A stretch of 64,000 nucleotides of DNA from Cafeteria roenbergensis. Taxonomy: Eukaryota > Sar > Bigyra > Bicosoecida > Cafeteriaceae. The notes beneath the pieces are model-generated. The model made no database searches and was not told where the DNA came from. It saw only the letters and a program-made list of their open reading frames with translations. A program made the position numbers and the translations under genes. Numbering within the stretch: position 1 is the first letter of the stretch; the number at the start of each line of letters is the position of its first letter. This document shows positions 1 through 64,000 of the stretch, piece by piece. The stretch covers positions 62,001 through 126,000 of the forward strand of contig VLTN01000047.1 of NCBI GenBank assembly GCA_008330645.1, read 5' to 3'.

Positions 1-195
1 TGTTCGGGCTGGCGCCCCGCGCGGATCCACCCGGGCTCGGCGTGTGCCGTGGGCGGGAAGCGGGTGGGTGGTATGGGCGGGGTAGGGGTGGTGGTTGCGC
101 TTGGAATGCTGCAGCGGGGCCAGTGTCGCGCTCATTGCTGTGCCTGTGAGCAGGCGTCACAACCGGGTATGTAAAATCTGCGCTGCCGATCATCT

Positions 196-268
196 GCTTG
201 TGTAGCTCAGTTGGTAGAGCATAGGACTCTTAATCCTGTAGTCGCGGGTTCGAGCCCCGTCATGAGCT
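196..268 (+). tRNA. tRNA-Lys (anticodon CTT), copy 1
   Basis: The cloverleaf can be drawn by hand. The acceptor stem 196-202 pairs with 261-267 with two G-U pairs. The D arm is GCTC/GAGC. The anticodon loop CTCTTAA places CTT at the anticodon, and the T arm has loop TTCGAGC. Internal Pol III promoter boxes are intact: A box TAGCTCAGTTGG at 203-214 and B box GGTTCGAGCC at 247-256. There is no intron and CCA is not encoded. The discriminator base would be T, which is unusual for tRNA-Lys. Confidence 0.95.
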
Positions 269-272
269 GACA

Positions 273-277
273 TTTTT
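273..277 (+). terminator. Pol III T5 terminator of tRNA-Lys copy 1
   Basis: Five consecutive T residues lie 5 bp after the tRNA 3' end, as expected for RNA polymerase III termination. The same tract recurs in copies 2 and 3. Confidence 0.8.
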
Positions 278-835
278 GCACCCGCAACGCCCAGTCCGCA
301 GCGCTCGCCCCCACAGCGTGTGTTGGGCTGATTCGGCGTTTTTGTGCGCGGGCAGTGTGGCGACGGCGGGCCTGCTGCGGGGACGCACGGGCGACGCACG
401 GCCGGCCCGATTCGGCGAGAGCACAGTCAGCGCGCCGTTTGTGGCGTCGGTTGCCGGCCTTCACCGCCGACAGCGCGTGTGAATCCCGCCGTCGGGGCCT
501 GGGGGACAGCCTGGGGCGCGTGCGGGCCACTCCGGTGGAGGCCCGGTTCCGGGGGCACCGTATGGGCGCGGTGGGCAGTGCGGGCGGCCGGCTTGGGGCG
601 GATCCTGCAGGGCGGCGCTGTTCACGCACGGGGATGCACGTGTTCGGGCCGGCGCCCCGCGCGGATCCACCCGGGCTCGGCGTGTGCCGTGGGCGGGAAG
701 CGGGTGGGTGGTATGGGCGGGGTAGGGGTGGTGGTTGCGCTTGGAATGCTGCAGCGGGGCCAGTGTTGCGCTCATTGCTGTGCCTGTGAGCAGGCGTCAC
801 AACCGGGTATGTAAAATCTGCGCTGCCGATCATCT

Positions 836-908
836 GCTTGTGTAGCTCAGTTGGTAGAGCATAGGACTCTTAATCCTGTAGTCGCGGGTTCGAGCCCCGT
901 CATGAGCT
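836..908 (+). tRNA. tRNA-Lys (anticodon CTT), copy 2
   Basis: Identical to copy 1, offset by exactly 640 bp, with intact A and B boxes. Confidence 0.95.
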
Positions 909-912
909 GACA

Positions 913-917
913 TTTTT
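913..917 (+). terminator. Pol III T5 terminator of tRNA-Lys copy 2
   Basis: T5 tract 5 bp downstream of the tRNA, at the same place in the repeat unit as in copy 1. Confidence 0.8.
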
Positions 918-1475
918 GCACCCGCAACGCCCAGTCCGCAGCGCTCGCCCCCACAGCGTGTGTTGGGCTGATTCGGCGTTTTTGTGCACTGGCGGTATGG
1001 CGACGGCGGGCCTGCTGCGGGGACGCACGGGCGACGCACGGCCGGCCCGATTCGGCGAGAGCACAGTCAGCGCGCCGTTTGTGGCGTCGGTTGCCGGCCT
1101 TCACCGCCGATAGCGCGTGTGAATCCCGCCGTCGGGGCCTGGGGGACAGCCTGGGGCGCGTGCGGGCCACTCCGGTGGAGGCCCGGTTCCGGGGGCACCG
1201 TATGGGCGCGGTGGGCAGTGCGGGCGGCCGGCTTGGCGGGGATCCTGCAGGGCGGCGCTGTTCACGCATGGGGATGCACGTGTTCGGGCCGGCGCCCCGC
1301 GCGGATCCACCCGGGCTCGGCGTGTGCCGTGGGCGGGAAGCGGGTGGGTGGTATGGGCGGGGTAGGGGTGGTGGTTGCGCTTGGAATGCTGCAGCGGGGC
1401 CAGTGTTGCGCTCATTGCTGTGCCTGTGAGCAGGTGTCACAACCGGGTATGTAAAATCTGCGCTGCCGATCATCT

Positions 1476-1548
1476 GCTTGTGTAGCTCAGTTGGTAGAGC
1501 ATAGGACTCTTAATCCTGTAGTCGCGGGTTCGAGCCCCGTCATGAGCT
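1476..1548 (+). tRNA. tRNA-Lys (anticodon CTT), copy 3
   Basis: Identical to copies 1 and 2, offset by 1280 bp from copy 1. It lies in the last, truncated repeat unit, whose similarity ends about 100 bp downstream at 1651. Confidence 0.95.
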
Positions 1549-1552
1549 GACA

Positions 1553-1557
1553 TTTTT
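1553..1557 (+). terminator. Pol III T5 terminator of tRNA-Lys copy 3
   Basis: T5 tract 5 bp downstream of tRNA copy 3. Confidence 0.8.
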
Positions 1558-1775
1558 GCACCCGCAACGCCCAGTCCGCAGCGCTCGCCCCCACAGCGTG
1601 TGTTGGGCTGATTCGGCGTTTTTGTGCGCGGGCAGTGTGGCGACGGCGGGCTCTTTGCTGGGGTCCGGCTGGTTTGACAACCGCACTCCCTGGCTGGGAT
1701 TCACTTTGCCTCGGCAGCCTGCCTCTCCAAGTCGCACTCCCCCCACCAGCGCTGGGCTTCCCAGCTGACGAGCTC

Positions 1776-3009
1776 TCAAGCACGCACATTCTTGGCACTG
1801 GACGGAACACGCAGCTCCCCGCTGCGGGCAATGGTGAGCTGGCCGCCGCTTCCAGCCTCGAACGCCTTCTCGATCTCATGAACTACCTCCATCCCAGTCA
1901 TGACATTCCCCATCACGACATTCTGGTAGTCCATGAACGGGCTCTTTCCGAGGGCGACGTAGAATTGGGATGTGGCGTTGCCAGGTCCTCCGGGGCTGAC
2001 CATGGACAGCACTCCAGCGCCGCTGTGCCGCAGAGTGTGGGGCTCGTCAGGCAGCGGAAGTCCACTGGCTGAGCGACCACCCAGGCCCGAGCCGTGGGTG
2101 ATGTCGCCCCCCCGCAAGAATGAGCCCGGGACCACGGCGTGGATTCGCGAACCCTTGTACCCGTACCCAGGCTCGCCAGTGCACAGCTTGCGGAAGTTCT
2201 CCGCCGTTGCGGGCACGACATCCTGCGGAGCAAGCACAAGATCACAACAGACGGAGTCGACAGAGATGGGCTTTGAGACACGCAAAGCGCTTCGTGCCCC
2301 CAGCTGCAGGCTGCGTCCAGGTTTCCCGGAGAGCCACGCATGTGGCATCCAAGCAAGACACGCTCTAGCAACCACACGGGACCGCTTGACAAGCGCTTGC
2401 GTCGAGGTTCAGATTCCCCGCATCGCAAGCACCTTCCACTCCGCTGTGAGGAGTCTTGCATCGCCAGATGCCTGTCATGCCCCCCCGCCTCCCCCACCCC
2501 CCTCCCTGGTGACCCAAAGATGCGCGTGCGCACTGCGGTGCTGCAGATGGGGCCCTGCGCCGCCGGCGAGTTTCGGGTTCTGGGCTCACCTTGCGCAGCT
2601 GGAACGTCACCCGGCCCATCGGCTTCCCGTCGAGCTCCAGGTCGAAGAAGACGACCGGATTCCCGGCAATCAAAGGAGTAGACAGCACGGCTGCCTCGTC
2701 CCGAGAGGGCGCCGAGGGGTCGATGTAGTCGGTCCATGCCCTGAAGGTGCCATACGCAACAAACGCGATTGCGCCGGCCACGGTCACCTGAAATGCCAGG
2801 CGCTGGGTGGGCGTCTCGCGGTACCACGACATAGGCCCCCCTGATGGCCTTGACTCCTTGGGACCAGACGCCTTGGGGCCGCCTTCAGGAGCGCGCCCGG
2901 TTGTCGAAAACCGCGCGCGTGGGACAGCGCCAGCTGAGGGCCGCGGACGCGCAGCTGCCCGCACAGCGCCTGCGAAGGGTCCAGCCGCACACCTGCGGAC
3001 AAATGCCAT
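1776..3009 (-). CDS. Membrane-anchored cyclophilin-type PPIase, probably mitochondrial and catalytically degenerate
   Basis: Two exons, 3009-2590 and 2222-1776 (intron 367 bp, GTGAGC...CAG, phase 0), give 288 aa. The start MAFVRRC opens an Arg/Ala-rich presequence typical of mitochondrial import. A single hydrophobic helix follows (LAFQVTVAGAIAFVAYGTF, about residues 82-100), then the cyclophilin domain from FFDLELDG to the stop. The fold signatures TAENFRKLCTGE, GGDITHGSG and SQFYVALGK are clear. Aligned to human CypA, the catalytic residues are replaced: R55 by Ala169, F60 by Ser174, Q63 by Arg177, W121 by Phe236 and H126 by Asn241. It may bind or scaffold rather than isomerise prolines. 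It is head-to-head with the small protein gene at 3214. Confidence 0.85.
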
Positions 3010-3213
3010 TGCGGTCCCTGGGTGCTCGCCTTGGCGGGCGGGTGTGCAGCGCCTCCTTGCCGCTTCCGGGCGAACTGGTTTCGAAGCAGGGCGCGGACGC
3101 TGCAACGTCATCCGGCAATCGCGCATGGCGGCAAGTGTGCCAATCACTCTGCACGAGCTGCCTGGAGCCCCTTTGAAGGCGCACGCGCTGAGGTCCTTTG
3201 CTTTCTACCAGCC
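3010..3213. promoter_or_regulatory. Putative bidirectional promoter, cyclophilin/small membrane protein
   Basis: A 204-bp spacer between two divergent start codons must hold both promoters. It contains AACTGGTT at 3073-3080, seen also in two other divergent spacers. Confidence 0.45.
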
Positions 3214-3976
3214 ATGGCACTTCGCAGCAGCAAACGCGCTGGCAAGACTGTCGCAGCCGTCGGCGCGCTGCTTGTCGCTGGGGGCTTCGCTTCGATTCCC
3301 TTCTTGTTCACCAAGTCCCAGGTGAGCCGCCTCACGGTGAAAGGCAGGCCACAGCGCCGAAGCCGATACGCCGCCCTTTTTCTCTTTCGCCGCCGGAACC
3401 ATCCTGGCGCGTGGCGCGTTCGTGCAGTCGGCGTTGACGATGTCAGGCCGTCGAGCAAGACTCGCGCGCACTAATGGCCCCACGGCTGTGCACCAGGGCG
3501 CACTCGTCGCCCGCATGCGCAGGTGCGCCTGACTGACAAGGAGGGTAGCCTGACGGGAACTCAGATCCAGCGAGGAGCGTTCTTGAACAGTGGTGAGCGT
3601 GTGGTTCGCAGGCCAGCTGCCGGTGACCGACGCAACTTTGGTGTGTCTGGCCCACGGGCCTTTGCGGCCGCTTGGCAGTGTGGCCTTGCAGTTTGGCGCC
3701 TCAGAAGCATTGCGGCATTGGGGGTGGATGTTGCTGATTTGCCGAGCGCTTTTGAGGATTCGCGCTGGAGCTGGCGCAGGCAGCAAAGATGTTGGCGTGG
3801 ACCCCGATTGGGACTTGAAGACGGGCACCTACAAGAAGGCTGGCACCTCCTTCAACCCGTCGGAGGAAGATGTGGCGAAGTTCAGGCGTCAGCACGGAAT
3901 GCGGGACCCGCTGGAGGTCGAGCGCCTGCTGAAGGAGCGGCGCGCAGCAAAGGCTGGCGCTTCCCGCACCGAGTGA
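3214..3976 (+). CDS. Small single-pass membrane protein, unknown function (three exons)
   Basis: Exons 3214-3321, 3523-3592 and 3780-3976 join in frame (375 nt, 124 aa) across GTGAGC...CAG introns of 201 and 187 bp. The protein has a short basic N terminus, one membrane helix (about residues 12-31, TVAAVGALLVAGGFASIPFL), a motif-like stretch LTGTQIQRGAFLNSGSKDVG, then DPDWDLKTGTYKKAG and a charged C-terminal helix. The Arg/Lys-flanked single helix would suit a mitochondrial inner-membrane or ER protein. I do not recognise the family, although the middle segment looks conserved rather than random. The gene is divergent from the cyclophilin, 204 bp apart. Confidence 0.7.
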
Positions 3977-4155
3977 TAGCCGTATTTGCGTCTTAACCGG
4001 CCCGTTTGTGGAATGGTGCCTCGCCGGGACCGGCAGGAGGGTCGCGTGTCTGCCCCCACACAACTCTCTTTACGTCGCCGCCTCGCGTTTGTTGCCAGTT
4101 CCTGGCTCTGCCGCAAGCTCGCCTCGCCAAACTCGACCACCCCTCCACAGCCGCA

Positions 4156-4743
4156 ATGCCTCGGCGGTACTACTGCGACTACTGCGACTCTGCAGTGACA
4201 AACTCAAGTGTGAGCTGTCGTTGCGAACGCAGGCGCTGCGGGCGAGCTGGGGGAGCGCAGTTGCGATGCGCCGCTGGCCGCGCCTTTGTCGTGCTCGCAG
4301 TTCAGGGCGCGGCGGCAGCACAACTACGGCTTCAAACACAGAGAGGCCTGGATGGAGTACTATGCGCAAGTGAGACTGCTGCCGGCGGCCTTGCTGCGGC
4401 CTTGCGGATCCGGCGGTGCTGTTGCTTGGCAGCCTGAGCGTAGCAATCACGATTCGCAGCGTCACTGGTTGCTCTCCTCCCCGACCCGCCGCAGTTCCAG
4501 CGCCACCCCAAGTACGACCCACGCGTCCGCATGCCCCCAATGGGACACGTGCCGGGGCCCGGGTTCTTCCCCGGCCCGCCCCCCGCCATGCCCTTCCAGC
4601 CGTTCAGGCCAGGACCGCCCCAAGCTGCTCGCCCAGGCGGCCCTCCCGCGGGCGGCGGGGCCCCAGCAGGGATAATCCCCGCGAGTGGTCCGGCAAGTGG
4701 GCCACCGCACAGTGCTCCCTCTGGTGGTGGCGCCACCCAGTGA
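4156..4743 (+). CDS. U1 small nuclear ribonucleoprotein C (U1-C)
   Basis: Three exons, 4156-4209, 4301-4369 and 4495-4743 (introns 91 and 125 bp, all phase 0), give 123 aa. The N-terminal matrin-type C2H2 zinc finger is complete: Cys7 and Cys10 in YYCDYCDSAV, then His25 and His31 in RRQHNYGFKH. The spacing (14 residues, then 5) equals that of human U1-C. It is followed by AWMEYYAQ and a Pro/Gly/Met-rich tail (MPPMGHVPGPGFFPGPPPAM), also typical. U1-C stabilises pairing of U1 snRNA with the 5' splice site, so this is part of the machinery that reads the GTGAGY donors seen across the window. Confidence 0.93.
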
Positions 4744-4930
4744 CATCGTTTGGCGGCTTCCCTGTTCCGCTTGCGGGCCTCCGACTGCGAGCCGTGCCGC
4801 TTCGTTGAATGTGTGTGGGTTTCCCTTCTTTTGTGCGCGCCCAACGTTGCTCGCGGGCCTGTTTGGTCGGTGATTGCTTGCGGCGATGGCCCAAAGCTCT
4901 CGCGGTGCGCTGAACTGGAAGCAGCTTCGC

Positions 4931-7900
4931 TCAATCAATCCCAGACAAGTGCCCGAGCGGCTCCTCGAGCACCCCGGCCACCACAGGCAAGGATGCCTTG
5001 CGAGCAGTCGCAGACGCGGCTCGCAGAGCTGCCGCGACGAGCTCCGCACTCGACGCTCCGCCCGCCCGGGCGGCTGCCACTGCGACCGAGACCGCGCAGT
5101 TGGCCGCAACAAGCCGGGCATTGGATGGCCACTCGCTATGGGCAGCTTCGTCTGGTCCTGTCAGTGCAAGGCACGCACGGAGTAGGGAGGTGGATGGTGC
5201 GGCCGCGCAACTCCCGTCAGCGGTCACCAGAAGGGCAGACACCGCGGCGACAGCTTGCGAGGCTGCAGTCTGCAGCTGCCAAGAAGCTTGCACCAGTGGA
5301 AGCCCTGAAGCTGACTTGCAGGATATAACTCTCTCGCCTGCTGCGAAAAAAGCCTCGGCGAGACAACATGGCGATCCGCCAGTTGAGACAACTCCGTGCT
5401 GTGCGGCCGCAACGACAGCGCCACTGAACTGCAGAGCTGCGACGGCGAGCGCCATCTCCGGCTTGGACGTACTTGCACTGACTGCGCCCAGACCTGCTGA
5501 TGAGTCGCCACCCCCTGCAGGGAGACCCGCACTGTCCCCGCCAGCAACCTCGGTCGACTGGTCAGCCGCACGCGCAGGTGCCATGCAGCCCTCAAGCGCG
5601 TCTGCGATCGACGCCCCGAGCCGTCCACAGTGGGAGCGGCACAAGGAGCCCGCCGCTGACAACCAGGGGCGCGCACCAGGCGCATCTCCGTCGCCACAGC
5701 CCGCAGCAGGGGCAGCGGGTTCCTTGCGCTCACAACTTGCCACTGCCATGGACGAAGCGAGCAGCAGGACGGTTGTCGCAACGCGCAACCCACAAGCCCG
5801 GACTAGAGCCGGCGTGGTCGACGTTCGGGTGGCTGCTCGAATAGCCTCCTGGAGCAGCGCCAACGCCCCAGGCAGCAGGCGAACCGGGGGACCAAGAGAC
5901 ACGACAGCCGAGGGGTTCGCGCAGGCACAGGCAAGTGCGGCATCCAGCACTGCCTCTTTGCCGCTCCACCACCGACCACGCATGGCCAGAACCGCCGCAG
6001 AAAGCGGCCCCAGTGAGCGCTCGCCTGACAGCTCCGGAACAACGATGGCTGGCCCAAGGGCTGCCGCTCCAGCATTCCTCAGTCGCCCTGCACCAGAGAC
6101 GCCCAGCGACGACGCCCAGATTGGCAGAAGTGGCCGAGGGTCACTGGCAGCGGGCAAGTTTGCCCCCCCTGCAGGGACCGAAGCCGGCAATATGGCGTCC
6201 AGGTTCGCTGCCAGCCCCTCAGCTGTGGAGCCATCGCGCCTTCGAGATGCACGGGCGCTGGGAGGCGCGCACGGCGAGAAAGCAGCGCCCGACACCCCGT
6301 CCAGCAAAGAGAACGGGAGGGACTCGGCAGGACTGAGCAGCTTGACAGCTGCGGCAAGGGCTGCAGCGCCAGCTCTGCGGCGAGCCCACACGGGTGACCG
6401 CATGGCTGCGCGGGCTGCCAGAACAACTTGCGGTGCGGCGACGCGCAATGCTGATGCGACTGTTCCTGGGGTGAACGACTTCGCAGCTGCCTGCCAGGCA
6501 TCCTTCTCCTGGTCACCGTCGTCACTGCCAAGGGCTGAGAGCCCAACAAACGCCAGCGGGAAGAGGGAGTCCCGAGCGATTGTCCATCGCTCCCCTTCAA
6601 GAGCCGAAGAGAGGGCAAGGGCGGCCTCTGCCGCTGCCACCGACGACCCTTCGAAGCCTGCCCAGTCAGCTTTGCTCCACTCGGCTGCTTGTGAAGCAGC
6701 GGCCCCTGCCGCAGCCGGGGACGGCCTTGTTGGATCCTCCCAGGCCCCGGTTGCCAGATCCCACGGGCCGAGAGCCCCAGTGCCAACCGATGTAACTTCC
6801 CGCCACTCCGAATCCCTTCCCACCGCCAGGCTTTCAATGTCTGCCAGCAGAGTGCGGAAGTCCTCCATCGGCGCAATGCGGGCGGCTTGGGCAAGGGCGG
6901 ACACTCCGAATCTCCTCACTGGCGCACTCGGGTCGCTCAAGACCCCACCTGCCACGAGGCGCCTCATCGGCACGGCAACAAAGGGCGCGGCAAGGGAGCC
7001 AGCGGCAGAGAGCACGTCTCGAAGCGCAAAGGACGCTGCACCGCGCGCGAGAAGAGCGCGCGCCGGGGCGCAGCTCTCGCTCAAAGTCTCAAGCAAGGCG
7101 AGCAGCGCCGGCTTGCCATGCTGGGCACCCCCATCACTGCTACCCTGAGAAGTACGCGAGGTTGCGGGGCTGTCAAGCGAGAGGCACGGGCCGGCCAGCT
7201 GAGCAGCACTCGCTTCACGAACTTGAGCGACCAAGTTGTCGACCACGCCCCAAGCAGGGGACGCGCGAACCGCAGCAAGCCGAGCTGCCTCCAGAGTTGC
7301 GCCAGAAACTCCTCCGAGGTCAAGCGCAGTTCCTCCGCCAGCGTTGGCATGTGACTGCAGATACTCGGCGGTGGAGTCCTCCAAGTCAGGGATGACCTGC
7401 AGCAGTGCCTGCATGATGCTCGATGCCCAAGGCAATACGAATGCGCGGGCAGCGCCCGTGATCGAAACCACCGCTCGCAAGGCTGCAAGCCGAGCGTGGC
7501 GGTACGGCGCGTCCAGCCCGTCACGCAGAAGAACCGGAAGCACCTCGGCCAGCGACGCTGCAGCCACGCTCGGGCCCACAATGGCCGGGTCACACTGGCT
7601 CCGGGAGAGTAAGGCACACTTTGCTGCTGCTTGGCTTGCCGCCTTGGCGACGGGCTCAGACGAGTCACACAGGCCCCTGACAGACGCCTGCCAAGCTCTT
7701 GCAAGCATGGCTGCTCCCATCGTCCCCGAGCCGAGCTCGCTGAGCGCGCTCGGCAGCGTTTCGAGAGCAGCAGCGCGGATCCGCCAGTCTGCAGCCCTGG
7801 ACGCGACCAGAGACACGTAGTCCAGAACCCGAGCAGCGAACGTGGCCAGTGCGGTAGTTGGCTCCACTGTGAGGCCTGCCCAGATCCGTTGGGCAGCGAC

Positions 7901-10900
7901 GCGCCTGTCCTTTCGGGGATCGTGGAGCGCCAGCACGAGCGGAGGCACAAGCGCAGGCAAGAATGGCATACACCTGGCGCACGCCACGGCCCGGAGATAG
8001 GTGAGTACGAGTGGCAGCACTGCCTCCCCAGTTGCAACGGCTTCCTCCTGCCCTGCAGCCATTGACAGAGACGTCGCGGGCCTGGGAGCAGGGCGAGGCG
8101 GCGGCTCGGCGATGAGCGCCGCCAGTGAGTAGAAAATTGCGACATCCCCCGCTGCCGCTGCCAGCTCGGCCAGCAACGCAGTTGGCCCAGCATGCAATCC
8201 GAAGCTGGGAGCACCTGCGCTGCCGTGAAGTTTCGCGGCAAGCAGCTGCACTGCCTCTGCGCCAGCCATCACAGTGGCTGGGCAAGGCCATGACGGGTCG
8301 AAGCAGTAAGGGCCACCAGTGTAGCTGGTTGCCGAGGCGGCGCCAGTGAGCTCCAGCCCGTCACTTGTAGTTGCTGTTGTCTCGTCAAACACCAGTGCCA
8401 ATCCTCGCGAGCACGTCTCGGCGAGCGCCGACCCGGGCGCGGCGACCCCCAGCCCTTGGAAAAACGCTGCGCGCGCCAGCTCCCAGTGGCTCGAGACGTC
8501 GGGCCTCGCCCCAAAGGCAGCCACAACGCTGAGGGCCCACACCGCGCCGGCCAGCCGAACCGTGCCGTCCCGGTCCTGCATTGACACCGTAAGGCAGTGA
8601 AGCAGCAATCTCGCCGCCACGCTCTCTCCACCCGCGACTCGCTCGCCCACGTCAAGGCCTGAACAGCAGGCTTCCACGAGTGCCCCCGCCACTCTTGCGA
8701 GTGACTCCTCGTCCCGGGCCGCCCCGACCCTCAGGATGCCGGCCACGGCAGCGTCCCGCACCAGCGGCGATGAATCTCCACGTGCAATGGCGCCGAGGCA
8801 TTTCACGCACGCCAGCCTAAGCCTGCTGCCTTCGGAGGCCATTGCGCCCAGCGCACGGGCGTGCCGCGTCTCAAGATCGTCCAGCCTGCGGGCGTCTCCG
8901 GCAACTGTCCCGTGGTTGCGACCTGTGGGTGCATCTCGCCGTATGCTCGCCAATGCCTCAATGGCTCGGACCAAAGCCATTCGGCTGCTGCCGCCAGCTG
9001 CTGCGTCTGCACCGGACTCGACGCCGTCCAGGAATGGCAACTCTTGCGCACGAGCAAGCACAGTCATAGCCTCCACCGCTGCAATCTGAAGCTCCTCAAT
9101 TGGCGAGGCCGTTCCCGCCACCAGTGTCGAAGCACACGCAGCAACTAGAGAAGGAGGAAAGGCTGCAGAGGCTGCCTCGCCGGAGCTATTCGTGCTGCCG
9201 CCAGCTTGACTCGCCAGGCCCGACACGACTGCAAGAGCATGCCCAATGGCCAGAGTGGCACCCACACGCCGCAGAGCATCTCTCTCCTCTTCGACACCAG
9301 CTCGCCCAACGGCGGGGGCACGCACCGACGAAACCACCCGACCTGCAGCGGGAGTCTGACCTCCTGCCATGTCCAGCAAATCAGCCAGCAGCTCCACAGC
9401 CTGGCCCCTCGATCCCGAGCCAGGCCACCGCACCACGCAGCCGATGAGCATGGCCCCGCATGCCCTTGTCGCTGGGTGGCCGGACAACAGGAGCCCTCGC
9501 ACCCAGTCGCCGCGGGTGTGCAAATGCTCGCCAACCATGTCTGGGGCTGCAAGCCCGAATGCAGCCAACGCGCTGCTGGCGGCCACCACGGCTGCGTTGT
9601 CGCCGGCCGACAGAGCAGTCGCAGCTGCCTCAGAAAGCACTGTGTGGCGGGAAAGCACGCTCTCGCACAGCGACAAGCAGGCTTTGGCGGCAGCGCGATC
9701 TCCGCTCGAGGCCTCAGCGGTCAGCAGTCGACGAAGGGCGTCCGTTGGCTGCAAGCTGCGGGCACTCTGTGCGTCGGGCCGGTGGCTTGCCGTCGATGCC
9801 CGGACCGATGCCGTCGCCTCGGCCTTGGCCCGCAACGAGGCGACCACGGTCGCGATGGCGGCAGCTTGGCCGAGGGGTGGTAGCCTGGCAAACGCACACC
9901 CCGATCGAACGACCTCCGCTGCCGACGGCCGGGGCCGCTTGGGGTCGGGCGAGTCCCCAACGCGAGTGTCGCCAGCCGAAACCGGCGCGCCCCACTGCAA
10001 GGCAGCCGGGCGGAGCAGCGCCGTGCAGATTGCGCTGGCAGCGGCAAAACCCGTGGCCCGAGGGTCGTTGGATGCGCGAGGGATGGGGCGTGCCAGGTCG
10101 AACGGATCTGAGTCAGGCTCGTACATGGTCCACCAGCCGTGGTCGGCGTCACTCTCGAGTGCCGCAGCGATGGGGTCTGACAGCGCGGCGCGAAGCAGCC
10201 CGGCAGGGTCCAAGAAGCCCTTGGGTGGCGTCGAGGAAGACAATGGCGCGCTCGAGGAGGCGCCCGTTGACTCGCGGGGACGACCTGCTCCTTCAGCAAT
10301 CAGCGAACGGCGAGGGCGAGTTGGGGTCAGCAAGCGCGTGGCTGCGTCCCTGTGCTCCGCTCGGGAATCACCCGCCAGTTGGAAGGCGATGCAAGCTCGC
10401 AGCACGCTTGTGCTCGGAAAGGCCTCGCGCGCCCACTCCAGGGACACTTGACGAGTCCTGTGATCTGGTGATGACGACATGGCGAGCAGGCGGGAGCCGA
10501 GGGACTCCAATACCGGCGCGGGGGCTTGCTTGTAGGCCCTCGCCAGCGCGGCCGCCGCCTGGCTGGCAGCCAAGGCTTCTTCCTTCCGGCCTGCCTCGAT
10601 GGCTCGCTCGAGCAGATCCCACACGGAAGTCGCAACTTCGTCGCTGGCAGCGATAACCGCGCTCGATGCTTGTGCGGCCGCCGGAAGAAGGCCCAGTGCA
10701 ACAGATTGCAAGTTGGCCGCATCGGCAAGTGGCCGACCTGCTTGCTCCAGCCGGCCGGTAGCGGCGCGGAGGAGGGTCTTGGTCAGCGCTGGACCGACGG
10801 CCTTGAGGCGGTGGCTTGGAGATTTGCGCAGCATCCACGAGCACAACGCAGCGGCCGCCCGCCGTGTCTGGGTCGTGGACAAGGAACCAAACAGGCCCGA

Positions 10901-12762
10901 CACCACGCACCGCAGGCATTCTGCGACGGCCGCGGCGGCTAGCTTGCTCTTCGAGAGTCGGCCAAGTATCGCGACACGGACGCTGTGGGCAGCGGGAGCC
11001 CGCCGCGCGAGCAGGGCCGGTGCAGCGCCGCGTGCGGCACGCGTTCCAAGCAGTGCCGTGAACAGCTGGCGGAGGTTCCACGCCGGGAGCCACACAGCCC
11101 TGTTCCAACCGTGCTCGACACCACGGATGCCAGGCGGCAGCGTACCATCAGCGGGACACGGCCAGTCCTTGGGGCCGTTCTCAACAGCCGCCCCAGGTCC
11201 GTCCGTTGTGGCGTAGGACGCAGCGATTGCGGCGAGCGCGACTTCCGAGCTTGTTCCGCCGGCGGGCTGCGGCGGAAGTTCCAGGGACTCGGTGCCCACG
11301 CGGGCGAGGAAGGAGCTAGCAGCCTCTGACACGGAGTGATGGGCCGCCCCTTCCGCGCCGACAGCCACGGCGACCGAAAGGGGGCGGGGGAGGTGGCCGG
11401 CCGCGACGAATCGCAGGACCCCCTGCTGAAGCTGAACCAGGATTGCTGAGTCCAGCTGGGCAGCGACAAGAGCGCGAGCAAGCTCGTCCCCACTCAGGCC
11501 AGGGAATGCCTCCGAAGTGAGCAGCCTGCGCTGCGCAGCGCTGCAAGGAGCCGCCCAGAGCAGCGTCACCTGCCCTCCCGCCGCTGCCGCTCGGAGGGCC
11601 GCATCGCCCTCAGTGCCTGCCCCAGCATCAGCACTTGAACCCATTGCAGCCAGCACGACGCGAGATCCGGCGGACCCGAACAGCGTCGCGGCCGCGCGGG
11701 CGCTGACGCCGGGCAGCGACGCCCACTCAGCGCTTCGCTTGGCCTCAAGCTCAGCGATTGGCGCGGCGCGGGCCTCTGCGGCCTGCCCCCCTTCACGAGC
11801 CACGCGAAGGGTATCGTCTGCCCGCGCTGCTCGGAGCCGGTGCTCCGCGTGCCCCAGCTCTGGCTGCAGGAGAACCACGTCGAGCAGGAGTCGAGCCACC
11901 AGCAAGGCGTTGCCTCCTGCTGACTCGACCGCATCACGCGCCGAGCCGGCTGCGGCATCCCCTGTTATGGCGCTTGGGCTGCCAGGCGAAGCCAGTGCGT
12001 CGGCTCTTGGGCCCAGACTTGAGGGGGCAGACGTGCAATCCGATGCAGCAGACGCAACCGCAGCCGATGCCGCAGCAGGAGCCGCGGCGCTCCCAACCCG
12101 GGCCGGCTCAGCTGCCACGCGTCTGTAGCTTCGGTCCAGAGGAGGTGGCGACGGCCACGCACCCGTTGCAAACACACCGAGCTCGAGGGGGCTGTCCTCG
12201 GCGGGCTGGATGGCTGCTGAACCAGCAAGGCACACCACAAGCGCCCGAAGCAGCTCCCCTCGAAGAGAGGGATGGAAGTCAAAGGGACGGCACAGCGCAG
12301 GCACCAGGGCGCGGAAGTCCAGAGCCTTGCAACGTTGCAGTGCCAGGCGAAAAAAGGACATCGCCAATTGGCAGCGCAGGAACGACGGCTTGCCCGCCGT
12401 TGAGGACACGCTTGACCGCATAACGCAAAGTAGCTTGGACGACGGTAGCCTGATGGTCACCCCAGATACGACACGCGAACGGACGTGCGCTAGGGCGCTC
12501 ATAACCTGCGTGTCATCGCAGTGTCGGGCTTGTGCCGTCAGCTTGTGACGCAATCGAAAGGGCTCTCCTGCCCCGGCATGCACAGACGACGCGAAATAGC
12601 GGGCACACCCCTCACTTTCTTGTGCGTACTAGAATGCGTTTCATCCGTCACCAAGTTGAGGAGGGGCACGAGCAGCTGAGCCACCCGCTCCTCCAGCTTG
12701 TCCTCGGTGGTCATGGCCAGACCTAGCAGGGCGCGGTCAACCGCGTCCTCGGCCATCGCCAT
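4931..12762 (-). CDS. ECM29: ECM29-like proteasome adaptor/scaffold, HEAT-repeat protein
   Basis: Exon 1, 12762-12616 (49 codons, MAMAEDAVDRALLGLAMTTE...), joins exon 2, 12505-4931, across a 110-bp GTGAGG...CAG intron in phase 0; the product is 2573 aa. The junction restores an ECM29-like N terminus: EDKLEERVAQLLVPLL before it and VMSALAHVRSRVV after it. Alpha-helical HEAT-type repeats fill the protein. ECM29-like segments include KDRRVAAQRIWAGLTVEP near residue 1580 and GRWWSGKEAVLDAAL near 2220. ECM29 tethers 26S proteasomes to other compartments and acts in their quality control. Known members are about 1850 aa, so this one has roughly 700 extra residues, many Ala-rich. The single 7.6-kb exon is exceptional. 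It converges on U1-C and diverges from HemB (190 bp). Confidence 0.85.
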
Positions 12763-14029
<1,267 letters not shown>

Positions 14030-16510
14030 GCCGCACGAACTCCGCAAGGCAAACTGGGGAGCTTTGTGCCAGCCACAACGGGCGGATTTGAGCCAGCCAT
14101 GTCTACCGCAGCGCTGACAAACAGCTGCGGGGCTCATCGGTCGTACAATGCAAGCCAAATCCGTTGCACACGCGCGTGACACACGGCAAGCATGCTTTGA
14201 GGCCCGCCATACGACCGTCTGCAGCTGGGGCCTACCCGTTTCCGCAAAGAAACGAAAACGAGCGACAAGACAGTGTGTTGAGAACGGAGAAGACATGCCA
14301 ACCGTCCTGACAGTGGAGCTACCTTGCAGCGCGGAAGGCACAAGGATGGAGCTGAAAAAAACAGTTAAGTCCTAGTCCACAAACTAATAGGACCATTGTG
14401 CGCTCAGCGGGGCAATAGTGCAAGAACGACTGAACTCGCTTGTAAGCGAGAAACTTGCGAGCCGGAGTGCTCGGAACCATCCTGAGTCATGACCACAATG
14501 TCAAGCGGAGCAGCCTGCAAGCCGCGGCACTTGGTGCAGTCGCAGCACGACTTTGCGCGTGCCCAAAAGGCTAGCCGATAAGTGCACACTCCACTGCACA
14601 GATACACGAGTGCAAACACTGGTGTTCACACCGGAGGAAAAGGCTCGCCGAGGTGTTCAGCGAGACAGCGCCGTGCAAGATTCGAGGCATGGCTCATGCG
14701 ACACAAGGTGATGCGGATGAGACGGCAGCATTTTGAATGGCCAAAATCGGGGAAATGGGTCATAGCCAAAGGACTACGCCTGGCACCTGCACGAGGAAAG
14801 CAGCTCGACGAAAAGCGAGAGCGATCATCGCCATCGCACAAACACGAGAGAATGCCGCGAGTCATTCTACTGCCGAGGAAACAATTGGAAACCTGTGCCA
14901 CGTGTGGATTGCAGCCGATGAGACACTTCAGAATGCGCAAGTGAACGACTCAGGCTTTTGGTTTGCGAGAGCTCGTTCGTCAAAGGTTCGCTCTGTGCAG
15001 GTGGCAGGACGATCTGTGTTAAAGACAAACTCGATGACAGACAATCACCCTGCACAAGAATGACTCTTGCAGCGGAACCCGTCAAGCTCCACAATGGCTG
15101 GAAAGTAGCACAACGGAGACGTGGGGCAGCGCTACAGACAGCTCCCGAGACTAGCTGTTCTTAAAGCCGCAGTGCCGATTGCCAGCTGCCAAACATGTGA
15201 TAGCTGCATCAAATGCGCTTCAACGGTCAGACATTTTTCAAGGGTTCTGCAATGTTGAACAATTGTTTCAAAGTTGCCAGGCCTGTGCTTCGACAGCGCT
15301 TCCAACAGAGATGGTCGACTCGCGAGTGCTTTGTCAACAGTGCGATTGTGCCGCTGGTGCCATTTTCAAGCGAACAGAACTTCGTGCAGCACCAGGATGG
15401 CATTCTTCATCCGCGAGCTCTCCGGTCGGAATGGTCATCGGTTGCGTTCTCAACCTCGAAGCCGCTTGAGAACATTCAGGGGCAGTATCAAGCCTGAAGC
15501 GTGCATCTGCTCGCCTGTCAAGGCGAGAACTCCAGGCGGCAAACTTTCGGGCACGCAACGTGGAACACCGGCTTGGAGCTGGTTGCGATACCTGCCTCTG
15601 CGTGCAAGGTTTGTTCACAGACCCTGCCTTCTCGTGCCATGCAGTTGGGCCAACTTATCGTCTGGAAGAGTTGTTCGTTTTTCGGCTTGGACCGTTTGCT
15701 CTTTTCTTGTCTGGATCTCAATTTTCCAAGTTTAGCATAGGTATGGCTGACAAGAGTGGCACGTCGCTTGGATGCCTTTGGTGCGAGCCGCCTTGCCCCG
15801 GAAATAGCGGGTTTGTTGGCCAGATGTCGCCAGTTCATGCAGAACGCTGACGAATCAGGGGGAGATTGGGGATGTCAACCGAGCAGTCCGCACCTTGTGC
15901 TTGCTCGTGCACAGCACCTGACGTTTGATGTCCTTTGGACGATGGAGGGCTTCAGTCCGTGAACATGTCTTCTGAGTGTGGTCTCTACACACGACAGCTC
16001 CGCAGCAATGACCGCCGCCAAGTCTCGTGGCTCCCTGGACCAGATTTGTCGGAAGCTTCTCCGTCGCTTGCTTCCATCGCGTGCTGAGCTAGCCCTTGAG
16101 GCTCTTGCTATCCTCCGGATCAAGCTGGTGCGGCTTCGGAAACAGCATCCTTGCTCGCCTTTCCAGCCCAAAAGGCTGCGCAGGCCAAGGCGCCATTGTC
16201 TCCACGACAGGCTGACCCTGACAGCAAGTGAATCCATGTCGCGGTTTTTTTGCGCGATGGCACGGACAACTTCGTTCCTCAACAGCTTGTGGCAACGCCT
16301 CCTCAGCACGTCAGTTGGACTCAGGTTCTGGTGCGGAGATAGCCTGCCCATCGAGTGTTGCTCGGCAGGAGGCAAACCACGACTGCCTGACATATTTGAC
16401 ATTGGGTGAACACTGCGATGGTCTCTTGCTTTTGCTTGGCTGCACTCGGCGCTGGGGTCAGGGCGTGGGGTGGACGAGAAGGCTTGCAAGCAAGGGCGCC
16501 TCCGTATTCT
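14030..16510. other. 2.5-kb lower-GC stretch with no convincing gene
   Basis: By eye the base composition drops here (for example near 14340-14400 and 15640-15750) well below the surrounding coding DNA. Open frames are short, lack third-position GC bias and show no family motif; the longest are 15978-16409 (+) and 15875-16606 (-). I looked for tRNA, 5S rRNA and U2/U4/U6 snRNA signatures and saw none, and no terminal inverted repeats were obvious. It may be a decayed element, a long UTR or non-coding RNA, or a structural region. Confidence 0.5.
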
Positions 16511-18096
16511 ATGTCCAGTCGTCCGGGCTTTGGTTGGGTCCTGCTTGCCCAGGGGCTCTCGTCCGCGGGCGAGGTGTTCGGACAGCGATTGCAGCGCCGC
16601 TTCCACGAGGGCAGCCAGATTCGTGCCCTCACAACCACAGTGCTATTTTCGTCGCTCCAAGCTTTCGTGGTGTTAGCTGTATGCGAGCTGAGCCTTCCGC
16701 GCTCTGTGACAGGAGGCCAAGGCTCGCTGTGGATGTGGTGAGCCAAGCCAGCCTTCAACCGTGCCTAGCCAGGAAAGGCTGAGCGTCGTGGATGCGCCTT
16801 CATGCTCCCCGTGCGTGTAGTATGCGGTTCGTGTTTGCATCGCAGGGGCGCTGTCGCTGAGCACCCAGCACTGCTGATCAACGCTGTGAACAACACCATT
16901 TACTGGGTCGCTCTTTTGTTTGTGCTCCGGGAGCCGCTCGGTGTCGTGCTCGTGGTGCTGGCGTTCCTCCTTGCCGGATTTTTGACAGCTCCACTGGAGT
17001 CATTGGTTGGCATCGACGGGGACAAGGGCGCCGACGCGCTGGTGAGTGCCCTGTGCGCCGCCTCTGCCGCCCCTTGTTCGCTCGCCTCGCGCCGACCGCT
17101 GTCGCCCAGCGGCCTCCGCCTGTCCTTTGTTGTGCGGCGCAGGCTGGCCTGCTTGCCGTCGCAGGAGCAGCCCTTTGTCTGTCACCGGTGCCTGCGTGGT
17201 TTGGCGGGCTCGACGAGCGGGTGTTGCAGCTGCTTCGGATCAGGCCCCGGCCGACACCGGATGCGGCCAGTGGCAACCCTCGGCTGAGCGACGAGGAATC
17301 TGGCCTCTTGGTTGAGCCTCCACGGGCAGGGCCGGGCGCCGAGGCTCCCGCGGGGCGCGACGGCGAGGAGGTGGCTCTGGTGCCCTCCTCGTCCGACGAC
17401 GAGGACGGGGACGTGGCTCCAAGGTCCGTCATTGCACCCGGGTCGGCCGTCGTCCACGCCTCTCCCCCGGGCGGTGCTGGCGCTGCCGAAGGCCCGGAAG
17501 GGCGCGGCTCGGCCTCCGCGCTTCCGGTCGAGCTGAGCACTCCTGCGTGGGCCATCGCGCTGGCCTGGTTCGTGCTCGCGGGCACTGCCGCGATCGGCAT
17601 CGTCTGCACGACTGTGTTCGAGCACTGGTACGGGCTGACGTCGTTTGGATACGCGGCGGTCGACCAGGTGCTGCTGCCCTTCACCACGCTGCCGGTGACG
17701 TTGCTGGCGGTCAAGCTCAGCTGGCTGGCGGACCTGCTGGGCGAGCCAGCCGAGGGCAGGGACGCGACCTGCCGAGCCAGCCTCGCCCGCAGCTGGGCCG
17801 AGGCCGACTTGCTCACGCTCGTGCCGTTCCGAGCGACCATGTTCGGAAGGGAGTTCCTGTTCTTCTGGCTGGTCACAGCATTCAAGGACCTGACCATTAC
17901 ATACCTCGAGATGACCATCGTGCGGGTGGTCATGTGCTGGGTTGCCTCGCTCGTCGTGTGCACCTGGCTCAGGCAGTGGTCGGGTATTTCGGCCTCTGAG
18001 GCGTCGGATTCGCTTCGCCCAACGACTCTGACGATGCGTGTCGTCGGGACCATCGTGCTGGTGCTATCGTATTTGCGTTTGCAAGGCGCCATCTAA
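16511..18096 (+). CDS. Multi-pass membrane protein, unrecognised family
   Basis: Exons 16511-16737, 16846-17041 and 17143-18096 join in phase 2 then phase 0 (introns 108 and 101 bp), giving 458 aa. I count about eight hydrophobic segments: one in GFGWVLLAQGL, one in LTTTVLFSSLQAFVVLAVCE, two in NTIYWVALLFVL to VLAFLLAGFLTAP, one short (AGLLAVAGAALCLSP), then AIALAWFVLAGTAAIGIV, VLLPFTTLPVTLLAVKL and a C-terminal pair. An acidic, Ser-rich cytosolic-type loop (SSSDDEDGD) separates the two halves. The two-halves layout recalls drug/metabolite-type or nucleotide-sugar-type carriers, but I find no diagnostic motif. The start MSSRPGFGW is the last in-frame Met before the first helix; a Met at 16406 is possible. 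Confidence 0.65.
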
Positions 18097-18183
18097 AGAC
18101 GGGCGCGCGCAACCAAATATTGGCCCACGTCATCAGGCCGCTTTCCGAGTTTTGCTTGGGCTGCCCCGCGCACACTGCGAACG

Positions 18184-19365
18184 ATGGCAGCGGAAGCCAC
18201 TCCGCCCAGAGTGCCCGTCACTATCATTACCGGTAAGCTCGAGGCTGCGCCGCCTGCGCCGCCGTGGCGCGCTTTTGCTGGGCATGCTGGGTGACTATTC
18301 CCCGCCGTGTTCGCCCCGGCCTTGTTCGTCGCCAACAGGCTTCCTCGGCGCCGGCAAGACCACACTGCTGAACTACATTTTGACAGCTGACCACGGCAAG
18401 CGCATCTGCGTGATCGAAAACGAGTTCGGGGAGGACATTGGCGTCGAGGCGCTGGTCGCCAAGGACGGCGCGGGCGGCAGCGTTGTGGAGGACTTCTTCG
18501 AGCTCTCGAACGGTTGCCTGTGCTGCACGGTGCGCGACGACCTTGTGGAGACTCTCGAGCGTGTGCTGCAGCGAAGGGACCGCTATGACTACATCATTGT
18601 GGAGACCACGGGGATGGCCAACCCAGGGCCTGTTGCCACCGCGTTCTGGCAGGACGACGCTCTCGAGTCGGCCATGCGGCTGGACGGCATTGTGACCGTG
18701 GCTGACTGCAAGCTGCTCGCGGGCCAGCTCGACCGCGTTCGGGTGGACGGGGGGGTCAACGAGGCCCAGCGACAGATCGCTCACGCCGACGTCGTCATTC
18801 TCAACAAGACCGACCTGGTGTCTCCAGCTGGTCGGGACGCAGTGCGGGCTCGCGTGGCCTCCATCAACCCCACGTGCGTCGCCATCGAGGCAGAGCGCGC
18901 CGTGGTGAGCCTGGACCGGCTGCTCGACTTGGAGGCGTTCAGCGCGTCTCGCCTCCAAGACCAGCTGCTGCGGGGGCCAACGCCTGCGGCTCAGTTGGCA
19001 GAGCCCGCATCCTCGCCGCCTTGCTCCGCCCGCGACCACGGCCACGATCACCACGACCACAGTGCCCACTGTGGGTGTGGCGTCGCTGCCAGGAACGAGC
19101 ACGGTCGCTCGGGCGCCGACGAGGTGATGACGGTGGTGGTCGAAGTTGCCGGCGCCCTGGACGAGCGGCTGCTGACCAAGTTCATTGGATCCGTCGTGTG
19201 GGAGGACGAGGGCGCGCCTGACAGGGACCGGAGCATGCTCACCGTCGGCAGCCAGGCGCCAGTTCTGCCAGCATCCGGCTCGAGCGGAGCGGCACCGCGG
19301 GCCGGGCCCCTGGCGGCACCGGAGGCATCGGGCTCGGGAGGAGCCGGCGACAATGCCGAAACCGC

Positions 19366-19396
<31 letters not shown>

Positions 19397-19762
19397 GCCA
19401 ACGACGATGACGACGACGACGACGACCCGCCCCTGCTTGCGGAGCCTACGGAGGCGGATGCTGCAGCTGCTGCTGCGGGCACTGCGGCAGCAGGCACAGC
19501 AGCGGCCGCGGCCCGCACGCGCTGCCGCGAGGATGCCATGGACATTCTGCGCATCAAGGGCGTTGTAGCAGTCGCCGACCCAGGCACAGGCTCGGCTCAT
19601 CGGTGCAAGCATGTGCTGCAGGGGGTTGAGGACGTGTTTGAAGTCAGGGAAACTTCCGAGCCGTGGGGCAGCTCGGAGCAGTTGAGCAAGGTTCTGTTTA
19701 TCGGCATGAACCTGAACAAGGACCGGCTTGCCGAGGGGCTGCGACAGTGTGTGGCGGTCTGA
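18184..19762 (+). CDS. CobW/ZNG1-family GTP-dependent metallochaperone
   Basis: Exon 1, 18184-18232, joins exon 2, 18339-19762, in phase 1 across a GTAAGC...CAG intron of 106 bp, giving 490 aa. The junction lies inside the Walker A loop, which is intact after splicing (GFLGAGKT, residues 17-24). The family metal motif GCLCC has Cys76, Cys78 and Cys79. Switch and guanine motifs ENEFGE, TTGMANPGP and NKTD are present. A His-rich loop (DHGHDHHDHSAHCGCG, around residue 250) should bind Zn or another divalent metal. An Ala run and an Asp run (GCC and GAC codons) precede the C-terminal CobW_C domain with KVLFIGMNL. The family hands zinc to client enzymes. The start is 88 bp downstream of the previous gene. 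Confidence 0.92.
19371..19428 (+). repeat. GCC then GAC trinucleotide runs in the CobW gene
   Basis: Nearly uninterrupted GCC/GCT codons followed by GAC/GAT codons encode an Ala run and an Asp run between the GTPase and CobW_C domains. Length polymorphism is likely. Confidence 0.8.
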
Positions 19763-19899
19763 TCGACCCTTGCAACGCAACCTGCGCAGGTGCGTGTGTG
19801 CCGGCGTTGCGGCGGCAAATGCAAGTGACCTCGCGTTGCGCTGAGACTGGCAGCGGAGCCGCAGGAATGTGGCCTGCGACAACGCCGCAATGTGTGCGT

Positions 19900-22470
19900 A
19901 TGGCCGCGCTCGGCACCACGAGCACGAGATCCCCAGCTAGAACCCGTCGCGGCGGGGCTGCCGAGGACTCCGTGCCGGGACCAAATTCAAGCAAGAGCCG
20001 GTCGGCAGCGCAAACAGGCAGCCACGCTGCCAGATCACTCGCCTTGGACTTGGGCGACGAACCGCCGGGCGCTTCTCCTTCTGCAGACGCCCTTTCGGAC
20101 CGGAAGGGCCCTCGTTGGGCATCGGCGCCCGCTTGCAACCTGCGGCCGAAGGCTTCCGGCATGGCCGTCTCGGACGAGGCGGATGACTTGGTCGAGCTGC
20201 TGCAGTCCTTCCCTCTGCCCCCGTCCGGAGGAGAGACCAAGCCTCGGTGGCACGCTGAGCGAATCCGAGCCAGGGCGCTCGCGAGGGACCCGGCCGCGTC
20301 CGTCCTGGCGTTGCTGCAGGACCCGCTCGGCCATGAGAGCGTGGCCAAGTTTCGAGAGCTCGGAGCGCTTTTGTGCCCAGCCAAGCTTTCCGCAGTGGTT
20401 GCCGCCGAGCTGGAGGCGCTTGCCACAGCGGATGCAGCTGCGAACAAGCCCCGGGGCGCCATGGGCAAGGTGACTGGCGCTGTGGGGTGGCTCGGCGCTC
20501 GGTTTTCGGCAGCCGTGGGCACCACGTTGAGCCCAGCGCCGGCAAGAGACTCAGGCGATGCCAGCCAAGGGACGCAATCCACTCCACCAGCAGATGCTGC
20601 GGGGCGGCGGATCTCAGGTGTGCTTCGCGAGCAGGGCGATGCTGCGGACACAGCGCTGGACCTGGGAGAGGCGCTCAGCCCGTGCGGCACAATCGGCGCC
20701 AGCTACTCCGGCACGGGATGCGGGGGAGCACAAGGCGCGTCGTGGCACTTGCGGGCGTCTCGGCATTGCATTGTGCTGGCCCCGCGTGCGGCCGTGACGG
20801 ACGCTGTCAAGCTCGCCGTGCTCCCGACACCGCCGGCAGCAGCTACCGAGGCCAGCCGCTCCGCCTCTGAGCGGCGCCTGTCCTCCAGCGCACCCGGCGA
20901 CTCCGCAACGACGGATGCCGTTTCCAGGAGAAGGGCTACAGTTGACACGCCTGGGGCTGCGGCAGCGAGCCGGCAGCCGTCTGCGGCCGGCGCTGCAGCT
21001 CGAGGCCGCGCCGCTGCCGGGGACGAGGCTGCAGCTGAGCCTGGCGCGCCGGTTGCCCCTCCTCGTGGTGCCGACCTGGGGGACGCGGAGGTGCTGTTCC
21101 ACCCTCGGCTTGCCAGCGAGGGCCTTCACGACGGGAGCGGGGAGGACGAGCCGCTGTGGGGCAGGTGTTTGCCGCCTTGCCCGCTGTTCCAGGAGCTCAC
21201 TCACAGCGTCACTGTGTCCAACCATGGGCGAGGACGGGTGCAGCTGACCGCTATGGCGCTAGCGCTGGACCCACCTTCCGCTGGGACCATCGAGGCCTCA
21301 CCCCGCTCGTTCAGCCTGCGCGCCGGGGAGTCAGCCCCCGTTCGCGTGCGGGTGTGCCTGACCCGCCCGGGTGTGGTCGCGACAGGGCTGGTCATTGTTG
21401 AGGACGCTGCCGCTGCAGCAGCAGGCGCGCCCACCTCTCGCGGCGGCGGCCGCACCAACCGCGTGCCCATTCTGTTCCGGGCGCGATCAGCCGCTCCGCT
21501 GTTCGGCAGCCCGCTCGCCGCGGTCCCTCTGGAGGCCAGTGTCGTGGGGGGGCTGACCTTTCGAGTGCCTCGGCCTTTGGCGGCGTGCTGGGCCCGGCTG
21601 GCTGGCGGCGCGCCCTCGCTGCTCGCCCAGCGATTCCTCTTCCGCCTCTCGGCACTGCCAGAAGACGTTCGGGCGGCGATAGCCGTTCTGTCCGCGGGGT
21701 CTTCCACGCTGCTGGCAGGCTCGCACTCTGACCCTGCTGTCACGGGTGCAGAGGCCCTCGGCCCGCGGGAGCCCGCCTTGGCCGACGCCCAGGGAGACAG
21801 CACGCTGACCTTGCTCCCGGATGGCGAAGCGTGGACAGCGCCCCCCCTTGTGGAGTGCTCTCCGCCGCACGCCGCTGCGACTGCCCTGAAGATGTACCTT
21901 CGTGAGATGCCTACCCGGCTGCTCGACTCGGTGCCGCTGCCAATCATTGCGGCGGCCTCGGCGCCTTGGCCAAGCGACCTGATGGACGCCGCTGCGGGGG
22001 GCACCGCAGCGGACGCCGCCCGGGCCACACCCGCTAGCAGCGAGGAGGTGGCCGCCGCGCACGCAGCGCTCCTGCGCGCGCTCCCGCTGAGCCGAGCGAG
22101 GATCCTTGGCTGGCTCGCGGTTGCCCTGGCCCAGGTCGCCGCCAACCGCGGTCTCAATGATATGTCGCCCCAGGCCCTTGGAATCGTGGTGGGGCCGAAC
22201 CTGAGGAGCCCGCCCGACCAGGGGGACGACGGTGCTCCCCCTGGCGACTCGTCGGCGATGGTTGCCGCGAGCCGAGCCCTCGCCGAAGCCAGGATGTGCG
22301 GAGCGCTGATGGAGAGCATGATCTCCCATGTGCTGGCGGCCGGGGAGCTGCAGCCGGCCCCGGACGGCCTGCCAGGGGTGGCAGATGCCCCAGGCGTGTC
22401 GGGCGTCGGCTTCAGAGCGTGCCCTGGTTGGCTAGCGCCGGCTGTCACCCCGACGCCAGCAACAGACTGA
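19900..22470 (+). CDS. ASH-like plus RhoGAP domain protein
   Basis: A single exon of 856 aa from the Met at 19900; a Met at 20161 (MAVSDEADDL) is an alternative start. The first ~400 residues are Ala/Ser-rich with no family I recognise. Around 21190-21500 is an immunoglobulin-like MSP/ASH-type segment (LTHSVTVSNHGRGRVQLTAM ... PVRVRVCLTRPG). It is followed by a RhoGAP domain: arginine-finger segment FLFRLSALPEDV, helix ALKMYLREMPTRLL, and LAVALAQVAANRGLNDMSPQ followed by ALGIVVGPNL. RhoGAPs stimulate GTP hydrolysis by Rho-family GTPases. ASH followed by RhoGAP is the C-terminal architecture of OCRL/INPP5B, but no inositol 5-phosphatase domain is present here. The gene converges on the phosphatase gene 148 bp downstream. 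Confidence 0.75.
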   Translation: MAALGTTSTRSPARTRRGGAAEDSVPGPNSSKSRSAAQTGSHAARSLALDLGDEPPGASPSADALSDRKGPRWASAPACNLRPKASGMAVSDEADDLVELLQSFPLPPSGGETKPRWHAERIRARALARDPAASVLALLQDPLGHESVAKFRELGALLCPAKLSAVVAAELEALATADAAANKPRGAMGKVTGAVGWLGARFSAAVGTTLSPAPARDSGDASQGTQSTPPADAAGRRISGVLREQGDAADTALDLGEALSPCGTIGASYSGTGCGGAQGASWHLRASRHCIVLAPRAAVTDAVKLAVLPTPPAAATEASRSASERRLSSSAPGDSATTDAVSRRRATVDTPGAAAASRQPSAAGAAARGRAAAGDEAAAEPGAPVAPPRGADLGDAEVLFHPRLASEGLHDGSGEDEPLWGRCLPPCPLFQELTHSVTVSNHGRGRVQLTAMALALDPPSAGTIEASPRSFSLRAGESAPVRVRVCLTRPGVVATGLVIVEDAAAAAAGAPTSRGGGRTNRVPILFRARSAAPLFGSPLAAVPLEASVVGGLTFRVPRPLAACWARLAGGAPSLLAQRFLFRLSALPEDVRAAIAVLSAGSSTLLAGSHSDPAVTGAEALGPREPALADAQGDSTLTLLPDGEAWTAPPLVECSPPHAAATALKMYLREMPTRLLDSVPLPIIAAASAPWPSDLMDAAAGGTAADAARATPASSEEVAAAHAALLRALPLSRARILGWLAVALAQVAANRGLNDMSPQALGIVVGPNLRSPPDQGDDGAPPGDSSAMVAASRALAEARMCGALMESMISHVLAAGELQPAPDGLPGVADAPGVSGVGFRACPGWLAPAVTPTPATD

Positions 22471-22618
22471 GTGGCGAGGGCAAAAGAGACGAGCCCAGAG
22501 CAGTGTGTGGACTATTCGGCAAAGCAATGCGGTGGGACTGCAGCTATCTCACTCTCACTCAGTCTCGCTTTTCTCTGTCGCGCTGCGCGCCTGCACGATC
22601 CTTGTCCCGCGCGCGGCA

Positions 22619-24032
22619 CTACACTTCCCCACTCGCCTCGCTCGAGGCGTCGCGCCTGCCGCACTCGGCGGCGGATGCGATGGGGTTCACGCCTGGCACG
22701 GGCGAGGCCTGGGATGGTCGTGGCTCGGGCGTGCAGCACCACAAGAGCGGCGCGTCCAGCTCCTGCTGCTCTTCCCCCGTCAGCGAGCGGACCAGGCACA
22801 CCCTGCCGCACCTGCTGGCTTCCCACGCGAACCCGTCGGCGATAGCCACGATCGAGGGGGTATAGGCCGCCAGGGTAGCCTGTCCAGGCCTTGCGGCGGC
22901 CAGCGGCCTCGGGGCCCTTCGCCGTCTGCTCGAGCTGCTGCCGGCGCCTGCGGCAGTCCCTCCGCCCCCTGCCAGATCCGGCGCTGCAGCATCAGCCGGC
23001 AGGCAGACCTCCCCGACCTCAGATTCGTCGGAGCTGTCGTCTGCGTCCGGCTTTGCCCTGGCCCGCTGCCTGGGCTGCATCAGCCGGCAGTGGACGAAGG
23101 CTGCCACGGCCGCCCCGACGACAAAGCCCGCCAGGATGTCCGTCCCGTTGTGGTAGTCGTCAGAGAACCGAGTAAGCCCGACAACGATGGGCCAGGTGAT
23201 GGCTAGGAGCTGAAGAAACGGCACCAGCGACGGCGAGCCTTGGCTCGGCACGTGCAGCGCCTGCTGCAGGTACAGCGCTGTAACGACCCCGCTGAACGCC
23301 GAGAAGCTTGCGTGCCCCGATGGGAACGAATGCCGACCGTCGATCAGCTTGGGGGAGTCCAGGGAAGCGCCACACACCTCAACGGCGCGCAGCGGCGTCT
23401 GCTCGAGGACGCTGGAGTTGGCGGCCCCGCGCACCGCGTACGCCCTGACGTGCGCCTCCAGCGCTGCTGCCACTTTGATCGGGTCCGGCTGGCACCGCGC
23501 CAGCCAATCCGGCCGCAGTCGGCCCGCGACGTGCTTGCCGATATCGGACACAACGCCAGTGACCACGGCTCCCAGCAGCAGCCACGCGATGCGCGACACC
23601 AAGAACTTGATCGGGCGCCCGGCAGGGGGGAGAATGACATCGCACACGAGCACCGCAAGGACGGGAATGATGATGGAGACGATGAGAAGCTCCGCCGTCG
23701 TCACGGACTCGGGCTTGAGCGGGTAGGAAATCGCCGGGTCATCGATGAAGAACTCCTGCACAGGGCGGTGACACAAACGCGTGCCACCCCAACAGCCCCA
23801 TCGGCACGGGCGACCGAAGCTGCACGCGGGCGCCAAGCGCAGCCGCAGCCGTGTGGCTCCCGCGTGGGCACCACCTTGGGGGCAGCTGCAACATCGCCGC
23901 CTCCCAGTCGCTGCACCACTCTGGAGGACTCACGCGCTCCAGAGTCGGAATCGCCCCAAGCGTCAGCGCGCCGAAGACTGCAAGCAGGGCCGCGATCACC
24001 ACGGCGTCCGTCGGCCCGCAGCTCGCGGGCAT
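22619..24032 (-). CDS. PAP2-family lipid phosphate phosphatase
   Basis: Exon 1, 24032-23934 (33 codons), joins exon 2, 23755-22619, across a 178-bp GTGAGT...CAG intron in phase 0, giving 411 aa. All three catalytic motifs are present: KHVAGRLRP near residue 106, SFPSGHAS near 175 and TRFSDDYHNGTD near 228 (the usual Ser of motif 3 is Thr). About six membrane helices surround them, with the first in exon 1 (VVIAALLAVFGALTLGAI). This family dephosphorylates phosphatidate, lysophosphatidate or related lipids at ER or plasma membranes. The C-terminal tail of ~140 residues is cytosolic-type with acidic and Ser/Arg runs. The gene is divergent from FHIT (123 bp). Confidence 0.92.
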
Positions 24033-24155
24033 CGCCGCGCGGCTGGGCGGCAGTGCGCAGCCGCTTGCTGGCCGACGATCGTCGGCGCTGTCGCGGCAGG
24101 CTCGCTGCAGAGCCGGCCCGGGCTGCTGGGAACGCTCCCACAGCGCCACGCGGCC

Positions 24156-25349
24156 ATGGCGGCGGGAGCCGGCGTGCGAACGGCATGCAGGGAGGTCGCG
24201 CGTGTGGTCGCCGACCGGTGCCCGACGGGGATTCTCTCCGTGCGGTGGCGGGCGGGCCTGGCATCCCGCCACAGCGACCTTGGGGCTGCCTCCCTGCTCG
24301 CAAGGGCGGGAATTCGGCCCGTGCCGTGCCCCGACGACGGGATCGAGACTGTTTTGCGCGACTCAGATGCGCTTGTTCACTCGGTGGACGAGTGCAGCAA
24401 GGGGGCGGCCGTGACCTTGCTGTTGCACGGGAGTGAGAGCGCTGACGCAGAGCTGCTCGGCAGCACGCCGGGCCTCTTGATTGGCCTCGAGGGCGCCTGC
24501 CCGACAGTTCCCACCGCCGAAACGTGCGTTGTGGGAACCGGGGAGCCCGCATCCCCTGGCAGCGCTGCAGACGTTTTGTTGGAGGCAGCGGTGCGAGCTG
24601 TTGTGCCGTGGCTGGAGGGAGACAAGCCGGGCATCCTGGCGAGGGAAGGCGCACGACTTGCAGCCAGTGGAGCGCCGGTAGACACTCCGGCTGCTGCAGC
24701 ATCCCCAAGGTCGACCGTTGATGGCGCTGCCCCGGAGGGGGGGAAGCTCGGCTTCGGGCCGGTGTCGCTGATGTCAGCGCAAGTGTTCCTGCGGGGGCAG
24801 CTGTGTCGGGCCTTCGTGAATATCAAGCCTGTGCTCCCTGGGCATGTGCTTGTTGCCCCTGCACGGAGCGTGGCTCGAGTTTCATCGCTCACACCCGCCG
24901 AGTTGGCAGACCTGTTTGAAACGGCCAGGGCGGCCGGAGCCCTGGTGCAAGCGGCGCACAGGGCCTCAGCCCTGCAGCTCTCTGTGCAAGATGGCCCCGC
25001 ATCCGGCCAGTCGGTGCCACACGTGCACGTGCACGTGATTCCGCGCCGCCCCGGAGACCTAGAGGCCGGCGACGACGTCTATTCGCTGCTTGAGGCATCC
25101 AGCGGCGTCATCGCCGACGCAGTGCGCGCTGGCTCGCGAGGAGACGCTGCCGGACTGGACGCGGCATGGGGGGGGCTGTCAGGCCTGGGGAGGGCTGGCA
25201 CAGCCACAGCCGCAGTGGACGAAGCAGCCACGCAGCACACGCAGCTGGACGACGGCGACCCGAGCACAGGCCCCCGCCTGCGCACCGCGTCGGAGATGTC
25301 CGAGGAGGCGGCATGGTACTTGTCGCTTGCCAGCAGCCGTTCTCGTTGA
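24156..25349 (+). CDS. FHIT-like bis(5'-nucleosyl)-triphosphatase with an unrecognised N-terminal domain
   Basis: A single exon of 397 aa. The C-terminal half is a FHIT-class HIT domain: RAFVNIKPVLPGHVLVAP, then SVQDGPASGQS and the histidine triad in VPHVHVHVIPR, closed by GDLEAGDDVYSLL. FHIT hydrolases cleave Ap3A-type dinucleotides and have tumour-suppressor and stress roles in animals. The ~200 residues before it (from MAAGAGVRTACREVARVV) are not nitrilase, the partner fused to FHIT in flies and worms, and match nothing I recognise. Usual FHIT length is about 150 aa, so this gene is strongly extended. The tail after the HIT domain contains acidic and Thr-rich segments. Confidence 0.88.
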   Translation: MAAGAGVRTACREVARVVADRCPTGILSVRWRAGLASRHSDLGAASLLARAGIRPVPCPDDGIETVLRDSDALVHSVDECSKGAAVTLLLHGSESADAELLGSTPGLLIGLEGACPTVPTAETCVVGTGEPASPGSAADVLLEAAVRAVVPWLEGDKPGILAREGARLAASGAPVDTPAAAASPRSTVDGAAPEGGKLGFGPVSLMSAQVFLRGQLCRAFVNIKPVLPGHVLVAPARSVARVSSLTPAELADLFETARAAGALVQAAHRASALQLSVQDGPASGQSVPHVHVHVIPRRPGDLEAGDDVYSLLEASSGVIADAVRAGSRGDAAGLDAAWGGLSGLGRAGTATAAVDEAATQHTQLDDGDPSTGPRLRTASEMSEEAAWYLSLASSRSR

Positions 25350-25525
25350 GAATCCAGCTCCCGCCCGGATGGGTCAGCGTGAGCACCAAGTCACGCCCCC
25401 CTTCCGCTTGGGTCGGCACTTGGAGGGGGAAGGCAGCCCCGGCGGGTGTGGCAAGAGATCTCGGCAATTTGAGCGAGGCGCGCACTAAGGTTGAGCTGGC
25501 AAGGCGAGTGCCAGGGCGCAGACTG

Positions 25526-28483
25526 TCACACACGCGAAGCGCCAACCCGCCGCGCAACAGCGTTGGACGCGTCGCGAACGAAGCGAGAGAGGTCCCCGGG
25601 CACAGAGTGCAGCATCGCTCCCCACGATGGCAACGGCTTGCCAGCCCCACGGGCAAGCGCGAGCGTTTCGTCCATAGCCGCCTCGGCTGCGCCGGCGCGC
25701 CAGCTTCGTTGCACCCAGCTGGGTGACGCCGGCCGGCCGGCTCGCTGGGCAAGGAGGTGGGCCTCCCAGGCCTTGCCGACGTTGCCCGCCAGGGCGCAGG
25801 CCGCCCGCACTGCGGCCAGCTGCGGAGCTGAGGGCATTGTCCCTTGCTCACGCATGGCAGCGAGGATGCGCCAGGCCTGAGCAGCGCACGGAACTCCAAG
25901 CGACGCGTCCAGGAGCGTCGAAAGCACAGCTGGCGGCAAGCGCGCTTGGCTCGTCGGGTGTGCGTGAGAGTCCATGTCGATGAGCCCGCCCCACAACCGA
26001 ATCTGCTCCGATGGTCGCAAGTTCTCGAACCGGGGAGTGCCGGCGAACACTCGTCCGTGCAGCTGGCCCTCTGGGGCCAATTGCGCCTTGGGCTCGTGCG
26101 CGGCGGCTTGGCCGAAGCCGCGGCCGGCCGCCTCATCGAGGAACTGCCCGCCGCTGGTTGCGTCCAACGCCCACCGCAGCACCGAGTTGCCTTGACCAGC
26201 CCGAGCAGCGTGCCAAAGCTGGGTGCTGGGACACTCGGGCAGGTCCTGCGCGCCTTGCCGCGGCGGACTGGACGCAGCCATGCCGCAGACAGGGCAGCCC
26301 ATGCCCCTCTCGATGGCCGAGCCGTGCCCCCGGCCGCTGCTCTCCGAGACAGCAGCATCGAGCGCGTCAGCCGCTCGGTGGACATGGACCATAGCATCGA
26401 GGAGCTGGGGCCCGTGCGTGGCCCGGCCGGCGGCGAGGATGTCAGCCTCCGCCGGAGGCGCCGTAGCGCGCATGCCGTCCACCCATGCGACGGACGCCGA
26501 CCGGCAGAGGGCGATGCCGTCTTTGACAGACACGCGGAGGCCAGACTCGCCAAGCGCGCGCGCGGCCTCCATCGCTGCTGCTGCCCGGCCAGGCGTGTCC
26601 AGCCACCTCTGCAGCGAAGCGGCCACTGCCACGACGACGCCAGGGTCGGAACGGAGGCCCTGGTGCGTAGCCAGCAGCGGGAGGACGAAGCTGGCCACGA
26701 GCCACTCGCTGTCCGTCGCCATTGCGATGTCCAGGGCAGCACACAAGTGCAGCGCAGACGGCTTGAGGAGCGCAGCCCCGACCAGCGCCGAATGCGGGGA
26801 GCTCGTTCCGGGTGAGTCCCGAGTGGTCGCCAAGGGCACAAAGTGAGACAGCACGGACGCCGCGAACTGCGCCACGTCTGCCCTGAGCTCCGCAGCATGC
26901 TCTGGGTCGCTCAAGGCTGCTCCTTCGAGCCCTGCGGGCACCGGCCAGGGCAGCGGGGCCACCAGATGGGTTCCGGCAACAGCTGAGGGTGTGGCCGATT
27001 CTGCTTCGTCGATCGGTGCCACGGCGAGGAGGGAGCCGTCGGCGTCAGCGCGACGCCACGCGCTTGTCGCCCGCTGCTGCGGAGAGAGGAGGGCCACGAG
27101 CTCGGCGGCGTCTTGAAGCGCCTCGCCGCAGAGCTGCGCGACGTCAGTGACAAACGGCATGGCAGCCCATTCCCTGCGGCGCGACGCCGCCGCCCGCGCC
27201 ACAGCCTCGGCCTCCACGGCCTCCACAGCGGCGCCTAGCAGACGCGAGGCCATGCTCAGCCCGCTCCCGCCTTGGACTCGCACGAGCGCAGACACGGCAA
27301 CGCCCATCGCTAGCGGATCCACGGCCAGCCATTCAGCTCCTTCGCCGGACATGGCTCGACGTCCAACCCTGGCAGTCTCAGCGTGGCTGCGAGCTTCTGT
27401 GGTATCGAGCGCACCCCCTGCTTCAGGGCCGTCGACCCAGTCGGCATCGGGCTCGCCAGGCGGAGAAGCGTGCCACAGCGGGTCTGATCCTTCCTCGCCT
27501 TCCCCGTTGCTGTCCCAGACGTCGCCATAAGCGTCGCGTCCCAAGCTGGCCTCATCCGCCGCTGCTTGCATCCGGCTTCGCCATCGCACAGCGCCGTCCT
27601 TCTCCTGCACGCCTCGGCGGGCCTCGTGAATCGCCGAGAGCACGTGGCCCACAGCAAGCTGCACTTGGCTGCTGTCCTCGCTCGGCCGCCGGCCCTGCGC
27701 AGGAGACCCTCCGGTCTGGGCACCTGCGTTCAGGAGCGAGACCAGCAGCGCTCTCGCTGCCCTGCGGCTTGGCTGCGTCTGCACATCCCGGTGGGCAAGC
27801 AGGGCCGCCCTGGCGAGCTTGGGCTCGCCAGCAAGCGCGCAGCCCACGACGGCGCCCTCGAGAACGCTGCGATCTGCCCAGATCCCCGCTGACAGCGCCT
27901 GCTGGACGACGGCGAGGCTTTCGTGGCCGGAGCCCGTCAGCGCACCGAGCGCCTCTGCCGCGGCTCCTGCGACCACGGCGCGACGCTCCTCCCTGGCCCA
28001 CGGACGCCACGGAGCTGCAGCCCGCGTTGCCGACCGAGAGCGGGGAAGTTTGCCTTTGGAGGTCGCCGCTGACACGCCACTGGCACCGCGGACGAGGGCG
28101 TCTGCCAACACGGCTTTCACAAGTGCAGGCGCGGAAGGGTGCCCCCAGCGCTGTGCTGCCCGCACCAGCGCCAAGCCCGCACTGGCATCATACGAGTCGA
28201 CCCGCCGCATCTGCGAGAACAGCTTTGGCAGCGCCGACAGGTCACCTGTCCCAGCGAGCGCGTAGACTGCTCTGGTCAAAGACGCCGGCGATGGGCCGTC
28301 CCCTTCAGTGCGAGTTCCGTCGTGGGCCTGCCGGGGAGGCCGAGAGGGACGACCTGCCTCCTGGTGAGGGCGGCTAGGTGAGGTTTCCCCTGCTCTCGGC
28401 CGGGCTGCGCCGGCTGCAGTGCCCAGCGCGCGACCAACAAGACGCGGTCTGCAGCGCAAGCGCGGACGCAAGCGAGCGAGCAT
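25526..28483 (-). CDS. PPR-like organellar helical-repeat protein
   Basis: A single exon of 985 aa. The start at MLARLRPRLRCRPRL gives a classic Arg/Leu mitochondrial presequence; an open frame continues upstream, but the region before this Met does not look coding. Degenerate pentatricopeptide-like helical pairs are seen near the N terminus (LSALPKLFSQMRRVDSYD ... GLALVRAAQRWG) and near the C terminus (AWRILAAMREQGTMPSAPQL). PPR proteins bind organelle RNA in processing, editing or translation. The middle is Ala-rich and poorly conserved, so the repeat count is uncertain. It converges on FHIT (176 bp). Confidence 0.6.
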   Translation of the reverse strand: MLARLRPRLRCRPRLVGRALGTAAGAARPRAGETSPSRPHQEAGRPSRPPRQAHDGTRTEGDGPSPASLTRAVYALAGTGDLSALPKLFSQMRRVDSYDASAGLALVRAAQRWGHPSAPALVKAVLADALVRGASGVSAATSKGKLPRSRSATRAAAPWRPWAREERRAVVAGAAAEALGALTGSGHESLAVVQQALSAGIWADRSVLEGAVVGCALAGEPKLARAALLAHRDVQTQPSRRAARALLVSLLNAGAQTGGSPAQGRRPSEDSSQVQLAVGHVLSAIHEARRGVQEKDGAVRWRSRMQAAADEASLGRDAYGDVWDSNGEGEEGSDPLWHASPPGEPDADWVDGPEAGGALDTTEARSHAETARVGRRAMSGEGAEWLAVDPLAMGVAVSALVRVQGGSGLSMASRLLGAAVEAVEAEAVARAAASRRREWAAMPFVTDVAQLCGEALQDAAELVALLSPQQRATSAWRRADADGSLLAVAPIDEAESATPSAVAGTHLVAPLPWPVPAGLEGAALSDPEHAAELRADVAQFAASVLSHFVPLATTRDSPGTSSPHSALVGAALLKPSALHLCAALDIAMATDSEWLVASFVLPLLATHQGLRSDPGVVVAVAASLQRWLDTPGRAAAAMEAARALGESGLRVSVKDGIALCRSASVAWVDGMRATAPPAEADILAAGRATHGPQLLDAMVHVHRAADALDAAVSESSGRGHGSAIERGMGCPVCGMAASSPPRQGAQDLPECPSTQLWHAARAGQGNSVLRWALDATSGGQFLDEAAGRGFGQAAAHEPKAQLAPEGQLHGRVFAGTPRFENLRPSEQIRLWGGLIDMDSHAHPTSQARLPPAVLSTLLDASLGVPCAAQAWRILAAMREQGTMPSAPQLAAVRAACALAGNVGKAWEAHLLAQRAGRPASPSWVQRSWRAGAAEAAMDETLALARGAGKPLPSWGAMLHSVPGDLSRFVRDASNAVARRVGASRV

Positions 28484-29065
28484 CCCGCAAACCGAAACAC
28501 CACGTCGGGAGACCGCACGCACAGCGTGGGCAGTTCGCCTGCCCAAGCCGCCTCGGGCTCGCCGCGACTCGCTCGCCAGGCCGCGTGGCCGAAAGCGCTT
28601 GCACCAGCTGCCCTTGACAGGGCAGAGCGCGACGCTTGCCACCGTGGGCGGCTGGGCCGCGAGGTCTGTGTTGTGGCTGCTGCGACCCGCTTCCCCCGGC
28701 GCGCAAGAGGCGGCGGCGTTGTGCGGCACATATTGGTCGCTTCCGTTCCCGTGGCACGTTTGTGTGGCCGACGCAGAGCGCAAGCATCGCGGCAAGCCAG
28801 AGCAATTGGCCTTCAAAGTGCAGTGTATGTTTTTCTTCTCGGTACGGAGTCGCCTCGAGGCTCTTCCGCCTGTGCGACGTGGTCCTTGAGCCGTTCCGTT
28901 GTGTGTACCACCAGGGGGGCGGGGGGGGGTTGCAATGCCGTCGTCGGAGTGCGGCTTAGCGCGGCTGTGCGGCAGGACAATTTGTGTTGGGGGTTGGCGC
29001 GCGTCCCGACACGGAGCGAACACCAGTCACGCAACGGCAGGGGTGGTGGGTTGCAGGCTCTGACA
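28484..29065. other. Intergenic 582 bp between the PPR-like gene and the EF-hand gene
   Basis: This holds the upstream region of the PPR-like gene and the 3' flank of the EF-hand gene. A long G tract lies at about 28915-28928. I see no additional exon, RNA gene or repeat. Confidence 0.5.
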
Positions 29066-30250
29066 TCAGCCGCGGCCAGAGCCCGAGAGGCGGCCGCTTG
29101 CAGCAGCCGGGGACCCGGCGGCAGCGGCGGCGGCGGCTGCGACGGCGTCGGCCTTTGCTGCGGCAATGAGCTCTGGAACGTTCATGGTCAGAGGCGCCAG
29201 CACTGACTTGTCGGCCTCGACCATCAGTCTGTACTCCTCAGGCGAGATGAAGCCGTCGCCGTCTGCGTCGAACGAGGCGAACGTCCTCTCCACGAGAGCC
29301 TCCACGTCCTTGGAGGGCACCGCCACGTCGTTCTCGTGCAAGCATGCCGACAACATCCTCATGAGGTCCTCTCTGCAGATTCCGGCGGCACCACTCAGGT
29401 TGTGCACTGCGTAAGACACTGCGAGGAGGTATTGGGAGGGCAACCAGGGGACGAATGTTGTGGCCTCGGCCGCGGTGTGGCATGATTGGGAGTGCCATTG
29501 GCAGCGCCTGGCCTGCTCAACGCCCGGCAGCGATGCGATGCACACGTTGTCTCGTCAAGCTCGCTTGTTGGTCTCACTGCGGATCTTATTCTCCTGGCTC
29601 TCGTAGGACGAGAGGCGGTGGATGCCATCGACAAACTTTTTGAAGTCGATCCATCCGGAGCCCTCCACGTCGAACATTACCTGGAAGACACGTTCCACGA
29701 ACAGAGACGATGCCCCCGTGAAGCCGAGGCCCCTCTGGAACTGGCTGCGAGACCGGGAGGGGCGGCAGGACCGCAGCCAAGCAGGACGACCAGCAGCGGC
29801 ATGTGAGAGCGAACCCCCTGGAACCCTACACCGCCGCCCCTTTGCCATATGCTGCCAGCCCCCCCGGGAAGCTTGCACCCACGGGGACGGGGAAGTCGAG
29901 CCATGGGTCGCGATTCCGAGCTCCTGGGTGCGCGCCAGCGGAGGGCGGCCAAAGGCTCACGTCAAGTTCACAACCTCTCCCAAGCCCTTGGGTGCAGCCG
30001 CTCCGTCGTCACGCAGGGAGACGAAATGAAAGTACAGAGCCTCGATTTCCTCCTTGGTGACTGCGGGAGCGGCCGACAAGGGCGACAGGGGTGCAAGAGG
30101 AGCGTTGCCACGAGCAGAAATCACAAAGCACCCAGCGCCTCACAACGAAACCGCCTTCCGTGGCAGCCGGGCGCGCTCACACCTGGTCCCGGCCTGGGCC
30201 GCGGTCACATCCTTGGGCTTGAGGGCAAACTTGCCTGCCTTGTTTCCCAT
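29066..30250 (-). CDS. Calcineurin-B/CHP/CBL-like EF-hand protein with N-myristoylation signal
   Basis: Four exons, 30250-30181, 30060-29961, 29744-29578 and 29418-29066 (phases 1, 2, 1), give 229 aa. The N terminus MGNKAGKF is a good N-myristoylation site. It is followed by TKEEIEALYFHFVSL as in calcineurin B-like proteins. EF2 (VFQVMFDVEGSGWIDFKKFV) is partly degenerate. EF3 (MSYAVHNLSGAAGICREDLM) has lost most Ca ligands. EF4 (SFDADGDGFISPEEY, near residue 160) is canonical. Such proteins are Ca-sensing regulatory subunits of a phosphatase, kinase or transporter at membranes. The C-terminal tail is Ala-rich. The partner cannot be told from the sequence. Confidence 0.88.
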
Positions 30251-31340
30251 GGGACAGGGGTGGCTGCGAGGCTGGCAATGTGCGAGCGGGCGCCCGGGTC
30301 CGTCGGCCAGAGGCGTCGTCGCTGCGGCAGAGTCAAGGAACTCACTTGCCAGTCTCCAGTTTAGCTCCTGGCGCGAGAAACACCACGCACACGATTGATC
30401 GGGCACCAGCGAGCGCGATGCGCGCCTCGTCGCGGCAGCGGGGCGCAACTAGTCGTGCCCGGCCGAGACGCCGATGCCAGCCGGTCAATCTCATCCCGCT
30501 GCTCCACGACAAACTCGATGCCCCACGGCCTGGGCACAGCGCTTGGCACGCGTTCGCTGCGCGGGAGCCACAGGCACTGCCAACGGGGGCCGGCGGGGCG
30601 GGCGGGCTGCGAAGGGAACCACCTCGGCCAGGCAGTGCGCTGGCAACGAGCACTGCAATGCGGTTGGCGGTGGTCACGCAGCGGCTGCTCGAGCCGTGCC
30701 CGCGCACGAGGCACGCGCCAGACGTCCCCGCGCAAGAAAAGACGAAACGCAAGGCTTGTCCGCGTGCCGGTTGTCACCATGGAGCTGGGAACAAGACGTC
30801 CGAACGGCAGAGGCGCCGTCCGCAGCAGCAACCCACGGCATGACGTGCAGGGCACACACTCCCTCGCTGGCAGGGACGCAGCCACCAGTGAGCCGAGGCG
30901 CGCCGGCCCCGCCGCCCCGCGTTGCACCGCTGCCGGCATGCTTAGCGCTACAGCCAGGCATCTTGCCGTGAGCGGCCGCAGTCAGCCGAAGGCTGCGCTG
31001 GGACCTGCCAGCTGGTGGCCCGTGGCGCGGGCGCGTGGGTCACAAGCTGCCGCCGGATTGTCAGCCGCACGAGCTCGCCCTTGCCAGCCCGCCTCGGCGG
31101 CAGGGCGCGCGCTTCGTTCGCGGCTGGACGCCCTTGCCTATCCCCCGTGGCGATGCCACGTCGCCAGCGGCTTGCGACACCGGGACACGCGTCGGAATGC
31201 TCGATCCTACGGCGGCCACTGGCTGCGCGCCTGCGGGATCATCTGCCGGCGCCTGATCCCCCGCTGACGCCCCCCCCCCACCCGCCCGCATGGTTCCTCG
31301 ACCGCAGGCTCCTTTCCCCGCACGCCCAGGACCAGGAAGC
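30251..31340. other. 1.1-kb divergent intergenic region, possibly an unresolved small gene
   Basis: This separates the EF-hand start (minus) from the G6PD-HK start (plus) and is far longer than the other head-to-head spacers. On the minus strand, open frames at 30342-30752 and 30361-30939 overlap. One ends just past a GTGAGT donor-like site near 30345, which could be a 5' UTR intron of the EF-hand gene or an exon of an unrecognised gene. I could not assemble a consistent product. Confidence 0.4.
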
Positions 31341-34300
31341 ATGGCAGCGGGACGGAACCCGTTCCAGGGCGGCGACGTTATGTCCAGCAAGGACAGCTTC
31401 TCCATTGTCGTGTTCGGAGCAAGCGGCGACCTGGCAAAGAAGAAGACCTACCCGGCAATCTTCGAGCTCTTCTCCCAGGGCCTCCTCCCCTCCCGCATGC
31501 GCATCATGGGGTATGCGCGGTCGAGCAAGACGGACGAGGACTTCCGGGAGAGCCTGCGCGTTTACATCAAGTCGTCGGACTCGGCACGCGTGGAGGCGTT
31601 CCTTGCCATGTGCTACTACAGGAACGGCAGCGGCTACGACGACGAGGAGGGCTTTGCCACCGCCATTGCTGAGATGCACGAGCTGGAGCAGGCTGACGGC
31701 CCAGGTGAGTCTGCCGGCAGCCCACCGGGACCTTCCAGCGCTGCCAATGCCCGCCCTTGGCGCGGCCTCCCTGGCGGCTGGCGTTCGCCCTCATGCGGCG
31801 TCTGCGAGCCTGTCCCAAGCCACCCACCCCACCCCACTCGCTCCCCACTCCTCCTTGCTGCCTTGGTCGAGCCGCCCGACCCCTAGCTGCCGCAGTTGCC
31901 GCCAATCGCGTGTTCTACCTGGCTCTGCCGCCCACCGTGTTCAGCAAGGCTGGCGCCGTGATCAAGGCCAAGGGCATGTCCGAGTCGGGCTGGAACCGTG
32001 TGGTCGTCGAGAAGCCTTTCGGGAAGGACTCTGCGAGCAGCGCGAAGCTCTCAGCCACCCTCGCCAAGCACTTCACCGAGGACCAGATCTACCGCATCGA
32101 TCACTACCTGGGAAAGGAGATGGTGCAGAACCTCATGGTCATGCGCTTCGGCAACGCCGTGTTCGAGCCAATCTGGAACAGGCACTACGTGAAAATGGTG
32201 ACCATCACGTTCAAGGAGCCGTTCGGCATCGCCAGCCGCGCCGGCTACTTCGACCAGTACGGAATCATCCGCGACATCATGCAGAACCACCTCACCCAGG
32301 TCATGTCCATCGTGGCAATGGAGCCGCCTGTCAGCCTGTCGGCAGAGGACGTGCGCGACGAGAAGGTCAAGGTGCTGCGCTCCGTGGTCCCCGTGCGCGA
32401 GGAGGATACCGTCACGGGGCAGTATCGCGGTGACTCTGACCACAACGCGTACCTTGAGGAGGAAGGCGTACCGGAAGGCTCCACCACCCCAACCTTCGCC
32501 ACGACTGTGGTGTTCATCCAGAACCAGCGCTGGAACGGCGTCCCCTTCATTCTCAAGTGCGGCAAGGGCCTGAACGAGCGCAAGGCCGAGGTGCGCGTCC
32601 AGTTCCGCGACGCGCCCCACTTCCTGTACGCTGGCGGCGCGCGCGGGCAGGTGCACGCTGTGAAGCAGACGCCGCTGGACCAGGGCACCGCCGCGCGCTC
32701 GCGGGCCCCGTCCGGCGCCAGCGCGGGTGGCGTCGCTGCCGCCGCTGCCGGTTCAGGCGCGGTCGCGGGTGCGGGCGCGTGCAGTGTGGCCTCAACTGGT
32801 GGCGCCCACTCCGTCGACGATGACGGCCGCGGCTTCGATGGCGGCTGGCACTGCGCCGCTGCTTCCGGGCCGTCCAACGAGCTGGTGATCCGCATCCAGC
32901 CAGAGGCGGCTGTCTACCTCAAGGTCATGTCCAAGATGCCCGGGCTGGACAACGTGATCAGCTCGTCGGAGCTCAACCTGTCCTTCGACGACCGTTTCCC
33001 TCTGCGCAAGAGCCCCGAGGCCTACGCCCGGCTCATCCTCGACGTCATGCGCGGCGACCAGAGCCAGTTTGTGCGCAGCGACGAGCTCGCCGCGGCTTGG
33101 GCAATTTTCACGCCCCTGCTCCACCGGCTCGAGGGCGGCCCGGGGTACGAGGCGCTCGGGCCAAAGGCCCCCGTGCTGTACCGGTTCGGCTCCCGCGGCC
33201 CGGTCGAGGCCGACTTGCTCCTCAACGGCTATGGTTTCACCTACGACCGCTCCTACGCGCGCTCGTGGCGCCGGCAGATGGAGGGGCCCACCATGCGCGA
33301 GTTTCGCAGCGCCTTCAAGCTGCCCACGAGCGAGCTCGAGGCCCTTGTTAGCACCTTCCAGAGGGAGATGATCAAGGGGCTCGCGGGCGGGTCGCAAAAG
33401 TCCACCATCGCACAGATCTACACTCACCTGGACGACAGCCTCACCGGCAGGGAGACCGGCGACTTTTGGGGTCTCGACATTGGCGGCACCAACCTGCGCC
33501 TGGTGCGCTACCGAGTGGAGCCCGGTGCCTCCCCCGTGCGCACGCCGCTCCGCGGCCCTGGCTGCGACGAGGAGTGGGTCTTCAAGGCAGCCATCCCCCC
33601 TGAGATCAAGAAGGCGCCCGGAGCCGAGCTCTTTGCTTGGATGGCCGAGTGCTGCCAGACTGCCGGCGTGAAGAGCGCCGACTCCATCGGCTTCTGCTTC
33701 TCCTTCCCGTACCTCCAGACCGCCCTCAATCGTGGCTTCCTCCTCTACTGGACCAAGGAGTTCTCCAACTCGGGTGTTGGCCTGGACGAGCTCCCGGCCG
33801 GCGCCGACGAAGACGCCGTCGCCGCCCGGGAGGTGTCTGGCTCCCTCGAGAACGCCCTCTCCAAGCTGGGCATCGGAGCAAGCGTGAGCGCCATCATCAA
33901 CGACACCGTGGGCACTCTCATGTCCGGCCTCAGCACGGACCGAGACACCAAGGTTGGCCTCATCCTCGGCACTGGCACCAACGCCTGCTACGTGGAGCGC
34001 AAGGCTGCCATCCCCAAGCTCCCCGCTGGCGTCCCGGCAGAGGGCGATGCTGTGGTGTGCATGGAGTGGGGAGCCTTTGGCTCCTCGTCGGACGTGTCCA
34101 AGGTGCCCACCGGCGCCGAGCGGCTCCTCCCGCTGACGGAGTCTGACGCCGCCATGCTGCTCGAGACCGATAAGGCCGGTCGCCAGGTGTTCGAGAAGCT
34201 CATCAGCGGCAAGTACCTGGGCGCGATTGCCCGCACCGCGCTCGTGCAGCTCTTCAACGCTGGCGAGATCTTCTCCGAGTGCCGCGAAGCGGCGGAGAAG

Positions 34301-34918
34301 AGCGCCTTGATCGCTCCTGTCGGAAAGGCAGCGACGGCGTCTGCCGCGGCTGCGGCTTCCGCTGACTGCCCAGCCCCTGCCGAGTGTGCAAAGGGCGACG
34401 AGGAGGACTCGCACGGCCCGCTCTCCACCCGCATGCTCTTCGCCTGCGTGAAGGACGAGTCGAGCGCGTCCATGGCGACCCGCGATGTGCTCCGCAGCCT
34501 CGGCATCCCCAGCGCCAGCGAAGACGACATCTACCTCGTGCAGGAGGTGTGCACCACCGTTGCCCAGCGCGCAGCGCGACTTGTGGGCATGGCGCTGGCC
34601 GCAGTGCTGCGCCACACTGGCCACCACGACGGCGTGGCAGGCCGGCCCTGCAAGACGCCCGTCGTGGCCATCGACGGCAGCCTGTTCAGCAAGAACCACG
34701 ACTTCTGGGTCTCGGCGGGGCCCGAAGGCTTCAAGAGCTGGGTGCTGGAGGCTCTGTACGAGCTGGGAGTGCGCGCTGAGCTCTCCCCGATCGAGAACGC
34801 GTCCTTCGAGGGCGCTGCGGTTGTGGCTGCCATCGCCGCGCGCCGCATCGCAGAAGGCGCGACGAAGCAGAGTGTGGCGGAAGCTGCGGCCGAGTGTGTG
34901 CGCCAGCGAAGCGCCTGA
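31341..34918 (+). CDS. Glucose-6-phosphate dehydrogenase-hexokinase fusion
   Basis: Exon 1, 31341-31704, joins exon 2, 31896-34918, across a 191-bp GTGAGT...CAG intron in phase 1; the product is 1128 aa. Residues ~1-570 are a complete G6PD: NADP loop GASGDLAKKKTYPAIF, catalytic RIDHYLGKE (residues 188-196), and the C-terminal YRFGSRGPVEADLL. It contains a ~70-residue Ala/Gly insert near residue 440. Residues ~590-1128 are a complete hexokinase: FWGLDIGGTNLRLVRY, sugar-binding IGFCFSFPYLQ and YWTKEF, catalytic INDTVGTLMSG, LGTGTNACY, MEWGAFG and VAIDGSLFSKN. Both domains lie in one uninterrupted 3-kb exon across the junction, so the fusion is not a gene-model artefact. HK makes glucose-6-phosphate, the substrate of G6PD, so the protein could channel glucose into the oxidative pentose-phosphate pathway. 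No targeting signal is seen. Confidence 0.95.
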
Positions 34919-35171
34919 GTGACATTGCTGCAGGCTCCCGCCTGCGATTGCCGTTGGTTCGAACATGACCCGCCTGCTCCCGGCCCCGAGTTTGGTTCGA
35001 CACCACGGAGCTCAAAGTGTGACGCGCTGGCAAACGCCCAGGCACGAATCGCAGCCGGTCGGCCTTGAGGCGGACTTGCACACAAAGCATCGCAAAAGCA
35101 CATCGTGTCGTGTCCGGTGGTGGGCTCCCCCCCACCACCATCACCACCACTTGCACCCGCAAGTCACACTC

Positions 35172-38100
35172 CTACTGCATGGGCACGAGCGAGTCAGCAA
35201 GCTGCATCGACAGCTTGCCATCCTCGAACCGAACCATGACTTCCTTCTGTCCCGCTGACTCGGTCACTTCGCCCTCCACACTGCCGGTGGCACCGTCGGA
35301 AGCCCGAATCACGCGCGCGCCCTGCTTGGGCTCCTGCGGGACGAGGGAGGACGATGGCACAGTCGTTGTGTGGCCCGATGAGAGCGCGACAGCGACGGCG
35401 TGTGGCCCCGAAGCACCGGTGACCACTCCCAGCTGGCCGGACGATGGGCCGCTGGTCACCACCACGCACGCTCCGCGACGAGCAAGGACCGGGAGCGAGT
35501 CCGCGTGGTCGCCCCCCCCGTTTCCGCCACCGAAATGCCCGGGGCCATCGTCGTCCGCGCCCGGGCCGGGCGTCTCTGCGTTCCAAACTCCCGCGGACGC
35601 GCCGTTGCTGTGGCCCGAGTAGGCCGGCGTCGCAGAGCCGCCGTACGCCGGGGTGGAGCCGCCAGCGCCGGCACCGTGGTACCCCGGAGTCGTCCCGCCG
35701 CCGTAAGCCGGCGTGGCCCCGCCGCCGTATGCCGGCGTGGCCCCGCCGCCGTATGCCGGCGTGGCCCCGCCGCCGTATGCCGGCGTGGCCCCGCCCAAAG
35801 CTGGGGTGCGGCCTGACATGGCCGGGGTCGCGCCCGAGTACGCAGCTGTGCGCATCGCGTCGTGCGCGCCTCCGTAGTTGGCAGTGGCGTACTTGGCCGT
35901 TCCGTACTGCGCAGTCCTGTACTGCGCGGTGCCGTGAGAGCTGGACTGCCTCGCTCGTGCCATCGCGCGGAGCTCCTCGATGCTCTTTCCGGCAGTCATG
36001 CCGCGGGAACTCATCGACGCGGACGACCCACCTCCCGGCATTGCCTCCTCTCGGCGCACCATTGACTTGGGAACGGTGACCTTCTGCTGGCCGGCATGCA
36101 GCTCAACAAGGACGTTCTCGCCCTGCAGCTGGCGAACAATGCCAAGCTTGCTCTTGTGCGTGGAGCGAAGGATTCGGACTGTGGCGTTCAGGAGCCGATC
36201 CGGGTCGGCCACGCCCCTCCCGCGGCCGCGCCCGGCAAACCGACCGCCCGGCCCGCCGCTGCGGGCCACCATCATGCCGCCCGTGCCACGACCAGCGTCC
36301 ATTCCACCCATTGCAGCGGGGGCGACTGCGCCAGCGCCAGAGATGCCGAGGGCAGCAGCTGCTGCGGCGTTGCCTCGCGCCTTGCCTCCTGCAAGCACCA
36401 CCGAGCGCGAGCGCACGACGAAGATCCCGCTGTTCTTCGTCTCCCTCGGGGAGTGCAGGAACAGGTAGCCATTGGACACATGCTTGACAACACCGTCCCG
36501 GCCGCGCCACGGCTCCTCGGTGATGCGCACCACGTCGCCCACCCTGACAGGCCGCATGGTCGAGTCCATCGCGGTGCCAGCGGCGGCGCGAACGCCGCGC
36601 CTGTGGCGCACGGCACTCGGCGCGTAGCGCTCCACAGTGTTTGACGTGTTCAAGATCGCCAGGTCGGTGGCCCCAACGGCAATGATGCAGCCGGCCTCGG
36701 GCTGCTGCGCGGCTGCCGAGGTGATGTCCACCAAGTCGTACAGCCTGAAGCCCTGCAGATCTTCGACTGAGGTCACGATCTCTCGCGTTGTGCGGAGGTC
36801 CCGGACAAGGACCTCAACGCGGCGACCCCCAGCGTCCAGGGTGAGAACTGCAGAGTGGTCACCCGAGTCGCCGACCCGGGTGATCACCACCACGCCCGTC
36901 TGGCCCTGGTGCATGCCGCCGACGACCTTGACGCGCGAGCCGATGTCAAAAGTCTTCACCAGGTCCGCCACAGGCACTGGAACGTCATCCGTAAAGTCCA
37001 GCGCCGCGGCCATCTCCTTTTCGATCTCGATCAAGACTGTGCCTTCCGCCTCGTCGATGGACTTGACGCGGCCGGAGAGGCCGTGGAGGTCGCCCCGCAC
37101 GACCACCACGTTGTCCCCATGGACGATCTTGGCGTCGGCAGCGGCGGCGGAGCGCTGGCCCGACCCGAGCGACATGCTGAGCGACGCCTGCCACTCCTTG
37201 TCCTTGGCCCGCATGGCTTCCGCGGCGGCCGCAGGGTCGTCTTCAGCGCCATCCAAGTCCACCGCGCGACGGGGCCGGAACCACCGCAGCTCCTCCATCG
37301 TCGGCGCGGCCCCTTCCGTGGTGACGTGCGACAGCGGGCATTCGCGAAGCAAAAACCCTTCGTGGTAGAGGCTGGAGGCAAAGAGGTCGGCCTGCGCGCC
37401 GAATCGGGTGAGCTTCGTCTCGATGCGGGGCTCGCGGCCCGCGGCCTTGATTGCGGCACGCACCTCTGCCGCGTCGAAGAGGCGCTGAGGCGGCCTAGCC
37501 CCGCGAGACGACAGCGCGCGGCGCTGCTCGGCCGACATGCCAAGGCGCTGGAAGTTGATGCGAGGAACTGCCTTGATCAGCACGCGCGCCCCTCCGTCCA
37601 TCACGTCCTCCACCCGGGCCAGGTCGCCCTTGTACTCGCCCTTGGTCATGCGCACCCAGCCGCCCTTCTGCAGACGCGAGATTTTGGACTTGATCGCAAT
37701 TGCCGAGGGGATGTCTGCCGGCTGCACCATGGAGATGGACCCGGCCCGCCAAGCGAAAACGTCCGGAATCCCGGACACGGCTGCAGCAACGTACGCCTCT
37801 CGGTGGGCCTCGACGAAGATGATGCCCTTGGAGGTAGTGAAGGCCGAGGTGATGGCCAGAATCTTCCCCTCGCTCGCGGAGGCGATGAATTTGTTGCACA
37901 GCGCAACGATGATCTCGCGCTCGCGGTTCTCTCGCACGCGAATCATGAACAGGCGGGGGTCCTTGGGCGTGGGAAGGTCCGTCTGCCGAAGCACGCCAGA
38001 GGCGCTGCCGGTGCCCTCGCCGAGTACCACGTCGTCGTTCCCCTGCTCCAAGTACCGCGTCTGCTTGGCGCGGGCTTGCAGGTCCCTCACGATCTCCTGG

Positions 38101-38380
38101 TCCGTCGGCTTGCTGGCCTTTCGGCGCCGCGTTTCCTCGGCCTCGCGGCGGATGGCCTCGATGCGCTGCTGTTGCGTCCGGCGCAGCTGCTCTGTGGTGC
38201 GGGGACGGTCCTTTCCTGCGTCATCGTCGTCTTCTTCGGCTGCGTCTTCGAAAAAGTGATCCACGTCCGTCCGGCGCTTGCGGTGGCGCTTGCGACGGGG
38301 CTTGGCGCCGGAGGCAGGTTCGTCATCGTCGTTGTCGTCGTCGTCGTCATCGTCGTCGTCGTCGTCATCGTCGTCCTCGT

Positions 38381-38411
<31 letters not shown>

Positions 38412-38687
38412 ACCATCCCCAGGGCCCTCGTTTGCAGCACTGCTCGAGCCGCTGCCTCCGCGGGACGCCGCAGCAATCGCTCGCCCGCGCTTTGAGCCAG
38501 GCACACGCCCGCTGTCGCTGTCGTCGTCGCTGACACCCAGGCCTGCGCCGGTGTGGCCACCGTCATCATCATCGTGGTCCCGTGGACGCTTGCGCGCGGC
38601 AGAACTGGTCGGAACGCGAGGGCTCTCGTCCTCGCTGTCCTCGGCCTTCGCGCCAAAATCGGCGTCCTCGTCAGCAAACGTGCTCAT
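35172..38687 (-). CDS. SPT5: Transcription elongation factor SPT5 (DSIF large subunit)
   Basis: A single exon of 1171 aa. The order is typical: acidic N terminus with a long Asp run, basic patch RRKRHRKRR, NGN domain (DPRLFMIRVRENREREII, about residues 245-330), first KOW (GGWVRMTKGEYKGDLARVED), several further KOW modules (for example GDVVRITEEPWRGRDGVVKH), and a C-terminal repeat region of TPAYGGGA units. With SPT4 it forms DSIF, which regulates pausing and processivity of RNA polymerase II; CTR Thr-Pro units are P-TEFb/Bur1-type phosphorylation sites. It ends with two more KOW-like segments and SMQLADSLVPMQ. It converges on G6PD-HK (253 bp). Confidence 0.94.
35697..35804 (-). repeat. 24-bp minisatellite encoding SPT5 CTR octapeptides
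   Basis: Four near-perfect 24-bp units encode TPAYGGGA repeats; looser TPA/TPG copies flank them at about 35620-35860. The DNA units are almost identical, so recent expansion is likely. Confidence 0.85.
38331..38411 (-). repeat. GAC/GAT trinucleotide run encoding poly-Asp in SPT5
   Basis: An imperfect (GTC/ATC)n run on the plus strand reads as ~27 acidic codons, nearly all Asp, in the SPT5 N-terminal acidic region. Confidence 0.85.
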
Positions 38688-39026
38688 TGCAGCCTCTCTG
38701 CAAGCAGGTCACGCGATCGCAGCCGCAGAAGACGGTGGAGCCACGCGCCCGCAATATCAGTGTGCCCGCCCGGGGTGGCGCGCCGCAGGGCCAATAGGGT
38801 GCGCGGCGCCGCCCCGGGCGAAGCCAGAACAGATCGGCCTATATTGAGCGGATTCAAATATGCGCTTGCTCTGCCTGCTGATTGAGTTGCCGCTGCTCGA
38901 CGGTGTGCTTGAGTTGGCTTTACCCCGCGCCCGGGAACGGCGGCGCGTGGGCGATGCGACCGGCGCTAGTGTTTGTCTGCGCGGCGGAGCACGCTGGCGC
39001 ACGCGCGATGCATTGGCAGTCGTTTC
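38688..39026. other. Intergenic 339 bp, SPT5 promoter side
   Basis: Lies between the SPT5 start and the stop of the TPR/CNB gene, both on the minus strand. It has a local AT-rich patch at 38838-38866 with a TATA-like TCAATATAGG about 155 bp upstream of the SPT5 ATG. No gene is seen. Confidence 0.4.
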
Positions 39027-42000
39027 TCAGCGCGCCCTGCGCAGCAGCTGGGCGTGCCGCCCGGCCGCAGCCGACCCCGTGCGCGCCTCAGCCGCCACCT
39101 GCTCCCGAAAGCGCTGCCAAGCCAGCCTCTGGCCTGAAGTAGTGACGGATCGGTTCGCGGGGGCAACCATGGCAGCTTCGCGCACCTTCTGCCGGGACTG
39201 GAAGGAGAGGCAGTCGTACAGGTCCTTGCGCTTGAGCAGCAACACCTCCACCGCCGTCTCGCACAAGACGGACGCAGGCGCACGTGTCTCGTCGACAATG
39301 TCGCTCGGGAGCCCATGCGGCTCCTGCGGAGCGGCCGCCAGCGTGCGGACCTCGGGGAGGGACATGCCAAACAAGGGATGTCCGCGCGGCAGATGGCCGA
39401 GTGCGACCCCGCTCTCCACGAGAGACAGAGCGTGGCGCTGCAAAAGGGCCCGGTTGGATTTGTCCAGAAGGGATGGTCGGGTGGACAACGCAACTGACTC
39501 GCCGAAGCAGTCGCCCGGCATGAGAGTCCCGAGCTCCAGCACGTCGGTGCCTTCGTCGCCATCGGTGCAAGCCGCGGCATGGGCGGCAGCCTGGGAGGGC
39601 TCCGCGGTGTCGGCCGCGCAGCGTCCCGCGCCAGACGCATCCGGGCGAGCCTGTCCAGTCCGGCCCAGAGCGTTGCTTCCCCGGCGCTGGCGTCCTGCCC
39701 CGTGGGAGTCGAACTCTTCACGGTCCATGTGCACCAGCGGCCCCGCTCCACCCCCTCCTTGCGATGCAATCATGGCAGTTGCGCCTGGGAGAGCCGCGTC
39801 AGTCTTGTCCGCAGCCGGGCCAAGCTCAGACCCCGTGCCGTCGCTCGGCGACTTGTGGTCACCATGGCCGCCGTGTGGACTGGGCCCCACGTGCTCGGCA
39901 GGCCGGGACCGCACCCCGCCGTACCGACTGACGCGGGACACTGCCTTCCATCTCCTCTCTCGCGCAAGCATTGCCGCCTGCACTCGCACGCCCAGCGGCA
40001 CGGCCGATATGGCGCTCGAAGGCGTGGCTGGCACGTCACCTCGTGCGGCCGCTCCCAGGCCTTGTGTCGTTGCGCTGGACGGGTGCATGTGGCGCGAAGA
40101 CGACCGCGCCCCGACGCCGGATTGCAGCACCATGGGGGCGTGCGGAGCGAGGTCAACCCCGCCCTCCGCGCCGGAGCGCACAGACTGCGCGTCGTCGCCG
40201 AACGCGAAGACGCTTCCGGAGCCGGGCAGGACTCGGGCCCCGTCGCGCGCCCTGCCCGTGGAGACGGGCATGAGCGCATCGATGGGCAGGGAAGCCGCCA
40301 GCTGGCTCTGCACAACGGCGAACTCCTCCTCCTCCGCTCGCTGCCGCCGCAGGGCAGCCGCTCGAGCTGTTTGGGGGTTTTCGTGCTTCAAGCTGCCGTG
40401 GCGGTTGGAGCGACGCTGGATGGACGACGTCGGGACCGACCCAGTGGAGTTGGCGTCGCCCGAGGCGGGGAGGTCCCCAGCACGCGCAGCAGTGTCCGCC
40501 GCGGCCCGACCCGCTTCAGCTCCCGAGTCGCCCCCCGCTTGGAGGCGCACTCGCGACCCCCCCGTGTCGACGGACAGTGCGCGGGGCCGCGGGCGCGGCG
40601 AGCCAGCAGCTGGGCGTGGGGGTGGCCCCGGAGCGTTCTGACCGGCCGGAGGCCCAGACGCGTCGGCACGGGCAAACGGCACGCGAGCTCCATTGCCGGG
40701 CTCCGGACCAGGAGCCCCTTCCACGCCAGAGCGACGCCTCCACGGGGCCACCCGTGTCTGCAGTCGGTGGGGGCTGCGCGGCGCGGCGGCAGGCCGTGTG
40801 GGAGCCGGCGGCACCTGTCCTCGCCGGCCGGCAGGGGCTCGAGCCGACCTGCCCCGGGAGGGCACGCCGCTTCCCTCGGTGCGATCGGGCGAAAGTCCGG
40901 AGCTGCTATGCCGGCGGGTCGATCCTGGGGAGCGCTGTGGCCGCAAGGCACGAACCGGGCTCGTTGGAAACCCGTGTGCGCTCGCACCCGAAGGGGAGGG
41001 CGACGAGCGCCTGGGGGACTCTGCCATGCCGTGGTCCAGGACCTCGGAAAACCGCTGCGAAGATTGGAAGCTTTGCTTCCGTCGCTTCCTGGTCAAGCTC
41101 TCGGCCTCTGTCCGGTACGACCGGGTTGACCCGCTGTCGCTGTCAGAATCAACGTAGCCGCTGCCTGCGCAAGCAGCGCCGGCATCCGTGCTCGAGGCTT
41201 CCCGCATCGGCCCCTCTGGACCTGGGCGTCCTGGCTGCGCTGGTTCGGAGCGCGACCCGACTCCCGCAGGCGTGGGTTCCAGGGGCACAGCGCCGCCCGT
41301 TCCGAGATCGCCACCAGAGGCTTTCGCAGCGCCTGTTGGGGCCTTCGACACCACCTGCCGGACAGAGCACCGGCCGGCCCGCAAGAAGAAGAGCCCTTGC
41401 ACCCTGTCGCCCTGTGAGACCACATTCTGCCCGCTGCGAAGGCGCCTGTGCTCGATGCGCTCCGCGAGCCGCCGCAGTTCCTCCTTCGTCAGCTGCTCAA
41501 ACAAGGAAACCTTGGCGAGAAAGCGGCTCACGTCGGCCACCATGGCTTCGCGAACCTCCTCAAGCACGCTTTGGTACGCCTCGCGGCTCAAGGTCAAGAT
41601 GCAGCTGTCCTCGCGGGTCGAGACTGACACCCTCCGGAACCGCGGCGGAACCCCCTGAGCCATGGCAAGGCCGGAGGGTCCAACCGTCGGCGCTGCGACG
41701 CCGCCCTCGGCCGCTGCATCCAGGGCGGCTGAGGCCTGCGCCTGGGCAAGCAGGGCGCGGCGGGCGTTCAGCTTTCCGGACTCCTGCTCCACAGCGTCCC
41801 TGTTCGCCGCAGCCCTTGCCGCCGCAGCGGGCGGCATGACTGTGCGGTGGAAGTCTTTGAACTCCACCCCGATGCGGCCCCCCAGCGCGCCAAAGGCCGA
41901 GTCCCGTCGCGTCTTTGCTGCTGCCTCAGCGCTCCTGGCGTCCGAGTCCCTGGCGTTCGCCAGCGTCTCGTCGGCGGCTTGGGGGCCTTGCGACGAGCTG

Positions 42001-45000
42001 TGCCCGATCCCCACGAGCACCTCGCCCCCAAAGGCCTCTCCCGCGTACAGACTACCCAGGAGGGTTCCAAGCGCGCTGACGTGCCCACTGGTCCCCGCGG
42101 AGGCGCTTTGGGGCGCGCCAGAGGCTGTGCCCCCCCCGCGTAGCGGCCGCAAGGCGGACTGGTGCAGCCCCGAGTCACCTTCGTCCACGTCGCTGCCGTC
42201 CTCCTCGTCGTCGCTCAGGAAGTCAAGCCAGAGTGGCCTGCCGCCAGAGCCCGCACCGAGCATGCCGGTGAGCTGGTCTGCCGGGGCTGTGTGTGCGCCC
42301 CCAGCGACGGCAGCCGTCGCGAGCATCACTGGCGACGGTTCCTGGGCCTTTGATGTCTCCGTGCGGAGCCGCTCGACCCGGGCCCGCGCTGACCTCACCT
42401 CGTCGGCGCCGAGGCCATCGGCTTGGCTTGGCGTGTCCCACCGCCCCTTTGCCGCCTGCATCATTGTGCCCGCCCAGGCGGGAAGAATTCCGCCGTCCCC
42501 TTGCGCGCGGTTCGGGCCCTTCGCCGCTCCCCTGCCCTCCGCCCACACCCTCAGGCCCTCGCCCGGGCCGATCATTGAGGCGAGCGGCATCGGCACTGCC
42601 TCGCCTCTGTCCCGAGCCAGCGCGCGGCTGCGGAACGCCTTCACCCAGCGGTGCGCCAGGATGGCAGTGCGAATGCGCCTGTTGCGCGTTTTTCGCGCGG
42701 TGCCCAGCCGCATGTGCACGTCCACACTCCCCTGGATGATGATGAAGAGCCGATCGTCGGACGACTTGCCCTGCTTGTAGATGACCTTGCGAGCGGGGAC
42801 GACGAGGAAGCGGAGTTCCCTGCAAAGGCGCTGGTGCACGTGCAGCGGGAGGGACGCAAACACTTTGACTCCCCTCGTCAGCGACACGAGGAACTCGATG
42901 TCCTGCTCGGAAAACTCAGCCGCGGGCTTGCCGCGAGACGACTCGCCCCCGAAGCTGAAGCCCTGCTCCTTGCGGACCCCAAGCCGGCTGGCCACTGCCT
43001 GGGGGAGGTCTCGCTCCACCGCGCTTCGGCGGCGGTCCCGGGGTACGGCGGCTGGGCGGCTGCTTGCGGGCTCAGGAGCTGCGTGGGGGCTCTCAGGGCT
43101 TCCAAGGTCGGCTCCTGCGGGGCCGCTCCCTGGGCCGCCGCCACCCGCTGCACCGGCATCGGGGCGGGCATCGCTGGCCACTGCCTCGATCGCAGCTTGC
43201 ACGTCTTGCTCGTTGCCTCCCTCGCGAGCTGTCCTCACTGCCGCTCTCGCCTTCTTCATGGCCTCTTGGCGGCGTTGCAGGCGAAGCCGCTTGCGATCCT
43301 GGCGCAAAGGATCGTGCGGAAGCAACCTCATACATCGGGCGATGAGGGACGCGGTGGTGGCTGTTAGCTCGTTCGGCCTGATCGCGGATGGCGCGAAGAC
43401 GCGGCCGCTCGCGTACGCAGAAGCGGCCGCTCGGGGCTGCGCTTTGGCGGCTGGGCGGCCGGCTCTCCCTGTTGAAGGGGCAGCAGCAGCCGCTGCGGGA
43501 GCGCTGTCGCGGGCTGGCTTGACGCTTGAAGCTGCCGGCGTTCGCTGCTGGGGCGATTGCGCCGACGCGTCGGGGCCGGAGGGCGCGGCGGAGGCGGACG
43601 CGACAGCCACCGGCGCAAGTTCGCGTTCCGGCCGCGGCACTGACTTGCGCTCTTGAGGAGCGACGCCCGAGCTAGGGCGCTGGCGTGCTGGCCTGGGCGC
43701 GCTAGGGCGGGCTAGGCCGCTGGCTGGCCGGGATGGACGAGGTCTTTGCGCGGTGGAGGCCTGGCTTGCGGGGTCGTCCGCGGGCGCATCCCCTCGATGC
43801 GATTTTGCTGTGAAGGCCGCCGCTGCAGGTAGGCCCCCAGGCCCAGCTGGGTCCGCTCGGTGGCACAGCTGCGCGCCCGAGTCTGCTCCAGCAACCGCGG
43901 CGGCAGACAGCGCCCCTCTGAAGCCCATTGCCGCCGCTGTCTCGGGTCGGAAAGTCGTCGCGATGCCCCACCTGCCAAGCAGCGAGCCTGCGCGTCGACC
44001 CCGCCCGACCGTCGCAGGCCGGAGAGCCTCAGCCACATTGCTGCCAGCGCGAGCCCATGCGCTGCCAGGCCGACGGCTGCCCGACCGCTCGGCGGGAGGC
44101 GCCGGCGACTCGAGAAGCGCGGAAGCTGGCCGGTTTGGCCGTCGCGGCAGCACTGCTGCGGCCGACACTGCAACAGGGACGGCGGGCGGTGCGTGGGGTG
44201 CAGCTGCCCGCGCACTCCTTTGCGCGTCGGCACTGGCTGCGGCGTGGCCCGGGCGCGAGCGCTTGGCAGCTTTGCGAAGGCGTCCCCGGTCGGCAGGTCC
44301 TGCGGCGGCGGGTGATCTGTGCTCGTCCCTGCCATCTGGCAGCGGGGGGCGGTACTCCCGAGCAGCCGCGGCAAGCTGTCGCACTCGCCGTCTGTCATAG
44401 TCTGTGTGGGCGGTCTCAATCGCGTACTTGTCCACGGAGCGCTTCACCCGAAGCCGCTCCGTGCGCACTGTCTCGAGCGCGACCGACTGCCCCAGTCGCC
44501 CAAGCAGGGCGGCGTGCGGCTGGGCTGCCTCGCTCGAGGCCACCATGTTCCTGAACGCCTGCCCGCCCGCGCCTTGGCCCAAGCGCTGGTGCAGGCCCTC
44601 GCGGGCTGCCGTATCGATCGTCGCTCGGAGGCCCTTGCCGCGACTCGCAGTGGCCGCCTTCCTTGGGTCGGAGCGCGATGCCGCCCACTCCATCGCGGCT
44701 CCTGACACGTCAGCATGCGCCTTGTCCCGCCTCGCCTTGGCAACGATCTCTTCGACAGTGACGGACGCGTCCTCGGCAACGCCCGGGAGGTCCAGTGCCT
44801 TGGCACGGAACGCCTTGGCGTCGTGCGCAGCTCCTGCAAAGTCCCCCGCTTGTCTCCGCGCGATGCTCCGGGCGTACAGCACCTCGGCGATTGGGTCCCC
44901 GGCGCGCTCCGCCGACTCTGACAGCGCCTCGGCCGCGTCCACGGGGCGGCCCATGCGCAGGAGGACGATCCCTGCGTTGAAAGGTGGTGCCCAGTCCGCA

Positions 45001-45611
45001 GGGGCCAGGTCGGCCGCGGCCGTGAAGCCTGCCAGTGCCTCCGGCAGCTCGCCCAAGCGCTCCAGCAAGTACGCGCGGTTGAACACTGCAAAGAAATGTC
45101 CCGGCTCCATCGCCAGCGCGCGGTCGTACAGCCTGCAGTCGCAATGAGCAGCCGTGAAACAAGCGCGGGGTAGCAAGGCGCCGAGGCAGCACGGGGGAGC
45201 GCAGGTGCAACCACCCGCATAGCCAAGCTCGCAGCAGTTGCCGGTGGGCGGCGACCCTCGAGCGCGCGCCGTCGCGCCAGAGGAGGCGAGCGCAGCGACA
45301 ACACCGACCCGCCCTCCGCCGCGAGTCTACATTGCGCACATGCGGCGCCAGTGGGGCGGCGCACGAGCCACAGCGGGCTTGCCAGCTCACCGTAGCGACG
45401 CCGATGTCTCTCCCCTGAGGCGGGCGTTGTAGGCACGGCGCGCCAAGGCGTGGGCGGACCCATTCCCCGCGGCCGAGGCCTTGTCGACACCCAGCGGACG
45501 AAGCTCGACGGCCAAGTCGAGGAGCGTGTCCACGGGCTGGTGCTCCGTCGTCTCGCGCAGCGACGCCTCCGTGAGCAAAACGGGCAGACTCGCTGGCGTT
45601 TGCGAGGCCAT
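39027..45611 (-). CDS. TPR protein with two interrupted cyclic-nucleotide-binding domains
   Basis: Exon 1, 45611-45391 (MASQTPASLPVLL...), joins exon 2, 45132-39027, across a 258-bp GTGAGC...CAG intron in phase 2, giving 2108 aa. The join rebuilds a TPR: ALARRAYNARLRGETSASLR before it and LYDRALAMEPGHFFAVFNRA after it. TPR-like pairs continue to about residue 250. A first CNB-like domain starts near residue 815 (FASLPLHVHQRLCREL ... LFIIIQGSVDVHM). It resumes after ~350 residues with AGEAFGGEVLVGIG and DSCILTLSREAYQSVL. The second starts near 1270 (SLFEQLTKEELRRLAERIEH ... LFFLRAGRCSVRQVV). Its phosphate-binding-cassette-like GDCFGESVAL comes only ~600 residues later. The inserts are low-complexity. 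Ligand binding is therefore uncertain. I recognise no named family. Confidence 0.75.
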
Positions 45612-45823
45612 TGCCGCGGAGGAGGCCGTTCCCCGGCCCGCTCAAGCGCGGCCTCTGCCAATTCTCACTGGCCTGTCAGCAGGGGCAGACGGTGGGGGTC
45701 GGCCCGGCTGCGGTGAGGCGAGAGCGGGCCGTCAACTGCGAGCGAGCGGCAGAGCTGCGAGGGTTTTTTTTAACGCCCGTCGTGGCGGTCGTGAGCAGTG
45801 TGCCACTCCGTCGGCCGAGCGCG

Positions 45824-47346
45824 ATGGCGACGGCAGCCGGCACCGAGACTCTGGAGCCAGGGGTTACACCCGCTCACGCGCCTGGCGATGCTGCTCTGGG
45901 GGCGCCTTCCCGCGGCTCGGGCACGAGCGCAGCCGAGTCGACGCCCAGGAACGTTCGCGTTTCCGTGAGCTCGCCCCGAAAGGCGCAACGACTCTAGCGC
46001 ACAGCAGACAGCGATGGGCGCAAGGCAGCGGGGTGCGTGTTTGATCCTTACGTGCCGCCCGTTCTTCCGCGTGCGCCACGGCCGTGCTCGCCGCTTCGTC
46101 CTTGGGCGTTTGCTTTGCTTCCCCGCAGGCGTTTGGCGCCCGCCTTTGCTACTTTGCGACGTGCTCCGTGTTCGCCTACCTGGTTTGGAGCATGCCCCAC
46201 TCGACGTTGTGGACCGAGGAAGGCAATGCTGACGGTGGCGTGACGTTTGCGTTTGTGTTTTGGCTTGCTGCTTCGGCAGCCACGTACCTTGCCGTTCAAG
46301 GGAGCAATCCCGGCTACATAGAGGACGAGGCCATGAGTGCGGCCGAGGCCGACGCCCGGGGCCTCCTGAAGGGCGAGGACAGCCGCCTCGGGATGGCTGC
46401 AGAGATGATCGGGGACAGCGACGAGGAGGCCTTGACTTCAGCGCCGCGGACCGCGCGCAGCCGCCGGCAGAGGCCCGGGTATTCGCCGCGAGGGGCCTCG
46501 GCTGGGGCGGCTTCCAGTGCTGCAGCAGAGGCCGTTCCTGCCGCGCAGCAGCCCGGGGCCACCCTCCAGCGAGGCGGTAGGGCTGCGCCGCCGCGGCGAG
46601 ACGCCTTTGGCGCCCCCCTTGGCGCCCGGCCGCGGGCAGCAGAGCTTGCCGAACTCGGCCTCACCGAGGAAGAGATCGAGGCAGAGGTGGACGCCGAGGT
46701 GAAGCGTCGGCTGGCGAGCGACAGCTGGCTCAACGACGAGCAGCTGGAGGCTGCCGGGCCGGCCCCGCCCCCGCGCGAGGGTCTCCCAGTTCGGGCGCAC
46801 TTTTGCAAGGTGTCGCAGCGCTACGTTCACGGGTTTGACCACTACTGCGGCGTCCTGGCCACGCCTGTGGGGGAGCGCAACCACTGCCGGTTCTGGTGGT
46901 TCCTCCTCGCCCAGTCCGCGACGATCGGCGCCGCTCTCGGCATCACGCACAGCGCCTTCCAGTTCCAGCCCACGTACACGGGGTGGTGGTCAGCCAACGG
47001 CGGCGTGTTTGCGCTGGCCCTTACCCTCTGGATCTTGCTTGCCTTTGCCGGGGGCATGCTCCTCCTCCACTCGTGGCTTGCCATCACGGGCTCCACCTCC
47101 TACGAGCTGTTCAAGGGCCCTCGCCGCGTGTGGTACCTGCGCCACACAAAGATGTGCGACTACCCCTTCTCCAAGGGGCCTGCTGGGAACCTGCAAGCCT
47201 TCTGCTGCCTCTCGGACGCGGCGTGCGTCGCCCTGTACGGCCGAAGGTGGCGCGCCCAGGCCTGGGCCGTGCCCGGCCGGATCGTTCGCGATTCGGATGA
47301 TGTCATCGAGCACTGCTGGGAGAACAGGTACTGGAGCTGCTGCTGA
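45824..47346 (+). CDS. DHHC-family palmitoyltransferase-like protein with DHYC motif
   Basis: Exon 1, 45824-45964 (47 codons), joins exon 2, 46129-47346, across a 164-bp GTGAGC...CAG intron in phase 0, giving 452 aa. Two helices (ARLCYFATCSVFAYLVW and VTFAFVFWLAASAATYLAV) precede a ~190-residue cytosolic region with an Ala/Arg-rich insert. The catalytic-type motif is FDHYCGVL (Asp284 to Cys287), followed by PVGERNHCRFWWFLLAQ, two more helices and a TSYELFK segment like the TTxE motif. DHYC is tolerated in yeast Akr1-type enzymes. However, three expected zinc cysteines of the CRD appear as Ser, Tyr and Pro, so the fold is divergent. It should S-acylate proteins or be an inactive relative. It is divergent from the TPR/CNB gene (212 bp). 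Confidence 0.82.
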
Positions 47347-47623
47347 GTGCCCAAGCGCAGGTTCGAAAGGCGAGCGGGCAGCGCACGGCAGCGTGCCAGG
47401 GGGCGCCCGTTGCGGCGCTGCGAGGAGCCCGCCGACCGTGCGTTTGTGATAGATGCTTTGAATACAAGGAAAAGGCCACGTTGCGCTTCTCGTGCAGCGA
47501 TGCGCGCAACTGCTCGCACCCACGACAAACCTACTCCCCAACGCCGGCCGAGGCACGCATACGGCGCAATGGCACACCGCAGCGGATTGGCCCCTGCTGC
47601 TCTCCTTGGCGGGCGCATGCGCT

Positions 47624-49254
47624 TCACGGCGCGCCCGGGTGCGGCGCCTTGGTGTCGTAGCACCAGACCGTGGCGTCGTCGCAGACGGCAACCACAAGAC
47701 GCCCGTCTGGGCTGAACGCCGTTTGCCTGACCGCCTTGGTGCTCTTGGCATGGCCTAGCGTCATGACTGCGCCCGGCGACGGCCGCAGCGGGGCTGCCGC
47801 AATGAAGGCGAGTCGCTCTGCCACCTCGTCCACCTCGTCCGAGGACTCCGATTCTGCAGAACTCAGGTTGCTCTGCGCATCGTCTCCGGCCGCGGGCGAC
47901 TCCGCGGTCGCCGACGGCGAGGTGCCCGTGGACGCGCCAGGCGTCTCCGATGCCGCTGGTGTCGTTGAAGGCGGGGACCTCCGGCGCGAGTTGGGCGGCA
48001 CGCCAGCGTCGCCGCTGGACGCCGACGCGGCCTCAACTTGGCCGGCAACAAAATCCGCGGCCTCTTCGTCTGTGACGCGCCGGGCGGCACCCGGGCCCAT
48101 CGGCTCCCACACGAAGACGTCTCCAGCATCGTTCCCTGCAGCGACGCGGGTGTGCGAGCTGTCCACCGCGAACCGCACGAACCACAGCGACGCGTTTGGC
48201 AGGGGCAGCTCCGCGAGCACCGTCGCGGCCCCCTCCTCTATCTCCTCGTCGTCCTCTGCAAGCCCCGCCGCCTCGCCCGTCTCGCCCGCCAGGAGCGGTC
48301 CCATGTCCGGGTCGTGCCACGCGTCGGCAGCAGCGAGCAGGTCGTCCACTTCCCTCGCGCCTGTGTGGGCGCCCGCCCCTGACGCGCGGGCCTCCCTTGC
48401 AAGCGAGCGGAGGAGGCGGAGCCGGGCCGACACATCGGGGCACCAGAGCAAGAGGCGCGAGTCTGTGCTCTTGGACACGAGCAGGTTTCCCAGAAACGCG
48501 CACGAGTCCACGTAGTCGCTGTGCACGCCATCCGTCGAATACGCCGGAAACTGCACCAAGGTCGCGTGAAAGGGTCGCAGGACTCGCTGCTCCTCGCCGC
48601 CGCGGCCGGCGGCTGCTGCGGTAGCTACGGCAGCAGACTCCGCAAACTCGTACGAGGCTGCCACGGCGCCGGCCACGGCCGCGTCGTCCAGGCCCCACAC
48701 CTTGACCGAGTTGTCCATGCCTGCCGATGCGAAGCAGTGGCCCAGCGGGTGGAAGTCCGCGGCCAACACCTCAGACTCATGGCCGCGCTCGCCAGCAAAG
48801 ACAGCAACGGCGCACTTGGCCAGGAGGTTCCACAGCCTCAGGCTCTCGTCCTTGGACGAGCTCAAGATGAGGCTGGGGTCGGTGGGGTGGGCCCTGATGT
48901 CGTTCACGGCGTCGCCGTGGCCGTGCAGCACGCAGTGGGCTTGCATCCTGGCGGCGTCCAAGACTTTGATGGGTCCGCGCTTTCCCGCCGCTGCGATGAG
49001 GGGCGCCCCCGTGGCGACGTCGACCGTCCACCTCACAGCGTAAAAGTCCTCTCCCGCGTCCTCGTCAGTGTACGCCTGAATGGGCTCAAAGCCCTGCTCC
49101 GAGCCTTGGTAAAGCGTGATGCACCGACCGCCCGCTGTCGCAAAGTGCGCCACAGATCCCTTGCCGCCGCGACGGGATTCGTCCGCGTCTGCGTCGGCGC
49201 CAGGGAGGGAGGCGTCTTCTCCAGCCGCCGCCGCAGCCGCTGCCGCCGCGGAAG

Positions 49255-49294
<40 letters not shown>

Positions 49295-49693
49295 GGAGGA
49301 GGAGGTGCTGGCGCAATTGCTGGACGGGGGTCGCTTGCCCTTCCCCGCGGGAGCCGCGCTGCGGGGCCGGGGCAGCGCTCTCGCCCCCCGCGCGATGTCT
49401 GCCCTAGAGACGTCGCTCGCGGCCGCAGCTTGCAGCGCGGCGCGCGGCTGCTCCGCCGCGGAGCCGAGTCCAACTGCGCCGCCTTCACATGGCTCGGCGT
49501 CGCTGAGCGCAGCGGCGTACTCTTCGTCCAGAAACGCAACGGCGAACAGCGGCTGCCCATGAGACTCGCGCGCGTACCCGACAAACCGTGCGCCCGGAGA
49601 GCAAGAACCGACGGGCACGTGTGCGGACGAGGAGGGACGCGGCGCAGAGGCTTGACGCCGGCCCTTGCCCGATGAGCCCCGCCTGGCCGCCAT
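47624..49693 (-). CDS. EED: Polycomb PRC2 subunit EED/ESC/FIE homologue (WD40)
   Basis: A single exon of 689 aa from MAARRGSSGKGRR; an upstream in-frame Met at 50131 would overlap the SET gene and adds non-conserved sequence. After an N-terminal region with a Ser run and an Ala run, the WD40 propeller (about residue 180 to the end) matches EED specifically: AVNDIRAHPTDPSLILSSSK, DESLRLWNLL, GHESEVLAADFHPLG, AGMDNSVKVWGL, DGVHSDYVDSCAFLGNLLV and the C-terminal TAFSPDGRLVVAVCDDATVW. EED reads H3K27me3 and activates the E(z) methyltransferase, so this implies a functional PRC2 in the organism. An acidic/Ser-rich insert lies in the second half. It converges on the palmitoyltransferase gene. Confidence 0.88.
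49257..49293. repeat. (GAT)n microsatellite, poly-Ser in EED
   Basis: About twelve GAT units on the plus strand are read as TCA codons on the minus strand, part of the Ser run in the N-terminal half of EED. Confidence 0.9.
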
Positions 49694-50078
49694 TCCCACC
49701 CAGCCGGGACCGCGGTTGCCTTCCGCCGCCGAGACGGCCCGGCGCGCCTGGCCTCGCTTGTCCGAGTCCCCCGCGTGTGTCAAGCGCTGTCGACGCACGA
49801 GGCAACCAGCTTGCTCTGCTTGTGCTGCATTTGGGATAGGTGGCGCGTCCGAGCAGACGGCGGAGCCCCAAGGCCACCGCTGGCGCGCAAACAATAGCGA
49901 GCAGCCCGCAAAGCGCTCCACACACGCACACACATCAAAGCGGTGTGGGTGGGGCAGCAGGCGCCGCGCGGGCAGCAGCAGACTGGCAAAGCGGGGGCCG
50001 TGATTTAAACTCCACGACCTCCTTGAGTTGCCAAATCTACGGCCGCGCGGCCAAAGCGCGAAGAGAGCGCAGGAGCTC
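49694..50078. other. Intergenic 385 bp upstream of EED
   Basis: Between the stop of the SET gene and the EED start, both on the minus strand. It presumably holds the EED promoter and SET 3' UTR. I see no gene, RNA or repeat in it. Confidence 0.45.
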
Positions 50079-50797
50079 TCAAGCGGTGGCAGCAGCAGCG
50101 GCGGCGGGAGCAGCGGCGGGGGCGGCTGCAACTGTCGAGAGGATCAAGGGCGTGGCCTTCTTAAGGAGCTCCTCCTGGTTGGCCGCGGTGGCGTTCTTGA
50201 AGCCCGAGATGTACCCGCGACAGTTCGAGTTCCCGCACTGGCACGTGAACGGGGTGGCCATGTCCCACTCGTTCAGCTCGTAGTCGAACGAGATCTCCTC
50301 GCCTGCGGCGTTGTGGGCGGTGCCATGCGGGGGGGGCAGGGATCGAGCCAAGCGGGCTGCAAATGGTGCGCCGAGGCTCAGGTCGCGACGCGCCAGCAAA
50401 GCGGGCCGTGCTTTGGCCGATCGCCGCAGCCCCCCCAAACGCCCAGCAAGCGCTCACCTTCGGCGATGTCGCGGTTGGCCACAAGCACAACCGCGTGCAC
50501 GACAGCAGCGTCCGTGGTGGTCTCCAGCTTGCCGTCCTTGAGCGCCACAGCGACGAGGTCAGTGTTCGGGGAGCAGCTGTGGGAGACAAACTCCGCACCG
50601 TCGCGCGGCACGCCGTGGGCGCCGGCGCGGATGGCAAGGGTGTGCATGGTGGGCTCGGGCACGATTTCCTCGCTGCCGTAGGCGGTCACGCTCGTGCCCT
50701 TGGGCAGAGGGCGAGCCGCGACGAGCGTGCTGCCCACCTTGTCGCGGGAGCTGACGCGAGTGAACGCCTTCTCGGGGAATGCCACGACGACAGCCAT
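50079..50797 (-). CDS. Small SET-domain protein with post-SET motif
   Basis: Exon 1, 50797-50458, joins exon 2, 50302-50079, across a 155-bp GTGAGC...CAG intron in phase 1, giving 187 aa. The SET core is recognisable: GSTLVAARPLPKGTSVTAYG, EFVSHSCSPN (His73, Ser74, Cys75), GEEISFDYEL and post-SET CQCGNSNCRGYI (Cys134, Cys136, Cys141). The usual Asn of NHSC is Ser72, which may weaken cofactor binding. No pre-SET, SANT or reader domain is present, so substrate (histone or other protein lysine) is unknown. An Ala-rich tail follows. It lies directly upstream of EED on the same strand and is divergent from DDX55. Confidence 0.82.
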
Positions 50798-51026
50798 TGC
50801 GAACCGGTTTCAAGGCGCAAAGGGGAGAGAGCACGAGAGTGCGGCTCGGCAGGGTTGGGCGGCCGCAGCCGCGGGTCAGCGGCCCAAAGCAGAGCCGCAT
50901 CAGAAGCAAAGGCACCTTTGTTGCGAGCCCGGCCTGGCGCTCCATCCCACGTTGGCTGCTGCAACGGGAACAGGCCCCGCTCCCCGGCGTTCCAGGCAGC
51001 TTCTGTTTCAGCGTGCAGCCGCCCCA
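50798..51026. promoter_or_regulatory. Putative bidirectional promoter, SET protein/DDX55
   Basis: A 229-bp spacer between divergent starts, with the palindrome AACCGGTT at 50802-50809, directly next to the SET start codon. Confidence 0.45.
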
Positions 51027-52863
51027 ATGGCTCTCCGCTTTCGGGACCTCGAGCCCAGCCTGCTGCCCGAGACGCTGAGGGCGATTGACGCATTCGAGTT
51101 TGACCGCATGACGCCGGTCCAGAATGCTGCGATCCCGCTCTTCCTGCAGAACAAGGACGTGTGTGTGGAGGTGAGCTGGGCGCGTGCTGGCCATTCGCGG
51201 GTGCCACGGCGTGGCGCAGCGGGAAAATCGCTCTGTTGTTGCTGCGGCTTCCTCGTGCGCGGGCCAGTGGCGTGACGCACCCCACTGTGCTGCCATTGCG
51301 CGCCCACGACTGCCTGTCTGTTCGCAGGCCGTCACTGGCAGCGGAAAGACCCTGGCATTCCTCGTGCCGGTGCTGGAGCGCCTGGCCCGCCTGACGAGGC
51401 GCCTCACACCGACGCAAGTCGGCGCGGTCATCGTCTCGCCCACGCGCGAGCTGGCCAGGCAGACGCACGGCGTGCTGATGCGCCTCCTTGCAGGCTTCAG
51501 TTCCAGCGAGGACAGCGGCGTCCCGGCCGGGCTCGCGCCGCTGCTGCTGCTCGGCGGGCGGCCCGTGGAGGACGACCTCAAGGGGGCCTCCACCGACGGG
51601 TGCAACATCATCGTGGCTACACCGGGACGCCTGATCGACCTGATGCGCCGCACAGAGTCTGCGACCCGCAGCGCAAGCGCGGAGGCGGCTGCCTCGCTCC
51701 CAGTGTGGACTGCGCTGGAGGTGCTCGTGCTGGACGAGGCGGACAGGCTGCTCGGCATGGGGTTCAAGGAGGCTCTGGACGAGATTCTGAGCCGCCTGCC
51801 CAAGCAGCGCCGCACGGGCCTCTTCTCTGCCACGCAGACCCGCGAGGTGAAGGCGCTCGCCCGCGCCGGCATGCGTAACCCCGTGACGCTGCGCGTCCGC
51901 GTGCAGAACGAGTCCACTTCGGCCGCTCTCGGCGGGGCGCAGCGAATCCCAGCGCGGCTGGAGAACACCTACATCACCTGCCGAGAGGACGACAAGCCTC
52001 TGCAGCTCGTGCAGTTCCTCCGCGACTGCGAGGCCGAGAGCACGGCCCGCATGACTGGCGAGGGGTCGACGCCCGAGTCCGACGGCGTCAAGGTGGTCGT
52101 CTTCTTCCTCACCTGCGCGGCAGTAGACTACTTTGCCACAGTGCTGCCGCCGCTCTTGCGCCACGGCCCGGAGGAGGTGGTGGCCATGCTGGACAGGCCC
52201 GGGGACGACGCGCGCCACCAGGCGGCCCGCGAGCTGCTTCCCCGGTCCGGGACCGGTCGCCTCGCAGCGCCATCCAAGGCCGCGGCGCGCGCAGCGGCGG
52301 CAGCCGCCACAGCCGCCGAAGGGCCACCCGGGCTCGCATGGAAGTCCCTCGCGGGTCTGAAGGCGCCCTCCACTGCTGCAGAGGCCATCGCCATGGCGTC
52401 GCCCGACTCCCTCCCGCTCTTCGCCCTGCACGGTCGGATGGAGCCAAAGCGCCGCAACGCTGCGCTTGAAGGCTTCCAGAAGGCTCGCGCCGGCGTCCTG
52501 CTGTGCACCGACGTGGCAGCCCGCGGCATTGACGTTCCCGACGTTGACTGGATCGTGCAGTTCGACCCGCCGTCCGACCCCTCCTTCTTCGTCCACCGCA
52601 TCGGCCGCACAGCCCGCGCCGGCCGCTCGGGGGCCGCCCTTGTGCTGCTTCTCCCTGCCGAGGCAGGCTACGTGGAGCTGCTGCGGGACGTGCACCGCGT
52701 GCCCATGGCGCGGCGTCGTAACGTGAGCGGGCTCATTCGAGCGGAGCCGGAGGCCCCCCACACCGAAGACGCGGACGACGCAGACGACGACGACGATGAC
52801 GGCGTGACCACCAAGCGCAAAGCCGAAGCCAAGTCTGTGGCGGCTGCTGGCGCGGCAAAATCT

Positions 52864-52898
<35 letters not shown>

Positions 52899-54168
52899 TG
52901 CCCCTGCGGGTGCGCCGGTCAGCTCTGCTGTGGCCGACCACCGCGCTGCCCGCAACCGCGTGTGCCGGGCGCTGCGGCTCCTGTCTGCGGCTGACCGGGA
53001 CGTGATGGAAAAGGCCACTCGCGCCTTCGTGTCCTTCGCGCGCGGCTACGCCGAGCACGCCCTCACCTACGTCTTCCGGTTTGAAGCAGTGGATGTGCCC
53101 CGGCTCGCCAAGAGCCTGGGGCTCCTCAAGCTTCCATCTGTGAAGGAGTTCCGCGGAGTGCACAAGGACCGCCTCGCCTACAGGGTGACCCCAGAGGACG
53201 TCTGGCTGCCAGCCGATCCGCGCGCCAGGGTGCCCACACCGGACACGTCATCAGTTGCCTATCTCGACAGCGCGAAGGAGCGCACTCGCCAGGCCAAGCT
53301 CTCCGAGGAGCGCCAGCGCGCGGAAGCGGCTGCGGAAGCGCTTGGCGTTGGAGCGGCGCAGGCGGAGCGGGTGAAGATGGCTGGCAAGGGCGTTCACGCG
53401 GCCCTCGAAAAGGCGCGGCGGGAGGCGAAGCGTGAGGCGGCAGAGGCCCAGGAAAAGCGAGTGCGGAAGCGCAAGAGCCGCAGTACGAAGCTGCTTGAGG
53501 ACTGGGACGAGCTTGCCAACGAGGAGCGCCTTGCCCGCCGGCTGAAGCAGGGCAAGATCACGCAGGCCGAGTTCGACCGCGCGACGGGCGCAGACTTTGC
53601 CGAGGAGGACAGTGACGAGGATATGGACGAGGGCGACGCCAAGCCCACCGCGGGCAAGGGCCGCAAGGGGGCAGCTCCCAAGAGGGCAAAGCACCCCCGG
53701 AGCGACGAGGACGCGGAGGAAGGGGAGGACCAAGGCCGTGCTGATCCGCTGAGCGGAGCCAAGCGCCCAAAGATGGCAAGCATGCCAGCAGCGCCGACGT
53801 TCCGCGCAGCCGTGCGCTTCGGTGGGCTGGCGGCGCTCCGTCAGCCTGCGGCCGCACCGTCGCCTGACAGCGCTCCCGCTGCCTCGCAATCGACGGCTTC
53901 TGGATCCGCTGGCACCGGAAGCGGCGCTCTGAGCGGCAAGAAGCTCCTCAAGGTTGCGGGCGTTGCCGTGAAGCAGCTTCCCGAGACAACCGCGGCCCGC
54001 GCGGAGCACAAGGGCTCGCTCGCCAGCAGGGCCATGGCCAACGCCAGGAAGCAGGCCAACAGCGCAGCTCGGGCCAAGGCCCGGTACGCTACCACCCGCA
54101 ACGGCGGCGTTGCCCCGAGCAAGGGGAAGGGCAAGAGCAAGGGCAAGCCGAGGGGCAAGAAGCGGTAG
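51027..54168 (+). CDS. DDX55: DEAD-box RNA helicase, DDX55/Spb4 type
   Basis: Exon 1, 51027-51170 (48 codons), joins exon 2, 51328-54168, across a 157-bp GTGAGC...CAG intron in phase 0, giving 994 aa. The Q motif ([14 protein letters not shown]) and motif I AVTGSGKT (49-56) straddle the junction. [34 protein letters not shown] and [13 protein letters not shown] follow. The C-terminal extension [20 protein letters not shown] and KSLGLLKLP is the DUF4217 hallmark of DDX55/Spb4, a nucleolar helicase for 60S subunit assembly. Lys/Arg-rich coiled segments and a [12 protein letters not shown] tail suit nucleolar retention. An Ala run and a helicase-core insert of ~70 residues are lineage additions. 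Confidence 0.95.
52862..52902 (+). repeat. GCC run encoding poly-Ala in DDX55
   Basis: Consecutive GCC codons encode an Ala tract just after the helicase core. Confidence 0.8.
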
Positions 54169-54321
54169 ACGAGCGACTTCGGGCTTGCGCGCGGAATGCT
54201 GCTGGGCGCCCGGCGGGTGTGCGTGATGCGTTTGCTTGCTGAAGCGTCGCCGACGCAAACGAGTGTGCAATTTGACAATCCCCGCCACACTCATTGCTCA
54301 GTACCTGCCCAGCTGGCTCAC

Positions 54322-57300
54322 TCACGCCGGCAGCGTCATGTCCTCGGGCTTCATGTCCCAAGCTCTGTCCGGGGCAGCAAAGCCTTCCCGCGCCTCGGCC
54401 ACGGTTTCCCGCACCGCCCGCGTTACCGTTTCGAGGGACTTGCCCCTGGAGGAGTAAAAGTCGGTGTAGAACTGCGCTGCGCTTGCCACGCGCGACGCGA
54501 CCACGCTGTCCAGAGCGACCCCATAGTGGATGCCAGCGAGGCAGGGGTGGCAGTATGCAGGGAGGGCCTGCGGCGAAGGCGGCAGGCCGCGAGGGGTGAC
54601 GCCCCTGGCCTTGTCCGCCAGCCACTCCGCCATCCGCTTTTGCTCCGACTTGCTGCGCGACTTGAAGTCGTCGTCCCAGCCTCGGAAGCAGAGGTAGCAC
54701 TCATGGTCCTCGCTCGGGTCGCGGGTCAAGCTTCTGGTCGTGGCAAGCGCGACCGAGGTGGCTAGTCGAGGCGAGAGCCGCTTGGTGACTTGCTGCGTGA
54801 GCTTGAGCGTCAGGCGGAACAGCAGGCGCGGCACCAGCTCCCGGAGCAGCTCTGCCGACAGGGTGGTAGTCAAGCGCGGCACCAGTCTCGGGGCGACCTG
54901 GAGCACAACGGCTCTGGCGGCCAGGTCGGGCAGGGTGGTCAGGATGCCGGTGAGAGCGCGGTCCTTGGCTGCTGGCAAGGCAGTGGACAGCAGGCTGGAC
55001 ACCACGAGCCGGTGCACCATGGCCTGGATGCGCGTCACGGGCGCCCCCTTGTCCGAGCCAGAACCGCGCGAGGCCGCGCCAGCCTTGGCGGAGCTCTCGG
55101 CAGCAGCCTGCAGCAGCGAGGGCTGCGCATCGAGGCGCGCCGGGCTGGCTGGCGCTGGCGCCTCCCCGGCCCGCAAGCGACGCCTACCGGAGCGGGCTGC
55201 CCGGAGCCGCTCGTTGGTCTGTAGCAGCCCGTCGTCGGCTGTCTCAGCAGCGCGAGGCTCCGGCACAATGCCGCTGAACTCTTCCTGCGTCTGCCAGCGC
55301 ACGGCGCCGTCGTCGAGATCAAAGGCCGGCCCGTCGCCTTCGTCGAGGGGCGCCCTCGAGGCGGCTGCGAAGGACTGCTCTCCCCCCCGCGCCAGCTCTG
55401 CCGCCCTGTTCCGCGCAGAGTCGGCGCCCGGAAGCGCCGCCTCCGCCAAGTCCTGGAGCTTCAGGTGGCCCGCAGGGGCTTTGTGCCCGCTCATGCGGAT
55501 CGACTCCTTCTCCCGGGCGCTGGCAACCGCAGCCGACTCTCGGGCCGGGGAGCGCTCGCTGCGGCGGGCGGCGCCAGGTGCCGCCTTCACCAGGCTGTCC
55601 CCAAACTCCGCGGCCTGGGCCACTGCCTTGTCAACCAGCTCTGCTGTCGCGCCGGACAGCTCCGGCGCGTCCGAGCTCGCGTCGTCGGGGGCGAGGGAGG
55701 CAACGCGGAGCCTGGCCGACTGCAGGCGTTGCTGGATGGCGGCCTCCGCCTTGTCGAGGCGTTGCTTCGCGGCCGGCGCTGGCTTCTCTCTGAGGAAGGG
55801 GTACCACTGCAGGCCCTCCCGCTCCGGCGCGGCGTGCCAGTTGCCAGCGGCAGCCCCGCCTGCAAGCCCGGGCGAGTGGGACGAGTCGGCGGCGCGCCCT
55901 GCCGCCTGGTGTGTCGCCGTCGCCACTCGGCCTGCCACGCCGACGGCCGAGCTGCTGGTGAACGGCTGGTCCGACCAGGCCACCGCCGCGTCTGGGACGA
56001 CCCGCAAACTGCCCACGGGGCAGCCGCACCGGTGGCCTCCCAGCGCCTCGTCAGCGATGCGCTGGCCCTCGAATACTTGAAGGCCGAGCCTAGCGACAAG
56101 CGCCTCTTCTGCGTGCCCCTGCCGGCCGGCGCCAGCTGCCAACGCCGCTCGTGCGCGGAGCCGGGCCAGGCCCGCCTCGCCCGACACGGTTCCCCTGGCC
56201 TCTGCCAGGCGCATGATATCCCGCACTGCGGCCTCGGAGCTGAACGCAAGCGAGGACGCCCTCTCCACGGCCTCGTCGGTCTGGACATCGAGCCGAGCGA
56301 TGGCAGCCGCCTTCGCGGCCGCCTGCTCCGCGGCGGTCGCCGACGCCCTGCCAAACCGCTCGAGGTAGCGGTCGGCAGGGCCCCGGTCGCCCTCTGCCTC
56401 CCCGCTGTTGGCTTGCCGTGCCGACCGGTCTGCCGCCGCCCGGATGGACTCCGCCGCCGACCCCACGTGAAGCCCCCCGTCGATGCCACCGGCTGGAACG
56501 CTCGTCAGGTCCCAGGCGTAGGCCGGGAGCACGCCCTCTGCATTGGCGCCTCTGCTCCGCGGGTCTCCTGTGACACCTCCGCCTCCCTCCGCCCTCTCAG
56601 CCGCAAGGCGCGCCATTCGCCCGTCGCCAGAGGCTCCCGGGCCACCAGAGGGCCCGCCCCGCCCCCGCTCGCTCTGGGCTGCGAGCCGCTCCCACCCGGC
56701 GGCAAGCCCGGCGCCCAGAGAGTCCTCCCCGGTGCCCCCGACGTCGAGCAGCACCTCGTGTCGCGCGATGTCCAGAGCGTCCTGCTGGAGCAGCATGGGG
56801 AACGGCATCATGGCCGCGAGGTCGGGCATGGGCGGCGCCTGGGGCCCGCCTCCGCCGCCCCCGCCGGCTGAGGAGTCGGGCTTGACGCACTTGCACTTGA
56901 CCGGGACGGGAACAGGCTTGCTCCCGAGGTCGGGCCCAGGGAAGGAGAGCTTGGGCAGGCTAACGGGCGTCAGGATGGGCGGCACAACGAGACTCATGAT
57001 GATGGACATGAGGTCTGCGAAGGGCTGCCGCACCACGTTCACGATGATCTGGACCAGGATCTCGGGCGCCACGTTCATGATCGAGTCGACGATGCAGGCG
57101 AAGGCCTCCTTGGCCGTCACGCCGGCGCTGAGCAAGCCTCGGACTGCCGCGTCTGTCTCCAGCAGCATGCCAGCGAGCGCGGCAGCGTGCCTGCCAGTCC
57201 GAGAGCGCCGCGCCCCGTCGTTGCCGACCCGGTTTGCGACGGTGGCCGCCGCTGAAATCGCGTCCCTCGCCTCGGTTCGCGCAGCTTCCTCCAGGGAAGC

Positions 57301-59499
57301 TGGTGGCGGCGCGGGCCCAGCGCCGCCCGCCACAGATATGCGGCCGCGGAGGCGCGAAGCAGGGCTCGCCTCGCCCCCTTCGGTGCGTCCACGGGAGCGA
57401 GTGTGGCGGTGATGCTGCCGCGACGCCACCTCGAGGAAGACTGCTTCGGCGGCGGCGTGCGACCGCAGGCCCCCGTGCCGCGGGTGCATTCCCAGCGCCT
57501 CCAGCGCCTCTGCAAGCGCTGGCGAGGACTGCTGATGCCCAGTGGTGCCGTTGGCCGCGACGGGCTCGAGAGACGCTGCAGAGGCCGCTGTGAGGCGCCC
57601 GGACTGGAGCACGGCCAGCGCCCTGCGCGTGGCGTGCTCGTGGGCCGCCGCATCCAGAAGCGACGAGGCGGTGCTAGCCGCCCTGCGGAGCAGATGGCGG
57701 ATGCGGGGGTCCGCAGGCGGGGCCATGGACCGCCTCAGGCGCCGGGCAAGCCACGTGCGCCCGTGCATTTCCTTGGAACTGCTGCTCGCGGGCTCGCCTG
57801 CGTCCCCGGCGGTGTCAGCATGCGGCAACGGGCCAGGAGAGCCGGACAGGCCGCCGAGCATGCGCTCGATGGCGGCGCCGATGTTGTCGGACGATGCCCA
57901 GCCCTCCTGGCTACGCGTGATGCCACTGACCCCGCGGCGCATGGGCGTCTCCAGGGCTTTCATCGTGGCGCGGAACAGCTCGGCTGCGCGGCAGTCGCTC
58001 CCTCCTGCGGAGCCACAGAGCTGGTTTGCCAGCCCTCCATCGTCCTTGCTCTCTGCCCGCAGGGAGGCCTCCAGGCGTTTGCCGATGGTCTTGAGCAAGC
58101 TGGCCGCGTCTTGCGTCTCTAGGCCCACGGCGCCCTCAAAGTCGCCGGTTCGTAGAGCAGCCTCTCGCGCCGCGTTCCGAACCCGCGTGGCCACGGAGTC
58201 CTCCGACCAGACTGTGCCGCCCTGGCCGCGGTGTTGCCCATCTAGCCCGTGGGCGGCCGGGTCCGCGAGGTGCTGGGACTGGTGAGCGCCGAGCGCGCTC
58301 GCCACGGTGCCTTGCGCTGTGTCAAGCTGTGCCCACGTGTCAGGGCCAGTCTGCATGTCCACGGTGACCATAACCGAGGCGTTGCGGGAGAGCGGGCGGG
58401 CGCGCAGCCCCGAAGCATTGAGCCGTCGCTCGCCAAGCTGCCCCAGGAACACGGCGCTCGACGTCTCCATCTCCGCAAAGCTGCGCGAATGAGTGAGCCA
58501 CGAAAGGCCGACTCCAGTTCCCGAGCCAGCAACCTCTGGCGAAGCGGCTCGGCCACGGGGCGGCTCTGCTTGGGCGCCGGCATCCGGCTTCGAAGCAGCC
58601 AGGCCCACCCACTCCTCCGCGGGAACCGAAGACGCCGCGTCCCCAAGCATCGCCGCGAGCTCAGCGTCCAGGAAAGGCCCCCGAACGGGAAGGCGAGCGC
58701 CTTGGGCGAAGGCCAACGCGCACTTCCCTGCCATGCCTGCGCGGGGAATGGACTCCACTGCGCACTCTGCCGCGGCGCTGCCAGAGGCCAGTACTCCGAC
58801 AGAAATGGTACCGCACGAGAGCGTTTCGCCCTCCGCTGTCGGCTGCGCGACCTGCAGGAGCTTAACGTCCGCGGCGCAACTCGACCTCCTGCGCTCTGAA
58901 ATGCACTCCACGCGAGCTTTTGGCCCGCCCTGGCGGGCCGCAAGCACGCGTTCCGCAGTAGCCAAGAGGCCCTCGCAGCGAGCTAACGATGCCTTGCCAC
59001 CCCCCGCGCGTCTTGGATTGCCTGTGCGGGAAACAGAGAGCGCCAGTGGGCTCGTGAGGGTCACTATGGCACGGCTCGCACGCCGCCCCCCACGCTGCCC
59101 CCCCATCCCCGCCTTCCACTACCCGCCACAAAAGCGCACGCTGCCCACCTTGGCGACATGTCAGAGGCCAAACCTCCCCCCTATCGCACGGCTCTCGCGC
59201 GCCTGGGCGGGGAGCCGTCCGGACACCGCCGCAAGCAGCGGAGATTCCGCGCCACAGGGGCCGGCTACCCCGCCCTCGCTCATCGCCAGCGAGTCTTCCT
59301 CACGTGGGTGCACCCGGAGGAACAGGATTACGCCCCGGTCGTCTCCACTGAGGGACTGCTGCCACCAAGCGCCTTCGAGCAGCGGCACGCTGCGCTCCGA
59401 AGCACTGACCTGCGCTGTGTTGCCCTGGGGCGCACCCCCCCACCACAGAATCGATGTGCACAGCAAAAGCAGGCACCCAGCCCGCCCTCTGCGCACCAT
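54322..59499 (-). CDS. Large secreted or lumenal protein of unknown function with C-terminal Cys/aromatic module
   Basis: Exon 1, 59499-59304, joins exon 2, 59021-54322, across a 282-bp GTGAGG...CAG intron in phase 1, giving 1631 aa. Exon 1 starts with a strong signal peptide (MVRRGRAGCLLLLCTSILWW). After it comes a Cys-containing N-terminal region (SLARCEGLLATAERVL, KARVECISERRRSSC). The middle has an amphipathic helix stretch ILVQIIVNVVRQPFADLMSI and a Pro-rich KCKC segment. The C terminus has serial helical units (LVPRLTTTLSAELLRELVPR), then HECYLCFRGW, YCHPCLAGIHYG and AAQFYTDFYSS. The last module resembles an uncharacterised protist protein family I only half recall, with paired Cys and Tyr-rich motifs. 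No enzyme motif is seen. Confidence 0.75.
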
Positions 59500-59661
59500 T
59501 AGTCCCGGGCACTCCTCCCTGCCCGGCCGGACCGCGAGTGCGGCCGTGCTCAACAACCAAGGCAGAGCCAGTGTCGGCAACTCTGCAAACCTCGCCGACA
59601 TTAAACTGAGGATCCCAGTTGCCATGGCTGGGCACCTGCGAACCCGCGCCTTTGCGCCGGG

Positions 59662-60975
59662 ATGGCAGCTTCCCAGCCCGCGACGGACGTTGCTTCGGGT
59701 AGTGCGCCCACCCAGCCGCCACCCGCGCGCCGCTTTGAGTTGCAGCATCCGTGCGGGACTTCGGAAATCCTGGGCTCGTACACTGGCAGCGGACGCGTCG
59801 CCGGAAAGGTGAGGATGGCCTGCCAACCCACCTCCTCCCGCCCCTGCCTGGTTCCCCTTGCGGAAGAAACAAACAAACGTGCCCCGTTGGCGACCCTGGC
59901 TGTGGGGCAGGCCCCGGCTTTGGGCGATGGGTTGCAGCGCTGCAACTGCCAGCCGCATGCACTGGAGCTCGGCCGCACCCCGCACCCGCAGATTGCCGTC
60001 GTCACCGGGGGATCCCAGTCCATAGGCAAGACCATTGTGGAGATGCTGGCGCTGGAGGGCGCGAGCGTGTACTTCTGCTCCCTGTGCGAAGCAGAGGGCG
60101 ACGCGGTTGCAGCTGCAATCAACGAGCAGCTCGGGCTCGAGCGTGCGTTCCACACCCGGGTGGACGTTAGCGAGCGCGAGGCCCTGGCTGGGTGGATCAA
60201 CAGTGTGGGTGAAAAGGAGGGGCGGGTGGACATTCTGGTGCCGAACGCCGCGGCGTTTGTCTTCGGAACCATCGACGAGGTCGACGACGACGACTGGGAC
60301 AAGGTCCTCGGCGTCAATGTGAAGGTGCGATTGCGGCGCTGTCCCGTGTGGTCATCCCGCCAGGGTGTGAGCGAGTGCCGAAGCCGTCCCATAGACTCGA
60401 GGCAGCGCCGCGTGTCGGTCGTGCGTCGCAGGGCTACGCCAACTGCGTCAAGCTGACAGTCCCGTGGATGCGCAAAGCGGGCGCGGGCTCCGTCGTCATG
60501 ACCGCATCCGTGTCAAGCCACATCGCCCAGCCGGCATTTGTGCCGTACAACACGTGAGTACGACGCAGGTACCCGCGTCTTGGGGCGGGTTGCAACTCCC
60601 AACACTCCCACCCCCTGCCTTCACCCCCACCACCGCTCCCTCGCCCCTCCGGGCTGCTGGCTTCTGGTTCATCACAGCTCCAAAGGTGCTATCTTGCAGA
60701 TGTCTCGTTGCCTGGCCATGGACCTGGGCCCCGAAAACATCCGCGTCAACGCCGTGTGTCCCGGCACCATCGACACTCCGGCCACTGCCAAGCACGCGAC
60801 CAAGCTGGGCGTGTCCAAGGCTGAGCTGGTCGAGAAGACTGTGGAAGCGCACTTCCTGAAGCGCCTCGGGTCCACCAAGGACTGCGCCCAGGCCACTCTG
60901 TTCCTGGCTTCGGACGAAAGCTCCTTTATTACGGGCACGCACTTGATGGTCGACGGCGGCTACACCGCACACTAG
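59662..60975 (+). CDS. Classical short-chain dehydrogenase/reductase (SDR)
   Basis: Four exons, 59662-59808, 59992-60324, 60432-60553 and 60678-60975 (phases 0, 0, 2), give 299 aa. The cofactor loop is TGGSQSIGK (from Thr54), then NAAAF, catalytic Ser186 in MTASVSSH and the YxxxK pair Tyr199/Lys203 across the last intron (FVPYNTSKG). The tail has IRVNAVCPGTIDTP and LFLASDESSFITGTHLMVDG, as in bacterial-type FabG/3-oxoacyl or sugar/alcohol SDRs. Substrate cannot be told. The ~45 residues before the Rossmann fold have no obvious targeting signal. The second intron has a rarer GTGCGA donor. The gene is divergent from the secreted-protein gene (162 bp). Confidence 0.92.
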
Positions 60976-61161
60976 TTTCGCACCGAGGCGTGCTGGGGGT
61001 GCGGGTGTTCAGCAGGCGCCTTTGTATTGCGCGACCGCTTGCTTGGGTGAGGGGGTTCATGTCCGCGACCGGCAAGCAGCTGCGCGAGCAGTTTCGCCAA
61101 GTTTGGGCAAGCCCAGCACTCGCTTGGCACGTGAACGCAATCGGACACTGGCAGCGTGGTC

Positions 61162-62803
61162 TCAGGCTCGCGCCTTGCCCGTTCGCGCCTTGGAGGCGTC
61201 CGCCATGACGGAGTCGGCCACCGCCGCAGCGGCGGCTGGCAAGTCCCCGTACCTCTCCGCGAGAGCGCGGACTGCTCGAGCGTCCGCCTCCTCCATCGCC
61301 GTTGCCCTCCTGGATGCGGCTGCCATGCCGCTGTCCACGGCCGCAAACAGAGTGGCGGCATGGTCGCGCGCAAGCCCAAGAGCCGTCTCCACCATGCCGG
61401 CTGCAAGCGGGGTCACGACACGAGCTGCTGCTGCCTCCGCGCCAGCCTCGCCGTCACCCGACTGCGCCGTGGTTGCAGCCGCCCCGACACCCAACGCGGC
61501 GTCGGCCTCTGCAGTACGCACGGCCACCACGGCCCCGGACCGGTTCACGGACACCCTGACGGTGGCTTGTGCGCCAGACTCCTCCTCGGGCAGCGGGTCG
61601 ACCACAAGCACACCGTCGACGACAGCGTACGACACGCAGACAGGCGCCTTGTCCGCCGAGCACAGGTCAGCAAGCGAGACAGAGGCGTCGGCATCGTCCA
61701 CCACCTCGATCTCCACGTCAACCGCAGCGGCCTCCTCTTGCTCTCCAGCGCCTGACGACGCGGGGGCCGTAGATGATCCTGACGCAGGATCCCACGCCTC
61801 GTCGGCCTCTTCAAACCCGTCTGCGGCGCTCACAGCGCTAACCCGCAGCTTGGGAAGCCGCGCGCGCTGCAGCGCCGCGTAGGCGGCCAAGCTCACGGTG
61901 CCCACAGCATTGCCACGCAGCTGCAGCACGGTAACGTCCACGAAAATGCGCCACGCATAGCGCCCCTTGGCGATGCAGAGCCCCGCCAGGTCGAAGGCGC
62001 CGGGGGCGCAGAGCGACCTGCGGACAGGCGGCACGGCACGCGCGATCGCCGGCAGCGGGCCGGGGAGCGAGCAGCTTCAGGATGGCGCACTGCCGCTGGC
62101 GCGCGCATTGCCGCTGGCGCGCACAAGGCAGCAAAATGCAAGCAACGTGTACCGCCAATCGCCTCACTCCTGGAGCGCGGCCGTGAGCGCCGACGCCTGA
62201 TTGTCAGCGTCGCGCTGCGAGGTGGCCGACGCAGCCCCGGCCCCAAGAGTCACGGACACCTCAACAACGCCTTGGTCAGGAGTTGCGGGATCCACTTCTA
62301 CAATGTCCGCCTGCGGATGAAGTGTCGGGCGCAAGAATCAGAACGCCCCGAGATGGAAAGCCCAGCGTCGAGGCGGCCACCTTCATGAGCCGTGGCCGAC
62401 CCCCGGCCTTCCCCCACCCCGCGTCCCGCACCGGAACACGCAATACTGCGCCCGCCCAGCTCGTTGGGCAACGGAACGCACCTTGACCCCTGCGACGGCG
62501 TCCGAGCCCGAGGGCGGCACCGTGACCCGCGCAGACCCGTTCGGCTGCGGGAACAGGTCGCACTCCACCACCATCGGCCTGCGACCGGAGAGCAAAACAT
62601 GGGCGTGCGCCAGCGACGCGTTGCTTGCCGCGCAGCTTCGATTCGGGCAAGCCAGTGCATCGGCGAGAGAGGTGCGCTTGCAGGCAAACAGGGCTCGGCA
62701 CGCCAGAGACTGACCGGAGCTCATTGCGGGCGCGCCCGTCCACGCGCACCCCGCATTTCACGCCCTCCTTCGCGTACCGCAGCTCGGAGGCGGAGCAAAG
62801 CAT
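61162..62803 (-). CDS. RRP42: Exosome core subunit RRP42 (EXOSC7)
   Basis: Four exons, 62803-62715, 62578-62482, 62310-62168 and 62017-61162 (phases 2, 0, 2), give 394 aa. Exon 1 has LRYAKEGVKCGVRVDGRARN, the RNase PH-like N terminus. Exon 2 gives PMVVECDLFPQPNGSARVTV. Exon 3 covers the strand region ending ALTAALQE, and exon 4 begins SLCAPGAFDLAGLCIAKGRY and continues WRIFVDVTVLQLRGNAVGTV, matching EXOSC7. It is a non-catalytic ring subunit of the RNA exosome in 3'-5' RNA decay and rRNA processing. The C-terminal ~100 residues are Ala-rich. Donors GTCAGT and GTGCGT in introns 1 and 2 depart from the local GTGAGY norm. A Met at 62830 is an alternative start. Confidence 0.88.
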
Positions 62804-62962
62804 CGCTGGCGGACGTGCGCGCTGGCGCATTGGTGGCCTTCGCCTGGCAGAGCCGGAGCTTGCAAGCTCGGCAGTCGGCCCGCTGCTGCAGCCAGAGCTA
62901 CACTCGGCGGGGCCTGAAAAGCGCTCCGGCACGCGAGACGGGGGGGGGCGGTTCGCCGAAGA

Positions 62963-64000
62963 ATGGCCGATGCTGCGTCCAAAGAGCGACCCATCCCAGC
63001 CGCGCTGGCACACCTGGTGGCCGATGACGAGGGAGTCAGCTCCCGCACATCGCGGGAACAGGAGCGCTGCGAGAATAGCTGCGGCATCATGCTCATGCCC
63101 CCTGAGCGCTACGCTGCGGTGAGGTCGTGGTGCCGCACCGGATCGCTGGCGCGGGCGCGCAGGAGGGTGCAGTGCGTGCATCCGTCCGGCCTTGCCCGGA
63201 AGGCCAGCAACTCCCCCTCCACGTCCCTTCCCGGTGCGCTCGGCGCCCGCAGGCTATCCGAGACGTGCTCTTCGATAGCAAGGACCGAGCGATGCTGGCG
63301 CGAGAGCAGCACGCGGAGTACCTGCTCGAGTCGCTCGGCACGATGCCATCCTCGTATGCAGGCTACGACGCGAGCCTCCCGTGGGTTGCGTACTGGACCA
63401 CTCACAGCCTGGACCTGCTCCAGGCGCTACCAGACGACTCGGATATCAGGCACAAGGTTGGCCGTGAGCTGGCCCACTCGCCGTTGCTCGCGGCCCGTGA
63501 CCTGCACAAATCCCCGCCTCAGCTGCTTGCGCTTGCCAGCCCGTGACCGCGCTTGCGCTCCCCCAACGCCCACCGCCCACCCCCGCGACGCTGCGCGCTC
63601 GTGTTCTGCAGGCCTGGTGACTGAAACTGTGCAAGCGGCCAGCGGGGGGCTCTGCGGCGGGCCCGGGCAGGAGGCCCACCTCGCTGCCACGTACGCCGGG
63701 TCGCTCGCGCTCATGGCGTCTGGTTCGCGAGCTGGCTTCCTCTCCTTGAACCGCCCTCGCCTTTACAAGTGGATGTACGGGCTGAAAGCCCCGCGGACGG
63801 GGTCCTTGGTCGTGCACCAGCCGGACGGGGAGGCCGACGCGCGGGCAGTCTACAGCGTGGTCATCGCTGCAACGCTGCACGGGTTGCTGACGCCCGAGCT
63901 AGTTCGCGGCTTCTCGTGGTTTCTGCAAGCCTGCCAGACGCACGAGGGCGGCTTCTCGGGCGAGCCCCACGGGGAGGGCCACGGTGCGTACACCTACTGC
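62963..64000 (+). CDS. Protein farnesyltransferase beta subunit, 5' part (runs off window)
   Basis: Exons 62963-63118, 63253-63463 and 63612 onward (phases 0, 1) remain open at the right edge. Exon 2 has EQHAEYLLESLGTMPSSYAG followed by YDASLPWVAYWTTHSLDLL, and exon 3 has GGLCGGPGQEAHLAATYAGS, LVVHQPDGEADARAVYSVVI and ACQTHEGGFSGEPHGEGHGA. These are the barrel repeats of prenyltransferase beta subunits. The DARAVYSVVIA and GHGAYTYC segments favour farnesyltransferase over geranylgeranyltransferase. The zinc ligands (DGC and a later His) would lie beyond the window. Farnesylation anchors CaaX proteins such as Ras to membranes. The gene is divergent from RRP42 (159 bp). Confidence 0.9.
   Translation, partial: MADAASKERPIPAALAHLVADDEGVSSRTSREQERCENSCGIMLMPPERYAAVRSWCRTGSLARARRRVQCVHPSGLARKASNSPSTSLPGALGARRLSETCSSIARTERCWRESSTRSTCSSRSARCHPRMQATTRASRGLRTGPLTAWTCSRRYQTTRISGTRLAVSWPTRRCSRPVTCTNPRLSCLRLPARDRACAPPTPTAHPRDAARSCSAGLVTETVQAASGGLCGGPGQEAHLAATYAGSLALMASGSRAGFLSLNRPRLYKWMYGLKAPRTGSLVVHQPDGEADARAVYSVVIAATLHGLLTPELVRGFSWFLQACQTHEGGFSGEPHGEGHGAYTYC

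Follow-up and report, generated by a model that had tools for sequence, protein, structure and literature searches.

Fusion proteins in which G6PD is joined to the enzyme of a neighboring step are known from several lineages. G6PD–6PGL fusions are found in Plasmodium, Giardia, Trichomonas, and, as H6PD, in metazoans, and a G6PD–6PGD fusion has been reported in a diatom and hence in a stramenopile, although its legitimacy was left open (Stover 2011, PMC3148214). A sequence-only reading of the locus described below had listed 6PGL as the partner in known G6PD fusions, which is correct for 6PGL and incomplete with regard to metazoan H6PD–6PGL and diatom G6PD–6PGD; in the available text of a 2024 review on G6PD structure, 6PGL is the only fused partner named. 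Among the matches listed in the present analysis, G6PD and 6PGD-type domains are combined in at least 10 rows (P0063, P0099, P0101, P0106, P0107, P0109, P0111, P0116, P0118, and P0121, Nitzschia and Epithemia included), and the diatom fusion thus looks wider than one species. G6PD presumably occupies the N-terminus of that fusion. Vertebrate HK1-3 are tandem proteins, in which the catalytic hexokinase lies behind an extra N-terminal hexokinase domain. Furthermore, the neighboring sugar enzymes TPI and GAPDH are fused in stramenopiles as a mitochondrial protein (PMC6198282).

Here, we describe a protein of Cafeteria roenbergensis in which G6PD is joined to hexokinase. As in HK1-3, a catalytic hexokinase is placed behind an extra N-terminal domain, which in this case is G6PD. 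As in the G6PD–6PGL fusions, G6PD is joined to a neighboring step, but the partner is the enzyme of the step before, and the 6PGL gene of Cafeteria lies elsewhere; the diatom fusion differs in its partner, 6PGD, and the TPI–GAPDH fusion in both of its enzymes. Among the matches listed, titles and abstracts of the open-access PMC literature hold no description of a G6PD–hexokinase fusion, in line with the sequence-only reading, which knew of none. Likewise, none appears in the available parts of a paper on stramenopile glycolysis (PMC6198282), and the words hexokinase and G6PD do not occur in the text of a MAST-3 metagenome paper. The fusion is apparently old and undescribed.

The window, i.e., the whole stretch of 64,000 nucleotides that was analyzed, is part of a contig of 297,012 bases, and the assembly searched comprises 167 contigs and 36,303,456 bases. 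The assembly of strain BVI, reported with 170 contigs, 36,327,047 bp, and 83.2% of BUSCOs, is one of four PacBio-based assemblies, and RNA-seq was used for gene prediction (PMC6972860).

Gene Structure and Domain Composition

Splicing of positions 31341-31704 to 31896-34918 yields 1128 aa without internal stops, with G6PD at the N-terminus and hexokinase at the C-terminus in one frame. The three-exon reading (Table 1) is letter-identical to the deposited C. roenbergensis protein FNF29_06279 (P0002; 1149 aa). Of the gene limits previously proposed (31341..34918), the end is retained, whereas the deposited model begins upstream, at 30938, with an extra first exon, and its ATG at 31341 is internal. 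Other features noted from the sequence were recovered, namely the fusion in one polypeptide, with four Pfam domains in a frame identical to the deposited record; the catalytic motifs RIDHYLGKE, WTKEF, and INDTVGT (residues 188, 740, and 789 of the 1128-aa reading); a junction inside a single uninterrupted exon of about 3 kb; and a linker of about 20 residues, which is near the 16 residues separating the last G6PD_C match from the first Hexokinase_1 match.

Table 1. Features of the G6PD–hexokinase gene (positions in the window).
Feature	Position	Strand	Basis
Coding exon 1 of the deposited model (MLSATARHLA)	30938..30967	+	Three-exon translation identical to P0002 (FNF29_06279)
Coding exon 2: N-terminus and beginning of the coenzyme-binding domain of G6PD, with GASGDLAKKK motif and ATG 31341	31308..31704	+	Splice translation
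G6PD_N match, in exon 2	31407-31688	+	Pfam profile
Intron, GT...AG, 191 bp	31705..31895	+	Splice translation
Coding exon 3, 3,023 bp including stop: remaining G6PD, junction, and entire hexokinase in a single frame	31896..34918	+	Open frame 31709-34918
G6PD_C, matched stretches 32135-32629 and 32867-33244 flanking an insert	32135..33244	+	Pfam
Low-complexity insert of 69 residues inside G6PD_C	32666..32872	+	Low model confidence
Junction: G6PD end and short linker ahead of hexokinase	33245..33292	+	Between Pfam matches
Hexokinase_1 (LDIGGTNLRL, WTKEF, INDTVGT)	33293..33928	+	Pfam, motifs
Hexokinase_2 (GTGTNACY, MEWGAFG, FEKLISG, DGSLFSK)	33950..34834	+	Pfam, motifs

All four domains score above the curated Pfam cut-offs (G6PD_N, 194 bits; G6PD_C, 339; Hexokinase_1, 128.8 with a cut-off of 24.3; Hexokinase_2, 152.4 with a cut-off of 24), and the NCBIfam equivalog zwf (TIGR00871) is passed with 537.3 bits (cut-off, 400.6). 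The G6PD half holds both the coenzyme motif GASGDLA and the catalytic motif, and the protein matches G6PDs among PDB sequences, that of human best, followed by hexokinase-2 and hexokinase-1. Neither a 6PGL (Glucosamine_iso) nor a 6PGD domain is detected by Pfam.

The AlphaFold2 model of exon 3 has a mean pLDDT of 84.4, with values below 50 at its residues 246-257, 263-323, and 817-831, the latter two stretches lying in the low-complexity inserts of G6PD and hexokinase, respectively. In a fold search, the G6PD half resembles human G6PD; the best 50 matches are all G6PDs, and the hexokinase half is not among them. The model of the related Hondaea protein (mean pLDDT, 82.9) matches folds of both G6PDs and hexokinases, which suggests that its G6PD domain is folded even if the coenzyme site is gone. 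Neither model shows an interface between the halves.

The window also carries, by Pfam, genes for ECM29 (4934-12628, minus strand), CobW (18032-19759, plus), RhoGAP (19642-22467, plus), HIT (23772-25346, plus), and a DEAD-box SPB4-like helicase (51175-54165, plus), none of which is apparently linked to sugar metabolism. Spt5 (Pfam; 35175-38708, minus) ends in a C-terminal run of ATPAYGGG repeats.

Relatives and Phylogeny of the Two Halves

Proteins in which G6PD_C and Hexokinase_1 occur together, proposed by the sequence-only reading as a check, number at least 42 (34 from a first search and 8 more from a second), drawn from the best 120 of 270 and the best 120 of 209 matches. All four Pfam domains are present in 35 of these; the remaining seven each lack one domain, probably owing to truncation. 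The order noted for Cafeteria, in which the second of two consecutive activities comes first, is found in 42 of the 42 listed fusions. The distance from the GSRGP-like motif at the G6PD C-terminus to the hexokinase DxGG is 93-105 residues in 40 of the 42, the exceptions being P0028 (261 residues, with a long insert) and P0313 (113). The organisms named among them are Cafeteria and the thraustochytrid Hondaea fermentalgiana, whose fusion gene is deposited under the name G6PD; the others are metagenomic, transcriptome, or gene-model entries, and "Hondaea-type" denotes hereafter a grouping by sequence similarity, not taxonomy. P0004, encoded on another contig, is 70% identical to the window protein at 99% coverage. 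Entries labeled as complete ORFs cover both halves in P0009, with a GECG accession that we take to be of the transcriptome type, and in P0046 and P0241 (mmetsp); one mRNA thus appears to span the join in relatives. P0246 (mmetsp), also labeled as a complete ORF, comprises only the G6PD end and hexokinase. P0045, an unfused metagenomic protein of 678 aa, has a G6PD nearest to that of the fused P0014 and a different C-terminal tail. By eye, this tail resembles a PH domain, a call that Pfam does not make.

The G6PD tree was built from the halves of 39 fusions and 30 references, P0008, P0245, and P0246 being too short. The Cafeteria group in this tree consists of 28 fusions and the unfused P0045, and a second group has ten members (P0028, P0033, P0042, and seven Hondaea-type rows); the very long-branched P0313 falls outside. 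The fused G6PDs are not joined in the free tree: at least three label changes are needed, two of them forced by starred branches (P0313 included), and none of 200 bootstrap trees has a single change. P0045, which possibly represents a loss of the hexokinase half, explains part of the extra changes by its position inside the Cafeteria group. Placing the fused G6PDs, with P0313 out and P0045 in, as one clade lowers the log-likelihood by 1.92 units and is not rejected (AU p 0.43). The G6PDs of the diatom G6PD–6PGD fusions group with references from oomycetes and other stramenopiles and are separate from the hexokinase-fused ones.

The hexokinase tree comprises the halves of 39 fusions (P0025, P0027, and P0029 left out) and, from seven animal proteins, 14 halves. 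One branch (100/100) separates the fused from the animal rows, and the former are divided into a Cafeteria group of 26 fusions (99/99) and a second group of 12, including P0313 (100/97), with P0028 in neither. A hexokinase-only search listed almost only vertebrates, so that animals supply all unfused hexokinases of the tree, and closer unfused hexokinases could exist in stramenopiles. Except for P0028 and P0313, the two main groups largely agree between the trees of the halves, and the distances of the halves are correlated (Spearman 0.60, p 0.001, 35 shared rows).

Unequal Divergence of the Two Halves

The stem of the Cafeteria clade measures 0.26 changes per column in G6PD vs. 1.42 in hexokinase, whereas the seven Hondaea-type rows have a G6PD stem of 0.90 and successive hexokinase stems of 0.03-0.29. 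Mean distances to 20 other fusions are 1.31 (G6PD) and 3.08 (hexokinase) for six Cafeteria-clade rows and 3.18 and 2.58 for nine second-group rows; the other fusions among themselves give 1.02 and 1.65.

Coenzyme and substrate sites of G6PD were scored with lists that we take from human G6PD, with P0028 counted in the first group, P0313 scored apart, and P0014 left out because of its N-terminus. The 28 first-group rows retain the consensus almost throughout (coenzyme sites, 206 of 207 cells; substrate sites, 236 of 237). In nine second-group rows, it is retained at 47 of 101 cells of the coenzyme sites and at 69 of 81 of the substrate or catalytic sites; the corresponding counts for P0313 are 6 of 11 and 5 of 9. 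Hondaea-type rows have an eroded coenzyme motif, and Tyr202 is replaced by Phe in seven of the nine second-group rows. Loss at coenzyme sites of the second group is excessive against all conserved sites (p 0.0046); the excess vanishes within the Rossmann domain (p 0.14), suggesting that this entire domain is relaxed. For substrate residues of the Hondaea group, retention was not significantly better than at the remaining conserved positions of G6PD (p 0.13 with all conserved sites as reference, 0.28 inside the domain), and a smaller site set, in the within-domain test, revealed neither coenzyme loss nor substrate retention. The zwf cut-off of 400.6 bits is passed by P0009 (565.6) and P0028 (556.4) and missed by the second-group proteins P0080 (350.3), P0046 (340.0), and P0313 (230.4). 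By eye, a Trp follows the C-terminal Gly-Pro of G6PD in 29 of the 30 rows P0002-P0031 and in P0313 alone among the remaining 12; this position presumably lies near the structural NADP site of human G6PD.

In the hexokinase half, D670, T762, K763, N811, D812, N838, E866, and E909 (P0002 numbering) are kept in all seven Cafeteria-clade rows; we take these to be the sugar-binding Lys, Asn, and Glu, the base Asp, and the DxGGTNxR phosphate motif. In the Cafeteria clade, NASF or SASF replaces the C-terminal DGSG loop, which has a role in nucleotide binding and is present in most other fusions and hexokinases. This loop belongs to 24 of 85 sites that are conserved in other fusions and animal C-terminal halves and not kept in all seven rows. 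Given this strong divergence and the replaced loop, the activity or nucleotide use of this half could differ.

Other Sugar-Metabolism Genes of the Genome

No hexokinase-family locus other than the fusion was found with two Pfam families and zebrafish hexokinase in the assembly, which is presumably that of strain BVI with 83.2% of BUSCOs; 14 prokaryote genomes searched as controls also gave no match, so that the fusion gene itself serves as the sole positive control. No match was obtained in the assembly for Glk or ROK kinases. The G6PD families match the fusion, which is the only canonical G6PD found, and one divergent paralog on contig C14 (L016:1942-4404, minus strand; 821 aa), with a hydrophobic N-terminus, a DHYLAK motif, a zwf score of 96.7 bits, and no 6PGL domain found; its sequence suggests a possible G6PD of the secretory pathway, similar to animal H6PD. 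Separate canonical G6PD and hexokinase loci, which together with an untranscribed fusion would have weakened the sequence-only reading, were not found in the genome. The proposal that the genome has no glucose kinase besides the fusion was rejected, since an ADP-dependent glucokinase with a hydrophobic N-terminus and a C-terminal RDEL is encoded on contig C23 (L017:656-2731, minus strand) and offers a second possible route to glucose 6-phosphate. The fusion protein is devoid of a hydrophobic start, and a secretory-pathway pair of ADP-glucokinase and G6PD-like protein may exist beside the fused pair.

6PGL (contig C24) and 6PGD (contig C3) are encoded by separate genes, and the genome also has genes for PGI and PFK. 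As no other kinase of the hexokinase family was found, the fusion probably serves glycolysis from glucose as well, unless glycolysis is fed by ADP-glucokinase, which appears to reside in the secretory pathway; devotion of the fusion to NADPH alone is therefore unlikely, and the earlier suggestion that it could commit glucose to NADPH production is overstated.

Proposed Function and Alternative Explanations

We regard it as likely, judging from sequence and predicted structure, that the protein is a bifunctional NADP-G6PD/ATP-hexokinase of a single origin, the G6PD half of which was later worn in the Hondaea type. The hexokinase half would make glucose 6-phosphate with ATP, and the adjacent G6PD half would oxidize it to 6-phosphogluconolactone with formation of NADPH. 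Both activities would reside in the cytosol. G6PDs are oligomeric, and the fusion protein probably is as well. The gain would lie in fixed stoichiometry and local supply, not in a tunnel; the sequences and models analyzed here give no sign of channeling. A single fusion event prior to the split of the Cafeteria and Hondaea lines is most likely; in the Hondaea-type group, much of the coenzyme site of the G6PD half would then have been lost, with hexokinase remaining intact. The Hondaea-type protein is thus probably a hexokinase with a G6PD-derived accessory domain, possibly a worn enzyme with retained binding of glucose 6-phosphate and comparable in this respect to the extra domain of HK1-3. 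A more tentative extension, which we would not favor at present, is that this half is a pseudo-dehydrogenase that binds glucose 6-phosphate but not NADP and acts as a product sensor for the attached hexokinase. In the thraustochytrid Schizochytrium, G6PD activity rose on overexpression of its own G6PD gene (PMC9866257); should the overexpressed gene be the fusion, its worn half would still be active.

An artefact of assembly or gene prediction has a negligible chance of explaining the join. The high G+C content gives long spurious frames (e.g., 739 codons at 32792-35011, minus strand), but the deposited model is matched exactly, P0004 repeats the architecture, and the fusions come from several sources; independent relatives with the same join rule out both chance and the assembly error that the sequence-only reading had considered. 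Two origins, in the Cafeteria group and in the Hondaea group, are an unlikely account of the trees: the label changes of the G6PD tree and the animal-only set of unfused hexokinases would agree with it, whereas the order and the nearly identical junction length are shared by both groups, a single clade is not rejected, and long branches could separate the groups. It is quite improbable that the Cafeteria-clade hexokinase half is a regulatory or altered-specificity domain on a working G6PD instead of an ordinary hexokinase; its long stem and lost conserved sites, the DGSG loop among them, point in that direction, but the phosphate motif, Thr-Lys, Asn-Asp, Asn, and both Glu are kept throughout the clade, and no other hexokinase-family gene was found. 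Release of separate enzymes from one precursor, by proteolysis or by an internal start of transcription or translation, is very unlikely: Met is present at the junction of Cafeteria (M583) and, by eye, of P0003, P0004, P0009, and P0020, yet in only 5 of the 42 listed rows, while junction length is conserved and apparent transcript entries span both halves.

Perspective

Thraustochytrids have been engineered for NADPH via G6PD (Schizochytrium; PMC9866257), and since the Hondaea gene is named G6PD though its coenzyme site looks largely lost, a choice led by names could select the wrong gene. If the sensor reading is true, the regulatory-half design of vertebrate hexokinases would have been reached from a different enzyme. 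Furthermore, the monophyly of Bigyra has been "shaken" (PMC11412368) and the group is paraphyletic in one tree (PMC5795050), and the shared rare join offers a character for its disputed unity. Cafeteria is a model marine grazer, the fusion is the only hexokinase-family gene found in it, and the protein would be a natural single-chain enzyme leading from glucose to the NADPH-making step.
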